In this document: in pieces, positions 1-38,340 of the stretch
Layout: every line of letters starts with the position of its first letter
Numbering within the stretch: position 1 is the stretch's first letter
From: Acidimicrobiales bacterium
Lineage (GTDB): Bacteria > Actinomycetota > Acidimicrobiia > Acidimicrobiales > AC-14
Length of the DNA: 38,340 bases
Assembly: GCA_025463925.1 (NCBI GenBank)
Contig: JAODBK010000007.1
Span: 1 to 38,340, forward strand
Direction: 5' to 3'
Program-made: the position numbers and the translations under genes
Notes under the pieces: model-generated
Database searches by the model: none
What the model was told of the DNA's origin: nothing
Seen by the model: only the letters and a program-made list of their open reading frames with translations

Positions 1-1
1 C

Positions 2-181
2 ATCGAGGTGCGCGACCGCACCTGCACCCACCCGAGTGGCTGTGACGTGGCCGCCGAGGACTGTCAGATCGACCACATCGTGCCGTGGAGCCGGGGCGGG
101 CTCACCACCCAGGCCAACGGCCGCTGCCTGTGCGCGGCGCACAACCGGCGGCGCAACGCCGAAGAGCGGGCGCCGCCCTGA
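2..181 (+). CDS. HNH endonuclease, C-terminal end (DUF222-type), 5' truncated by window
   Basis: Only the last 59 residues lie in the window; the frame is open from base 2 and ends at TGA 179-181. The segment shows the HNH fold: a Cys pair (CTHPSGC), the core QIDHIVPWSRGG, and the closing CLCAAHNRRRN with a second Cys and the HNH asparagine. This is the usual C-terminal end of the DUF222/HNH proteins found in many copies in actinobacterial genomes. The family is predicted to be a metal-dependent nuclease, and its biological role is poorly known. The domain looks intact to the end. Nothing downstream is coupled to it; the next gene runs the other way. Confidence 0.8.
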   Translation: MEVRDRTCTHPSGCDVAAEDCQIDHIVPWSRGGLTTQANGRCLCAAHNRRRNAEERAPP

Positions 182-285
182 CCGCAGCCGCCTGTCGAAC
201 TTATGTTCGATACTCCGCCATTCCCTCGCCCGATCGCCCAGCGCTCGTTCGACAGCAACCCCTTACCCGGTGCCCGCGGTCGTGC

Positions 286-1002
286 TCATGCGTCGGGTCT
301 CTTTGTTCGCCTGCGAACCACCAGGCCTCCGGCGGCGGCTGAGGCGGCGACGATCGGCGCTGCCCGAGTTCCCCACCGCACCGCGGTAATGACGCGCCGC
401 GTCACCTTCGCGTCGTTAAGGCGAGGGAACGGGTGCAGGGGGACGGGCACATCGAGGAACGTGCACAGTGGCTCCCAACCGTCCGCGACGTCGAACACCA
501 GGAGCCGCTCGGGCGGGCAAGTCGCGCGCACGTGCTCGATGTGTTGCTCGAAGACCGCGACCGCATGGTCGCGATCGGCGAACCGCCCGCCGAAGCTGCC
601 GTCCCACACCAATCGATCGGTCATCTCCCCACGCTTGTGTCACGGGCACCAGTCGCAACATCCATGCCGGAACGCCGTGCGGAACCGGTAGATCGTCGAC
701 ACGGTGCTCGCCCACCACTGCTGCGGATCTCGGATGGTCAACAGGACCTTCGCGTCGGGATAGTGCGACGCCAGCTCCTCCCACACGCAGCTGACCGGGT
801 AGTCGACGCCCGAGCCGAACCCCGCGAACAGCTCGTCCCAGTCCACCTCGCCGGTGCGGGCGTACCGAAGCCATCTTTCGATGTGGGAAGGACGCCGCAT
901 CGCCTCTTGCATGTGGTACGTCGGGCCGAACCCGAGGTCTTCGAGGGCGCGCTTCAACGACAGCGTCCCGGTCCGGCCGAAGCCGGCACCGATCACCCGC
1001 AT
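286..1002 (-). pseudogene. P-loop sulfotransferase family protein, frame broken by two compensating indels
   Basis: The N-terminal part carries the PAPS-binding P-loop (GAGFGRTGTLSLKRAL) and a 3'-phosphate-binding stretch (LTIRDPQQWWAS), as in the Sulfotransfer_4-like family. In that frame a TGA stops translation at 640-642. The same frame reopens at about 624 with the conserved C-terminal part (WDGSFGGRFADRDHA, then LLVFDVADGWEPLC and FPRLND). The missing link, WMLRLVPVTQAW, is found in another frame between about 672 and 630. One missing C near 672 and one extra G near 629 would restore a full protein of about 238 residues. The start ATG at 1002 is preceded by GGCGGA; an ATG at 1017 is also possible. 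Either this is a decayed gene or the assembly has homopolymer errors. The substrate cannot be told. Confidence 0.75.
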
Positions 1003-1040
1003 CGGTGATCCGCCCATGGCAATGAGGTGACGACCTCGGA

Positions 1041-1560
1041 GTGTGGCATGCCGGGGTTCGAGGGCAAGCCGACGCCGTTCAGAGCGCTCAAGGTCCCCGT
1101 GCGGTCGTAGACCGCGCCTATCGCGACGCACCACCATGCGACCTCGTTCTGGTCCCTGGTGGGATCGGCACACGCCGGCTGGTGGAGGACGGCGACTTTC
1201 GAACGTGGCTCGCTGGCTGGGCGTCGGCCGCCGAATACGTGCCTTCGGTGTGCACCCGGTCGGTTGTGCTCGCATCCGCGGGCCTACTCGACGACTATCG
1301 CGCCACGTCCAACAAGCGCGCGTTCTCTTGGGCGCGCGACCAAGGTCCTCGCGTCGAATGGGTGCCGGAAGCTCGATGGGTCGAGGACCGCAACAGGTGG
1401 ACATCATCCGGTGTCGCGGCCGGCATGGACATGGCGTTGGCGCTGATCGCGCGCCTACATGGAGAGGCGCTCGCCACCGCCCTCACTGACGGTGTTGAGC
1501 TGGCACAAGGACCCCACATGGGACCCATTCGCTGCCAAGAACGGGCTCACCTCTCGCTGA
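1041..1560 (+). pseudogene. DJ-1/PfpI family (isonitrile hydratase-like) remnant
   Basis: The stretch SAQGPRAVVDRAYRDAPP then DLVLVPGGIGTRRL, followed by SVCTRSVVLASAGLLDD, is the central part of DJ-1/PfpI glutamine-amidotransferase-like proteins. The Cys of SVCT is the nucleophile-elbow cysteine. About 60 N-terminal residues are missing: the first sheet and its glycine-rich region are not found in any frame before 1041. Near 1490 the reading frame shifts. The family C-terminus (HKDPTWDPFAAKNGL) is read in the next frame and ends at TGA 1558-1560. The original frame instead runs on without a stop into the following PPOX gene, which would give an artificial 347-residue product. No credible start codon or ribosome site is seen. 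I read this as a dead gene. Confidence 0.7.
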
Positions 1561-1652
1561 GGACGCTGAGGAGGCAGCCACCGTCCCGAGCCCAAGATCG
1601 CCGACCGAGAAGTGTTGCCGTTTGCGCGCCGCCAGTCCGCCATGATTCCTGC

Positions 1653-2084
1653 GTGCACGAGGACCCGGTCGACATCGACGCCTTCCTCTCGCGCCCCCTG
1701 GTTGCGAGGGTCGCGACCGCCGGACCGACGCTGCGGCCGGTCTGGTACATCTGGGAAGACGGCTCGTTTTGGTGGGTCACCGATACGAGCAACCGTCTCG
1801 TGAAGTCAGTGCTGGCCGGCGAGCCAGTGGTCGTGCTGGTCGACGAGTGCAACCTGGCGTCCGGCGAGGTGATCGCGGTCACCGCCCGAGGCACCGCCGA
1901 GCTGGTACCCCTCGATGCGGACCGCGCCAAGCGGAAGTTCCGGCGCTATCTCGGCGAGGAGGAGAACAGCTGGGATCCGGGCTTTCTTGCCTCGCTCGAT
2001 CTACCGACGACAAGGATGATCAAGCTCACGCCGACCATCGTGACGGCCAACGACATGTCGTATCGAGGTCCAGCGGTTGGGTGA
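1653..2084 (+). CDS. PPOX-class (pyridoxamine 5'-phosphate oxidase-like) flavin/F420-binding protein
   Basis: The product has 143 residues and a split-barrel PPOX layout: an N-terminal helix (DIDAFLSRPLVARVAT), the strand pair LRPVWYIWEDGSFWWVTDT, a helix LVKSVLAGEPVVVLVDE, then VIAVTARGTAELVPLD and a C-terminal strand MIKLTPTIVTANDMS. Members bind FMN, F420 or haem and are often F420H2-dependent reductases; the cofactor cannot be decided here. The GTG at 1653 is chosen because homology starts there. Upstream codons in the same frame belong to the PfpI remnant. No Shine-Dalgarno is visible. CATGAT, 6 bases before the GTG, could be a -10 box for a leaderless message (weak). Confidence 0.7.
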   Translation: MHEDPVDIDAFLSRPLVARVATAGPTLRPVWYIWEDGSFWWVTDTSNRLVKSVLAGEPVVVLVDECNLASGEVIAVTARGTAELVPLDADRAKRKFRRYLGEEENSWDPGFLASLDLPTTRMIKLTPTIVTANDMSYRGPAVG

Positions 2085-2178
2085 GTGCGGCTCGGTGCCA
2101 TCCGGGTTGTGCCAGTGATGACAGGAAGTAGCGACGGTGGCTGGCTCCCTGGTCGCTCTACCCCACAACCCTCGAGTC

Positions 2179-2943
2179 TCAGTCGACGCAGTCGTCGCCG
2201 AGGGCCACCATGCGAGCGATCTTCGACGTCCCTTCCGACGCCATGCGGGCGTCGTCGACGACGACGCCGTCGCGCAGCGTGATCACGCGGGCCGCCTGGG
2301 CCGCGATGCGCAGGTCGTGCGTCACCATGACGATCGTCTGACCCTCGGCGTGCGCGCGATTGATGACCGCCATGACGTCACGTCCGGCCTCGGAGTCGAG
2401 GTTGCCGGTCGGCTCGTCGGCCAGCACTACCGCGGGCCGCATCACCAGGGCGCGAGCCACGGCGACCCGCTGTTGCTCGCCGCCCGACAGCTGGGCCGGC
2501 CAACGCGTGCGCTTGGCGGTGAGCCCGACGGCGTCGAGGAGGTCGTCGACGCGGGCTCGGCGTTCCGCCGTCCAGTCACCGGCGATGCGGGCCGGCAATG
2601 ACACGTTCTCCTCCACCGTCAGGCTCGGCAGGAGGTTGTAGAGCTGGAAGACGAACCCGATGCGCCGGCTGCGCAGGTGGGCCCGGCCCTGGCGGTCGAG
2701 CGACGACAGTGGTGTGCCCTCGACGCGGACCTCCCCCGCCGTCGGCGCGTCGAGCGCGCCGATCAAGTGCAGCAGGGTGGACTTCCCCGACCCGCTCGGG
2801 CCGACCACCGCGACGAACTCGCCGACCGCGATCGACAGGTCGATGCCTCGCACCGCGTTCACCGCGTCGGCGTCGGCTTCGTCGCCGTAGGTCTTGACCA
2901 CGCCCGACAGCTCGACCGCGGCGACCGCGGTGTCATCGTTCAT
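2179..2943 (-). CDS. ABC transporter ATP-binding protein (MacB/LolD type)
   Basis: A 254-residue ATPase with all motifs: Walker [10 protein letters not shown] (48-56), Q-loop FVFQ (Q100), signature LSGGE (152-156), Walker B VVLADEP (172-178) followed by TGNLDS, and H-loop THD (H209). The TGNLDS sequence and short length are typical of MacB/LolD-type ATPases that work with FtsX-fold permeases. The start ATG at 2943 overlaps the stop of the upstream padR gene by four bases (ATGA), so the two are translationally coupled. No permease follows: the next gene downstream (PPOX) is convergent. Its partner is probably the FtsX-type permease at 4271-6790 on the other side of PadR. Role: energising export of a lipid, peptide or drug across the membrane. 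Confidence 0.92.
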
Positions 2944-3455
2944 CCGCGCTCCCTCAGTCGTTCCTCGCAACGTTCGAGCCATTTCAGGTCGGCTTCGATC
3001 CGCAGCGCCGCGCCCTCGAGCAACAACGACGTCGCCGCCTCGAGCCCGGCCTCGGCCTGGGCCCGACCGAGTCGCGCCAGCGCGCGCATCGACGCTTGGC
3101 GCTGGCGAGCGATCAGGCCGAGGGGGTCGCCGCCTTCGATCGACACCTGCACGAGGACTTTCATGAACAGCTCGTCGCGCAGCCGCACCGGTCCCTCGGC
3201 CGGCTCCGACATCCACGCGTCGAGCTCCTCGCGCCCCACCGGCGTCAGTGAGTACACCTTGCGATCGGGCACGTTGCCCTGCGGCACCACCTCGCAGGTG
3301 ATCAGGCCCTCGCCTTCGAGCTTGCCGAGCGCGGTGTACACCTGGGCGATGTTGAGCGGCCAGGTGCCGCCGAGCAGCTGCTCGAAGACCCCCTTCAGGT
3401 CGTAGCCGTGCCGCGGCTCGCCGGCCAGCAGCCCGAGTAGCACGAACTTCAACAT
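2940..3455 (-). CDS. PadR family transcriptional regulator
   Basis: A 171-residue PadR-like regulator. The N-terminal winged helix reads LKFVLLGLLAGEPRHGYDL, then the recognition helix region NIAQVYTALGKLEGEGLI and the wing DRKVYSLTPVGREEL. The C-terminal half is helical (dimerisation, Vir_act_alpha_C-like). Such proteins usually repress a neighbouring efflux system and release DNA on binding the drug. The gene is first in the leftward operon, overlaps the ATPase gene by ATGA, and faces the rightward ATPase-permease-lipoprotein operon across a 90-bp AT-rich gap. The start ATG is at 3455; AAAGG about 10 bases upstream is a possible ribosome site. Confidence 0.9.
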   Translation of the reverse strand: MLKFVLLGLLAGEPRHGYDLKGVFEQLLGGTWPLNIAQVYTALGKLEGEGLITCEVVPQGNVPDRKVYSLTPVGREELDAWMSEPAEGPVRLRDELFMKVLVQVSIEGGDPLGLIARQRQASMRALARLGRAQAEAGLEAATSLLLEGAALRIEADLKWLERCEERLRERG

Positions 3456-3486
3456 GCCGGCAGGTGCCTTTGGTCATGGCGGTGAA

Positions 3487-3523
3487 TAGTCTCTTGCATT
3501 GGTAGTCACTCATATTTATAGTC
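3487..3523. promoter_or_regulatory. Divergent PadR/ABC promoter region with three TAGTC repeats
   Basis: The 90-bp gap between padR (start 3455, leftward) and the second ATPase (start 3546, rightward) contains TAGTC at 3487-3491, 3503-3507 and 3519-3523. Start-to-start spacing is exactly 16 bases twice. The last copy lies in the AT-rich patch CATATTTATAG, which could hold -10 boxes for either direction. Regularly spaced half-sites between divergent efflux operons suit binding by the PadR dimer. This is inference; no footprint is known. Confidence 0.4.
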
Positions 3524-3545
3524 GCTGAACAGGCCCGATGCACGC

Positions 3546-4271
3546 ATGACTGGGGACACCATGACGATCGCTGCCACAGTCTCGACGAATGCCGCGCCCC
3601 CTCAGGTCGGGCCGGCCCTGCTCCTAGAGGGCGTGTCCCGCCACTACCTCCGGGGTGCCGAGCGGGTCGTCGCGCTCGATGCCGTGGATCTCACCCTGGC
3701 CGCCGGCGAGTCCGTCGCGGTCACCGGGCCCAGCGGTTCGGGCAAGTCGACCCTGCTGCACGTCGCCGGCGGGCTCGACCAACCCGACGCCGGTCGTGTC
3801 GTCGTTGGCGGCGTCGACCTGGCCGCGGCCGGCGGGACCGAGCGGGCCCGGCTGCGGCGGCGCCACGTTGGCTTCGTGTTCCAGTCGTTCCACCTGCTCC
3901 CGGGACTGTCGGTCGCGGAGAACGTGGCCCTGCCCCTCAAGCTCGACGGCGCGCCATCCACCGATGCAGTCGCGGAGGTGCTGGTGCGCGTTGGCCTGAC
4001 CGCTCGGGCCGACCACCGTCCGGCCGAGCTCTCAGGCGGCGAGATGCAGCGCGCTGCAGTGGCGCGCGCCGTCGTCACCCGGCCGGCGCTGGTACTGGCC
4101 GACGAGCCCACGGGCAACCTCGACTCCGCCAACGGCGCCGCGGTGCTCGACCTGCTGCTAGAGCAGGTGGCCGCGGTCGCCGCCGCCCTGGTCGTCGTGA
4201 CCCATGACGACCGCGTCGCGGTGCGCACTGACCGCGTGCTCGCGCTGCAGGACGGGCGAGTGTGCTCGTGA
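3546..4271 (+). CDS. ABC transporter ATP-binding protein (MacB/LolD type)
   Basis: A 241-residue ATPase: Walker [10 protein letters not shown] (61-69), Q-loop VFQ, signature LSGGEMQR, Walker [15 protein letters not shown]-loop THDD. It begins the rightward operon ATPase-permease-lipoprotein. Its stop TGA (4269-4271) overlaps the permease ATG at 4271 (TGATG), which ties their translation. It is a paralogue of the ATPase at 2179-2943, clearly diverged in sequence. Two ATPases therefore flank one regulator but only one permease is present. ATG 3546 is taken as start; ATG 3561 (MTIAA) is an alternative. Likely partner: the adjacent FtsX-fold permease. Confidence 0.92.
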   Translation: MTGDTMTIAATVSTNAAPPQVGPALLLEGVSRHYLRGAERVVALDAVDLTLAAGESVAVTGPSGSGKSTLLHVAGGLDQPDAGRVVVGGVDLAAAGGTERARLRRRHVGFVFQSFHLLPGLSVAENVALPLKLDGAPSTDAVAEVLVRVGLTARADHRPAELSGGEMQRAAVARAVVTRPALVLADEPTGNLDSANGAAVLDLLLEQVAAVAAALVVVTHDDRVAVRTDRVLALQDGRVCS

Positions 4272-6790
4272 TGTGGGTTCTGCGCGTCCTGAACCTCCGC
4301 AACGTGCGGCGCCAACCGATGCGCTCCGTGCTCGCGATCCTCGCCGTCGGCGCCGGCGTCACGCTCGCCTCGGCGGTCGTGGTCGAGCGCCAGAGCATCG
4401 ACCATTCTCTCTCGCGCTTGGGGCGCCAGCTCGCCGGCCCGACACCCCTGCGAGTCGAGGGCGCCACCAATCACGGCGGCCTCGACCCGGCGGTCGTCGA
4501 CCGCGTGCGGGCCGTGGCCGGCGTCGAGAGCACCATTCCGGTAGTCCAGACGGTGACGGTCGCGGGCGGGGACCGGGCCCGCGAGGTCAACGTGGTCACG
4601 ATCGGCGTCGACTGCTCGGTCGAGCGGATCGTCGGCAACGTCGGCTGCACCAGCGAGGCGGTCAACTCAGCCCACGACTCCGACCCACCATTCGTCGCGC
4701 CGGCTCTCCTGCGCCGGCTCGGGCCCAACGCCAAGATCCGCACCGACGTCGGCGCGATCTCGCTCGCGACCGCGATAGCGGTCCCCCAACTCGACGGCGC
4801 CAACGACGGGCGGCTCGTCATCTTTCCGCTGCCCCAGGCGCAACGGCTGTTCGCGCGCTCCGGCCGCATCGACGCCATCTACGTCGTGCCAACGAAGGGC
4901 ACCCCGGTGGCGGCGCTGAAGTTGCGGATCGCCGGGGCCATCGGCCCCTGGAACACCGTGCTCGGGGCGACACAGCCGGTGCCCGAAGCACGCGTCGGCG
5001 ATCTCCTCGCCGGGTTCTTCGCGATGTTCGGGATCATCGGCCTCGGGGTGGGCGCGGTGCTGATCGGCAGCGCGGTCGCGCTGTCACTCGAAGAGCGACG
5101 GCGTGAGCTGGCGGTGACGTCGGCGCTCGGCGCGACACCGGCGATGGTGATCGGTGGTGCCCTCCTCGAAGCCGGGATCCTCGGCGTGGCCGGCGGCGTG
5201 TTGGGCGCGCTCGGCGGCATCGCCCTGGCCCACCCCCTGGTCGGCGGCGTCTCGCGGATCACCCAGCGGGCCACCGGCATCGTCATCGGGGTGCACGCCG
5301 GTGGATTCGTCGTCGCGCTGAGCATCGCCCTCGGTCTGGGAACGGCGGTGGTTGCGGCCTTGGGCCCAGCCCGGCGCGCGGCGCGCATCGACGTCGCCGC
5401 CGAGCTCCACCAGCGGTCGGCGGTCACCGACGGTCGGCCGGCACGCCACGTCGGCCGAGCCCTGGTGTATACGGCGATCGCCGTTGCCGGGCTCGCCGCG
5501 ACGTGGCTCGCGCAGCGCAACGGTGCACTGGAACGGTGGCAGCCGCCAACCGCGACGGTCGGGATCACCGCGGTCACGCTGTTCGCGTTCATCGCCGCAG
5601 GTGCCTGGGCCGCCGTCCTCCTCCACGCCGCCCAGCCGCTCGCGGCCCGGCGGACCGGCGCGATCGGCGTTGTGATCGGCAACCTGGCCCGCGACCCGAG
5701 ACGGGTCGCCATCATGACCGGCGCGGTCGCGGTCGCAGTGGGCGTCGGCTTCGGGCTGGCCGCGTCCGTGCCCGCGATCCACGACGGCATCTCGCAGTCG
5801 CTCGGGGAGATGGCGAACGGGCGGGTGTTCGTGTCGACGCTGTCGGTCAACAACAGCGTCGGCATCGACGCCAAGGTGCCGCCCTCGCTCGAAGCGGCGA
5901 TCGCGCGTGTCCCGGGCGTCAGCGGCATCGACCACGACACCTTCGTGATGATCGGCAGCACCCGCCGCAGGCGCGTCCCGGTCGTGTCGTATGAGAACGC
6001 GGCCTTGGCCTTCCCGGTGTTCCTCGGCGGGCCTCCCGGCGCGGTGATCGACCGTGGGGAGGCGATGGTCGGCGCCGGCCTGGCGCGCGAGCGCCACCTC
6101 CGCGTCGGTTCGATCCTCCGGCTCGAGACGCCCAACGGGTTCGTCTCGTTGCGCGTCGGTGGTGTGTGGCAGGACCCGGACAACTTCGGCCGTGGCGTGG
6201 TCGTCGCGCCCGACGTGCTGGCCCGCGCCTGGGGGCCGCAGCCACCGACCCAGCTCTGGGCCCGACCCGCGCCTGGCGTCACCGCCATCGAGCTCGCCCG
6301 TCGTATCCGCGCCGCCGCCCTCGATCCCCACCTTCGTGTGTACGACCAGTCCGAGTACGTGACGATCCTCTCCCACGAGATCGACACGTTCATCGCGCCG
6401 TTTCGCTCGCTGCAGAAGGCGCTGCTCGCGGTCGCGTTCCTGGCGACGGCATCGACACTGCTGCTGGTCGGCGTGCAACGCCGACGGGAGCAGGGCGTGC
6501 TCGCCGCCATCGGCATGGGCCCGCGCGAGCTGGCCCGCATGACACTCGCCGAAGGCGCCACCGTCGGCGTGCTCGGATCGCTCCTCGGCGCGGTCGCCGG
6601 CACGATGATGACCGTCGCCATCGAGGAGTCGGGCGGCATCCTCTTCGGCCTGCAGCCCCCGTTCCGGCTCGCGCTGGCGGCATGCGCCGAATACGGCGCC
6701 ATCGCAGTGGTGCTCGTCATCGCCGCGGCCGCGTGGCCGGCGTGGCGCACCGCGCGCCTGGAGGTCGTCGATGCGATCCGCTACGAGTAG
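4271..6790 (+). CDS. FtsX/MacB-type ABC transporter permease
   Basis: About 839 residues, the length of a permease with two FtsX modules. An N-terminal membrane helix (SVLAILAVGAGVTLASAVVV) is followed by a large extracytoplasmic domain. The first FtsX core (FGIIGLGVGAVLIGSAVALS then RRRELAVTSALGATPAMV) is followed by a second half with its own extracytoplasmic domain. The final FtsX core reads RREQGVLAAIGMGPRELARM, and the protein ends in ARLEVVDAIRYE. The phrase RRRELAVTSALGA and its twin are the conserved cytoplasmic coupling segment that contacts the ATPase. ATG 4271 is chosen over GTG 4262 because it forms TGATG with the ATPase stop. The gene overlaps the next (lipoprotein) gene by 20 bases. 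Role: export or mechanotransmission; substrate unknown. Confidence 0.9.
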   Translation: MWVLRVLNLRNVRRQPMRSVLAILAVGAGVTLASAVVVERQSIDHSLSRLGRQLAGPTPLRVEGATNHGGLDPAVVDRVRAVAGVESTIPVVQTVTVAGGDRAREVNVVTIGVDCSVERIVGNVGCTSEAVNSAHDSDPPFVAPALLRRLGPNAKIRTDVGAISLATAIAVPQLDGANDGRLVIFPLPQAQRLFARSGRIDAIYVVPTKGTPVAALKLRIAGAIGPWNTVLGATQPVPEARVGDLLAGFFAMFGIIGLGVGAVLIGSAVALSLEERRRELAVTSALGATPAMVIGGALLEAGILGVAGGVLGALGGIALAHPLVGGVSRITQRATGIVIGVHAGGFVVALSIALGLGTAVVAALGPARRAARIDVAAELHQRSAVTDGRPARHVGRALVYTAIAVAGLAATWLAQRNGALERWQPPTATVGITAVTLFAFIAAGAWAAVLLHAAQPLAARRTGAIGVVIGNLARDPRRVAIMTGAVAVAVGVGFGLAASVPAIHDGISQSLGEMANGRVFVSTLSVNNSVGIDAKVPPSLEAAIARVPGVSGIDHDTFVMIGSTRRRRVPVVSYENAALAFPVFLGGPPGAVIDRGEAMVGAGLARERHLRVGSILRLETPNGFVSLRVGGVWQDPDNFGRGVVVAPDVLARAWGPQPPTQLWARPAPGVTAIELARRIRAAALDPHLRVYDQSEYVTILSHEIDTFIAPFRSLQKALLAVAFLATASTLLLVGVQRRREQGVLAAIGMGPRELARMTLAEGATVGVLGSLLGAVAGTMMTVAIEESGGILFGLQPPFRLALAACAEYGAIAVVLVIAAAAWPAWRTARLEVVDAIRYE

Positions 6791-7631
6791 CGCGACGGCC
6801 GCCGCGATCGCGCTCGCGGTCCTCAGTGCCTGCGGCGGTGGCGCCGGCAGCAAGGCGGTGCACCCCAGGGTTCCCTCGGACTCGTCATCGACCGCCGCGG
6901 CGATCGCGACCGCCACCCCACCCACGTCGACAACGGTGCAGTCGAACGGTCGGTCGACGACTACGTCGGCGCGCGGTTCACTGTCAGCGCCACCATCCGT
7001 GTCGACGAACGGCCCGACGGCCGGGTCCAGTCCATCGCCCGCGCGTGCCGGCACGTACCGCTACCGCCAGTCGGGCAGCTCGACGTTCGGCGGGCAGACC
7101 TCACCCGAGCCGACCGAAGGCACGCTGCGGGTGGACCAGGTGGCGGCCGATGGCACCCAGGGGTTCCACCGGTTCGTCGACCCCCGCGGCCAGCCCGACG
7201 ACACCACCTTTCTCTTTCGCGCTGAGGGGATCTTCGTGACGCGCCAGGTTGTGCGTGCGACGAACGCTGGCCAGACGATCACGATCGACTGCCGCTTCGA
7301 TCCGCCTCTCCCGGCGCCGCCCTGGCCACCGGCGACCGGGCGCGCCTTCAGCGGGCATGGCGACTGTGGCAACGTCACCGTCGACGTCAACGGGAGAATC
7401 ACCGGCGAGCAGACCGTGTCGCTCGACGGCACAACGATCCGCGCGTGGGTCCTCCACTTCACCGCGGTCACCCACGGCCAGATCGAGTCGACCCTCGACG
7501 AGACGGACTGGTTCGCCCCCGCGCTCGCCGTCGCCGTGCACGTCGACCAACATCTCGAAGGCCACGTGGGCATTGCCTCGTTTCGATCGGACCTGGTCGC
7601 CGACATCGAGTCAGGGCGCCCGGCGGGGTAG
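6771..7631 (+). CDS. Secreted lipoprotein of unknown function, third gene of the ABC operon
   Basis: The 286-residue product starts with a lipoprotein signal peptide: hydrophobic AAAIALAVLSAC with lipobox LSAC, so Cys21 is the lipidation site. A low-complexity Ser/Thr/Pro/Ala linker (about 25-95) leads to a beta-rich domain beginning TYRYRQSGSS and containing a Cys pair (DCRFDPP and GDCGNVTV). Its 20-base overlap with the permease gene places it in the same transcript, so it may be an accessory factor of the exporter. The beta domain resembles in general plan the secreted protein at 14515-15465 (both have a TWxV or TYxYRQ start and a late WF/WY motif), but I cannot claim homology. No family is recognised. 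Confidence 0.75.
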   Translation: MRSATSSATAAAIALAVLSACGGGAGSKAVHPRVPSDSSSTAAAIATATPPTSTTVQSNGRSTTTSARGSLSAPPSVSTNGPTAGSSPSPARAGTYRYRQSGSSTFGGQTSPEPTEGTLRVDQVAADGTQGFHRFVDPRGQPDDTTFLFRAEGIFVTRQVVRATNAGQTITIDCRFDPPLPAPPWPPATGRAFSGHGDCGNVTVDVNGRITGEQTVSLDGTTIRAWVLHFTAVTHGQIESTLDETDWFAPALAVAVHVDQHLEGHVGIASFRSDLVADIESGRPAG

Positions 7632-7640
7632 AAACAACGG

Positions 7641-7748
7641 GTGGTCCTGGGCGGTCATTATGCGAACACCCCGCCGCTCATCACTGTCGAACCGATCGTC
7701 CTCTCCCCGCCGAACACTGTGCTACGCCGTGGCGACGGAAACCGGTGA
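7641..7748 (+). CDS. Candidate 35-residue peptide encoded by dispersed repeat, copy 1
   Basis: A short frame from GTG 7641 to TGA 7746-7748. It is supported only by comparison with copy 2 at 35119-35229. Over 34 shared codons, 16 of 18 base differences fall in third positions and only two residues differ (Val-Glu here, Gly-Gly in copy 2). The peptide starts VVLGGHYANTPPLIT and ends SPPNTVLRRGDGNR. It is not hydrophobic and has no signal. No good ribosome site is visible (GAAACAACGG precedes). It could be the tail of a longer lost gene. I do not recognise the peptide. Confidence 0.4.
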   Translation: MVLGGHYANTPPLITVEPIVLSPPNTVLRRGDGNR

Positions 7749-7759
7749 GTGTCGCCAGC
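7644..7759 (+). repeat. Dispersed 116-bp repeat, copy 1
   Basis: This block matches 35125-35240 in the same orientation with no gaps and about 19 differences in 116 bases. The match starts abruptly at GTCCTGGG and ends at GTGTCGCCAGC, 11 bases past the shared stop codon. It lies in the 317-base gap between the lipoprotein gene and the VOC gene. I see no other gene in that gap; 7760-7948 holds nothing I can name. Confidence 0.8.
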
Positions 7760-7948
7760 ATGCGACCGCCGCCGCTCGGGTCCTCGGCAGCCGGGCGCTG
7801 ACAGCGATCCGCCCTCTTCGGCGGTCGCCGATCATCCTGCCCCGCGTCCCCGGACACCCGCCCTTCGCAGGTTGCGCGTCCTTATCCGTCGATTTCTGGC
7901 TGCACGCGGACTCCGTTGGATGCTGCCGGACCCTGCCTCAGGGTGCCA

Positions 7949-8341
7949 CTACGTGAAGAGCGTGCCGTCCTCGCAGAAGCAGAGGTCGTTCCCCCATGGG
8001 TCCACGACGTAGAAGGACCGTTCCCCCCACGGTCGCTCGATCACCTCAGCCGCTGGTTCGCCGTGAACCTGGTACGGAGCGAGAACGCCGAGGCGGCTCG
8101 CCCGCTCGTGTACCGCCTCGATGTCCTCGACGGCGAAATACAGCGACTTGGGTCCGGGGGTCGGCGTCAGCCCGCCCTGGGAGACGTCGAGAAGCGCGAC
8201 GATCGTGCCCCCGCAATCGAAGTAGTGCCGGGCGCCCCGATGACGCTCGCCGTCACCACCGAACAGGTCGCGATACAGCTCGGTCGCGCTCTCCAGGTCG
8301 CCGACTTCGACGGTGACGCGGAACAGCTTCGGGATACTCAT
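7949..8341 (-). CDS. VOC (glyoxalase/bleomycin resistance-like) protein
   Basis: A 130-residue single-module VOC protein: LFRVTVEVGDLESATELYRD, then GARHYFDCGGTIVALLDVS, KSLYFAVEDIEAVHERASR, and the closing ERSFYVVDPWGNDLCFCEDG. Members bind a metal through His/Glu on paired beta-alpha-beta units and act as lyases, dioxygenases or drug-binding proteins; the substrate is unknown. The start ATG at 8341 is preceded by AAAGGA at a good distance and overlaps the stop of the ArsR-like regulator by ATGA. The pair forms one autoregulated operon. A longer frame to 8425 is only read-through of the overlap. Confidence 0.88.
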   Translation of the reverse strand: MSIPKLFRVTVEVGDLESATELYRDLFGGDGERHRGARHYFDCGGTIVALLDVSQGGLTPTPGPKSLYFAVEDIEAVHERASRLGVLAPYQVHGEPAAEVIERPWGERSFYVVDPWGNDLCFCEDGTLFT

Positions 8342-8715
8342 GACGCGGATCCTTTCGTGACGGAACGCCGGCCCGGAGAGCGCCAGATCTGGTTCGTGGC
8401 GGATGTCTCGAGGAACCCAAGCCACCCACTGACGACGCGCTGCAGGTGATCGCGCTCCAGGCGATAGACACAGTTCCGCCCGTCACGCCGAACGCTGACG
8501 ATCCCGGCGGCTTCCAGGACGCGAAGGTGCCGCGTCGTGGTCGGCCAACTGTGACTGAACCGCTTCGCCAGGTATCCGGACGACAGTTCCGGCCCGTAGT
8601 GCGCAAGCAACTGCACGATGTGGCGTCGCGCCTCGTGCGACAACGCGTCGAACACGGTCGCGACCTCATCGAGCGAAGGCGCCCCCCGCCGAGAAACGAC
8701 GTGCGTCGCAGCCAC
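8338..8715 (-). CDS. ArsR-type winged-helix transcriptional regulator
   Basis: A 125-residue regulator. The winged helix reads EVATVFDALSHEARRHIVQLL, then LSSGYLAKRFSHSWPTTTRHL as the helix-turn-helix, and LEAAGIVSVRRDGRNCVYRL as the wing, the usual ArsR/SmtB pattern. There is no cluster of metal-binding cysteines, so it may sense an organic ligand or a VOC substrate. The start is GTG 8715; a near-perfect palindrome lies just 6 bases upstream, so the message may be nearly leaderless and self-repressed. It is coupled to the VOC gene by ATGA. The C-terminal tail (TNQIWRSPGRRSVTKGSAS) is polar. Confidence 0.87.
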   Translation of the reverse strand: MAATHVVSRRGAPSLDEVATVFDALSHEARRHIVQLLAHYGPELSSGYLAKRFSHSWPTTTRHLRVLEAAGIVSVRRDGRNCVYRLERDHLQRVVSGWLGFLETSATNQIWRSPGRRSVTKGSAS

Positions 8716-8720
8716 GACAC

Positions 8721-8736
8721 TTAGCGTACGCGCTAA
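8721..8736. promoter_or_regulatory. ArsR-type operator palindrome
   Basis: TTAGCGTACGCGCTAA has perfect arms TTAGCG and CGCTAA around 4 bases. It lies directly before the GTG start of the ArsR-like gene. Position, symmetry and size fit an autoregulatory operator for an ArsR dimer. Confidence 0.6.
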
Positions 8737-8809
8737 TGATTCCGCGCGCCGAACCCGATCGGGGCGGGTCGATCGATGGACGCTCCGGCGACGTACTGTG
8801 GCGCGCGAT

Positions 8810-9271
8810 ATGAGCTACGTCGTGGACTTCGTCAACGTCTCCACCGTCGGCTTGGAGTCGTCGCCGGTCGCGGCCGCACTGGCAGGCCTGCGGGCGAACG
8901 AGGCCCGCTATTTCAAGAACAAGTACGACCACGTCTTCACGGTCGAACCGGCCGCCAAGGCCAAGAAGGCCATCGACTGGGTGCACCGCATCCTCAAGGA
9001 GGAGCGTGACATCGTCATCGCTTCGCCACCGCTCGAGGCAACGACCTTCCAGGTCGAGAACATCCGATGGACCTACGTGTTCTACGAGAACGGGCTCTCG
9101 ATCAACGTCCTGTATCCGCTCGACGAGTCGAAGCAGCGAGCGGTCGGCTTCAAGCTGTCAGACGGCATGGAGATCCCCGCCGAGCTCGGCGCGTTCAAGT
9201 TCGCGAGACAGAAGTCGAAGCTGGCCGGGACGATTCGCGGCTCGTACTTCGTGATCAAGGGCGAGTACTGA
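8810..9271 (+). CDS. Conserved-looking protein of unknown function (153 aa)
   Basis: The frame from ATG 8810 to TGA 9271 codes for 153 residues of balanced composition with alternating helix and strand: MSYVVDFVNVSTVGLESSP, a charged helix ANEARYFKNKYDHVF, AKAKKAIDWVHRILKEERD, aromatic strands IRWTYVFYENGLSINVLYP, and a basic end FKFARQKSKLAGTIRG. There is no signal peptide, membrane helix or cofactor motif. The gene stands alone between two leftward units. Its start is about 73 bases from the ArsR operator, so that site might also affect it. I do not recognise the family. Codon use matches a real gene. Confidence 0.7.
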   Translation: MSYVVDFVNVSTVGLESSPVAAALAGLRANEARYFKNKYDHVFTVEPAAKAKKAIDWVHRILKEERDIVIASPPLEATTFQVENIRWTYVFYENGLSINVLYPLDESKQRAVGFKLSDGMEIPAELGAFKFARQKSKLAGTIRGSYFVIKGEY

Positions 9272-9346
9272 GCCCTCTCGAGCATCGGATCCGCGCACCG
9301 CTTCGCCCGCGCCGAATCGTCCGGCGACAGGTGCGTCCGGAGCCGG

Positions 9347-10003
9347 TCATCGACGTGTGAAGGTCAGGTGGGTGACGCCGCTCGGTGACGAAACCGCCTC
9401 GATGTCGTAGCGCTCCTCGACGCCCTCGACGCCCTCCCACAGGCGAACGCCGCGCCCGAGCAGGATCGGCACCTGCACGACGTGGAGCGTGTCGATGAGG
9501 CCGGCGGCCAGGAAATCGCGGACGATCGTCGGGCCACCGCCGATGCGAACGTCGCGGTCGCCGGCTGCCTCCCGGGCGAGGTCGAGCGCCTCCTGCGGTC
9601 GGGCGTCGACGAAGTGAAACGTCGTACCGCCCTCCATCTGGATCGACGGGCGCGGGTGGTGGGTGAGCACGAACACCGGCGTGTGGAACGGCGGGTTCGG
9701 CCCCCACCAGCCGCGCCACTCGTCGTCGGTGCCGACATCGGTCCAGGCGCCGGTCTGCGGGCCGAACTTGCCCCGGCCCATGATCTCGGCACCGATGCCG
9801 ATGCCATGGCGTTCGGCGAACGAGTGGTCGACACCAACGGTGCCACCTGACTCGTCGACCATCGAGCGCCAGAATCGGGTGGCGAACATCCACTCGTGCA
9901 GGCGCTTCCCGGCGTGACCGAACGGGGCCTCGAACGTGATGCCATCGCCGGTCCCGAACCCATCCAGGGAGATCGAGAAGTTGTGGACACGGACTTGGGA
10001 CAA
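9347..10003 (-). CDS. Dihydrofolate reductase family protein (RibD C-terminal domain-like)
   Basis: A 218-residue protein of the bacterial DHFR/RibD_C-like group. It opens with VRVHNFSISLDGFGTG, has the central IMGRGKFGPQTGAW and FVLTHHPRPSI, a nucleotide-binding stretch DVRIGGGPTIVRDFLAAGLIDTL, and ends VSSPSGVTHLTFTRR. Such proteins are NADPH-dependent reductases of unknown substrate, often found near regulators or other redox genes. The start is TTG at 10003, which is unusual but is supported by GGAGG five bases upstream. The gene lies downstream of, and in the same direction as, a PPOX stump whose frame runs on inside it. Confidence 0.88.
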   Translation of the reverse strand: MSQVRVHNFSISLDGFGTGDGITFEAPFGHAGKRLHEWMFATRFWRSMVDESGGTVGVDHSFAERHGIGIGAEIMGRGKFGPQTGAWTDVGTDDEWRGWWGPNPPFHTPVFVLTHHPRPSIQMEGGTTFHFVDARPQEALDLAREAAGDRDVRIGGGPTIVRDFLAAGLIDTLHVVQVPILLGRGVRLWEGVEGVEERYDIEAVSSPSGVTHLTFTRR

Positions 10004-10135
10004 TGCTGCCTCCGAGCAGTAGTAGTGCCCTGAAGGCGCGGGAACGCCGGATCCGCGCCGGTCGGGCTCGTCAGAATTGGAATCGAGTCAGGCCGCCAGG
10101 CTCCGTACCCAACGTCACGATCGCCGAGCGCCGCT

Positions 10136-10371
10136 CGATGCTGGAACGAGAACGTACCGTCGAGCCAGACCGCACCCACAGCGGTTACGTGCGGGCTGCC
10201 GTCCTCGTTGACGGTGCACAGCCGCGTGGTACGAGAGTTCATCGCGTCTGGCGCCGGCGCCGAGCCCGACTCGAGCTTGTCGACAACAGCAACCCAGTCC
10301 ACTGGCGGCAGCCCGTCGGCCTCGCCGAGATTGATGATCTCCACAAGAAGCTCCTTCCGCGGCCCGGCCAT
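10136..10371 (-). pseudogene. PPOX-family protein, N-terminal fragment only
   Basis: From ATG 10371 the product reads LGEADGLPPVDWVAVVDKL, then ESGSAPAPDAMNSRTTRL and TVNEDGSPHVTAVGAVWLDG, a clear match in memory to the first 70 or so residues of pyridoxamine 5'-phosphate oxidase-like proteins. After TFSFQ (about 10136) the family match stops abruptly. The frame then continues without homology into the DHFR-family gene as a 335-codon read-through. The remaining half of the split barrel is absent, so the protein cannot fold as the family does. This looks like a deletion that joined a PPOX stump to the region before the DHFR-like gene. Confidence 0.6.
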
Positions 10372-10441
10372 CCTGCCCTATGGCGTCTCGTGGATCAGAC
10401 GTCCAGCGATCGCGAAAGTCATCGCACGTGTGCGGGGTCGT

Positions 10442-10458
10442 AGTGCGAGCTTCGCACT
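10442..10458. promoter_or_regulatory. Inverted repeat in divergent intergenic region
   Basis: AGTGCGA-GCT-TCGCACT is a perfect 7-bp inverted repeat with a 3-base centre. It lies between the PPOX stump (leftward, from 10371) and the VOC gene (rightward, from 10549), about 90 bases before the latter. It could be a regulator binding site; no regulator gene is directly adjacent. Confidence 0.35.
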
Positions 10459-10548
10459 CAACGACACTGGCGCCGGTCGCGAACGGCCACTGTCGGCGCC
10501 TACGGAGAGAGTCCCCGATCCCGGGGTCACGAGCACGGAGGAAACGAC

Positions 10549-10989
10549 ATGTCACACGTACGCCGTTTCGACCACGTTGGCATCACTGTCGCCGACCTCG
10601 ATGCCGCGACGCAGTTCTTTGTCGCGTTGGGGCTGGAAATCGAGGGGAGGACGTTCGTGGAGGGCGAGTTCATCGACACCGTCATCGGCATCCCGGGATC
10701 AAGAACCGAAATCGTGATGCTTCGGCCTCCGGACAACGGGACTCGCGTCGAGCTCTCCTGCTTCGTCCAGCCTGGCTGCGTGCCGGGCTCACCGGCCGCC
10801 ATGGCCAACGAGGTCGGCTTGCGAAGCGTCGCGTTCGAGGTCCATGACCTGGACGCCGCCGTCGACCAGGCGACGTCCGCCGGCTACGGGTTGGTGGGCG
10901 GAATCGGCGAGTACGAGGGCTCTTGGCGGATGGCCTACGTCCGAGGCCCCGAGGGGATCATCGTTGCGCTTGCCCAGCCCATCGGCTGA
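10549..10989 (+). CDS. VOC family protein (glyoxalase-like)
   Basis: A 146-residue VOC protein with the classic start RRFDHVGITVADLDAATQFF, middle IDTVIGIPGSRTEIVML and VELSCFVQPG, and the second module LRSVAFEVHDLDAAVDQATS with RMAYVRGPEGIIVALAQP. His of FDHVGI, and Glu of VELSCF and of GPEGI, are the expected metal ligands; this pattern fits lactoylglutathione lyase/epimerase-like enzymes of unknown substrate. A strong ribosome site (GGAGG, 8 bases before ATG 10549) fixes the start. It is a single gene, convergent with the MarR gene. Confidence 0.88.
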   Translation: MSHVRRFDHVGITVADLDAATQFFVALGLEIEGRTFVEGEFIDTVIGIPGSRTEIVMLRPPDNGTRVELSCFVQPGCVPGSPAAMANEVGLRSVAFEVHDLDAAVDQATSAGYGLVGGIGEYEGSWRMAYVRGPEGIIVALAQPIG

Positions 10990-11165
10990 AGGACTCGTCG
11001 CCCGCACGAACTCTCGCTGCCGCATGACGCGTATCCCCGAAGACACAGCCCCCGTATCACCCAACGCCGGATCAGCGGCAGGGTTCACTCGGGCTCAAGG
11101 TCGGTGGACCAACACCGAGCATTCTGGCAAAGGTCGGGCGATGAGTTCGGGGCCGTCGCGTCGTC

Positions 11166-11624
11166 CTACTTGTCCTCGAGCTGTGCCGCGACGGCCGAGA
11201 GAACTTGCGCGGTTCGTTGCACGGCGGAACCGTCGACGTGGTCAAAGACCCGCTTCCGCACGCTGGCGAGATGCGCCGGCCACGCAGATTTCATCTTGGC
11301 CATCCCCGGCGCGGTGAGCCTTGCGATGTTGCTGCGCCCGTCGGCAGCGCTGCCTCGTTTGGTCACCAAGCCCCTCGACTGGAGGTCACCCACGAGTCGC
11401 GTTGTCCTGCTCGCTGATAGGCCGGTGGCTTCGGCAAGATCAGCCATTCGCAGTTCGCGATTCGGCGCCTCGGAGAGATGCATGAGCATGGTGTATTCGC
11501 TCGCGGTCAGGCCCGCCGACCGGACGAGGTCACTGTCGAGGTGGCGCGGCAAGGTCTTGACGATCCGCATGAGTGCCCGCCACATCACTTCCTCCGACGC
11601 GCTCAGCGGCAAAACCTTCGCCAT
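11166..11624 (-). CDS. MarR family transcriptional regulator
   Basis: A 152-residue MarR-type regulator. Helices SEEVMWRALMRIVKTLPRHL lead into the winged helix LTASEYTMLMHLSEAP, LRMADLAEATGLSASRTTRL (helix-turn-helix) and LQSRGLVTKRGSAADGRSNI (wing with the DGR motif), followed by the C-terminal dimer helices. The frame is open to a TTG at 11684. I choose ATG 11624 because the promoter and operator lie at 11677-11716 and the homology starts after it. MarR proteins usually repress a divergent gene; here that is the truncated LAL ATPase. It is probably self-regulated. Confidence 0.87.
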   Translation of the reverse strand: MAKVLPLSASEEVMWRALMRIVKTLPRHLDSDLVRSAGLTASEYTMLMHLSEAPNRELRMADLAEATGLSASRTTRLVGDLQSRGLVTKRGSAADGRSNIARLTAPGMAKMKSAWPAHLASVRKRVFDHVDGSAVQRTAQVLSAVAAQLEDK

Positions 11625-11676
11625 GCCAGAACCGTCACTTGCTTCTGAACGCAATCCGAGTCCCCACCTACATTTG

Positions 11677-11716
11677 CTTGCCAACGCAAGTATATCGCTG
11701 TAGGTTCCGAATGCAA
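11677..11716 (-). promoter_or_regulatory. marR promoter with overlapping operator
   Basis: Read leftward: -35 TTGCAT (11711-11716), a 16-base spacer, and -10 TATACT (11689-11694). The palindrome CTTGC-GTTG-GCAAG (11677-11690) starts inside the -10 box. A perfect 5-bp inverted repeat placed over the -10 and start region suits autorepression by MarR. Confidence 0.55.
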
Positions 11717-11767
11717 ATGGTCGACATCAACTCCCTCCGAGTGGCCGCGCTCGTGGCCGTCACGTGA
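11711..11767 (+). other. 18-codon frame, possible LysR-gene stump or leader peptide
   Basis: ATG 11711 opens MQMVDINSLRVAALVAVT and stops at TGA 11765-11767, which overlaps the GTG start (11764) of the next gene as GTGA. The peptide resembles the first residues of LysR-type regulators (MxDxxxLRVFVAVA). It may be a deletion stump or a short upstream frame coupled to the ATPase gene. The evidence is slight. Confidence 0.25.
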
Positions 11768-13191
11768 GTCCGGCCAACACAGCAGATCCCCTGGCCGTGG
11801 GCGAGCTGTTGGACGCGAGCGCGCCTGGACTTGTCGGGCGGGAAGCCGAGCTGGAGGCGCTGGGGGAGCTGCTGGCTGCCGCCCGCAACAGCCGCAGCGG
11901 CGTATTGGTCGTCCGCGGGGAGGCGGGGATCGGAAAGTCGGTCCTTCTCGACTCTGTGGCCGACAACGCAGAAGGCTTTTACGTGGCGCGCGTTGCCGGC
12001 GTCGAGTCGGAGATGGAGCTCCCGTATGCGGGGCTGCAACAGCTCTGGCGACCGTTCGTCGACTGCGAACCGTTCCTGCCCGAGCCGCAGCACACCGCTC
12101 TGACGACAGCGTTCGGGCTCAGCGCGGGGCCGCCTCCCGATCGCTTTTTGGTCGGCCTGGCGGTGCTCCAACTTCTCGCCAAGTTGGCCGACCAGCAGCC
12201 CGTGCTGTGGCTCGTGGACGACGCGCAATGGCTCGACCGCGTGTCGGTCCAGACGATCGAGTGCGTCGCCCGTCGTCTGCTCGCTGACCCGATCGTGTTT
12301 CTGATCGCGGCGCGGGACGCTCCCGAGTTCGGGGACTTTGCCGGCCTGCCCGAGCTGCGACTGCTGCCTCTCGGTGACGGCGACGCGGCGGCTCTGCTCG
12401 GCTCGGTCGTAGCCGGCCCTACCGATCCCCGGGTGGTCGAGCGCATCCTCGCCGAAAGTCACGGGAACCCGCTGGCCCTTTTGGAGCTGCCGCGCGCGTG
12501 GACGACCGCGGAACTTGCCGAAGGGTTGGCGGATCCGGGCCAGCTGTCGTCGTTCGGGCCTCTCGAAGACGGATTCGCGCGAAGGCTGCGGTCGCTGCCG
12601 CGGGACGCCCGCCTGTTGTTGACCCTGGCCGCGGCCGAGCCGCTCGGCGACCCCACGCTGCTGTGGCATGCGGCTGAGCGACTCGGGTTGGGCTGGGACG
12701 CGGCGACCTCGGGACTCGTCGAGTTCGGTGTCAAGGTTCGTTTTCGTCATCCATTGGTGCGCGCCGCGGCCCATCGCGAGGCATCAACGCGTGAGCGGCT
12801 CGATGTTCATCGCGCGCTCGCAGAGGTCACCGACCCGATTGTGGATCCGGACCGGCGCGTGTGGCACCTGGCGAACGCGACGGTGACGCAGGACGATGAG
12901 ATCGCCGTTGAACTCGAACGCGCCGCTGACCGAGCCAAGTCACGAGGAGGGCTCCTCGCCGCGTCCGCGCTCTTCGAGCGGGCCGCGCTGTTGACCACGG
13001 ATGCGGCGCGACGCGCCGACCGGACACTGTCGGCTGCCGCCGCCAAACGCGACGTGGGCGCGCTGGACGCGGCCCTGGGGCTGTTGCCGGCCGTCGAAGC
13101 GAACGACGCGTCGGACCAAGGCTTTGCCGAGTATGCGCGCCAAACCGCCGGAGTCCGCACCATTCCTGTGCTCGAACTGACGCGGGCCTAG
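11764..13191 (+). CDS. Truncated LAL (LuxR-family large ATPase) regulator fused to a foreign C-terminal tail
   Basis: The 475-residue product is the N-terminal half of a LuxR-type large ATP-binding regulator: LVGREAELEALGELL, Walker A GEAGIGKS (52-59), Walker B VLWLVDDAQWLD (147-158), then RDAPEF, LAESHGNPLALLELP and RFRHPLVRAA (sensor/arginine region). Such proteins are normally about 900 residues with TPR-like repeats and a C-terminal LuxR DNA-binding domain. Here homology ends near residue 445 (LDAALGLLPAVEA). The last 25 residues (GFAEYARQTAGVRTIPVLEL) look like the C-terminus of a deazaflavin (F420)-dependent nitroreductase of the DDN family. So the DNA-binding part is lost, probably by a deletion joining two genes. 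Start GTG 11764. Confidence 0.75.
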   Translation: MSPANTADPLAVGELLDASAPGLVGREAELEALGELLAAARNSRSGVLVVRGEAGIGKSVLLDSVADNAEGFYVARVAGVESEMELPYAGLQQLWRPFVDCEPFLPEPQHTALTTAFGLSAGPPPDRFLVGLAVLQLLAKLADQQPVLWLVDDAQWLDRVSVQTIECVARRLLADPIVFLIAARDAPEFGDFAGLPELRLLPLGDGDAAALLGSVVAGPTDPRVVERILAESHGNPLALLELPRAWTTAELAEGLADPGQLSSFGPLEDGFARRLRSLPRDARLLLTLAAAEPLGDPTLLWHAAERLGLGWDAATSGLVEFGVKVRFRHPLVRAAAHREASTRERLDVHRALAEVTDPIVDPDRRVWHLANATVTQDDEIAVELERAADRAKSRGGLLAASALFERAALLTTDAARRADRTLSAAAAKRDVGALDAALGLLPAVEANDASDQGFAEYARQTAGVRTIPVLELTRA

Positions 13192-13363
13192 CCCACGCCC
13201 CGAAGGGCCGGCACGCGCGTCACCACGTGACGCCCGGATTCACGTGCGGATCCCGGCAACCGAACTCGTAGGTGGCGGTGTGCACTCCTCGAAATCGGGT
13301 GCCGTCCCCCGCCGAGGCGGCGAGACTACGCGTCCATTGAACCAACCAGCCGACGCATTAGGG

Positions 13364-13888
13364 GTGACGATCCGCAGGGAACGCCCCGGGGACCGAGAAG
13401 CGATCGCGGCTGTCGTCGCAGCTGCATTCGGCTCGAAGGCGGAAGCCGATCTGGTTGACGCCATCCGCTCATCTCCGGAGTACATCGCCGAGCTCTCGCT
13501 GGTCGCCGAATCCCGTGGCGAGGTCATCGGCCACGTCATGGTGAGCTTCACCGAGTTGCTCGACGGCAGCCTGCGCCACCGGATCTTCCATCTCTCACCG
13601 TTGGCGGTGTCGCCGTCGCACCAGCGCCAAGGCGTCGGCTCCGCGCTGGTCGAGGCGGTGATCGTGGGGTGCGAACGGAATGGTGCTCCGTTCGTCGTGC
13701 TCGAAGGTGACCCTCGCTACTACAGCCGACTGGGCTTCGAGCCGTCCGCTCCCCACGGGATCACGATTGACCTGCCAGCTTGGGCGCCGCCGGAGGCCGC
13801 ACAGATCCGGGTCCTTGGTGACTACGACCGATCGATACGCGGACGGGTCGTCTACCCGCCGGCCTTCGACGCCGTCGCCGACCGCTGA
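13364..13888 (+). CDS. GNAT family N-acetyltransferase
   Basis: A 174-residue GNAT protein: VTIRRERPGDREAIAAVVAA opens the fold, followed by YIAELSLVAESRGEVIGHVM, then HLSPLAVSPSHQRQGVGSAL, whose QRQGVG is the acetyl-CoA pyrophosphate loop, and PFVVLEGDPRYYSRLGFEPS. The late DPRYYSRLGF pattern is that of YhbS-like acetyltransferases of unknown acceptor. GTG 13364 is chosen because the fold begins there; the frame is open to 13244 but the extra residues are low-complexity. GGGG just before the GTG is a weak ribosome site. A single gene, convergent with the DUF4395 gene. Confidence 0.85.
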   Translation: MTIRRERPGDREAIAAVVAAAFGSKAEADLVDAIRSSPEYIAELSLVAESRGEVIGHVMVSFTELLDGSLRHRIFHLSPLAVSPSHQRQGVGSALVEAVIVGCERNGAPFVVLEGDPRYYSRLGFEPSAPHGITIDLPAWAPPEAAQIRVLGDYDRSIRGRVVYPPAFDAVADR

Positions 13889-13924
13889 GGTGCATGGGTT
13901 GCATCCCGACATACCGACATCTCG

Positions 13925-14473
13925 TCATCCACTACCACCCTGTGGGAGCCCAAGGCCGATGTTGTTGCACCGCTCGCAGACGTCTTCCGGAACCAGCCCT
14001 GCCTTCATGAGCAGGGCGAAGACCTTGCACCCGAGGCAGTACGCGAACACCGACTCGAGGGTGGCCGCGACCACCAGCAAGCCGAGTACGACATACGCGG
14101 CCCCGCGCAAGCCGAACCCCAGGGCCAACACCGCGGCGGTGACCGAGAAGACCACGCCGACCCCCTGCGCGAAGCGCTTCGGCGGCCCGGCCACGTACTT
14201 CGGTGCGAGGCCCAGACGCGGCGTGATCAGCCGCGTGACCAACTGCCCCAACGGGCTCAGCGTCGGCCCGGTCAGGGCACGTGCGATGAAGCCATAGGCC
14301 AGCACCGCCGTCAGCCACGGCTGGTCGAAGACGATCGTGACCATCGCCAGGACGACGACCCCGCCGGCTACCAGGCGTGCCGACACCTCGTTCACCGGGT
14401 TCGGGAACGAAAACACGGTGTCCACCCAGCCGGAGCGGGTCGACAGATTGCGGGCAGTCGACGCGGTTGTCAT
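13925..14473 (-). CDS. DUF4395 family integral membrane protein
   Basis: A 182-residue membrane protein. A soluble start (WVDTVFSFPNPVNEVSARLV) leads to several hydrophobic helices (VVVLAMVTIVF, LTAVLAYGFIARAL, VGVVFSVTAAVLALGFGL, AAYVVLGLLVVAATLESVFA). The C-terminal segment has two Cys pairs, CLGC and CERC. The GP and P-N-P-V-N-E motifs plus the CLGC end are characteristic of DUF4395, often found with thioredoxin/DsbD- or sulfur-related genes. AGGAGG sits 7 bases before ATG 14473. It follows the secreted-protein gene by 41 bases in one leftward operon. Paired cysteines at the membrane suggest thiol redox or metal handling (inference). Confidence 0.8.
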   Translation of the reverse strand: MTTASTARNLSTRSGWVDTVFSFPNPVNEVSARLVAGGVVVLAMVTIVFDQPWLTAVLAYGFIARALTGPTLSPLGQLVTRLITPRLGLAPKYVAGPPKRFAQGVGVVFSVTAAVLALGFGLRGAAYVVLGLLVVAATLESVFAYCLGCKVFALLMKAGLVPEDVCERCNNIGLGLPQGGSG

Positions 14474-14514
14474 ACGTCCTCCTAGAAGCGCCGCGGCACG
14501 GCGGCATTCCCCAC

Positions 14515-15465
14515 TCAGCGCAGGAAGGTCGCGGTGAGCGCGTTGTCGTAGGTGAACGTGATACCGCCGTAGTGCTGCTGGCCGTGCATGCGCTCGGTGT
14601 ACTTCACCCAAAATCGGCGGGCCGGGTCGTACCAGTAGGTGCGGGAGCGATCGACCTGCTGGGACGAGTTGGCGGTCGTCTTGCGATCGATCTGCACCTT
14701 CCACGTGACGACGGGCGCGCCACCGATCGTCAGCGTCTCCTGACCGAGCACCCGCAGCGTCCAGTCCTCGGTCCGTTGCACCCCACCGCTGCTGTCGAGC
14801 GCATCGGACCGGCCGGTGCGCTCGAGGCCAGCCGTGAGCGGCAACGGAACCTGCGTCATCGGCGGCCGGTAGTCGCCTTGGTTCGTCTGCGCGACAGGTC
14901 CGAAGCGCACCTGGCCACCCTCGAAGCTGAAGGCCAGCCCGTCGGGTCGGCAGGACAGCACCTCACGCTCGGTGTGGTCGGACGAGTAGGTGATGTCGAC
15001 CACGACCTGGTCGGTGACCGGCCCGTCGCCGGCGTGGGTGACCATCGTCATGGTCGGCGGGAACGAGCGGCTGCCGAAGCCGGTCGCGCTCTCGGTGCCC
15101 TGCACCGCCCATGTCGACGTGCCGAGCGCCGGACACGCGGTCGAGGGCGCCGGTGCCGGCGGAGCGAGCGGCAACCCGCGTCGCGTCGGAGCTGTCGACC
15201 CGGCCGCGGCCGAGGACGCCGATTCGGTCACCGCCGTCGACGAGGTGGTCGGCGCATCGCCGGTCGCGATCGGGTCGAAGGGGCCGTGACCCCTCGCCGG
15301 CGGGGACGAGAGCACGCGCACGAACGCGCCGCCCCGCCGGAACGACGGCGGCCTCCGGGCCCGCACGCCCACCTGGTACAGGGCGAGCGAGTCCAGCAGC
15401 AGCAGTGTGACCACGGCGACGCCGATTCTCCGGTCCCGTCTCGTCATTTCACTTGCCATCGCCAT
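14515..15465 (-). CDS. Membrane-anchored secreted protein of unknown function
   Basis: A 316-residue product with a short basic N-terminus (MTRRDRR), one membrane helix (IGVAVVTLLLLDSLALYQVG) and a Pro/Ala/Ser/Thr-rich linker to about residue 105. A beta-rich extracytoplasmic domain follows (STWAVQGTESATGF, MTMVTHAGDGPVTDQVVVDI, TEREVLSCRPDGLAFSFEGG, VVTWKVQIDRKT, RTYWYDPARRFWVKYTER). The two Cys (one near 110, one in LSCRPD) may form a disulfide. It is first in the operon with DUF4395, facing the SBP56-like gene across a 67-bp divergent promoter gap. I do not recognise the family. The strand pattern recalls DUF3108-like periplasmic domains, which is only a suggestion. Confidence 0.75.
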   Translation of the reverse strand: MAMASEMTRRDRRIGVAVVTLLLLDSLALYQVGVRARRPPSFRRGGAFVRVLSSPPARGHGPFDPIATGDAPTTSSTAVTESASSAAAGSTAPTRRGLPLAPPAPAPSTACPALGTSTWAVQGTESATGFGSRSFPPTMTMVTHAGDGPVTDQVVVDITYSSDHTEREVLSCRPDGLAFSFEGGQVRFGPVAQTNQGDYRPPMTQVPLPLTAGLERTGRSDALDSSGGVQRTEDWTLRVLGQETLTIGGAPVVTWKVQIDRKTTANSSQQVDRSRTYWYDPARRFWVKYTERMHGQQHYGGITFTYDNALTATFLR

Positions 15466-15532
15466 GACACTCTAGCTAAATATGACTAATCCGATCAACA
15501 ACCTGAACTCAACCGACATAGGAGACATTGCG
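15466..15532. promoter_or_regulatory. Divergent promoter gap of the copper/sulfur envelope cluster
   Basis: The 67-bp gap between the leftward secreted-protein gene and the rightward SBP56-like gene is much richer in A/T than its surroundings (CTCTAGCTAAATATGACTAA). It ends in AGGAG, 8 bases before ATG 15533. It must hold promoters for both directions; I cannot assign exact boxes. Confidence 0.4.
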
Positions 15533-17404
15533 ATGCATTCCGAAACGGCAGGCCGGCTGGGGGCAAGGCGGTGGCGCACCGTGCTCGTCCTGCCATTCCT
15601 GGTCGCGGCGTTGCTCGCGGTCGCGCAGTCCGGCAAGGCGCGCGCGGTCGACGTGGTCCGCTCGTCGGTGCACGGGACCGACGGGCGCCTCTACTGGGTG
15701 ACCAACCACCTCGTCCGCTTCGCCGGCGCCAGTCAGGCATCGGCGGTGGCGCCGGCTCCGGCGGCCGCCGGCGGTACCGGCCACGAGTACCTCATCGTGT
15801 GGGCCGGTGACGCCAACGCCGCCGACAGCACCGGAGCTTCGATCCAGGGCACCCACGCCCAGGTGAACCCGGTGAAGGTCATCAACCAGGACGCCGTCGA
15901 CGACCCGCCGTCACCCGACTTCTTGGCGGTCATCGACGCCGACGCGAGCTCGCCGAGCTACGGCAAGGTGGTGAACACCGCGACCGTCGGTCCGCTGGTG
16001 GAGAACGAGCCCCACCACATGCAGTACCTGTATCACAAGGGCGACAAGATCTTCGCCGGCGGCCTGTACTCCGACACGACGTATGTGTTCGACGTGGCCA
16101 AGCTGCCGCTGATCTCGCTGTCGGGCATCAACGAGCCCACCGACACGCCGTGCGGCTCCATTCCCGACGCGTACTGGACGCTCGCCGATCACACCGCGTA
16201 CGGCACCTACATGGGCGGCGCCGACGCACCGGGCCCGTGCCAGTACACCGACGGCCAGACGCGCCTGAGCAACGGGTTCGGCGGCTCGCCCGGATCGATC
16301 GTCCACATCGGGCCCGACGGCAAGACGCTCTCCGAGGTGCCGGCGGCGTCGGCGGACTCGGAGGACCCGACCAACTGCCCGAACTATCCCGCGATCCCCG
16401 GCCAGGCGACCTGCGCCAACCCGCACGGGATCCAGGTGCGCGAGGACCTGAAGCGTCTCGTCGCCAGCGACTACGCCGAGCCCCGCAACATCGTGCTCGA
16501 TCCGGTCAAGCCGCAGGACGCCAACATCTTCCGCGACACCGTCCGCATCTTCGACATCACCAACGAGAACTCGCCGAAGCTCGTGAACGTGTCGGTGATG
16601 CCCGACGGGCCGCGCAAGGAGCGCAACCCCGGCCACGAAGAGCCTCGTGGGATCATGGAGACGACGGTGACCAACCTGCCGCAGCATCGCGGTGCGTTCG
16701 CGTCGTCGATGTGCGGCGGCGTCATCTACTACACCGCCGACATCACCGCGCCGAAGCCGGTGTGGCGTGAGGTGTTCGACGACAGCACCGCGTCGAAGGT
16801 GCTCAACCCCCACATCACCGAGGGCGCCGGGTGTGACGGCGGCGGCTGGGTGCAGACGAGCCCGGACGACCATTTCCTCTATCACGCGGTCATCGGTCGC
16901 AACCCGGGCGACCTCGATTCGTCGGATCCCGGCGTGCCGAAGATGGTCTACGTGCTCGACATCTCGAAGCTCGTCGCGGCTGGGACGTCGACCACGTGCT
17001 CGATCGACCAGATCTCGGAGGTCTTCGACGGTGGTGCCGAGCCGGACTGCCCGAATGTCGCCAGCGCCTATGGCCTTCCCGACGGCACCAGCGGTGGGCC
17101 GCACTGGGGATCCCCCGACAACTTCGAACGGCAGACCAACGGCAGCTACCGCGAGACCACCGCGATCCGGCGGCTCGCGGTGTCGAACTACTTCGTCGCC
17201 CGAACCGGCGTCGACGGCAACCACAAGGTCTGCATGCTTTCGCTGAGCCCGGCCGGGAAGTTGGCGCTCGACACCTCGTTTCGCGACGAGAACGAAGGCA
17301 CGCCGTGCGTGGACTTCAATCGCACGGACTGGCCGCACGGCGCGTCCGGCAACGCCAAGCCGCACTCGGAGTTGTTCGTCGTCCCCGACGCTGCGCTGCG
17401 TTGA
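15533..17404 (+). CDS. Secreted selenium-binding-protein (SBP56/methanethiol oxidase)-like propeller protein
   Basis: A 623-residue protein with an N-terminal signal peptide (RRWRTVLVLPFLVAALLAVA, cleavage near AQSGKARA-VD). The body resembles SBP56/SELENBP1-type beta-propellers: FLAVIDADASSPSYGKVV, ENEPHHMQYLYHKGDKIFAG, CANPHGIQVREDLKRLVASD, VRIFDITNENSPKLV, QTSPDDHFLYHAVIGR and GGPHWGSPDNF. In that family, conserved His residues bind copper and the enzyme oxidises methanethiol to formaldehyde, H2S and peroxide. Here HH (about 161), PHG (about 297) and GPHWG could supply ligands. The protein is longer than classical SBP56 (about 460) and rich in Cys, so it is a distant member. ATG 15533 is preferred to 15482 because AGGAG lies 8 bases before it. 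Its stop overlaps the CopD-like start. Confidence 0.62.
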   Translation: MHSETAGRLGARRWRTVLVLPFLVAALLAVAQSGKARAVDVVRSSVHGTDGRLYWVTNHLVRFAGASQASAVAPAPAAAGGTGHEYLIVWAGDANAADSTGASIQGTHAQVNPVKVINQDAVDDPPSPDFLAVIDADASSPSYGKVVNTATVGPLVENEPHHMQYLYHKGDKIFAGGLYSDTTYVFDVAKLPLISLSGINEPTDTPCGSIPDAYWTLADHTAYGTYMGGADAPGPCQYTDGQTRLSNGFGGSPGSIVHIGPDGKTLSEVPAASADSEDPTNCPNYPAIPGQATCANPHGIQVREDLKRLVASDYAEPRNIVLDPVKPQDANIFRDTVRIFDITNENSPKLVNVSVMPDGPRKERNPGHEEPRGIMETTVTNLPQHRGAFASSMCGGVIYYTADITAPKPVWREVFDDSTASKVLNPHITEGAGCDGGGWVQTSPDDHFLYHAVIGRNPGDLDSSDPGVPKMVYVLDISKLVAAGTSTTCSIDQISEVFDGGAEPDCPNVASAYGLPDGTSGGPHWGSPDNFERQTNGSYRETTAIRRLAVSNYFVARTGVDGNHKVCMLSLSPAGKLALDTSFRDENEGTPCVDFNRTDWPHGASGNAKPHSELFVVPDAALR

Positions 17405-19065
17405 CCAAGCCTTCGCGGTGGCTCGGCCCGGTCGTCACCACCACGTTCGTCGTGGTGACGGCTGGGCCGGCGGCGGCGCATGCCTTGCATCCGGCCAATA
17501 CCGGCACCGCCCCAGACGTCGGGCGGTGGCTGTCGACGGCGGCGCTGTTCGTGTTCGGGCCGCTGGTGGTCGGGCTCGCGGTGGCGCCGTACCTGACGCG
17601 TGTGGCTGCGACCCGCCGGCACCGCAGGTTGGTGTCAGCCGCCCTCGTGGCCGTGGTCATCGGGTGGTCGGCGCGACCGCCGAGCCTCGGCGCTCTGGGA
17701 GCGTTCGGAGTCGCCCACGTGGCGGCCGCGTCGGTCTGGGTGGGCGGCGTGATGCACCTCGCGCTGGCGTGGCCCGACCGCCAGGCCATCGTCGCCGGCG
17801 CTCGCCGATTCGGACCCTGGGCGCTCGGCACCGGAGCGATCACGATGGCGACCGGCGTCATGAACGTGCGCCGGCACGCGCCCGGGCTCGCGCCGTCAGC
17901 GCCCGTGACGGCCTACGGCGTCGTGCTGGTGCTGAAGGTCGGCATCGTCGCGGCTGCCGCGTTGTTGGGTTCGCTGGTCTGGCGGCAAGTGCGGCGAGCG
18001 GAGCCCACGGTTCGTCTTGTGCGGCTCGAGGCTGGCGGGCTCGTGGCGGTGCTCGGCCTGGCCTCGGCGTTGGCGGTGCTCCCGGCACCGCCGGTGGCGA
18101 CCGGCCTCCCGGTTGTCGCGACGGCGCGCGCCGGCGACGCGGATGTGACGGTGGTCGTCGCCCCGGCACGCGCCGGCCTGAACCTGGTGCAGGTCGCCGT
18201 CACGAATGAGCGGCTCGCCGCCGCGTCGATCAGTCGCCGGTCACTCGCGATGAGACCGGTCGCCGGCGCGCGCGGCAGTGCTGCGGCCGTGCGGTTGCCT
18301 GCTGGTTGGTCCGGTGTCACCGTCGCACTCGCCGGCGGTCACCAGGTCCGGATCGCGGTGCCGATCGCCCGAGGCGGTGGGGCGTCACCACCAGCGATCG
18401 ACGACCCGGGGACCGCGGAGTACCTGGACCGGGCCGTCGGCGTCGCCCTCTCCGGGCGGCGACCCATCCCGATCGACGGACCCGATGCGGCCACGATGGG
18501 CGGTGCCTATCGCCTCTTCCTCGACTCGACCGGATCGCGTTCGGTGGTGCTCGTGAGTGACGGCTCGGCGCGCGCCGCTGCGTTCGGTGCCGGCCTGCGA
18601 CCGTCACTCACGATCGCTGCGGGCGAGCTGGTGCCCCGCGCCGACGCAGTGGTCGTGGCGACCGGCCGGGAGCGCGCGCCGCTCGACGTCGGCGCCGCGG
18701 CCCGACCGGAGTGGGCGCCGACGCACGGCGTCCTCGTCGCGCCCTGGTTGTTGAGCGACCGGGTCTTCGTCGCCGCGCCGACGGCTGCCCAGGTCACGGT
18801 CGGACTCCCGCTCGACCCGGGGTCGCCGTCGGCCCGCGCCTACCTCACCCGGCTCGCGGCCCGAGCACCGGGCCTCGAGCCGAGCCTCGCCGGCGTCGAG
18901 GCATTCCTTGCTGCGACCCGGGCGCCAGCGCAGGCCGGGATGCAGTTCTTCACGCCGGCTGACATCCGGTTCCTCCCGCCATCGCTCGACGGCGGCCATG
19001 ACCACGCCAACCGCGGATGGTTTGGTTCCCGGTCGCTCCTTGCGGTGAGCGGGCTCGTCAGATGA
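17401..19065 (+). CDS. CopD-like copper resistance membrane protein with YtkA-like C-terminal region
   Basis: A 554-residue protein. The signal segment (LGPVVTTTFVVVTAGPAAA) ends at HALHPANTG, a His-bearing mature N-terminus like that of CopC/CopD proteins. Helices follow (WLSTAALFVFGPLVVGLAVA, LVSAALVAVVIGW, AHVAAASVWVGGVMHLALAW, AYGVVLVLKVGIVAAAALLG, LVAVLGLASALAVLP). HVAAASVWVGG is the CopD hallmark. A periplasmic beta domain after residue 235 (ADVTVVVAPARAGLNLVQVA) is YtkA-like. The C-terminal half (to GGHDHANRGWFG) has no clear family. The start is TTG 17401, overlapping the SBP56-like stop as TTGA, so translation is coupled. I infer copper supply to the secreted propeller enzyme. Confidence 0.7.
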   Translation: MTKPSRWLGPVVTTTFVVVTAGPAAAHALHPANTGTAPDVGRWLSTAALFVFGPLVVGLAVAPYLTRVAATRRHRRLVSAALVAVVIGWSARPPSLGALGAFGVAHVAAASVWVGGVMHLALAWPDRQAIVAGARRFGPWALGTGAITMATGVMNVRRHAPGLAPSAPVTAYGVVLVLKVGIVAAAALLGSLVWRQVRRAEPTVRLVRLEAGGLVAVLGLASALAVLPAPPVATGLPVVATARAGDADVTVVVAPARAGLNLVQVAVTNERLAAASISRRSLAMRPVAGARGSAAAVRLPAGWSGVTVALAGGHQVRIAVPIARGGGASPPAIDDPGTAEYLDRAVGVALSGRRPIPIDGPDAATMGGAYRLFLDSTGSRSVVLVSDGSARAAAFGAGLRPSLTIAAGELVPRADAVVVATGRERAPLDVGAAARPEWAPTHGVLVAPWLLSDRVFVAAPTAAQVTVGLPLDPGSPSARAYLTRLAARAPGLEPSLAGVEAFLAATRAPAQAGMQFFTPADIRFLPPSLDGGHDHANRGWFGSRSLLAVSGLVR

Positions 19066-19160
19066 CCAACGAGCCGCCATCAACACCCGGCGCGGTACAG
19101 GGCTCAGAATTGTATATCTTATTCTGCGGCGGCCGAAACGGCGGCCTCCGGGAGGAGCCG

Positions 19161-20132
19161 CTAACCGAGGAGCGCCGCGGCAAAGGTGCGGAGCTCTCCG
19201 GGGATGTCGGGGCCGGCAGGCTGATAGGCGATCTCGGTCATCCCCGCCGCTTCGAGCTCGTCGACCTTGCCCGCGACCTCCGACGGGGAACCTGTGAGGG
19301 TCAGACCGAGCAGTGAAGTCGCGCCGGCATCGAGAGCCAGGACGTCGCGCTCGTTCGCCCGGGTGAGGTGCCCCTCGTGGATGGCGAGATGTCGCACCGA
19401 TTCGGGCACCGCCTCGGTGGCCTCGCGCCAGACGGTGCCTCCCGGAAGACCATCGACCGCCTCCGCTCCGCCACGCTCGTAGGCGCCGTGGAGGATCACG
19501 CCCATGGCGTGGCCGGCCGCATCACGCACTCGATCGCTTTCCAGTCCCTCACCAGGTTGCAGGACCGTGCCGAACGCGAGCACGGAGAGGGGCCGCCCTG
19601 CCTTGACGGCGGCCGTGTTCGGGACGCCACCGCAGATGACGCCGTCGCCAAGCTCGTCGGCAACCGCGTTCCCCTTGGGTCCGTCGGCTCCGATCCAGAT
19701 CGGCACGTCGCGGTCCGGTCGGTCGGCGATGCGGACCACCCTTCCGTCCCACTCGGTCTCTTCGCCACGGAGCAGCTTCCGAACGCAGCGCACGTAGATG
19801 GCGACGTCCGACCACCGCATCGGGCGCTGTCCCAACACGAGCCGACCGGTGAACCCAGAACCGATGGCCACCGCAACCCGCCCCGGGGCCAGACGCTCCA
19901 GGGTGGTGATGGCGGCCGCATTGGTGACCGGGTGACGAAGGCTCGGGACCAGCACGCCAGGCCCCAGACCGATCGTCGACGTTCGAGTCGCGGCCAACGC
20001 GAGCTGCATCCACACATCCGGATACAGCGCCGGCGAGTCGTACAACCACGCCCGCTGGTAGCCGAGCGACTCGGCAACGGCCACATGGTCCGGAGTATCG
20101 GGTCCGGTCGCGAACGCACAGGTCAGTTTCAT
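19161..20132 (-). CDS. LLM class flavin/F420-dependent oxidoreductase
   Basis: A 323-residue bacterial luciferase-like TIM barrel: MKLTCAFATGPDTPDHVAVA, ESLGYQRAWLYDSPALYPDV, TSTIGLGPGVLVPSLRHPV, the barrel strand GRVAVAIGSGFTGRLVLGQ, and DVPIWIGADGPKGNAVADEL. The SGFTGR and IGADGPKG motifs resemble F420-dependent 5,10-methylene-H4MPT reductase-like oxidoreductases of actinobacteria, so F420 is more likely than FMN. It is the last gene of the leftward operon with SDR and P450; 9 bases separate it from the SDR stop, with GGCGGG before ATG 20132. It could reduce or oxygenate an intermediate made by the P450/SDR pair. Confidence 0.88.
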   Translation of the reverse strand: MKLTCAFATGPDTPDHVAVAESLGYQRAWLYDSPALYPDVWMQLALAATRTSTIGLGPGVLVPSLRHPVTNAAAITTLERLAPGRVAVAIGSGFTGRLVLGQRPMRWSDVAIYVRCVRKLLRGEETEWDGRVVRIADRPDRDVPIWIGADGPKGNAVADELGDGVICGGVPNTAAVKAGRPLSVLAFGTVLQPGEGLESDRVRDAAGHAMGVILHGAYERGGAEAVDGLPGGTVWREATEAVPESVRHLAIHEGHLTRANERDVLALDAGATSLLGLTLTGSPSEVAGKVDELEAAGMTEIAYQPAGPDIPGELRTFAAALLG

Positions 20133-20141
20133 CCCGCCATC

Positions 20142-20996
20142 TCAGTCCAATCGCAGCGCAGCGCACGCGCCGCCGTCGACGAGGATGTCGGTGCCGGTCA
20201 CGAACGTGGCCTGGTCGGATAGCAGGAACGTGACGACGGAGGTGACCTCGTCGGCTCGACCCATCCGCTGCACCGGTGACATCTCGACCAACGCCGCCAT
20301 GGCTGGTTGGGCCGCCGCCTCCTGCTGGCCTTGCGGGGTGTCGATGACGCCGGGCGACACCGAGCACACCCGCCCACCGCTTCTCCCCCACCGAACCGCC
20401 TCGCGGCGGGTGAGCCGCTGCACTCCTCGTTTCGCCCACCCATAGGCGACGCCGGTGTCGACGATCCGCTCGCCGAGCGCGTCGGCGATGCGCTCGAGGA
20501 AGTCTGGGTGCAGCGGATCGTCGAGCACTGCGTCCACCGCCGCGTCACCGTGAGGTACGACGATCTGTGAGGCCATCGAGGCGAAGCACACTGCCGCGCT
20601 TCCCGGGATCACGAGGGGCGCGAGGACATCGAGGACCAACGCCGAGCCCACCAGATCGACGGCGAAGATCGGCCGCCAGTCGGCCATGGTCGGTGAGATG
20701 CCCGCGGCGTGGGCCACCGAACGCAGCCCCCCGAGGCCATCGACCAACGTTGCCAACTCGCTGAGGCGCACACGGTCGGTCACGTCGGCGACGAAGATCT
20801 CGATGTTCGCTCCGGTCGCGGCGAGCTCGTGCCCGGCGGTCGCGAGCAGATCGGCGTCGCGATCGACGAGCACAACTGCGTCAACGGTGCCGACGAGGGC
20901 GTCGGCACATGAACGGCCCATGCCGCGCTCCGCTCCGGTGACAACAGCAACGGTGGGTCGGATGCTCATGACCGACACCGGGGACGGATCCGGCAT
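20142..20996 (-). CDS. Short-chain dehydrogenase/reductase, 3-alpha-hydroxysteroid dehydrogenase (HsdA)-like
   Basis: A Rossmann protein with cofactor motif TGAERGMG, a DV pair (VADVTD), AHAAGISPT for the NNAG-like motif, catalytic Ser in CFASMAS, and YGWAK as the YxxxK site. The gap between the Ser and Tyr motifs is about 45 residues instead of the usual 12 or so; such an insertion is known in 3-alpha-hydroxysteroid dehydrogenase/carbonyl reductase of the Comamonas HsdA type. The C-terminus (TFLLSDQATFVTGTDILVDG) is standard. Start choice is open: ATG 20996 has GAGG before it and nearly abuts the P450 stop at 21001; ATG 20969 gives the more usual short N-terminus; GTG 21008 overlaps the P450 gene. 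Likely an NAD(P)-dependent alcohol/ketone step on a ring substrate. Confidence 0.85.
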   Translation of the reverse strand: MPDPSPVSVMSIRPTVAVVTGAERGMGRSCADALVGTVDAVVLVDRDADLLATAGHELAATGANIEIFVADVTDRVRLSELATLVDGLGGLRSVAHAAGISPTMADWRPIFAVDLVGSALVLDVLAPLVIPGSAAVCFASMASQIVVPHGDAAVDAVLDDPLHPDFLERIADALGERIVDTGVAYGWAKRGVQRLTRREAVRWGRSGGRVCSVSPGVIDTPQGQQEAAAQPAMAALVEMSPVQRMGRADEVTSVVTFLLSDQATFVTGTDILVDGGACAALRLD

Positions 20997-21000
20997 CGCC

Positions 21001-22221
21001 TCAGCCACCCGTCAATCGGAGCGGCAGCCGTTCGTATCGGCGGATCAACAGGCTGTCGGCCCACACCGGGAGGTCGTCGGGGTCGAGGGAGAAGCTGGAG
21101 GTGCGTTCGAGGATGGCGTTGAGCACGATCTTGGCTTCGAGCCGGGCCAGGGGCGCGCCGACGCAGTGGTGGATGCCGCGGCCGAACGCGACGTGGTGGC
21201 GCAGCGTCCGCCGCCCGAGGTCGATCTCATCGGGGTGCTCGAACTCGTCGGCATCGCGGTTCGCGGCGCCCCAGAAGAGCAGCACCGACGCGCCGGTGGG
21301 GATCGTGACGTCGCCGAGCTGTGTGTCGGCCGGCACGGAACGCATGAGGTACCGAAACGGCGACTCGAGCCGGAGGGCTTCTTCGATGAATGCCGGGAGC
21401 AGGACGCGGTTGGTCCGGAGCCGGTCTTGCAGGTCGGCGTCGTCGGCGAGGATGCGGGTGGCGCTGCCGAGGAGGCTCGTGGTCGACTCGCCGCCGGCGC
21501 TGAGCAGCGTATGCAGGATGACGGTTCCTTCGTGGAGCCCGAAGGTGCCGTTCGAGACGCCGCGAGCGACGGACCCGAGGATGTCGTCGCCGGGGTCGGC
21601 CTGCGCGGCGACGAGCTGGTCGGCGATCCAGGCCTCGATCTCGCCGATCCCGGCGATGAGCGTCTCGAGGCGGGGAAGCGTCAGGGTCGAGCTGAGGATT
21701 TCGGTCGACTCGAACGCGGCGCGGAGGAGGACATCGGGTTGGCTGTCGCGGAAGTTGATCAGCCGAGCGATCACCCTGATCGGCACGACGTTGCCCACCG
21801 TCGCCATGAAGTCGACCGACCCGTCGGCCACGGCCCGGTCGAGTGCGCCGGCGGTGATCTCTCCGATCTCCGGCTCCAGCATCGCCATGCGCTTGGCGAC
21901 CAGCTCAGGGAACACCGTGGTGCGGTGAAGGGTGTGGTCGGGGGGGTCTGCGGTGGCGAGGGTCTGCACGCCGACGTCGCCGAAGGAGAGGCGTTCGGGT
22001 CGCCCGTCCTCGTCTCGGTACACCAGCGCCTGCATGTTGGAGGAGAAGTCGTCGACTCGTGTGGTCGCTTCGGCGACGAGCGCGAAGGACGTCACGACGT
22101 AGATGTCGGTGCCGGGCATCTGCCACACCGGCACCTGGTCCTGCAAGAGCCGGTAGATCGGGTAGGGGTCGGCGATCGCGTCGGGATCGAGGAGGTCGGC
22201 GGCCGCGAGGACCTCGTTCAT
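21001..22221 (-). CDS. Cytochrome P450
   Basis: A 406-residue soluble bacterial P450. It has the I-helix oxygen-binding segment SAGGESTTS, the K-helix EEALRLES (ExxR), the segment SPFRYLMRSVPADTQLGDV, and the haem loop FGRGIHHCVGAPLARLEAK with the axial ligand at about Cys353. No ferredoxin or reductase gene is nearby, so electrons must come from elsewhere. ATG 22221 overlaps the SnoaL-like stop (ATGA), and the SDR gene follows directly, so four catabolic genes are made together. The family hydroxylates terpenes, steroids and fatty acids; this operon context suggests a polycyclic or terpenoid substrate, but the exact one cannot be read. Confidence 0.93.
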   Translation of the reverse strand: MNEVLAAADLLDPDAIADPYPIYRLLQDQVPVWQMPGTDIYVVTSFALVAEATTRVDDFSSNMQALVYRDEDGRPERLSFGDVGVQTLATADPPDHTLHRTTVFPELVAKRMAMLEPEIGEITAGALDRAVADGSVDFMATVGNVVPIRVIARLINFRDSQPDVLLRAAFESTEILSSTLTLPRLETLIAGIGEIEAWIADQLVAAQADPGDDILGSVARGVSNGTFGLHEGTVILHTLLSAGGESTTSLLGSATRILADDADLQDRLRTNRVLLPAFIEEALRLESPFRYLMRSVPADTQLGDVTIPTGASVLLFWGAANRDADEFEHPDEIDLGRRTLRHHVAFGRGIHHCVGAPLARLEAKIVLNAILERTSSFSLDPDDLPVWADSLLIRRYERLPLRLTGG

Positions 22222-22646
22222 CGTCCATCTCCGGGCGCCTCGGCGGTGGTCAGTTGGTCGAAGATCGCCTTTGGGTCGACGTAGGTCCACACCTCGGCCA
22301 CCCGATCGCCCGCGAAGCGGTAGACCTCGCACTGCTCGACCGACATGGCGGATCCTGCTGACCCGACCCCGAGGTAGGGAGCCACCTGCACCCCGTGCAG
22401 GCGCCAGCGAGCGCAGACCATCCCGTCGGCACCGAACAAGGCGTCCTCGTCGAGATGCAGTGGATCGAACGCAGCATGGAGCTGACGCATGCCCTCGTCG
22501 ACGTCGTCGAGCGAGAGCGGCACCCCGAGGCCGACGATCCAGCGAGGACCGGCCGGGTCGAACGCGGCGAGGTAGCCGTCGACATCGCCACGGTTGAACG
22601 CCGCGACGGCCGCTCGGATGGCGGCGACCTCCTCGGTTCCGCTCAT
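22218..22646 (-). CDS. SnoaL-like / nuclear transport factor 2 family protein
   Basis: A 142-residue NTF2-fold protein: an N-terminal helix EEVAAIRAAVAAFNRGDVDG, YLAAFDPAGPRWIVGLG, MRQLHAAFDPLHLDEDALFG, MVCARWRLHGVQVAPYLG, VEQCEVYRFAGDRVAEVWTYV and the end DPKAIFDQL. Members act as ketosteroid isomerase-like isomerases, hydratases or cyclases; the family is common in steroid and polyketide clusters. Candidate acid/base residues cannot be fixed without a model. GGGGGAG lies about 6 bases before ATG 22646. It is the first gene of the operon, so its promoter should be in 22653-22887, where I see no clear box or operator. Confidence 0.82.
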   Translation of the reverse strand: MSGTEEVAAIRAAVAAFNRGDVDGYLAAFDPAGPRWIVGLGVPLSLDDVDEGMRQLHAAFDPLHLDEDALFGADGMVCARWRLHGVQVAPYLGVGSAGSAMSVEQCEVYRFAGDRVAEVWTYVDPKAIFDQLTTAEAPGDGR

Positions 22647-22887
22647 GTCCACTCCCCCCGCTTGATCATCACCGGCGCATGGCTGACCCCTCAGACCGCT
22701 TCGTCGCCACCCTTGCCGACGTGGTCAGCACACCTACCAGATGAGGACACGACGAGCGTCGTTTCCCTCGTTCGGGCGCATCCATGCCGAGCGGTCCTGA
22801 CTCAACGGACTACGTGCGGTGAATCCGAGCCGGGTTTGTGGCGCCTGGAAGCGGATGGCCCGAGGGAGGCCGTCGGCGAGGGCCGCA

Positions 22888-25122
22888 TCAACCTCCCTCG
22901 CCGCCGAGAAAGACCGCACGTACCAGGTCGTCGCGGTCGAGAAGCTCGGCGGCGAGCCCCTCGAAGCGGACCTCGCCCTTCTCCATGAAGACCGCACGGT
23001 CCGCCACGGCCAGAGCGACGTTGATCGACTGCTCGACGATCACCATGGTGAGTCCCGCCTCTTTGAGTCGCTCGACGATCGCGAGGAGTTGTTGCACCAC
23101 GACCGGAGCCAGACCGAGGCTGAGCTCGTCGATCAAAAGGATCTGCGGATCCAGCAAGAGGCCCGCGGCCAGGCCGAGCATCTGTTGCTCGCCGCCCGAG
23201 AGTGTCCCGGCAGCCTGATCGAGGCGCTCAGCAAGGACCGGGAACAGCTCGAGGACATGGTCGATTCGAGCGCTCACCCGGCCGCGTTCCCAGATGAATG
23301 TGTGGGCGCCGACCAACAGGTTCTCGGCGACCGAGAGGGTCGGGAAGACCGAGTTGCCACCCGGCACCTGCACGATACCCAGCCGCACCCGGGTGCCGGG
23401 GTCCGCGAAGGTGACGGTACGACCGGCAAGGCGCACCACGCCCCGATCGGCGAAGCCGAGGCCGCTCACAGCCCGCAGCAACGTCGACTTGCCGGCTCCG
23501 TTGGTGCCCAACAGGGCGAGCACCTCTCCTCGACGGACATCGAGGTTGACGTCGAAGAGCACCTGGACGGGCCCGTAGGAGAAGTCGAGATGGCGGATCT
23601 GCAGCATGGGAATGTCCGCGCCGACCGCCATCCGGGACCGCTCGTCACGCTCCTCGACCAACTCCCCGGCAGCCAACGCCATGTCTCGGCGAACGAAGCG
23701 AGCGCCATAGGCGATCAGCGCTCCACCGATCAGCGCTGCCGGCGGTGTGACCAGCGCGAGCGCCGCCCGGTCGCCGACCGAGTTGGCGATGGCGCCAACG
23801 ACCAAGGCGCCGCCCAGGCCGCCTATGAGCGACAAGTAGAGACCGATCGTCGCGAACCCCATCGACCGGAGCCGATAGGGGGTCACGGCCGCGACCAGCC
23901 CAGTAAGCGGCACGAATGCGGCGAACACCGCTGCTGACGCCACCGCGCTGACCACCGTGAAGAGGGCCACGTTGGGCATATAGAGCGAGATGGGGACGAG
24001 GACGCCGAAGCTGGCGACCAGAGCGCCGCTCAACAGGACCGAGCTCTCCGGTGAGTGGCGGAAAAGACGGTCTCCTGCGGTCCCCCCGAAGGCCACGCCA
24101 ACCATCCCCCCCAAGGCGCCGATGCTGCCGACGACGCCTCGGCCTCCGGGGCCGAGGTGGAAGTGGTTGTGCAAGAACAAGTTGACATAGATCGGGGCCG
24201 TGACGAACGCCAACCCCAGCGCGCCGAGCGCGCACAGGAAGAAGTAGAAGGTCCTGACCTTCTTGAGGCGGGCGAAGGCCGCTGCGATGGGGATCCGGAG
24301 CTCGCCTTCCGATTCCGCCATCTCCTCGCCCAAGACCGACTGCATCTCGTTGCGACCCCGCCGCGGTTCGTGCAAGCCGAAGGCGAACAGCGCGAGCACG
24401 CCCGCCGGGATCGACAAGACCACAAAGGCCCAGCGCCAGCCCCCAGCTCCCCCGGCAATGGCCGCCACTGCCCCAGCCAGCGCCGGACCGATGACGAGGC
24501 CCGCTGGCTGCGCTGCCCGGTGCAGCGCGTAGATCCGGTTCCGCCCCTCGATCGGATAGGCGTCCGCCAAAAGGGCGCTATGGACGGGCTGCTCGTTGGC
24601 CTTCCCGAGGCCGGCCGCGGCCCATGCGATCACCAACTGCCAGACCGCGTGCGCGGCGCCCGTCAGCATCACGAACAGCGCCCAGCCGATCGAGCAGACG
24701 CCGACAAGCGAAGTCCGCCGGACGCGGTCGCCCAGGTAGCCGAGCGGTATCGCTGCCGCGAAGATCACCAAGCCTCCGAGAGCACCGACCACACCAAGGA
24801 CGAGGTCGGACATGTGGAGGGACTTCTGGATGTTCGGGCCGAGCACGGCGAAGGCCGAGTTGCTCAGGTTGTCGACCAACACCAGACCAGCCAACACACC
24901 GACGAGCGAGAAGCCGCCAGCCCGCAACACCTCCCGGATCGCCAGGTCCTGCGACCCGACACCAGGCAGGAGGTCGTCGGCGATGATCACCCGTTCGTCT
25001 ACCGTCGCCGCCTGGGCCGCGCGACGGTGGGCCTCCTCGTCGAGGATTGCGGCGGCCAGCCCGGCAGGATCGTCGTCAAATCTCGCCGCGACGTCGGTCA
25101 CGACTCGCGTAGGCCTAGACAT
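22888..25122 (-). CDS. MFS transporter fused to a LivF-type ABC ATPase
   Basis: One unbroken 744-residue frame. Residues 1-65 are cytosolic and charged. About 70-480 form a major-facilitator domain: VLAGLVLVDNLSNSAFAVLG, the loop GYLGDRVRRTSLVGV (MFS signature), AAAGLGKANEQPVHSALLAD, and a second half with MVGVAFGGTAGDRLF. From about 505 a LivF-type ATPase follows: LQIRHLDFSYGPVQVLFDV, Walker A GTNGAGKST (about 541), IVQVPGGNSVFPTLSVAENL, signature LSGGEQQM (about 640), Walker B ILLIDELSLGLAP (about 657) and VEQSINVALAVADRAVFMEKG. LivF is normally a separate protein working with LivG. No other LivF exists in the window, so this half should pair with the LivH-LivM-LivG fusion at 28100. Divergent from lacI, with an operator over its promoter. 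Confidence 0.9.
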   Translation of the reverse strand: MSRPTRVVTDVAARFDDDPAGLAAAILDEEAHRRAAQAATVDERVIIADDLLPGVGSQDLAIREVLRAGGFSLVGVLAGLVLVDNLSNSAFAVLGPNIQKSLHMSDLVLGVVGALGGLVIFAAAIPLGYLGDRVRRTSLVGVCSIGWALFVMLTGAAHAVWQLVIAWAAAGLGKANEQPVHSALLADAYPIEGRNRIYALHRAAQPAGLVIGPALAGAVAAIAGGAGGWRWAFVVLSIPAGVLALFAFGLHEPRRGRNEMQSVLGEEMAESEGELRIPIAAAFARLKKVRTFYFFLCALGALGLAFVTAPIYVNLFLHNHFHLGPGGRGVVGSIGALGGMVGVAFGGTAGDRLFRHSPESSVLLSGALVASFGVLVPISLYMPNVALFTVVSAVASAAVFAAFVPLTGLVAAVTPYRLRSMGFATIGLYLSLIGGLGGALVVGAIANSVGDRAALALVTPPAALIGGALIAYGARFVRRDMALAAGELVEERDERSRMAVGADIPMLQIRHLDFSYGPVQVLFDVNLDVRRGEVLALLGTNGAGKSTLLRAVSGLGFADRGVVRLAGRTVTFADPGTRVRLGIVQVPGGNSVFPTLSVAENLLVGAHTFIWERGRVSARIDHVLELFPVLAERLDQAAGTLSGGEQQMLGLAAGLLLDPQILLIDELSLGLAPVVVQQLLAIVERLKEAGLTMVIVEQSINVALAVADRAVFMEKGEVRFEGLAAELLDRDDLVRAVFLGGEGG

Positions 25123-25233
25123 CCCGGACTACGCATTGAACGGTCTGTGCAGCCGGTACTGCCTCACGACAAACTCCCCGATTCGCGGTTGCCGGGACGT
25201 TGACGCCGAGCTGTTGGGGCAGCCGAGGAAGAC

Positions 25234-25264
25234 AAGGTAGTCCGCCCATAGACAACGTTGTCAA
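25234..25264 (-). promoter_or_regulatory. Putative promoter of the MFS-LivF gene
   Basis: Read leftward: a consensus -35 TTGACA (25259-25264), then TACCTT (25234-25239) after 19 bases as a possible -10. The LacI-type palindrome covers the -35. The spacer is longer than ideal, so the -10 choice is uncertain. Confidence 0.4.
25251..25262. promoter_or_regulatory. LacI-family operator palindrome
   Basis: GACAACGTTGTC is a perfect 12-bp palindrome with the central CG typical of LacI/GalR operators. It lies between the divergent MFS-LivF and lacI genes, 41 bases before ATG 25304, and overlaps the -35 of the MFS-LivF promoter. It probably lets LacI repress both. Confidence 0.75.
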
Positions 25265-25303
25265 CCGTCCTATAGCCTCTCGCACTTGGATCAGGGAACG
25301 CGC

Positions 25304-26323
25304 ATGCGCCATCGACCCACGATGCCCGACGTGGCGCGGGCCGCCGGTGTGAGCTTCAAGACGGTCTCGCGGGTCGCGAATGGCGAGCCCGGTGTGTCGG
25401 CGGCGACTGCCAGCAAGGTTCGGGGGGCCATGGCGGCGCTCGGGTTCCACCGCAACGAGATGGCCCGCGGGCTGAAAGCAGGCCAGGCCTCGGCGAGCAT
25501 CGGGCTCGTGATTGGTGACGTGAGCAACCCCTTCTACTCGGCGATCACCAGGTCGGTGGAGTTGGTCACGCGTCCTCGCCACCTCATGGTCGTGGTCGGC
25601 AGTTCCGAGGAGGATGCTGACCGGGAGCAGGAGCTCGTAGGCTCATTGTGTCGCCGGCGGGTCAACGGCCTTTTGATCGTGCCGACAAGCGGGAGCCAGC
25701 GATACCTCGGGGACGAGCTGGCGCTCGGGATGCCCATGGTGTTCCTCGATCGCCCTGGCAGCGGGGTCAAGGCCGACACCATCGTGATCGATAACCGTGG
25801 TGGGGCCCAGGCCGCCGTGGCGAGCCTCCTCAGCCTGGGTCATCGTCGCATCGCCATGGTTGGGGATCGGCTCTCGATTTATACGGCCCGAGAGCGATTC
25901 GCGGGGTACCGGCGGGCGCTCGCCTCGGCTGGAGTCCCTCCCGATGACAAATTGATCGTGCTCGGTCCTCACGATCCGGCCGCCGCTGAGCGAGCGGTTC
26001 ACCGGCTGCTCGAATTGGAGGACCCGCCGACGGCCTTCTTTGGTTCGAACAACCGCATGACGGTTGGAGTGATCCGCGCGTTGTGGTCGAAGGGTGCGGA
26101 GGCCGCGGTGGTCGGCTTCGATGATTTCGAACTCGCGGACATGGTGGCGATGCCGCTCGTGGTGGTCGCCCACGACCCCCGCGAGATGGGTCAGCGCGGA
26201 GCGGAACTCCTCTTGGACCGGATTGACGGCTCCTACCACGGGCCCCCTCGGCGTGTCACCATCCCAACAAGGCTCATCCGCAGGGGCGTCGGAGCATTGC
26301 CGACAGCGCCGGGCCGTCGGTGA
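25304..26323 (+). CDS. LacI family transcriptional regulator
   Basis: A 339-residue regulator. The N-terminal LacI helix-turn-helix reads MPDVARAAGVSFKTVSRVAN, followed by the hinge region AMAALGFHRNEMARGLKAG. The periplasmic-binding-protein-like sensor domain follows (SIGLVIGDVSNPFYSAITRS, RVNGLLIVPTSGSQRYL, MVFLDRPGSGVKADTIVIDN, HRRIAMVGDRLSIYTARERF, FGSNNRMTVGVIRALWSKG, VVGFDDFELADMV). Most relatives sense a sugar or sugar derivative. ATG 25304 is preferred to the TTG at 25286 because GGATCAGGGA precedes it and the DNA-binding helix follows directly. With the palindromes at 25251 and 26364 it is the obvious local controller of the transporter, GH38 and possibly itself. Confidence 0.92.
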   Translation: MRHRPTMPDVARAAGVSFKTVSRVANGEPGVSAATASKVRGAMAALGFHRNEMARGLKAGQASASIGLVIGDVSNPFYSAITRSVELVTRPRHLMVVVGSSEEDADREQELVGSLCRRRVNGLLIVPTSGSQRYLGDELALGMPMVFLDRPGSGVKADTIVIDNRGGAQAAVASLLSLGHRRIAMVGDRLSIYTARERFAGYRRALASAGVPPDDKLIVLGPHDPAAAERAVHRLLELEDPPTAFFGSNNRMTVGVIRALWSKGAEAAVVGFDDFELADMVAMPLVVVAHDPREMGQRGAELLLDRIDGSYHGPPRRVTIPTRLIRRGVGALPTAPGRR

Positions 26324-26363
26324 GGTCGCGACGCCGTGGGGTTTCGACATGACCATGTCCGGT

Positions 26364-26375
26364 GACAACGTCGAC
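26364..26375. promoter_or_regulatory. Second, degenerate LacI-type operator
   Basis: GACAACGTCGAC matches the upstream palindrome GACAACGTTGTC at 10 of 12 positions. It lies 47 bases before the TTG start of the binding-protein gene. The location suggests that LacI also controls the binding protein-transporter-GH38 transcript. The 3' half-site is imperfect. Confidence 0.45.
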
Positions 26376-26421
26376 CTGGCAGACCGACGGTCGATGACGA
26401 CGGGCGCGCAGGACTGACGAA

Positions 26422-27948
26422 TTGACCGCGCCCCGCCACCCCGACATCGGTTTGCGCAGCCGCGGCGTCACCTACTTGATCATCTTGGGTGTCGTCATGA
26501 GCATGCTGGTCGCTGGCTTGGCCGTTCCCTTCCTGTTCGGCAGCGTCCCCGGGGCCGCACCAAGTGCGCTCCACGCGCTCGCCCCCGGGAGCTCCTCCCG
26601 GGGGGGCAGCACCTCATCCGCGACGGACGGCAACGGTCAGCCGACCGGCGGATCGCCACTCGGCCCGAGCGGTACGGCGACTCCGACCGGCGCCGGCAAC
26701 CCGGCGTTCGGCGGGCCCGGTAATCCCGCGGGCACCCTGCCCGCCGACCGGCTCTCGGCCACCGATCGGGGCGTGACCGCGACCACCATCAAGGTCGGGA
26801 TCGGTATCGCCGACCTCGGTTCGCTCAGCAAGCTCGGCGTCGCGGTGCCGAGCGCCAGCCCCCAGGATCAGGAAGCGCCCTACACAAACTTCATCAACTA
26901 CCTGAACGGTCGGGGCGGCGTGCTCGGCAGGAAGATCGTTCCCGACTTCATCACCTATGACCCCTTGAGCGCCACCAGCATGCAGGCCGCCTGTCTGAAA
27001 GCCACCCAGGACGACAAGGTCTTCGCCATGCTCGACACCGGACTCGAATCCGCGGCACAGATCTGCGTCGCCCGCGCGGGCACCCCGCTCATCGACAATG
27101 ACACCAGAGGGGTCCCCGTGGGCATGTTCGAGCAGGCCAACGGCCTGCTGTTCAGCGAATTCGAGTCCGGTGTTCGATCGCTCGCCAACATGGTCTCAGT
27201 GTTGGCCAGCCGGGGAGCCCTCAAGGGCAAGACGATCGGGATCATCGATGACGTGCAACCCGGCGACGCCGAGACCGTCACTGCCGGCGCGGTCAACGTC
27301 CTCAAGCAACTCGGTTACAACGTCGCCTACCGCCAAGACTTCGAGGCCAACGGCAACACCGCCCCCTCGCAGGCCCCGGTCGCGGTGGCACAGATGCGCG
27401 CCCACGGCGTCGACACGATCTTCTTCCTCATCGAGTTCGTGGTCGGGACCAGTTTCGTGCAGCAAGCCGATTCAGAAGGCTATCGGCCGCAGTACTACGC
27501 GGCCGATTGGCAGGCCGTGACCAATGACATCACCCTCACGGCCATGCCCTCCACATTTCAGGCCACGGCGATCACGACGTCGCGCGTCGGAGAGTGGCGA
27601 GTCGGCCAACCGGAGCCGGCTCCCGACGCGTCGTGCCGTGAGACATACAAAAAGATCACCGGCCAGGACGTTCAGCGGTCGTCCGGCAACAGCTATGTGG
27701 CCATGACCACTGCATGCGGGCTGTTGAACCTCTTCAGCCAAGCTGCCACCGCCGCTGGTGCGAACTTGACCCGCCCGCGACTCTCGGCGGCGCTGCAGCG
27801 CCTCGGTGCCGTCGCCTTGCCTGGCTTCGGTGGGGCGTCCTTCGCGCCAGGCAAGTTCGACGGGGCGGACCCGATCCGCACGCTGGTGAACCAGTCCGCC
27901 TGCAAGTGTTGGATGCCGACGGACAGCTTCGTGAAGCCCAATTACTGA
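26422..27948 (+). CDS. Membrane-anchored substrate-binding protein of Liv type (Peripla_BP_6-like)
   Basis: A 508-residue protein. A single N-terminal membrane helix (GVTYLIILGVVMSMLVAGLA) with no lipobox Cys is followed by a Gly/Ser/Pro/Thr linker (about 45-105). The type I periplasmic-binding fold starts at VTATTIKVGIGIADLGSLSK and continues APYTNFINYLNGRGGVLGRK, KGKTIGIIDDVQPGDAETV, MRAHGVDTIFFLIEFVVGTS and YRPQYYAADWQAVTNDI. This is the leucine/amide/urea-binding family, here anchored by a helix instead of lipid. The start is TTG 26422 with AGGA about 8 bases before. Four late Cys (SCRETY, TACGLL, SACKCW) may form disulfides. It precedes the LivHMG fusion and presumably delivers ligand to it. 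Confidence 0.88.
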   Translation: MTAPRHPDIGLRSRGVTYLIILGVVMSMLVAGLAVPFLFGSVPGAAPSALHALAPGSSSRGGSTSSATDGNGQPTGGSPLGPSGTATPTGAGNPAFGGPGNPAGTLPADRLSATDRGVTATTIKVGIGIADLGSLSKLGVAVPSASPQDQEAPYTNFINYLNGRGGVLGRKIVPDFITYDPLSATSMQAACLKATQDDKVFAMLDTGLESAAQICVARAGTPLIDNDTRGVPVGMFEQANGLLFSEFESGVRSLANMVSVLASRGALKGKTIGIIDDVQPGDAETVTAGAVNVLKQLGYNVAYRQDFEANGNTAPSQAPVAVAQMRAHGVDTIFFLIEFVVGTSFVQQADSEGYRPQYYAADWQAVTNDITLTAMPSTFQATAITTSRVGEWRVGQPEPAPDASCRETYKKITGQDVQRSSGNSYVAMTTACGLLNLFSQAATAAGANLTRPRLSAALQRLGAVALPGFGGASFAPGKFDGADPIRTLVNQSACKCWMPTDSFVKPNY

Positions 27949-28073
27949 TGACTCCGTTCGACGGCGCGACCAACATTTCGAGGCTCAGACACGAGGATGA
28001 TCCGCTGCCAGTCGAGTTTCTGGAACGCGACGTTCTCGGTGTGGATGTATTCCTGGGTGGGGAGGAAGGCTGA
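27948..28073 (+). CDS. Possible 41-residue protein between binding protein and permease genes
   Basis: ATG 27948 overlaps the binding-protein stop (TGATG), and the frame runs to TGA 28071-28073, ending just before the LivHMG gene. The peptide is acidic (MTPFDGATNISRLRHEDDP to VDVFLGGEEG). Third codon positions are less GC-rich than in neighbours, so coding is doubtful. It may be a coupling frame or chance. Confidence 0.22.
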   Translation: MTPFDGATNISRLRHEDDPLPVEFLERDVLGVDVFLGGEEG

Positions 28074-28099
28074 GCATCCACGCGAATGCGCTGAGCGTC

Positions 28100-31000
28100 T
28101 TGGCACTGACAATCGGCGGCTGGAAGGTGTCGGCCGAGATCGTTGTGATCGGGGCCTTCACCGGCGTGACCTACGGCCTGTTGGCCGCCGGCCTCGTCCT
28201 CGTCTACCGGGCCACCCGCGTCATCAACTTCGCCTACGGAGAGATCGGTGCCTTCGGGGCCGCGTTGTTGGCCAAGCTGGTTTTGGACGAGCACTGGAAC
28301 TTCTTCTTGGCCATGGGCCTCGTCCTCGTCGTGGGCGGGCTGGTGGGCGCAGCCATCGAGTTGAGCGTGGTCCGGCGTCTGTTCCGCGCTCCCCGAACGA
28401 TCCTGCTGGTTGCCACCATCGGGGTATCGGAGTTGCTGTTCGTCTCTCAGCTCTTGCTACCCGGCATCCACCACTTGCAGCGGTACCCGTCGCCCATCAA
28501 CCGCACGCTGCACGTGGGCACGCTCGTGTTGCTCAGCGGTCATTTCATGGTGATCGCCCTCGTGCCCGCGATCATGGTCGGCCTCACGCTGTTCATGAAC
28601 CGCACGCCGTACGGCATGGCGATACGAGCCGCGGCCGAAAACCCCGACCGGGCTGAGCTCGCCGGAATCTCCACCAGACGCGTCTCGACCCTGGTGTGGG
28701 TAATGGCCGGGGTGTTGTCCACGCTGTCTGCGATCCTCATCTCCCCGCTGAGGGGCACCATCCTCGGCATTCCGGCCCCGGCGGTGGGTCCCAGCCTGCT
28801 GCTCCGGGCGTTGGCGGCGGGTCTGGTCGGCGGTTTGACGTCACTGCCCCTGGCCCTCGCCGGCGGCGTCGCCATCGGGGTGGCTGAGGCGATCCTGTTC
28901 GCGAACGTGGCCAATCCCGGGGTTGTCGACGCGATGCTGTTCGTGTTGGTGTTGATCCTGGTCCTGGCGCGGGGGACCCGCGGTGCCGAAGACGAAGGCG
29001 GCTGGTCACTGGCTCCGAGAGTGACGTCGATCCCCGAGCGACTTCGGGGGCTGTGGTGGGTGGACCGGCTGAACCTTCTCGTTGGAAGCGGCGCACTCCT
29101 CGTGGCCGTCGTCCTCCCGGTGATCTTCACCACCTCGAGCAAGAACTTCTTGTTCTCACGCGTCTTGCTCTTCGCGATCATCGGTCTGTCGGTCACGGTG
29201 CTCACCGGTTGGGCGGGCCAGCTGAGCTTGGGCCAATTCGCGTTTGCCGGCCTCGGGTCGATGGTCGCCGTCGCACTGGTCGCCCGAGGCATGAGCTTTC
29301 CGATGGCCGTCGCATACGCCACGTTGGCCGGCGTGCTTGCAGCCTCGGCCGTCGGCTTTCCTGCGCTGCGAGCCCGCGGAGTTCTCTTGGCGGTGACGAC
29401 GCTCGCTTTCGCGGTGGCAGCCAACAACTGGATGCTCTCCTTGCACCTGTTCACGGGCGGCAAGGCCGTGGTGGTGCTCCCACGGTCCACAATCTTCGGC
29501 GTGTTGGACCTGCACGCCCAGCGCACCTATTACTACGTGTGCTTGGCCGTGCTTGTCGCTTGCGCAGCGATGGTCGGGCGTTTGCGGCGTACGGGTATCG
29601 GCCGGTCAATCGTTGCCGTCCGGGAGAACGAGTCGGCAGCCGCCTCTCTCACGTTGTCGGCGGGCGTCACCAAGCTGACCGCATTCGCCTTGGCCGGCGG
29701 CTTGGCGGCATTGGCCGGCGCGCTGTTGGCCGGCTCACAAGTCCAATTCGGCACGGATGCCTTCGGCCCCGAGATTTCTCTCCAACTCGTCGCCATGGTC
29801 GTCATCGGAGGTCTGGGGTCGGTCTCGGGCGCGATCTTGGGGGCCGTGTACGTGGTGGGGCTTCCCGCCTTGTGGAACAACTCACCCACCGTCGGCCTTC
29901 TCACCAGCGGAGTTGGCCTGCTCGTGTTGTTGCTCTATCTGCCCGGAGGGCTCCTCGCGCTCGTCCACCGAGCCCGCGACGCCTTGCTTGGTCTGGCCGC
30001 CAGTCGCCAGCCCGACCGCCCCGCCAGCGCAGCCGCGACTGGCGCCACGGGTCGGCTCGCGCCGCCGCTGCTGGTCGGCGAACCGAATCGGCCCGACCCG
30101 ACCGTGCCGGCCCTCGTCGCCGCTGACGTCAGCGTGCATTTTGGGGCCCGGTTGGCTCTCGACGGGGTGAGCATCGCTGCCAGCGAAGGGGAAGTCGTAG
30201 GCCTGATCGGCTCGAACGGCGCCGGCAAGTCGACCCTCATGAACGTCATCAGCGGGTTCTGCTCCGCAGGCGCGGGCCGGATCGAGGTCTTCGGCACTGA
30301 CGTCACCCTCCTCCCGCCTCACCGGCGCGCTGCGTACGGCTTGGGGCGCGTCTTCCAGGACGCCAGATTGTTCGGCGACTTGACCGTTCGCGAAACCGTC
30401 AAGGTCGCTCTCGAACCCGGGGAACACAGCGAGCCCATACCCTCACTGCTCGGTCTGCCTCCGTCTCGACGAGCCGAGCACCACAAATCGGCCGCGGCCA
30501 ACGACTACATCGACTTTCTGGGCTTGGGTCGCTATGCCGACAGCTTCCTCCGCGATCTTTCGACCGGTACGAGGCGGATCGTGGAACTCTGCTGCCTCGT
30601 CGCGCAACAGGCGCAGCTGCTTCTCCTGGACGAACCGACCGCCGGCATCGCCCAGCGTGAAGCGGAGGCCTTTGGCCCGCTGATCAAACGGATCCAAACA
30701 CAGTTGGGCGCCACGATCCTGCTGATCGAGCACGACATTCCTCTCGTGATGAGCATCTCCGACCGCGTCTACTGCCTGGCAGCAGGCTCCTGCATCGCCG
30801 AAGGCCGGCCCGAGGAGGTGCGCCACGACCCGAAGGTCGTCGCCGCGTATCTCGGGACCGACGAGCGCGCCATCGCTCGAAGCGGCGCCGCCGCGCGGCG
30901 CCGTGACACCGACGTGCGATCCGCTGAGGCAGCTTCGACCAATCTGGCGGTCCTCGACGTGGCCAAGCTGCGCGCCCTGGCAGCCCGGCTCGGTGTCCGC

Positions 31001-31288
31001 GGCCGCAGTCGCCTCCGCAAGGATGAGCTCATTGCGGCCATCAAGAGGTTCGAGGTCGTGACCAATCCAGCTCCCGAGCCGATCGCAGTCGGCCCCTCGG
31101 CGATACCGGATGAGGCGGGCACTGGATCTTCGGCGACCCGCTCCGCCCGTGCGGGAGGCTCCTTCAGGCCCGCAGCCGCCCTCGGCGGAATTCTCGGCTG
31201 CACCGAGGGTCAGGCCTACACACTCGTCATCGGGCTCATCCTCACCCTCACCATCACCATCGGCGGGATGTCCGCCACCCTGCATTGA
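28100..31288 (+). CDS. LivH-LivM-LivG fusion: ABC permease/permease/ATPase with Rho_N-like tail and terminal membrane helix
   Basis: A single 1062-residue frame. Residues 1-300 are a LivH permease (FTGVTYGLLAAGLVLVYRAT, RVINFAYGEIGAFGA, MAIRAAAENPDRAELAGI). About 325-620 form a LivM permease (GLSVTVLTGWAGQLSLGQFA, VRENESAAASLTLSAG, LVAMVVIGGLGSVSGAILGA). About 668-918 form a LivG ATPase: Walker A GSNGAGKST (about 704), GRVFQDARLFGDLTVRE, a diverged signature LSTGTRRIVEL, Walker B LLLLDEPTAGIAQ and IEHDIPLVMSI. Residues about 952-985 (LDVAKLRALAARLGVRGRSR, LRKDELIAAIKRFE) look like a Rho_N/SAP helix-extension-helix. The protein ends in a last membrane helix (AYTLVIGLILTLTITIGG). The start is TTG 28100 (GTG 28127 possible). 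The stop overlaps the GH38 start (TGATG). Confidence 0.9.
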   Translation: MALTIGGWKVSAEIVVIGAFTGVTYGLLAAGLVLVYRATRVINFAYGEIGAFGAALLAKLVLDEHWNFFLAMGLVLVVGGLVGAAIELSVVRRLFRAPRTILLVATIGVSELLFVSQLLLPGIHHLQRYPSPINRTLHVGTLVLLSGHFMVIALVPAIMVGLTLFMNRTPYGMAIRAAAENPDRAELAGISTRRVSTLVWVMAGVLSTLSAILISPLRGTILGIPAPAVGPSLLLRALAAGLVGGLTSLPLALAGGVAIGVAEAILFANVANPGVVDAMLFVLVLILVLARGTRGAEDEGGWSLAPRVTSIPERLRGLWWVDRLNLLVGSGALLVAVVLPVIFTTSSKNFLFSRVLLFAIIGLSVTVLTGWAGQLSLGQFAFAGLGSMVAVALVARGMSFPMAVAYATLAGVLAASAVGFPALRARGVLLAVTTLAFAVAANNWMLSLHLFTGGKAVVVLPRSTIFGVLDLHAQRTYYYVCLAVLVACAAMVGRLRRTGIGRSIVAVRENESAAASLTLSAGVTKLTAFALAGGLAALAGALLAGSQVQFGTDAFGPEISLQLVAMVVIGGLGSVSGAILGAVYVVGLPALWNNSPTVGLLTSGVGLLVLLLYLPGGLLALVHRARDALLGLAASRQPDRPASAAATGATGRLAPPLLVGEPNRPDPTVPALVAADVSVHFGARLALDGVSIAASEGEVVGLIGSNGAGKSTLMNVISGFCSAGAGRIEVFGTDVTLLPPHRRAAYGLGRVFQDARLFGDLTVRETVKVALEPGEHSEPIPSLLGLPPSRRAEHHKSAAANDYIDFLGLGRYADSFLRDLSTGTRRIVELCCLVAQQAQLLLLDEPTAGIAQREAEAFGPLIKRIQTQLGATILLIEHDIPLVMSISDRVYCLAAGSCIAEGRPEEVRHDPKVVAAYLGTDERAIARSGAAARRRDTDVRSAEAASTNLAVLDVAKLRALAARLGVRGRSRLRKDELIAAIKRFEVVTNPAPEPIAVGPSAIPDEAGTGSSATRSARAGGSFRPAAALGGILGCTEGQAYTLVIGLILTLTITIGGMSATLH

Positions 31289-33855
31289 TGGAGCCGCGGA
31301 AGGGTCTGCGCTGTGTGCTGGTCTCGCACACGCATTGGGATCGTGAGTGGTATCGGACCTTCGAGAGTTTCCGCGGGCGACTCGTCGATGCGGTCGATCG
31401 GGTCCTCGACCTGCTCGGTGAGGATCCGGGTTGGCACTTTGTGTTGGACGGGCAGTCGATCGTCCTCGAGGACTACCTGGACGTTCGCCCCGACCGGCGC
31501 GCCGAGCTGGTCGGAGCGTGTCACAGCGGTCGTGTCGGGGTGGGGCCCTGGTATGTCCAGCCAGACTCGCTGCTCCCGGGCGGCGAAACTCACGTGCGCA
31601 ACCTGCTCGAAGGTCGCCGCGTTGCGTCGGAGTTCGGATCGGCGTCGACCGTGGCCTACACCCCCGACTCGTTCGGGCATCCGGCGCAGTTCCCTCAGAT
31701 CCTCGCGGGCTTCGGTCTGGACGCGTTCGTCTACTGGCGGGGAAACGGCTCGGAGATCGACACGCTCGGACCAACGTACGAGTGGGAGGCGCCCGACGGA
31801 TCGGTGATCCCGGCCTGCTTGCTGGCCAAGGGCTACTTCGGCGCGTCGGCGCTACCCGGTGACGTCCAGGAAGCGGTCGAGCGACTCACGGTGTTGGGAG
31901 AGCAGCTGGCCGAGGGTGATGGCGACGCAGTGGTGTTCATGAACGGTGTCGACCATGCGCTCCCCGACGCCAACACCGGCGAAGTGTGCGACGCGTTGGC
32001 GGCCGCCACTGGGTGGTCGGTGCGCCGCGGGCTGCTCGAGGACTACGTCGAGGCGGCGCTCGACGGCCGGCGCTTGGCCCGCTTCTCCGGGGAGCTCGTC
32101 GGCGCTCGGCTCACGATTGTCCTGCCGGGAGTCTGGTCATCACGGATGGCCTTGAAGCTTCGCAATCGGCGAGCCGAGACCGCGCTGGTGGGATGGGCGG
32201 AGCCGTGGGCCGCGCTTGGCAGTCGCTACGGCACGCCGGACGAGCGTCCGGCGCTGCGACTGGCGTGGCGTGCGCTACTGGAGAACCAGGCGCACGATTC
32301 GATTTGCGGGTGCTCGATCGACGAGGTCCACGAGCAGATGCAGGGCCGCTTCGACACCGCCGAGGGTCTGGCCGAGTCGACGACGGCCCGGGTCCTCGAA
32401 CAGCTCGCCGGGCTCGGCCCCGAGCGGCGCACGGCGTGGTCGGAGCAGTGCGACGTCGCGGTGTTCAACCCGTGCCCGTATCCGCGCACCGACGTCGTGC
32501 GCATCCCGCTGGACGGTTTTCCGCCGGTCCGCCAGGCCGGGGATGGCGCCGACCTCCACCCGTCGATCCTCGCCGGGCTCGTGCATTCCGGCTTCACTGT
32601 CGACGGCCAGCCGGCACGGATCGTGGCGTCGCAGGACCCGACGCGCTTCCAGGCAATCACGAACGCTGCGCCGATCGACCTCGAGGTCGTGGTCGTGGAT
32701 GTCCCGGCCTTCGGGTGGCGTCGCGTCGCGATCGCGCCGAGCAATGAAGCCGTCCCCGACGCCGTCGACGACGGACGACAGATCAACGCCGGCGACGTCG
32801 CCGTGGTCGCCGCTGCCGACGGGACCCTGACGGTCAAGCTGGGAGCGCGCCAGTGGTCGGGGCTCGCCGCGGTCGAGGATTGCGGCGACCGGGGCGACAG
32901 TTACGACGCCGACCCTGTCGGGCCGCTCGTCACCGACCCCACAGCGGTGTCGGTCGAGCGCCGACGCCACGCCAGCGGGATCCAGACGCTGCGCGTGACG
33001 CGAGCATTCGCGATTCCCGTCAGTCTTGGCGCCGATCGCGAAGGGCGTGCGGACACGACCACGACTTGCACGGTGACCACCGAGGTCCGGGTCGCGCCCG
33101 GTGTGGAACGCATCGACCTCTGCATGACGATCGACAACGCCGCCGACGACCATCGTCTTCGGCTGGTGTTTCCCACCGGCGCTGCCGTTGAGGAGTTCCG
33201 GGCCGCTACGACCTTCGATGTCGCGACACGATCGACGACACCCCCGAACGACGAGCACTGGGTCCACCCGGCACCGACGACCTTCCCCCACCAGGGGTGG
33301 GTTGCAGTCAACGGCCTGCTCGTCGGCTCGCCCGGCCTACCCGAAGCCGCGGTGACCCCCGACGGCACCATCAAGGTGACCGTGCTCCGGGCGGTGGGCT
33401 GGCTCAGCCGCGGCGACCTCCGTACCCGCCCCGTTCAGGCCGGCCCGGGGATGCCTGCTCCCGGCGCCCAGTGCCACGGCCGGCTCGTGGCTCGGCTCGT
33501 CCTCGCGACCGATGCCGATCCCTCCATCGCGCACGATGCCGAGCTCGGACTCCGTGCCGTGCCCGCCGGCGACGCGCCGCTTCTCGAACCCGGCGTGTCG
33601 ATACTCGAGCTGGCGCCGCGCGGGCTCACACTGAGCGCAGTGAAACCGGCAGGCGACGGGCGCGGCCTGATCGTGCGCGTCCTGAACCCAACCGACGAAA
33701 GTCTCGAAGCGCACCTGCGACTCGCCGGGGCGACGCCGTCGGTGAGCGCGGTTCGCCTCGACGAGACCCCGAGCAGCGACAGCATCCGGATCGTCGACGG
33801 ATCCGTGAACTTTGCGGTACCTCCCCACGCCTTGCGGTCGGTGCTCGTGCGCTGA
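31288..33855 (+). CDS. Glycoside hydrolase family 38 alpha-mannosidase (MngB-like)
   Basis: An 855-residue GH38 enzyme. The zinc/active-site motif SHTHWDREWY (13-22) has His14, His16 and Asp18 as expected ligands. TPDSFGHPAQFPQIL carries the probable nucleophile Asp127. The middle domain has VYWRGNGSEIDTLG, VVFMNGVDHALPD and LLENQAHDSICGCSIDEVHE. The C-terminal half is beta-rich (GWVAVNGLLVGSPGLPEAA, GDLRTRPVQAGPGMP). Length and HTHWDREW recall mannosylglycerate hydrolase MngB of E. coli, which splits 2-O-mannosylglycerate (phosphate) after uptake. There is no signal peptide, so it acts in the cytosol on imported substrate. ATG 31288 overlaps the LivHMG stop (TGATG), directly linking transporter and enzyme. 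The exact mannoside is unknown. Confidence 0.9.
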   Translation: MEPRKGLRCVLVSHTHWDREWYRTFESFRGRLVDAVDRVLDLLGEDPGWHFVLDGQSIVLEDYLDVRPDRRAELVGACHSGRVGVGPWYVQPDSLLPGGETHVRNLLEGRRVASEFGSASTVAYTPDSFGHPAQFPQILAGFGLDAFVYWRGNGSEIDTLGPTYEWEAPDGSVIPACLLAKGYFGASALPGDVQEAVERLTVLGEQLAEGDGDAVVFMNGVDHALPDANTGEVCDALAAATGWSVRRGLLEDYVEAALDGRRLARFSGELVGARLTIVLPGVWSSRMALKLRNRRAETALVGWAEPWAALGSRYGTPDERPALRLAWRALLENQAHDSICGCSIDEVHEQMQGRFDTAEGLAESTTARVLEQLAGLGPERRTAWSEQCDVAVFNPCPYPRTDVVRIPLDGFPPVRQAGDGADLHPSILAGLVHSGFTVDGQPARIVASQDPTRFQAITNAAPIDLEVVVVDVPAFGWRRVAIAPSNEAVPDAVDDGRQINAGDVAVVAAADGTLTVKLGARQWSGLAAVEDCGDRGDSYDADPVGPLVTDPTAVSVERRRHASGIQTLRVTRAFAIPVSLGADREGRADTTTTCTVTTEVRVAPGVERIDLCMTIDNAADDHRLRLVFPTGAAVEEFRAATTFDVATRSTTPPNDEHWVHPAPTTFPHQGWVAVNGLLVGSPGLPEAAVTPDGTIKVTVLRAVGWLSRGDLRTRPVQAGPGMPAPGAQCHGRLVARLVLATDADPSIAHDAELGLRAVPAGDAPLLEPGVSILELAPRGLTLSAVKPAGDGRGLIVRVLNPTDESLEAHLRLAGATPSVSAVRLDETPSSDSIRIVDGSVNFAVPPHALRSVLVR

Positions 33856-33957
33856 GTCAAGTCCGAGGTCTGTTCAATCATCGTCAGGGTCAGCAGCTTG
33901 CGGGCGCGAACCAGCGCGCCATCGGACGCGCCACGACGAGCGCGCCAGCAGCAGTCA

Positions 33958-34956
33958 TCAATCCTCGAGGCTCCCCCGGACCTGGAGCCCGACTGAGCTG
34001 ATTTGAATCGGGAGCACCCGGTAGCGCGAGTCCAATACGGCGACTCCATGCTCGAGCGCGTCCTTGGCTCGTCGGTTGGCGCTCAGGATCGTGACCGAGC
34101 CGCCGTCTCCACCCGCCCCATTGACCTTCCATCCGACCGCCCCTTGTGCGGCCGCCATGTCGATCACGCGTCGTGCGTCGACGCCCACCAGCTCAGGGTG
34201 CAGAAAGTCCTGCGCCTCAGTGTTGGCGATCATCGCCTGACCGAAGGCGTCGACATCCCGGGCAAGGACCGCGTCGCGAGCCGCGATCGCCGCATCTCGC
34301 AGCCCCGAGAACACCTCCGGCCCGCGACCGCCCACCATTTCGATGACCTGGCGATGGACGCCCGAGGAGTCATGTGCCTGACCGAGAAAGACCAGCGTCA
34401 GCCGCGAACCGAGTTCCTCCCATGGTGGCAGGGCGTGCACCGTCGCCTCGGGGTACGGCTCGATCTCGAGGTAATTGATCCCGCCGAACGCCGAGCACAG
34501 TTGGTCCTGGATCCCGCTCTGCACGCCGAGGATGTCGACCTCGAGGCGGTGCGCGGCATAGGCGAGGTCGCGGGGCGACGGTTGCTCGGAGCGCACGGCG
34601 GCCAACCCGCCCAGCAAAGCAACGGCTACGGCCGCGGACGTACCGGTGCCGCAACCAGGCGGGACCGCGGAGCGCACGCACACCTCGACGGCCAGATCCG
34701 CCGGGGGAGGCGACGCGTCGACCGCGGCCTCCAGCAGCGGGTGGCGGGCCACACGGGACGCCCCCGGCACGATCGGGTACCGGTCGCCCGAGGCTTGAAC
34801 GCTGAGCACCACCGGGTCCGGGCCGTCAATCATGCGAATCGAGACCTCCACTCCAGGAGCCACGGCGATGTTCAAGACCCGTCCCGGTCCGCCGAACCAG
34901 GTGTCGGTCCATCCACCGTTGTCGCAGATCCGCACCGGCACCGACGCCTCGATCAC
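33958..34956 (-). CDS. GHMP-family sugar kinase (heptokinase HddA/arabinokinase-like)
   Basis: A 332-residue GHMP kinase with motif 1 VPVRICDNGGWTDTWFGGPG (substrate/start motif of the D-glycero-D-manno-heptose 7-phosphate and fucose/arabinose kinase branch), motif 2 AVPPGCGTGTSAAVAVALLG (ATP loop) and motif 3 VNGAGGDGGSVTI. Also typical are HRLEVDILGVQSGIQDQLCS and FGGINYLEIEPYP. It should phosphorylate a sugar hydroxyl. GTG 34956 is chosen because the family starts there (VIEASVPVR); GTG 34977 extends it by 7 residues. It is convergent to the GH38 gene, so it has its own promoter; it may phosphorylate the sugar released by GH38 (inference). Confidence 0.87.
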   Translation of the reverse strand: MIEASVPVRICDNGGWTDTWFGGPGRVLNIAVAPGVEVSIRMIDGPDPVVLSVQASGDRYPIVPGASRVARHPLLEAAVDASPPPADLAVEVCVRSAVPPGCGTGTSAAVAVALLGGLAAVRSEQPSPRDLAYAAHRLEVDILGVQSGIQDQLCSAFGGINYLEIEPYPEATVHALPPWEELGSRLTLVFLGQAHDSSGVHRQVIEMVGGRGPEVFSGLRDAAIAARDAVLARDVDAFGQAMIANTEAQDFLHPELVGVDARRVIDMAAAQGAVGWKVNGAGGDGGSVTILSANRRAKDALEHGVAVLDSRYRVLPIQISSVGLQVRGSLED

Positions 34957-35080
34957 CCGCGAACACCCAATCCACACATCAACGCGAGATCAGCGGCCGG
35001 CTTCATCACTCACATCAGAGAGCGGGCCGGCCATCAGCGCAAGCCTCCACGCGATGAACCCCGAGTTTGCCTCCAGGGCC

Positions 35081-35114
35081 CGCGGCCGGCAGTTACAAGC
35101 GGGGAATCTCTATG
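35081..35114 (+). repeat. 5' module of the dispersed repeat, copy 2
   Basis: CGCGGCCGGCAGTTACAAG and the following bases match 38255-38286 (exact over CGGCCGGCAGTTA, looser after). It lies just before the 116-bp module, so copy 2 carries both modules, copy 1 only the 3' one and copy 3 only the 5' one. Confidence 0.5.
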
Positions 35115-35118
35115 CGCG

Positions 35119-35229
35119 TTGGCAGTCCTGGGGGGTCATTATGCGAACACCCCACCGCTAATCACAGGCGGGCCGATCGTGCTGTCGCCGCCAAACACGG
35201 TCCTGCGACGCGGTGACGGCAACCGGTGA
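35119..35229 (+). CDS. Candidate 36-residue peptide encoded by dispersed repeat, copy 2
   Basis: The frame from TTG 35119 to TGA 35227-35229 is the counterpart of 7641-7748. It reads LAVLGGHYANTPPLIT, a Gly-Gly, then PIVLSPPNTVLRRGDGNR. The same frame is open far upstream, antisense to the kinase gene, so the true start is unknown. The coding claim rests on the third-position bias of changes between the two copies. Function unknown. Confidence 0.4.
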   Translation: MAVLGGHYANTPPLITGGPIVLSPPNTVLRRGDGNR

Positions 35230-35240
35230 GTGTCACCAGC
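35125..35240 (+). repeat. Dispersed 116-bp repeat, copy 2
   Basis: A gap-free match to 7644-7759 in the same orientation, about 84% identical by my count. It sits in the 600-base gap between the GHMP kinase and the FtsX-type gene, in the same position relative to unrelated neighbours as copy 1 (an intergenic gap after a gene end). Confidence 0.8.
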
Positions 35241-35495
35241 GCGCGTCGATCGCGGTTCGCGTCGAGCAGCCCCAGTCAGATGTGAGCGCCCGCCGATCTA
35301 TCGAAGAAGGATGGAACACTTCGCTCGCACCATCCCTTCGTGTCGATCTGGCGCTGTTGTCGCGCTCGCGCGTGGGCGCTCGGAGCATGCCGATGAAGGC
35401 CCTCGGGACTCAGTCCGGTCAGGGTGCTGGCATGAGTTCGAGGAGGCCGGCTAGCTGCCTGGGCTAGCGCAGGGGCGTCGGCCACAATCTGAGCC
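35241..35495. other. Intergenic stretch without recognisable gene
   Basis: Short frames exist on both strands, for example a leftward one with LTGLSPEGLHRHAPSAHARA. None shows a family motif, a ribosome site or convincing codon use. It may contain remains of a mobile or repeated element linked to copy 2 of the repeat. I see no hairpin terminator. Confidence 0.3.
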
Positions 35496-35582
35496 ATCAG
35501 CACGAACCGGGGGGTTCTTCGCGTAGCCAGGTACCGCTTCGGGGCGACCTTCGGCCGCCGCTGGAGCGGCTACCTCGCGCTC

Positions 35583-38045
35583 GTGCTCCTGATATCGCTC
35601 ACCGGCGGGATCGCGATGGCATCGGTCGCGGCGGCCCGGCGCACCCAATCGTCGTTCTCGGCCTACCTGAAGAGCACCAACCCGTCGGACCTCACCATCT
35701 CGGCGTTCGGGCTCGGGTCGGGACCGGGGGGAGGCCAGCAGAAGGCGTTCACGGACACGGTCGCCCACCTGCCCCACGTCCGCCACGTGGCCACATTGAT
35801 CGGCCTCGACGTGATCCCGCTGACGGCGGCGGGCACCCCCGCCAAGCACGCCAGCGACCTGATCACCGCGGGCAGCGTCGACGGCCTGTTCAGCCGGCAG
35901 GATCGCGTCACCGTGATCCGCGGCCGGGCCGCCGACCCGACCCGGACGGACGAGTTCGTCGCGACCCGGGAATCAGCGAAGCTGCTCGGCATCCGCGTCG
36001 GGCAGGTTGTCACGACCGCTTTTTACACGGACGACCAGTTGCTCCTGCCGGGCTTCGGCACAGCGGCGGTGGCGCCGAAGCTGCGGCTCGGCGTCCGGCT
36101 GGTCGGCATCATCGAGAACGCCAACGACGTCGTGCAGGACGACGTCGACCGGGTGCCGGGCCTGGTGGTGTACACGCCGGCGATCACCCGTCAGCTGCTC
36201 GCCGGCTCGACCGTCGCCACGTACAACCTGCAGCTCGATCGCGGAGGTCGCGACGCCGCGGCGGTGGAGCAGGAGTTCCTTCGCGTGCTGCCCCCCGGTT
36301 CGACGTACACCTTCCACATCACGTCGCGGCTCGAGGGCACGGTGGAGCGGGCGGTGCGGCCCGAGTCGATCGCGCTCGGCGGCTTTGGCCTGATCGCCGG
36401 GTTGGCGGCGCTGTTCATCGGCGCCCAGGCCATCATCCGGCAGGTGCGCGCCGGCGACGCCGACACGCACGCGCTGCGCGCCGTCGGCGCCGGGCCCTTG
36501 ACGACGGTCGCCGACGGGTTGGCCGGCGTCCTCGGCGCGGTCGTCCTCGGAGCGATGCTCGCCGCGGGCGTCGCGATCGCGCTGTCGCCGATCGCCCCGC
36601 TCGGCCCGGTGCGGGCAGTGTTCCCCAAGTCGGGGGTCGCCGCCGACTGGACCGTCCTCGGGCTCGGACTGCTCGTGCTGGTCGTTGTGCTCGGCGCGGC
36701 GGCCGTCGCCGTCGCCTATCGCGCCGCGCCCCACCGGGTCGCCGGGGCGCTGGCCGTCGCGCCGGAGCGTCGCTCGAACGCAGCGCGGCTCGCGGCGGCG
36801 GCAGGACTGCCGGCGCCGGGCGTCGTCGGCCTCCGCTTCGCCCTCGACCGGGGACGCGGGCCGGCGGCCGCGCCGGTTCGTTCGGCGCTGCTGGGCACCG
36901 CGCTGGCCGTCGTGATGATGGTGGCGACACTCACGTTCGGGGCCAGCCTGCACGCGCTCGTCTCGCGGCCGGCGCTGTACGGGTGGAACTGGAACTACGC
37001 CCTTACCGCCACGAACAAGGTGCCGGTGAACGCGGTCGCGCTGCTCGACCACGATCCGGCGGTGGCGGCGTGGACCGGCGCGACTTTCGCGAACGCGCAG
37101 ATCGACGGCCAGAACGTCCCGATCCTGGTGCAGAAGTCGCGGGCCCAGCCGCAGCCACCGGTCCTGTCGGGTCACGAGCTGGACGCCGACGATCAGGCGG
37201 TGGTCGGCGCGGACACCCTGAAGCGGCTGCACAAGCGGGTCGGCGACACCGTCGTCATCACCTACGGCACGCCGGAGGCGGCGCCGGTCTACGTGCCACC
37301 GACAACGCTCCGGGTCGTCGGCACCGCGACGATGCCCGCGATGGGCTTCTCGAGCTTCATCAGCGACCACCCGTCGATGGGCACCGGGGTGCTGATCTCA
37401 GTCGGCATCGAGCCGCCGGCATTTCAGCAGGCGCTGCGCAGCCCGGATCCTCTGTACGCCGACGGACCCGACATCGCGCTGGTCCGCATGCGCCGCGGCC
37501 TGACGGACGCAGCCAGTCGCGCCGACATTCGGCGCATCGCCGACGCCGCCAACGCCGCTATTGCGAAAGACCCCAACGCCGTCGCGGACAACGTCCAGGT
37601 CCTGTCGGTCCAACGGCCGGCCGAGATCGTCAACTACCGGTCGGTCGGCGCCACACCGGCGGTGCTCGCGCTGGGTCTCGCGGCGGGCGCGGTCGTCGCG
37701 CTGGCGCTCACGCTGGTGGCATCGGTCCGTCGGCGCCGGCGCGACCTCGCACTGCTGAAGACGCTCGGCTTTCGACCTCGTCAGCTGGCCGCGACGGTCG
37801 CGTGGCAGGCGTCGGTGGCCGCGGTCGTCGGCATCGCGGTCGGCGTGCCGCTCGGTATCGCGCTCGGGCGTCAGCTGTGGATCCTGTTCGCGCGCAGCAT
37901 CCACGCGGTGCCGCATCCCACGGTGCCGGTGCCATCGGTGCTGCTGGTCGCGGCGGGGACGCTCGTGCTGGCGAACCTCGTCGCCGCGCTGCCCGGTCGA
38001 AGCGCAGCACGCACTCCGGCGGCGCTGGTCATGCGAACGGTTTGA
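35583..38045 (+). CDS. FtsX-type ABC transporter permease, orphan, start unclear
   Basis: About 820 residues with the double-FtsX plan. Membrane core one: LIAGLAALFIGAQAIIRQVR then DTHALRAVGAGPLTTVADG. A central block contains LRFALDRGRGPAAAPVRSAL. Extracytoplasmic domains lie before and between. The final core is LALGLAAGAVVALALTLVAS, RRRRRDLALLKTLGFRPRQL and VGIAVGVPLGIALGRQLWIL. The frame is open upstream to 35493 and codes for a family-like N-terminus (RVARYRFGATFGRRWSGYLA), but no ATG, GTG or TTG occurs before GTG 35583. The GTG would cut into the first membrane helix. The original start may have been lost or a rare codon used (ATC 35496). No ATPase gene is adjacent, so the partner must lie elsewhere. 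Confidence 0.82.
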   Translation: MLLISLTGGIAMASVAAARRTQSSFSAYLKSTNPSDLTISAFGLGSGPGGGQQKAFTDTVAHLPHVRHVATLIGLDVIPLTAAGTPAKHASDLITAGSVDGLFSRQDRVTVIRGRAADPTRTDEFVATRESAKLLGIRVGQVVTTAFYTDDQLLLPGFGTAAVAPKLRLGVRLVGIIENANDVVQDDVDRVPGLVVYTPAITRQLLAGSTVATYNLQLDRGGRDAAAVEQEFLRVLPPGSTYTFHITSRLEGTVERAVRPESIALGGFGLIAGLAALFIGAQAIIRQVRAGDADTHALRAVGAGPLTTVADGLAGVLGAVVLGAMLAAGVAIALSPIAPLGPVRAVFPKSGVAADWTVLGLGLLVLVVVLGAAAVAVAYRAAPHRVAGALAVAPERRSNAARLAAAAGLPAPGVVGLRFALDRGRGPAAAPVRSALLGTALAVVMMVATLTFGASLHALVSRPALYGWNWNYALTATNKVPVNAVALLDHDPAVAAWTGATFANAQIDGQNVPILVQKSRAQPQPPVLSGHELDADDQAVVGADTLKRLHKRVGDTVVITYGTPEAAPVYVPPTTLRVVGTATMPAMGFSSFISDHPSMGTGVLISVGIEPPAFQQALRSPDPLYADGPDIALVRMRRGLTDAASRADIRRIADAANAAIAKDPNAVADNVQVLSVQRPAEIVNYRSVGATPAVLALGLAAGAVVALALTLVASVRRRRRDLALLKTLGFRPRQLAATVAWQASVAAVVGIAVGVPLGIALGRQLWILFARSIHAVPHPTVPVPSVLLVAAGTLVLANLVAALPGRSAARTPAALVMRTV

Positions 38046-38107
38046 TCCCCCACCACTTCCAGCACAAACGCTCGGGTCGTCTGCGTTCGAGCTTCCTGAA
38101 AGCGTGA

Positions 38108-38257
38108 CTAGTCGAGCGACCGCAATGTGCCGCTTGCGCGCACTTCGACGACATGGACGAGCTGCAGAAGAACCGCTCGGTATCGCTCGTCCACAACAGT
38201 CTCAGCCCGCCGCCTGAGAAATTCGCCTGCGGAGCGTGTGTGACGTTCGGGGTCCAC
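38108..38257 (-). CDS. Possible small protein (49 aa), unknown
   Basis: A leftward frame from GTG 38257 to TAG 38108-38110 codes for a helical, Arg/Val-rich peptide (SAGEFLRRRAETVVDERY, then VLLQLVHVVEVRASGTL). It starts inside the partial repeat beside the tRNA. There is no homology I recognise and no clear ribosome site. The 254-base gap from 38046 to 38299 holds nothing else except the repeat module. Confidence 0.22.
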   Translation of the reverse strand: MDPERHTRSAGEFLRRRAETVVDERYRAVLLQLVHVVEVRASGTLRSLD

Positions 38258-38286
38258 GGCCGGCAGTTAGATGGCGGGAACTCTTG
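38255..38286 (+). repeat. 5' module of the dispersed repeat, partial copy 3
   Basis: CACGGCCGGCAGTTAGATG and the bases after it match 35081-35114. The similarity fades 14 bases before the tRNA 3' end. The 3' 116-bp module seen in copies 1 and 2 is absent here. Confidence 0.45.
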
Positions 38287-38299
38287 TCTCCGCGGTTTG

Positions 38300-38340
38300 C
38301 AGCCCCAACGGGATTCGAACCCGTGCCGCCACCTTGAGAG
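38300..38340 (-). tRNA. tRNA-Glu (CTC), 3' part, cut by window end
   Basis: Read leftward from 38340: anticodon loop CT-CTC-AA, 3' anticodon stem GGTGG, a four-base variable loop CGGC, T stem/loop ACGGG-TTCGAAT-CCCGT with five perfect pairs, acceptor strand TGGGGCT, and discriminator G at 38300. The four-base variable loop and the CTC anticodon fit tRNA-Glu. CCA is not encoded (CAAA follows). The 5' half lies beyond 38340. Confidence 0.85.

Follow-up and report, generated by a model that had tools for sequence, protein, structure and literature searches.

A conserved intergenic peptide in Acidimicrobiales as the probable detached C-terminus of a large serine integrase

Attachment sites within integrase and other phage genes

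In Dehalococcoides, the gene of the serine integrase DsiB overlaps attL and the position of its stop codon was described as "unclear" (McMurdie et al. 2011, PMC3146451). The CcrB-like enzyme is encoded at the edge of the genomic island and its gene reads through attL into ssrA, with a stop only beyond the island; the target is the 3' end of the tmRNA gene and islands occur in tandem, as in the elements considered below. A detached "requisite 3' gene fragment" was suggested and it was speculated that full function could be obtained from the circle or from a neighbour's fragment, but the C-terminal parts of DsiB proteins are divergent and the 3' fragment itself was not identified (PMC3146451).

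Three other systems share parts of this arrangement. The SCC/SCCmec and ECC elements are moved into the 3' end of a gene by large serine recombinases (CcrAB/CcrC), and also form composite arrays and include elements that lack a recombinase (PMC6222049). In archaeal "suicidal" SSV-type integrases the attP is located inside the integrase gene, which is split upon integration into a tRNA gene (PMC8371274); the same review describes self-disrupting recombinases as exclusive to archaea. In mycobacteriophages with integration-dependent immunity, attP is also found within a gene and integration changes the C-terminus of the encoded protein (PMC9635641, PMC8092301).

The window considered here, i.e., the entire 38,340-nucleotide stretch of an Acidimicrobiales genome that was analysed, contains two copies of a short coding-like repeat, each of which very probably represents the severed 3' terminus of a gene for a large serine integrase of the CcrB/DsiB-like type, cut at an attP inside that gene. 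The integrases linked to these tails overlap attL and have no stop before the core, as does DsiB. In contrast to the DsiB islands, the 3' fragment is identified here, is conserved and under selection, and is found at the far end of each element, where it can be joined in frame; the targets include many tRNA genes besides that of tmRNA, and the host belongs to another phylum. Unlike in SCC, attP is placed inside the recombinase gene and the target is a tRNA or tmRNA gene rather than rlmH, while the best NCBIfam match of the integrase of one complete element (G126), which is CcrB, scores 152.9 bits and is thus far under the 900-bit equivalog cut-off. The SSV-type enzymes are tyrosine recombinases (PF16795; the domains seen here are those of serine recombinases) that are cut into inactive halves, whereas the bacterial serine enzyme would lose only a C-terminal tail and keep its domains. 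In the mycobacteriophages it is a repressor that is altered, the integrase is a tyrosine enzyme and an ssrA-like tag is often involved, whereas here the integrase itself would be altered and the tail is not ssrA-like.

The repeat in the window and its relatives

The two copies (7641-7759 and 35122-35240) form a gapless alignment of 116-119 nt with 84% identity. Over the 34 codons of 7644-7745 they differ at 18 positions, 16 of them third and two of them second codon positions (V to G and E to G); over 35 codons, the NG86 method gives 17 synonymous and 3 non-synonymous changes (pN/pS 0.08). Similarity ends abruptly at the left edge, extends 11 nt beyond the stop, and neither copy is preceded by a normal start codon. 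An earlier note on this DNA had reported the gapless match, the third-position bias, the missing start and the 11-nt extension, all of which were reproduced. The range it had marked, 7641-7748 on the forward strand, coincides exactly with the detached tail of copy a, from the crossover codon through the stop, i.e., very probably the last 35 codons and TGA of a serine-integrase gene, a reading based on in-frame relatives, on the pN/pS value against tail b and on in-frame joins to integrases in other genomes.

A protein search of the same genome, as proposed in the earlier note, recovered two further, more divergent in-frame copies (C31:47637-47744 and C55:60005-60112), and about 30 in-frame relatives were found in sampled genomes of Acidimicrobiales and other Actinomycetota. 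They are rare (16/397 genomes of the order, 4/396 of the phylum) and mostly from Acidimicrobiales, with a single genome (G730) from elsewhere in the phylum; named contigs that carry tails belong to Acidimicrobiaceae or Actinomycetota metagenome-assembled genomes. The frame is kept, the stop is reached and internal stops are absent in 25 of the 29 collected tails, a count that leans towards intact copies because most were found with a peptide query. The four exceptions are an internal stop in G076, the lack of a stop at that position in G315b and fragments in G169b and G041; partial or frame-broken copies are also present in integrase-less cassettes of G016 and G023. A search with DNA only recovered C23b, G010 and G018, none of which has lost the frame. 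The earlier note had named frame-breaking indels, or changes spread over all three codon positions, in further copies as evidence against its reading; for the most part this is not what the further copies show. For tail pairs with pN below 0.25, pN/pS is 0.08-0.65. Tail lengths vary in whole codons, variation in the ~70 nt past the palindromic arm described below is mainly at third positions, and nearly all tails end in R-x-G-x-G-D/N-R (mostly ...G-D-G-D/N-R) or a close variant, followed by the stop, while the sequence upstream of the tail is unrelated between copies. Judged from these comparisons, the tail peptide is under purifying selection, consistent with the earlier proposal that an encoded peptide, read rightward, is selected.

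The first ~30 nt of every tail copy carry the motif GGTGTCATNRYRCGAACACC, the inverted partner of which is found elsewhere. In the window, arm pattern search gave this arm B as GCGGTCATTATGCGAACACC at 7651..7670 (+) in tail a, for which the mirror arm in complete elements is further evidence, and as GGGGTCATTATGCGAACACC at 35132..35151 (+) in tail b. This is far above chance: the arm core matches the window twice, against zero matches in 100 shuffles, and a reversed-pattern control gave zero matches in 397 genomes. In several genomes, a pattern search placed the inverted partner immediately downstream of tRNA-Val and tRNA-Glu genes, and this position next to tRNA genes led to the reading as a mobile element; transposon terminal repeats were considered and dropped, since the arms abut tRNA genes. 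The first ~30 nt of the tail are doubly constrained, i.e., also as DNA, forming half of a palindromic attP. The earlier statement that the peptide and not an RNA structure is selected can be kept for the peptide, but needs this qualification for the DNA of the first ~30 nt.

Copy a begins at a crossover core of tRNA-Val type (GGTGG, 7640..7644, +), which is also the core at which the ends of the G126 and G143 elements are joined. A glyoxalase/VOC gene (PF00903, 7949..8425, −) beside the tail is a possible cassette cargo. No right-hand half-site or boundary for copy a was found in the window, and there is no integrase beside either tail: the joined integrase proteins described below have no match in the window other than these tails. 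Copy a is a solitary Val-type tail from which the integrase is apparently gone. A gene with a RibD_C domain is located nearby (9347-10003), and a cassette in G169 (L132) carries a seemingly similar RibD/DHFR-like gene, as judged from the translated sequence.

Tail b (35 codons and TGA, 35122..35229, +) starts in a core of tRNA-Glu type, GCAG (35122-35125), as in the G010 element. The same core, followed by the 3' part of a tRNA-Glu(CTC) gene, is found at 38299..38340 (−), where the gene, the putative target of element b, is cut by the contig end; these last 42 bases are identical (42/42) to the tRNA-Glu sequence next to the element of G010, and a target of this type is what the core of tail b predicts. 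Between the two is an FtsX-like permease gene (PF02687, 35583..38045, +), the cargo. Because of the core, the tRNA gene at the window end and the permease between them, copy b is one boundary of a ~3.2-kb cassette. At its right end there is no recognisable arm, but instead a second copy of an attB-left-like stretch: the sequence left of tail b (35076..35111, +) recurs at 38250..38284 (+) beside the tRNA-Glu core, with a local alignment score of 35 (27 is the upper limit for 95% of random pairs), and is probably a duplicated left half of attB. The permease has a homologue with 69% DNA identity (blastn) in the C55 element of the same genome at tRNA-Lys. FtsX/MacB-like permease cargo is thus seen in two integrase-less elements, L031 (G000:C55:55686-60112, tRNA-Lys) and window 35122-38298 (tRNA-Glu). 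The tRNA-Glu end at the core reads TTTGCAG in the window and GTGGCAG in G010, and therefore the last acceptor bases may differ in this truncated gene.

Complete elements and the reconstructed gene

Three complete elements share one plan, i.e., those of G126 (JAKAWR010000006, L077; 5.5 kb, tRNA-Val), G010 (17.9 kb, tRNA-Glu) and G143 (5.5 kb, tRNA-Val). The integrase gene is located at the tRNA end and the tail at the far end, on a common strand, and the integrase frame crosses the mirror half-site and the core without a stop and enters the antisense of the tRNA 3' end. When the ends are joined at the common core (GTGG or GCAG), one in-frame ORF is obtained that is composed of integrase, attP and tail: KGVRAMTPSV-VLGCHCTNTP...GNGDR, RGVRTMKPVA-VPGGHYANTP...GDGDR and RGFRAMTPTV-VLRCHKTKPF...GFGDR, respectively, each followed by the stop. 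Each of the three joins would be in frame by chance with a probability of 1/3, and the argument has further supports. For the G023 integrase, 4/4 tails tested on the contig likewise continue its frame when joined.

The joined ends form a dyad of ~54 bp within the 3' portion of the integrase gene, and an attP of a serine integrase is expected to be a dyad of this size. The half-sites covary: where other elements carry GTTCG in the integrase half and CGAAC in the tail half, G143 carries GGTTTCG and CGAAACC, respectively, and the integrase arm of G023 fits best to the tails on its own contig (15/16). The two half-sites thus behave as a single site. The possible start codon of the tail is itself the recombination core and varies with the target (GTG, GCA).

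The encoded proteins contain Resolvase, Recombinase and zinc-ribbon domains in that order, all before attP (G126, G023), and the N-terminal catalytic serine motif Y-x-R-x-S is invariant (Y6, R8, S10) in seven integrases. At nearly all integrase loci the reading continues stop-free into an antisense tRNA or tmRNA gene; in further genomes, integrases of the same family read in like manner into tRNA-Arg, tRNA-Ala, tRNA-Val and tmRNA genes, and relatives in IMG/VR into tRNA-Asn or tRNA-Arg, with short non-tRNA ends in some of these contigs. The frame of the G089 integrase is broken, and among relatives outside the clade some 3' extensions are short or of another kind. In the genome of the window a single integrase of the family was detected (L120, G000:C97:951-2399), which belongs to another subfamily and reads into tRNA-Arg(CCT); a blind inverted-repeat search for the far-end arm of such C97-like subfamilies gave only short chance matches.

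No intact, uninterrupted gene of integrase and tail was found in the phages, plasmids, IMG/VR and genome samples searched, including two further samples. At a non-tRNA locus (G016:C74), the remnant of an integrase C-terminus is continued, without interruption and in frame, by an attP-type junction and then a tail, and G016:C1 has an attP-type junction and tail with no recognisable integrase upstream. These decayed junctions are the nearest natural examples of the uninterrupted gene, and apart from them the joined gene is a reconstruction.

Integron-like arrays of small-gene cassettes were observed in G016 (L013, C27:70000-82000; L238, C1), G023 (L122, C10:86000-104000) and G169 (L132, C94), with APH kinase, AAA kinase, DUF4160/DUF2442, methyltransferase, DUF3800 and PIN/FitA-like antitoxin genes as cargo. 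The cassettes are set apart by arm-centre-arm palindromes, and a motif resembling CGAARAYGCWGGTCARSG recurs in the ~45-bp centre, perhaps as a carried left half of attB. The arms are ~65 bp apart in these arrays, by which reasoning an Xer/dif module was set aside as a poor fit to a dif site. In a neighbouring region (L032, G016:C27:62000-72000) the antisense strand of the tmRNA gene is entered by the frame of a broken integrase, and the G016:C27 array thus appears to begin at ssrA. A ~630-bp cassette in the genome of the window (L016, G000:C31:47637-48271) holds one GYD-domain gene between a tail and a mirror arm beside tRNA-Val(TAC), with an attB-left-like stretch between the arm and the tRNA core.

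Function of the tail and alternative explanations

As the sequences show, the element is located at the 3' terminus of a tRNA gene or of the tmRNA gene, and the integrated integrase gene passes through the core into the antisense of that target. Its last ~27-45 codons and stop are found on the common strand at the element's other end. In the proposed mechanism, the element would be inserted by attP x attB recombination. With such an insertion, the intact C-terminus could be produced only from the excised circle or from a neighbour's tail across an attP-type junction, and selection on the tail would presumably act in these states. Integration would swap the tail for a C-terminus read from the tRNA gene, and this swap might, as the least certain step, alter the activity or stability of the integrase and help to lock the element in. 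An effect of the tail on direction, stability or partner binding is conceivable. Because every recognised domain is encoded ahead of attP, an active enzyme may still be produced from the integrated gene. A stronger version can be entertained tentatively, namely that the tail is a switch which exists only in the free element, such that insertion itself turns the enzyme, giving a lock on direction with no separate factor, and that cassette tails can restore a neighbour's integrase.

Alternatively, the tail could belong to the integrase and have no specific role, i.e., the gene overlaps attP and the extension is tolerated. The placement of all three catalytic and DNA-binding domains before attP fits this explanation, as does the existence of integrases with quite different C-terminal extensions, but purifying selection on the tail and the R-x-G-D-G-D/N-R end conserved across families count against it, and it is considered less likely than not, though only slightly less probable than a switch role. 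The strong codon-level conservation and conserved C-terminus, together with GTG or TTG codons near the left edge of many copies, would also be compatible with an independent small protein of ~36 residues near the element ends that adjoins attP by chance, in line with the hidden small-protein family or unannotated peptide preferred in the earlier note. However, the candidate start is the target-dependent core (GTG, GCA), sequence upstream is unrelated between copies, the integrase frame always runs on across the core into that of the tail, and tails erode in integrase-less cassettes. A standalone micro-ORF was therefore rejected; since the tail has no start of its own, has its first codon on the core and is preceded by the integrase across attP, it is more aptly described as a C-terminal segment of the integrase than as a separate family, and a chance neighbour is very improbable. 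The other possibility raised in the earlier note, that a mobile or modular gene ends here, is borne out by the evidence.

An integron-like attC site or a structured RNA or DNA element, with the coding appearance as a by-product, was suggested by the palindromic arms, the hairpin-forming right edge and the small-gene arrays of G016 and G023, which resemble cassettes. Yet a search of the repeat against Rfam matched no known RNA family, an IntI integrase above the TIGR02249 cut-off was found in 0/60 genomes, and the arms run GTT...AAC, which is the reverse of the attC order. With the third-position variation over the ~70 nt past the arm and the whole-codon length differences added, attC was rejected and this explanation is the least credible of those considered.

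If each tail is the severed end of an integrase gene, a detached fragment of the kind postulated for DsiB is now seen repeatedly, in frame and under purifying selection, in bacterial serine integrases; the literature was covered in part and an earlier description is possible. Annotated integrases in such islands would then have wrong C-termini, and orphan conserved "intergenic peptides" beside tRNA genes become candidates for severed integrase ends. If the tail controls the enzyme, it would represent a new and simple route to directional integration, with bearing on the fixation of genomic islands and on integrase-based genome engineering.

Follow-up and report, generated by a model that had tools for sequence, protein, structure and literature searches.

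The locus described here lies in a stretch of 38,340 nucleotides (the window) from an Acidimicrobiales bacterium (GenBank assembly GCA_025463925.1, contig JAODBK010000007.1, positions 1 to 38,340 of the forward strand), and consists of an MFS-LivF fusion, a LacI-family regulator, an anchored binding protein, a LivH-LivM-LivG chain, a GH38 enzyme and a GHMP kinase (Table 1). Each of these genes is a single open reading frame, and their domains score above the Pfam cut-offs. The Liv (HAAT) set is complete, with two BPD_transp_2 permease domains, two Liv-type ATPases and a Liv-type binding protein, and is distributed in such a way that LivH, LivM and LivG share one chain (LivHMG) and LivF is located on the other, behind an MFS domain. 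This regrouping, including the helix-anchored binding protein, had been claimed in a preliminary description of the DNA, as had the presence at the same locus of the LacI regulator, the TGATG-coupled GH38 gene and the GHMP kinase gene; reading frames, Pfam matches and the DNA letters themselves bear out both claims. The same description overlooked the LacI-type operator, the orientation of the GHMP kinase gene, a Rho_N (SAP-like) domain and an additional membrane helix at the C-terminus of LivHMG, and the genes for a cytochrome P450, an SDR and an LLM oxidoreductase, which are possible, albeit uncertain, candidates for aglycone processing.

Table 1. Features of the locus, with positions in the window.
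Feature	Position	Strand	Basis or remark
LLM oxidoreductase, SDR, cytochrome P450	19161..22332	-	Pfam; spacing; same strand, downstream of MFS-LivF
MFS-LivF fusion	22888..25122	-	Pfam MFS_1 residues 80-437, ABC_tran 523-666; LivF-like
LacI-family operator TAGACAACGTTGTCAA	25249..25264		Between divergent MFS-LivF and LacI genes
LacI-family transcriptional regulator	25286..26323	+	Pfam LacI and Peripla_BP_3
Liv-type membrane-anchored solute-binding protein	26422..27948	+	Pfam Peripla_BP_6
LivH-LivM-LivG single chain	28100..31288	+	Pfam 2x BPD_transp_2, ABC_tran, BCA_ABC_TP_C
TGATG stop/start overlap (LivHMG-GH38 coupling)	31286..31290	+	DNA sequence
GH38 alpha-mannosidase-type enzyme	31288..33855	+	Pfam GH38 N and middle domains; a TTG at 31285 is also in the open frame
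GHMP-type sugar kinase, convergent with GH38	33958..34977	-	Pfam GHMP kinase N domain

The binding protein scores 50.8 bits for Peripla_BP_6 against a Pfam cut-off of 31.7, and begins with a hydrophobic helix followed by a Pro/Gly/Ser-rich linker, in which no obvious lipobox is present. Its relatives at 36-38%, in the same genome and in a related one (G023), adjoin Liv genes. A sequence search found no solved structural relative, and a single-sequence model of the protein reached a pLDDT of 38. In the ATPase domains, the signature of LivG reads LSTGT, and LivF has intact Walker A and Walker B motifs and an LSGGE signature.

The MFS-LivF protein comprises a 12-helix MFS domain (residues ~63-490) and a LivF-type ATPase (~506-744), joined by a continuous helix (451-499) that in the AlphaFold2 model is the last MFS helix extended into the ATPase. 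This model, built from an alignment of 25 sequences, has a mean pLDDT of 84 and a pTM of 0.78, and its MFS half, which scores 126 bits for MFS_1, displays the canonical fold in full. The top fold match of this half is Spns1 (Z 41.7), with Spns1 and Spns2 both at a Z of about 41, and that of the LivF domain is 1ji0. The MFS half is thus predicted to be Spinster-like by fold, a resemblance that does not imply a shared function. Outside LivF, an alignment of 22 diverse rows reveals conservation of D187, R194, R230, R419, D480 and E490. Within the same proteins the MFS part is more diverged than LivF (e.g., 44 vs 75% and 35 vs 65% identity).

Fusions of this type are common in related bacteria. 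By the count of matches listed, 27 of the 60 related genomes searched carry about 81 full-length copies between them, including four in the genome of the window, and most of the loci contain an adjoining, complementary LivHMG or LivHM. Domain reading of the loci reveals two recurring layouts, MFS-LivF with LivHMG and LivHM with a three-domain MFS-LivF-LivG protein. Because the fusions are seen in many genomes, with the same architecture at 46-55% identity, an assembly artefact can be ruled out as their source. In a LivF tree the window protein falls inside a 16-member clade that is entirely fused (95/91). The tree as a whole contains at least 10 changes of the fused state, with the caveat that truncation at a contig end may explain some of the rows that look unfused. 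The same genome also has two relatives, C27 and C90, that consist of LivF and LivHMG and have no MFS part. A separate amino-acid Liv operon lacking only its LivF, named beforehand as a finding that would make the mannoside link accidental, was looked for and is not present: the LivHMG or LivHM opposite each MFS-LivF has no LivF of its own, and C27 and C90 are complete. No description of an MFS-LivF-type fusion was found in the open-access literature, and a fusion in this order is apparently undescribed.

The GH38 enzyme exceeds the Pfam cut-offs with both its N domain (106 bits) and its middle domain (50 bits), retains the catalytic and zinc-binding motifs HTHWDREW, PDSFGH, AHDSICGCSIDEVH and AHDSICG, and has no evident signal peptide. 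Its closest solved relatives (2wyh and 3lvt) are Streptococcus/Enterococcus-type GH38 enzymes. Identity with MngB is not supported, the score being 362.4 bits against an NCBIfam equivalog cut-off of 1138 (PRK09819), and mannosylglycerate, proposed earlier as an example of the solute, is one guess among others, with family resemblance as its sole support. The closest solved structures of the GHMP kinase are heptose-1-phosphate and other sugar kinases; as a D-glycero-D-manno-heptose kinase (HddA) it scores 48.2 bits against an equivalog cut-off of 600. Orthologues of the GH38 enzyme (52-63% identity, one in the same genome) reside among unrelated genes and away from Liv genes. Those of the kinase (70-76% identity) are likewise found away from Liv genes, and one has DhaK/DhaL-like and CUT2-like sugar transport genes in its vicinity.

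Regulation of the locus can be read from the 163 bp that separate MFS-LivF from the divergently oriented LacI gene and contain the operator TAGACAACGTTGTCAA about 22 bp before LacI. This site is palindromic at 14 of 16 positions, and its 12-bp core, GACAACGTTGTC, is a perfect palindrome with a central CG. Operators of LacI proteins are typically even palindromes with a central CG, usually located 30-140 bp upstream and mostly autoregulatory (PMC4052901). The window site is of this form, and the window protein qualifies as a LacI regulator by both its HTH and its sugar-binding domain. The operator scan returned one match at up to three mismatches, with 0.03 expected, and the exact core occurs a single time in the genome. 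No sigma-70 consensus emerged when the divergent region was scanned for promoters. Near the GHMP kinase gene the operator scan found no LacI-type site and, since the operator is present only once, the kinase is not visibly part of the LacI regulon; whether it belongs to the transporter unit is uncertain.

The same 12-bp core is located beside LacI orthologues at 53-67% identity in four other genomes (G023, G076, G024 and G112). In G023 all four genomic copies of the core fall within one 20-kb cluster that holds the 67% orthologue. There they precede a PfkB kinase gene; the gene of a GH2-family enzyme that contains a mannosidase Ig domain; a DeoC/LacD aldolase and Gfo/Idh oxidoreductase pair divergent from LacI; and an operon composed of LivHMG, an accessory gene, a binding protein, MFS-LivF and a Gfo/Idh oxidoreductase. 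In G076 two core sites lie between a binding-protein-like gene and the divergent LivHM, which is followed by MFS-LivF-LivG, and a third lies between esterase-like and sugar isomerase-like genes. Sequence reading suggested a D-lyxose isomerase in the G023 and G076 regulons, but this assignment is not relied on because the Pfam match is below the cut-off. LacI relatives at 50-52% with the same operator are divergent from CUT2-type sugar ABC genes, near genes that read as an FGGY kinase and DhaKL-like proteins, and no further MFS-Liv transporter was found at the 20 operator loci examined of 40 chosen. As the transporters of the window and of G023 (locus C20) belong to different clades of the fused family and that of G076 has the three-domain layout, the association with this regulator has not simply been inherited with one transporter.

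A different result is obtained when the fused family is surveyed as a whole. Among 57 distinct fusions, a LacI gene occurs within 6 kb of three (the window, G023:C20 and G014:C9) and of none of the other 54, and a GH38 or GHMP kinase gene is found nearby in the window only. Together with the positions of the orthologues, this survey rules out that GH38, GHMP kinase and LacI are travelling companions of the fusion. The earlier view that such fusions mark a mannoside system therefore did not survive the co-occurrence check (54 of 57 without LacI and 56 of 57 without GH38), and the fusion itself is no marker of such a system. The closest paralogues, C27 (65-72% identity in LivF, LivH, LivM and LivG) and C90 in the same genome and G023:C9, have amidohydrolase, SDR, epoxide-hydrolase-like and acyl-CoA genes as neighbours and no sugar genes. 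The 129 neighbours of 18 fused loci include eight SDR, five Amidohydro_2, three ECH and three acyl-CoA dehydrogenase genes, against two SDR, two ECH, two acyl-CoA dehydrogenase and fewer amidohydrolase genes among 125 neighbours in random regions. Glycosidases of other families do appear, as GH78 or GH2 genes no more than about 8 kb from the fusion, at three other MFS-LivF loci: two in G014 and one in G015 have a GH78 rhamnosidase-type gene at a distance of at most 5 kb, and one of these three has a GH2 gene and a gene for mannitol dehydrogenase in addition. With 13 GH78 matches over the cut-off across the 60 genomes and ~81 fusions, the three cases within 5 kb compare with an estimated ~0.06 expected, a comparison made post hoc and drawn from two genomes. 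A general linkage of GH78 or GH2 with Liv genes is ruled out, as 20 other GH78/GH2 loci have no Liv cluster and 3 of 20 random regions have one because Liv systems are numerous; only the association with MFS-LivF therefore stands, on small numbers. Import of glycosides of which both the sugar and the aglycone are used is one picture that would fit the glycosidase, SDR and amidohydrolase neighbours alike.

In the reading favoured here, to which a probability of roughly one half is given on sequence grounds, the window locus encodes a Liv-type importer that is under LacI control, takes up a sugar-containing solute and is coupled to removal of the sugar inside the cell. The argument for such a solute is the LacI operator and its reuse before other MFS-Liv transporters that are accompanied by glycosidase and sugar-catabolic genes; the CUT2 sugar genes beside related LacI genes, the glycosidases near other MFS-LivF loci and the translational coupling of GH38 point the same way. 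The mannoside link made in the preliminary description is supported in part, as a sugar link of the window locus, and is not supported as a mark of the fusion family. A mannoside is plausible as the solute, if unproven, considering the GH38 enzyme of the window and, in G023, the mannosidase-like GH2 enzyme whose gene falls under the orthologous LacI. By comparison with related regulons, LacI would repress both the MFS-LivF transcript and the LacI-binding protein-LivHMG-GH38 transcript until a sugar effector is present. As would be expected from the respective families, the anchored binding protein would then pass the solute on for transport through the LivH-LivM pore, with LivG and the helix-tethered LivF supplying the drive, and GH38 would split off an alpha-mannosyl or comparable group once the solute is in the cytosol; if the solute is a glycoside, the P450, SDR and LLM proteins may process what remains of it. 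Being a complete 12-helix domain, the MFS half may either anchor or gate the ATPase beside LivHM or move a related amphipathic compound.

Against the sugar reading stand the GH38 orthologues that are unlinked to Liv genes and the nearest paralogues that are found among non-sugar genes. The system may instead import a hydrophobic or aromatic acid, a terpenoid or an acyl compound, with GH38, LacI and GHMP kinase as an inserted or chance-adjacent sugar cassette. This alternative is somewhat unlikely, but it would account for the amidohydrolase, SDR and acyl-CoA genes around the nearest paralogues, the excess of SDR genes and the Amidohydro_2 genes at fused loci, and the P450, SDR and LLM genes that flank MFS-LivF in the window; moreover, the Liv-type protein CouP binds phenylpropenoids (PMC3610893). 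It is at odds with the TGATG junction of GH38 and LivHMG, with the operator between LacI and MFS-LivF, and with the recurrence of the LacI-operator-MFS-Liv arrangement in two further genomes. An import of branched-chain amino acids or amides by an ordinary, merely rearranged system is highly improbable: the best NCBIfam matches of LivF and LivG are indeed E. coli-type Liv ATPases, but at about half the equivalog cut-offs (191 of 441 and 196 of 362), neither LacI control nor glycosidases belong with the uptake of amino acids, and the same genome has many other Liv paralogues.

The function of the fusion can be considered separately. MFS-LivF could represent two activities welded together for co-expression, i.e., an independent Spinster-like exporter of lipid-like or glycoside products and an ordinary LivF for LivHMG. 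The complete MFS domain with Spns1 and Spns2 as its closest folds, the existence of closely related Liv systems without an MFS part (C27 and C90) and the faster divergence of the MFS are consistent with this explanation. It is nevertheless considered unlikely, since the fusion persists with D480 and E490 of the linker conserved and most loci have LivHMG or LivHM adjoining, which together suggest a functional tie. In a bolder proposal, of which the preliminary description already raised the core idea of two transport mechanisms joined through one ATPase, MFS-LivF and LivHMG would form a hybrid transporter, here specialised for glycosides, with a single ATPase both powering the ABC pore and gating or energising a Spinster-like MFS path; this proposal is quite doubtful.

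MFS-LivF proteins, present in several copies per genome in an order of mostly uncultured actinobacteria, raise the puzzle of why a binding-protein importer should have its ATPase welded to a complete secondary-transporter fold, and the role of this MFS half is the most interesting part of the system. Should the hybrid proposal be true, a widespread and undescribed class of ABC-MFS machines would exist in this order. The operator evidence gives a candidate substrate class (sugars or glycosides), which is rare for large orphan Liv families, and suggests that Liv-type importers may replace CUT2 sugar importers in some regulons.

With the known HAAT/Liv importers (LivJ-LivFGHM, UrtABCDE and CouPSTU) the window system shares the Peripla_BP_6 binding protein, the two BPD_transp_2 pores and the LivG- and LivF-type ATPases, and differs from them in its single-chain LivHMG, the location of LivF behind an MFS domain, the LacI control and the coupled GH38 gene. 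LacI-controlled importers of the CUT2 (ribose) type, compared within the same order as the window, have related LacI proteins, an identical operator core and sugar kinase, aldolase or glycosidase genes nearby; the window transporter, in contrast, is not a CUT2 set but a Liv-type system with an MFS fusion. Likewise, the GH38 enzyme has its domains and catalytic motifs in common with MngB and other bacterial GH38 enzymes and is apparently intracellular. In the mannosylglycerate system the permease is the PTS protein MngA, whereas the window enzyme, far under the MngB cut-off, is adjoined by a Liv-type transporter. Finally, the MFS half has the same fold as the Spinster (Spns) transporters, at only 19-21% identity, but differs from them in being joined to an ABC ATPase and accompanied by a full ABC importer.

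The nearest paralogue of the window transporter (65-72%) lies in the window's own genome (C27), where the genes for the solute-binding protein (SBP), an amidohydrolase, LivF and LivHMG follow one another, the amidohydrolase-like gene standing immediately ahead of LivF in place of the MFS domain. In the window, the C-terminal end of the LivHMG chain carries a Rho_N/SAP-like domain together with a membrane helix; in the comparison genome G023, a separate NHL/SGL beta-propeller protein that opens with a similar helix is encoded directly after LivHMG. The LacI-controlled operon of G023 also contains, between the LivHMG and binding-protein genes, a gene for an accessory protein that matched no Pfam or NCBIfam entry.

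Genes for an LLM oxidoreductase, an SDR and a cytochrome P450 share the strand of MFS-LivF and lie downstream of it, closely spaced. The window also encodes another ABC ATPase with a large predicted membrane protein after it, as well as a separate FtsX-type permease; these apparently have nothing to do with the transporter finding. Elsewhere, an orthologue (76%) of the window GHMP kinase has DhaK/DhaL-like genes in its vicinity, along with a CUT2-type sugar ABC set, a setting that gives a hint of the kinase's pathway.

Locations of the features described
Feature	Location
Nearest paralogue	G000:C27, L108, about 6829-13216
C-terminal end of LivHMG	window 30970-31288
Beta-propeller protein	G023:C9, L089:4738-6021
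Accessory protein	G023, L118:13216-14133
LLM oxidoreductase, SDR, P450	window 19161-22332
ABC ATPase followed by large predicted membrane protein; separate FtsX-type permease	window 3546-6790 and 35583-38045
GH78 alpha-L-rhamnosidase-type genes adjoining MFS-LivF/LivHMG loci, two other genomes	L095:5975-8749, L102:12672-15269, L105:2894-5215
GHMP kinase orthologue and neighbours	L156:8215-12382

The fused family has a second layout, in which a three-domain MFS-LivF-LivG chain adjoins LivHM (loci L022-L050, L109, L255), as also in Jiangella asiatica (L043).
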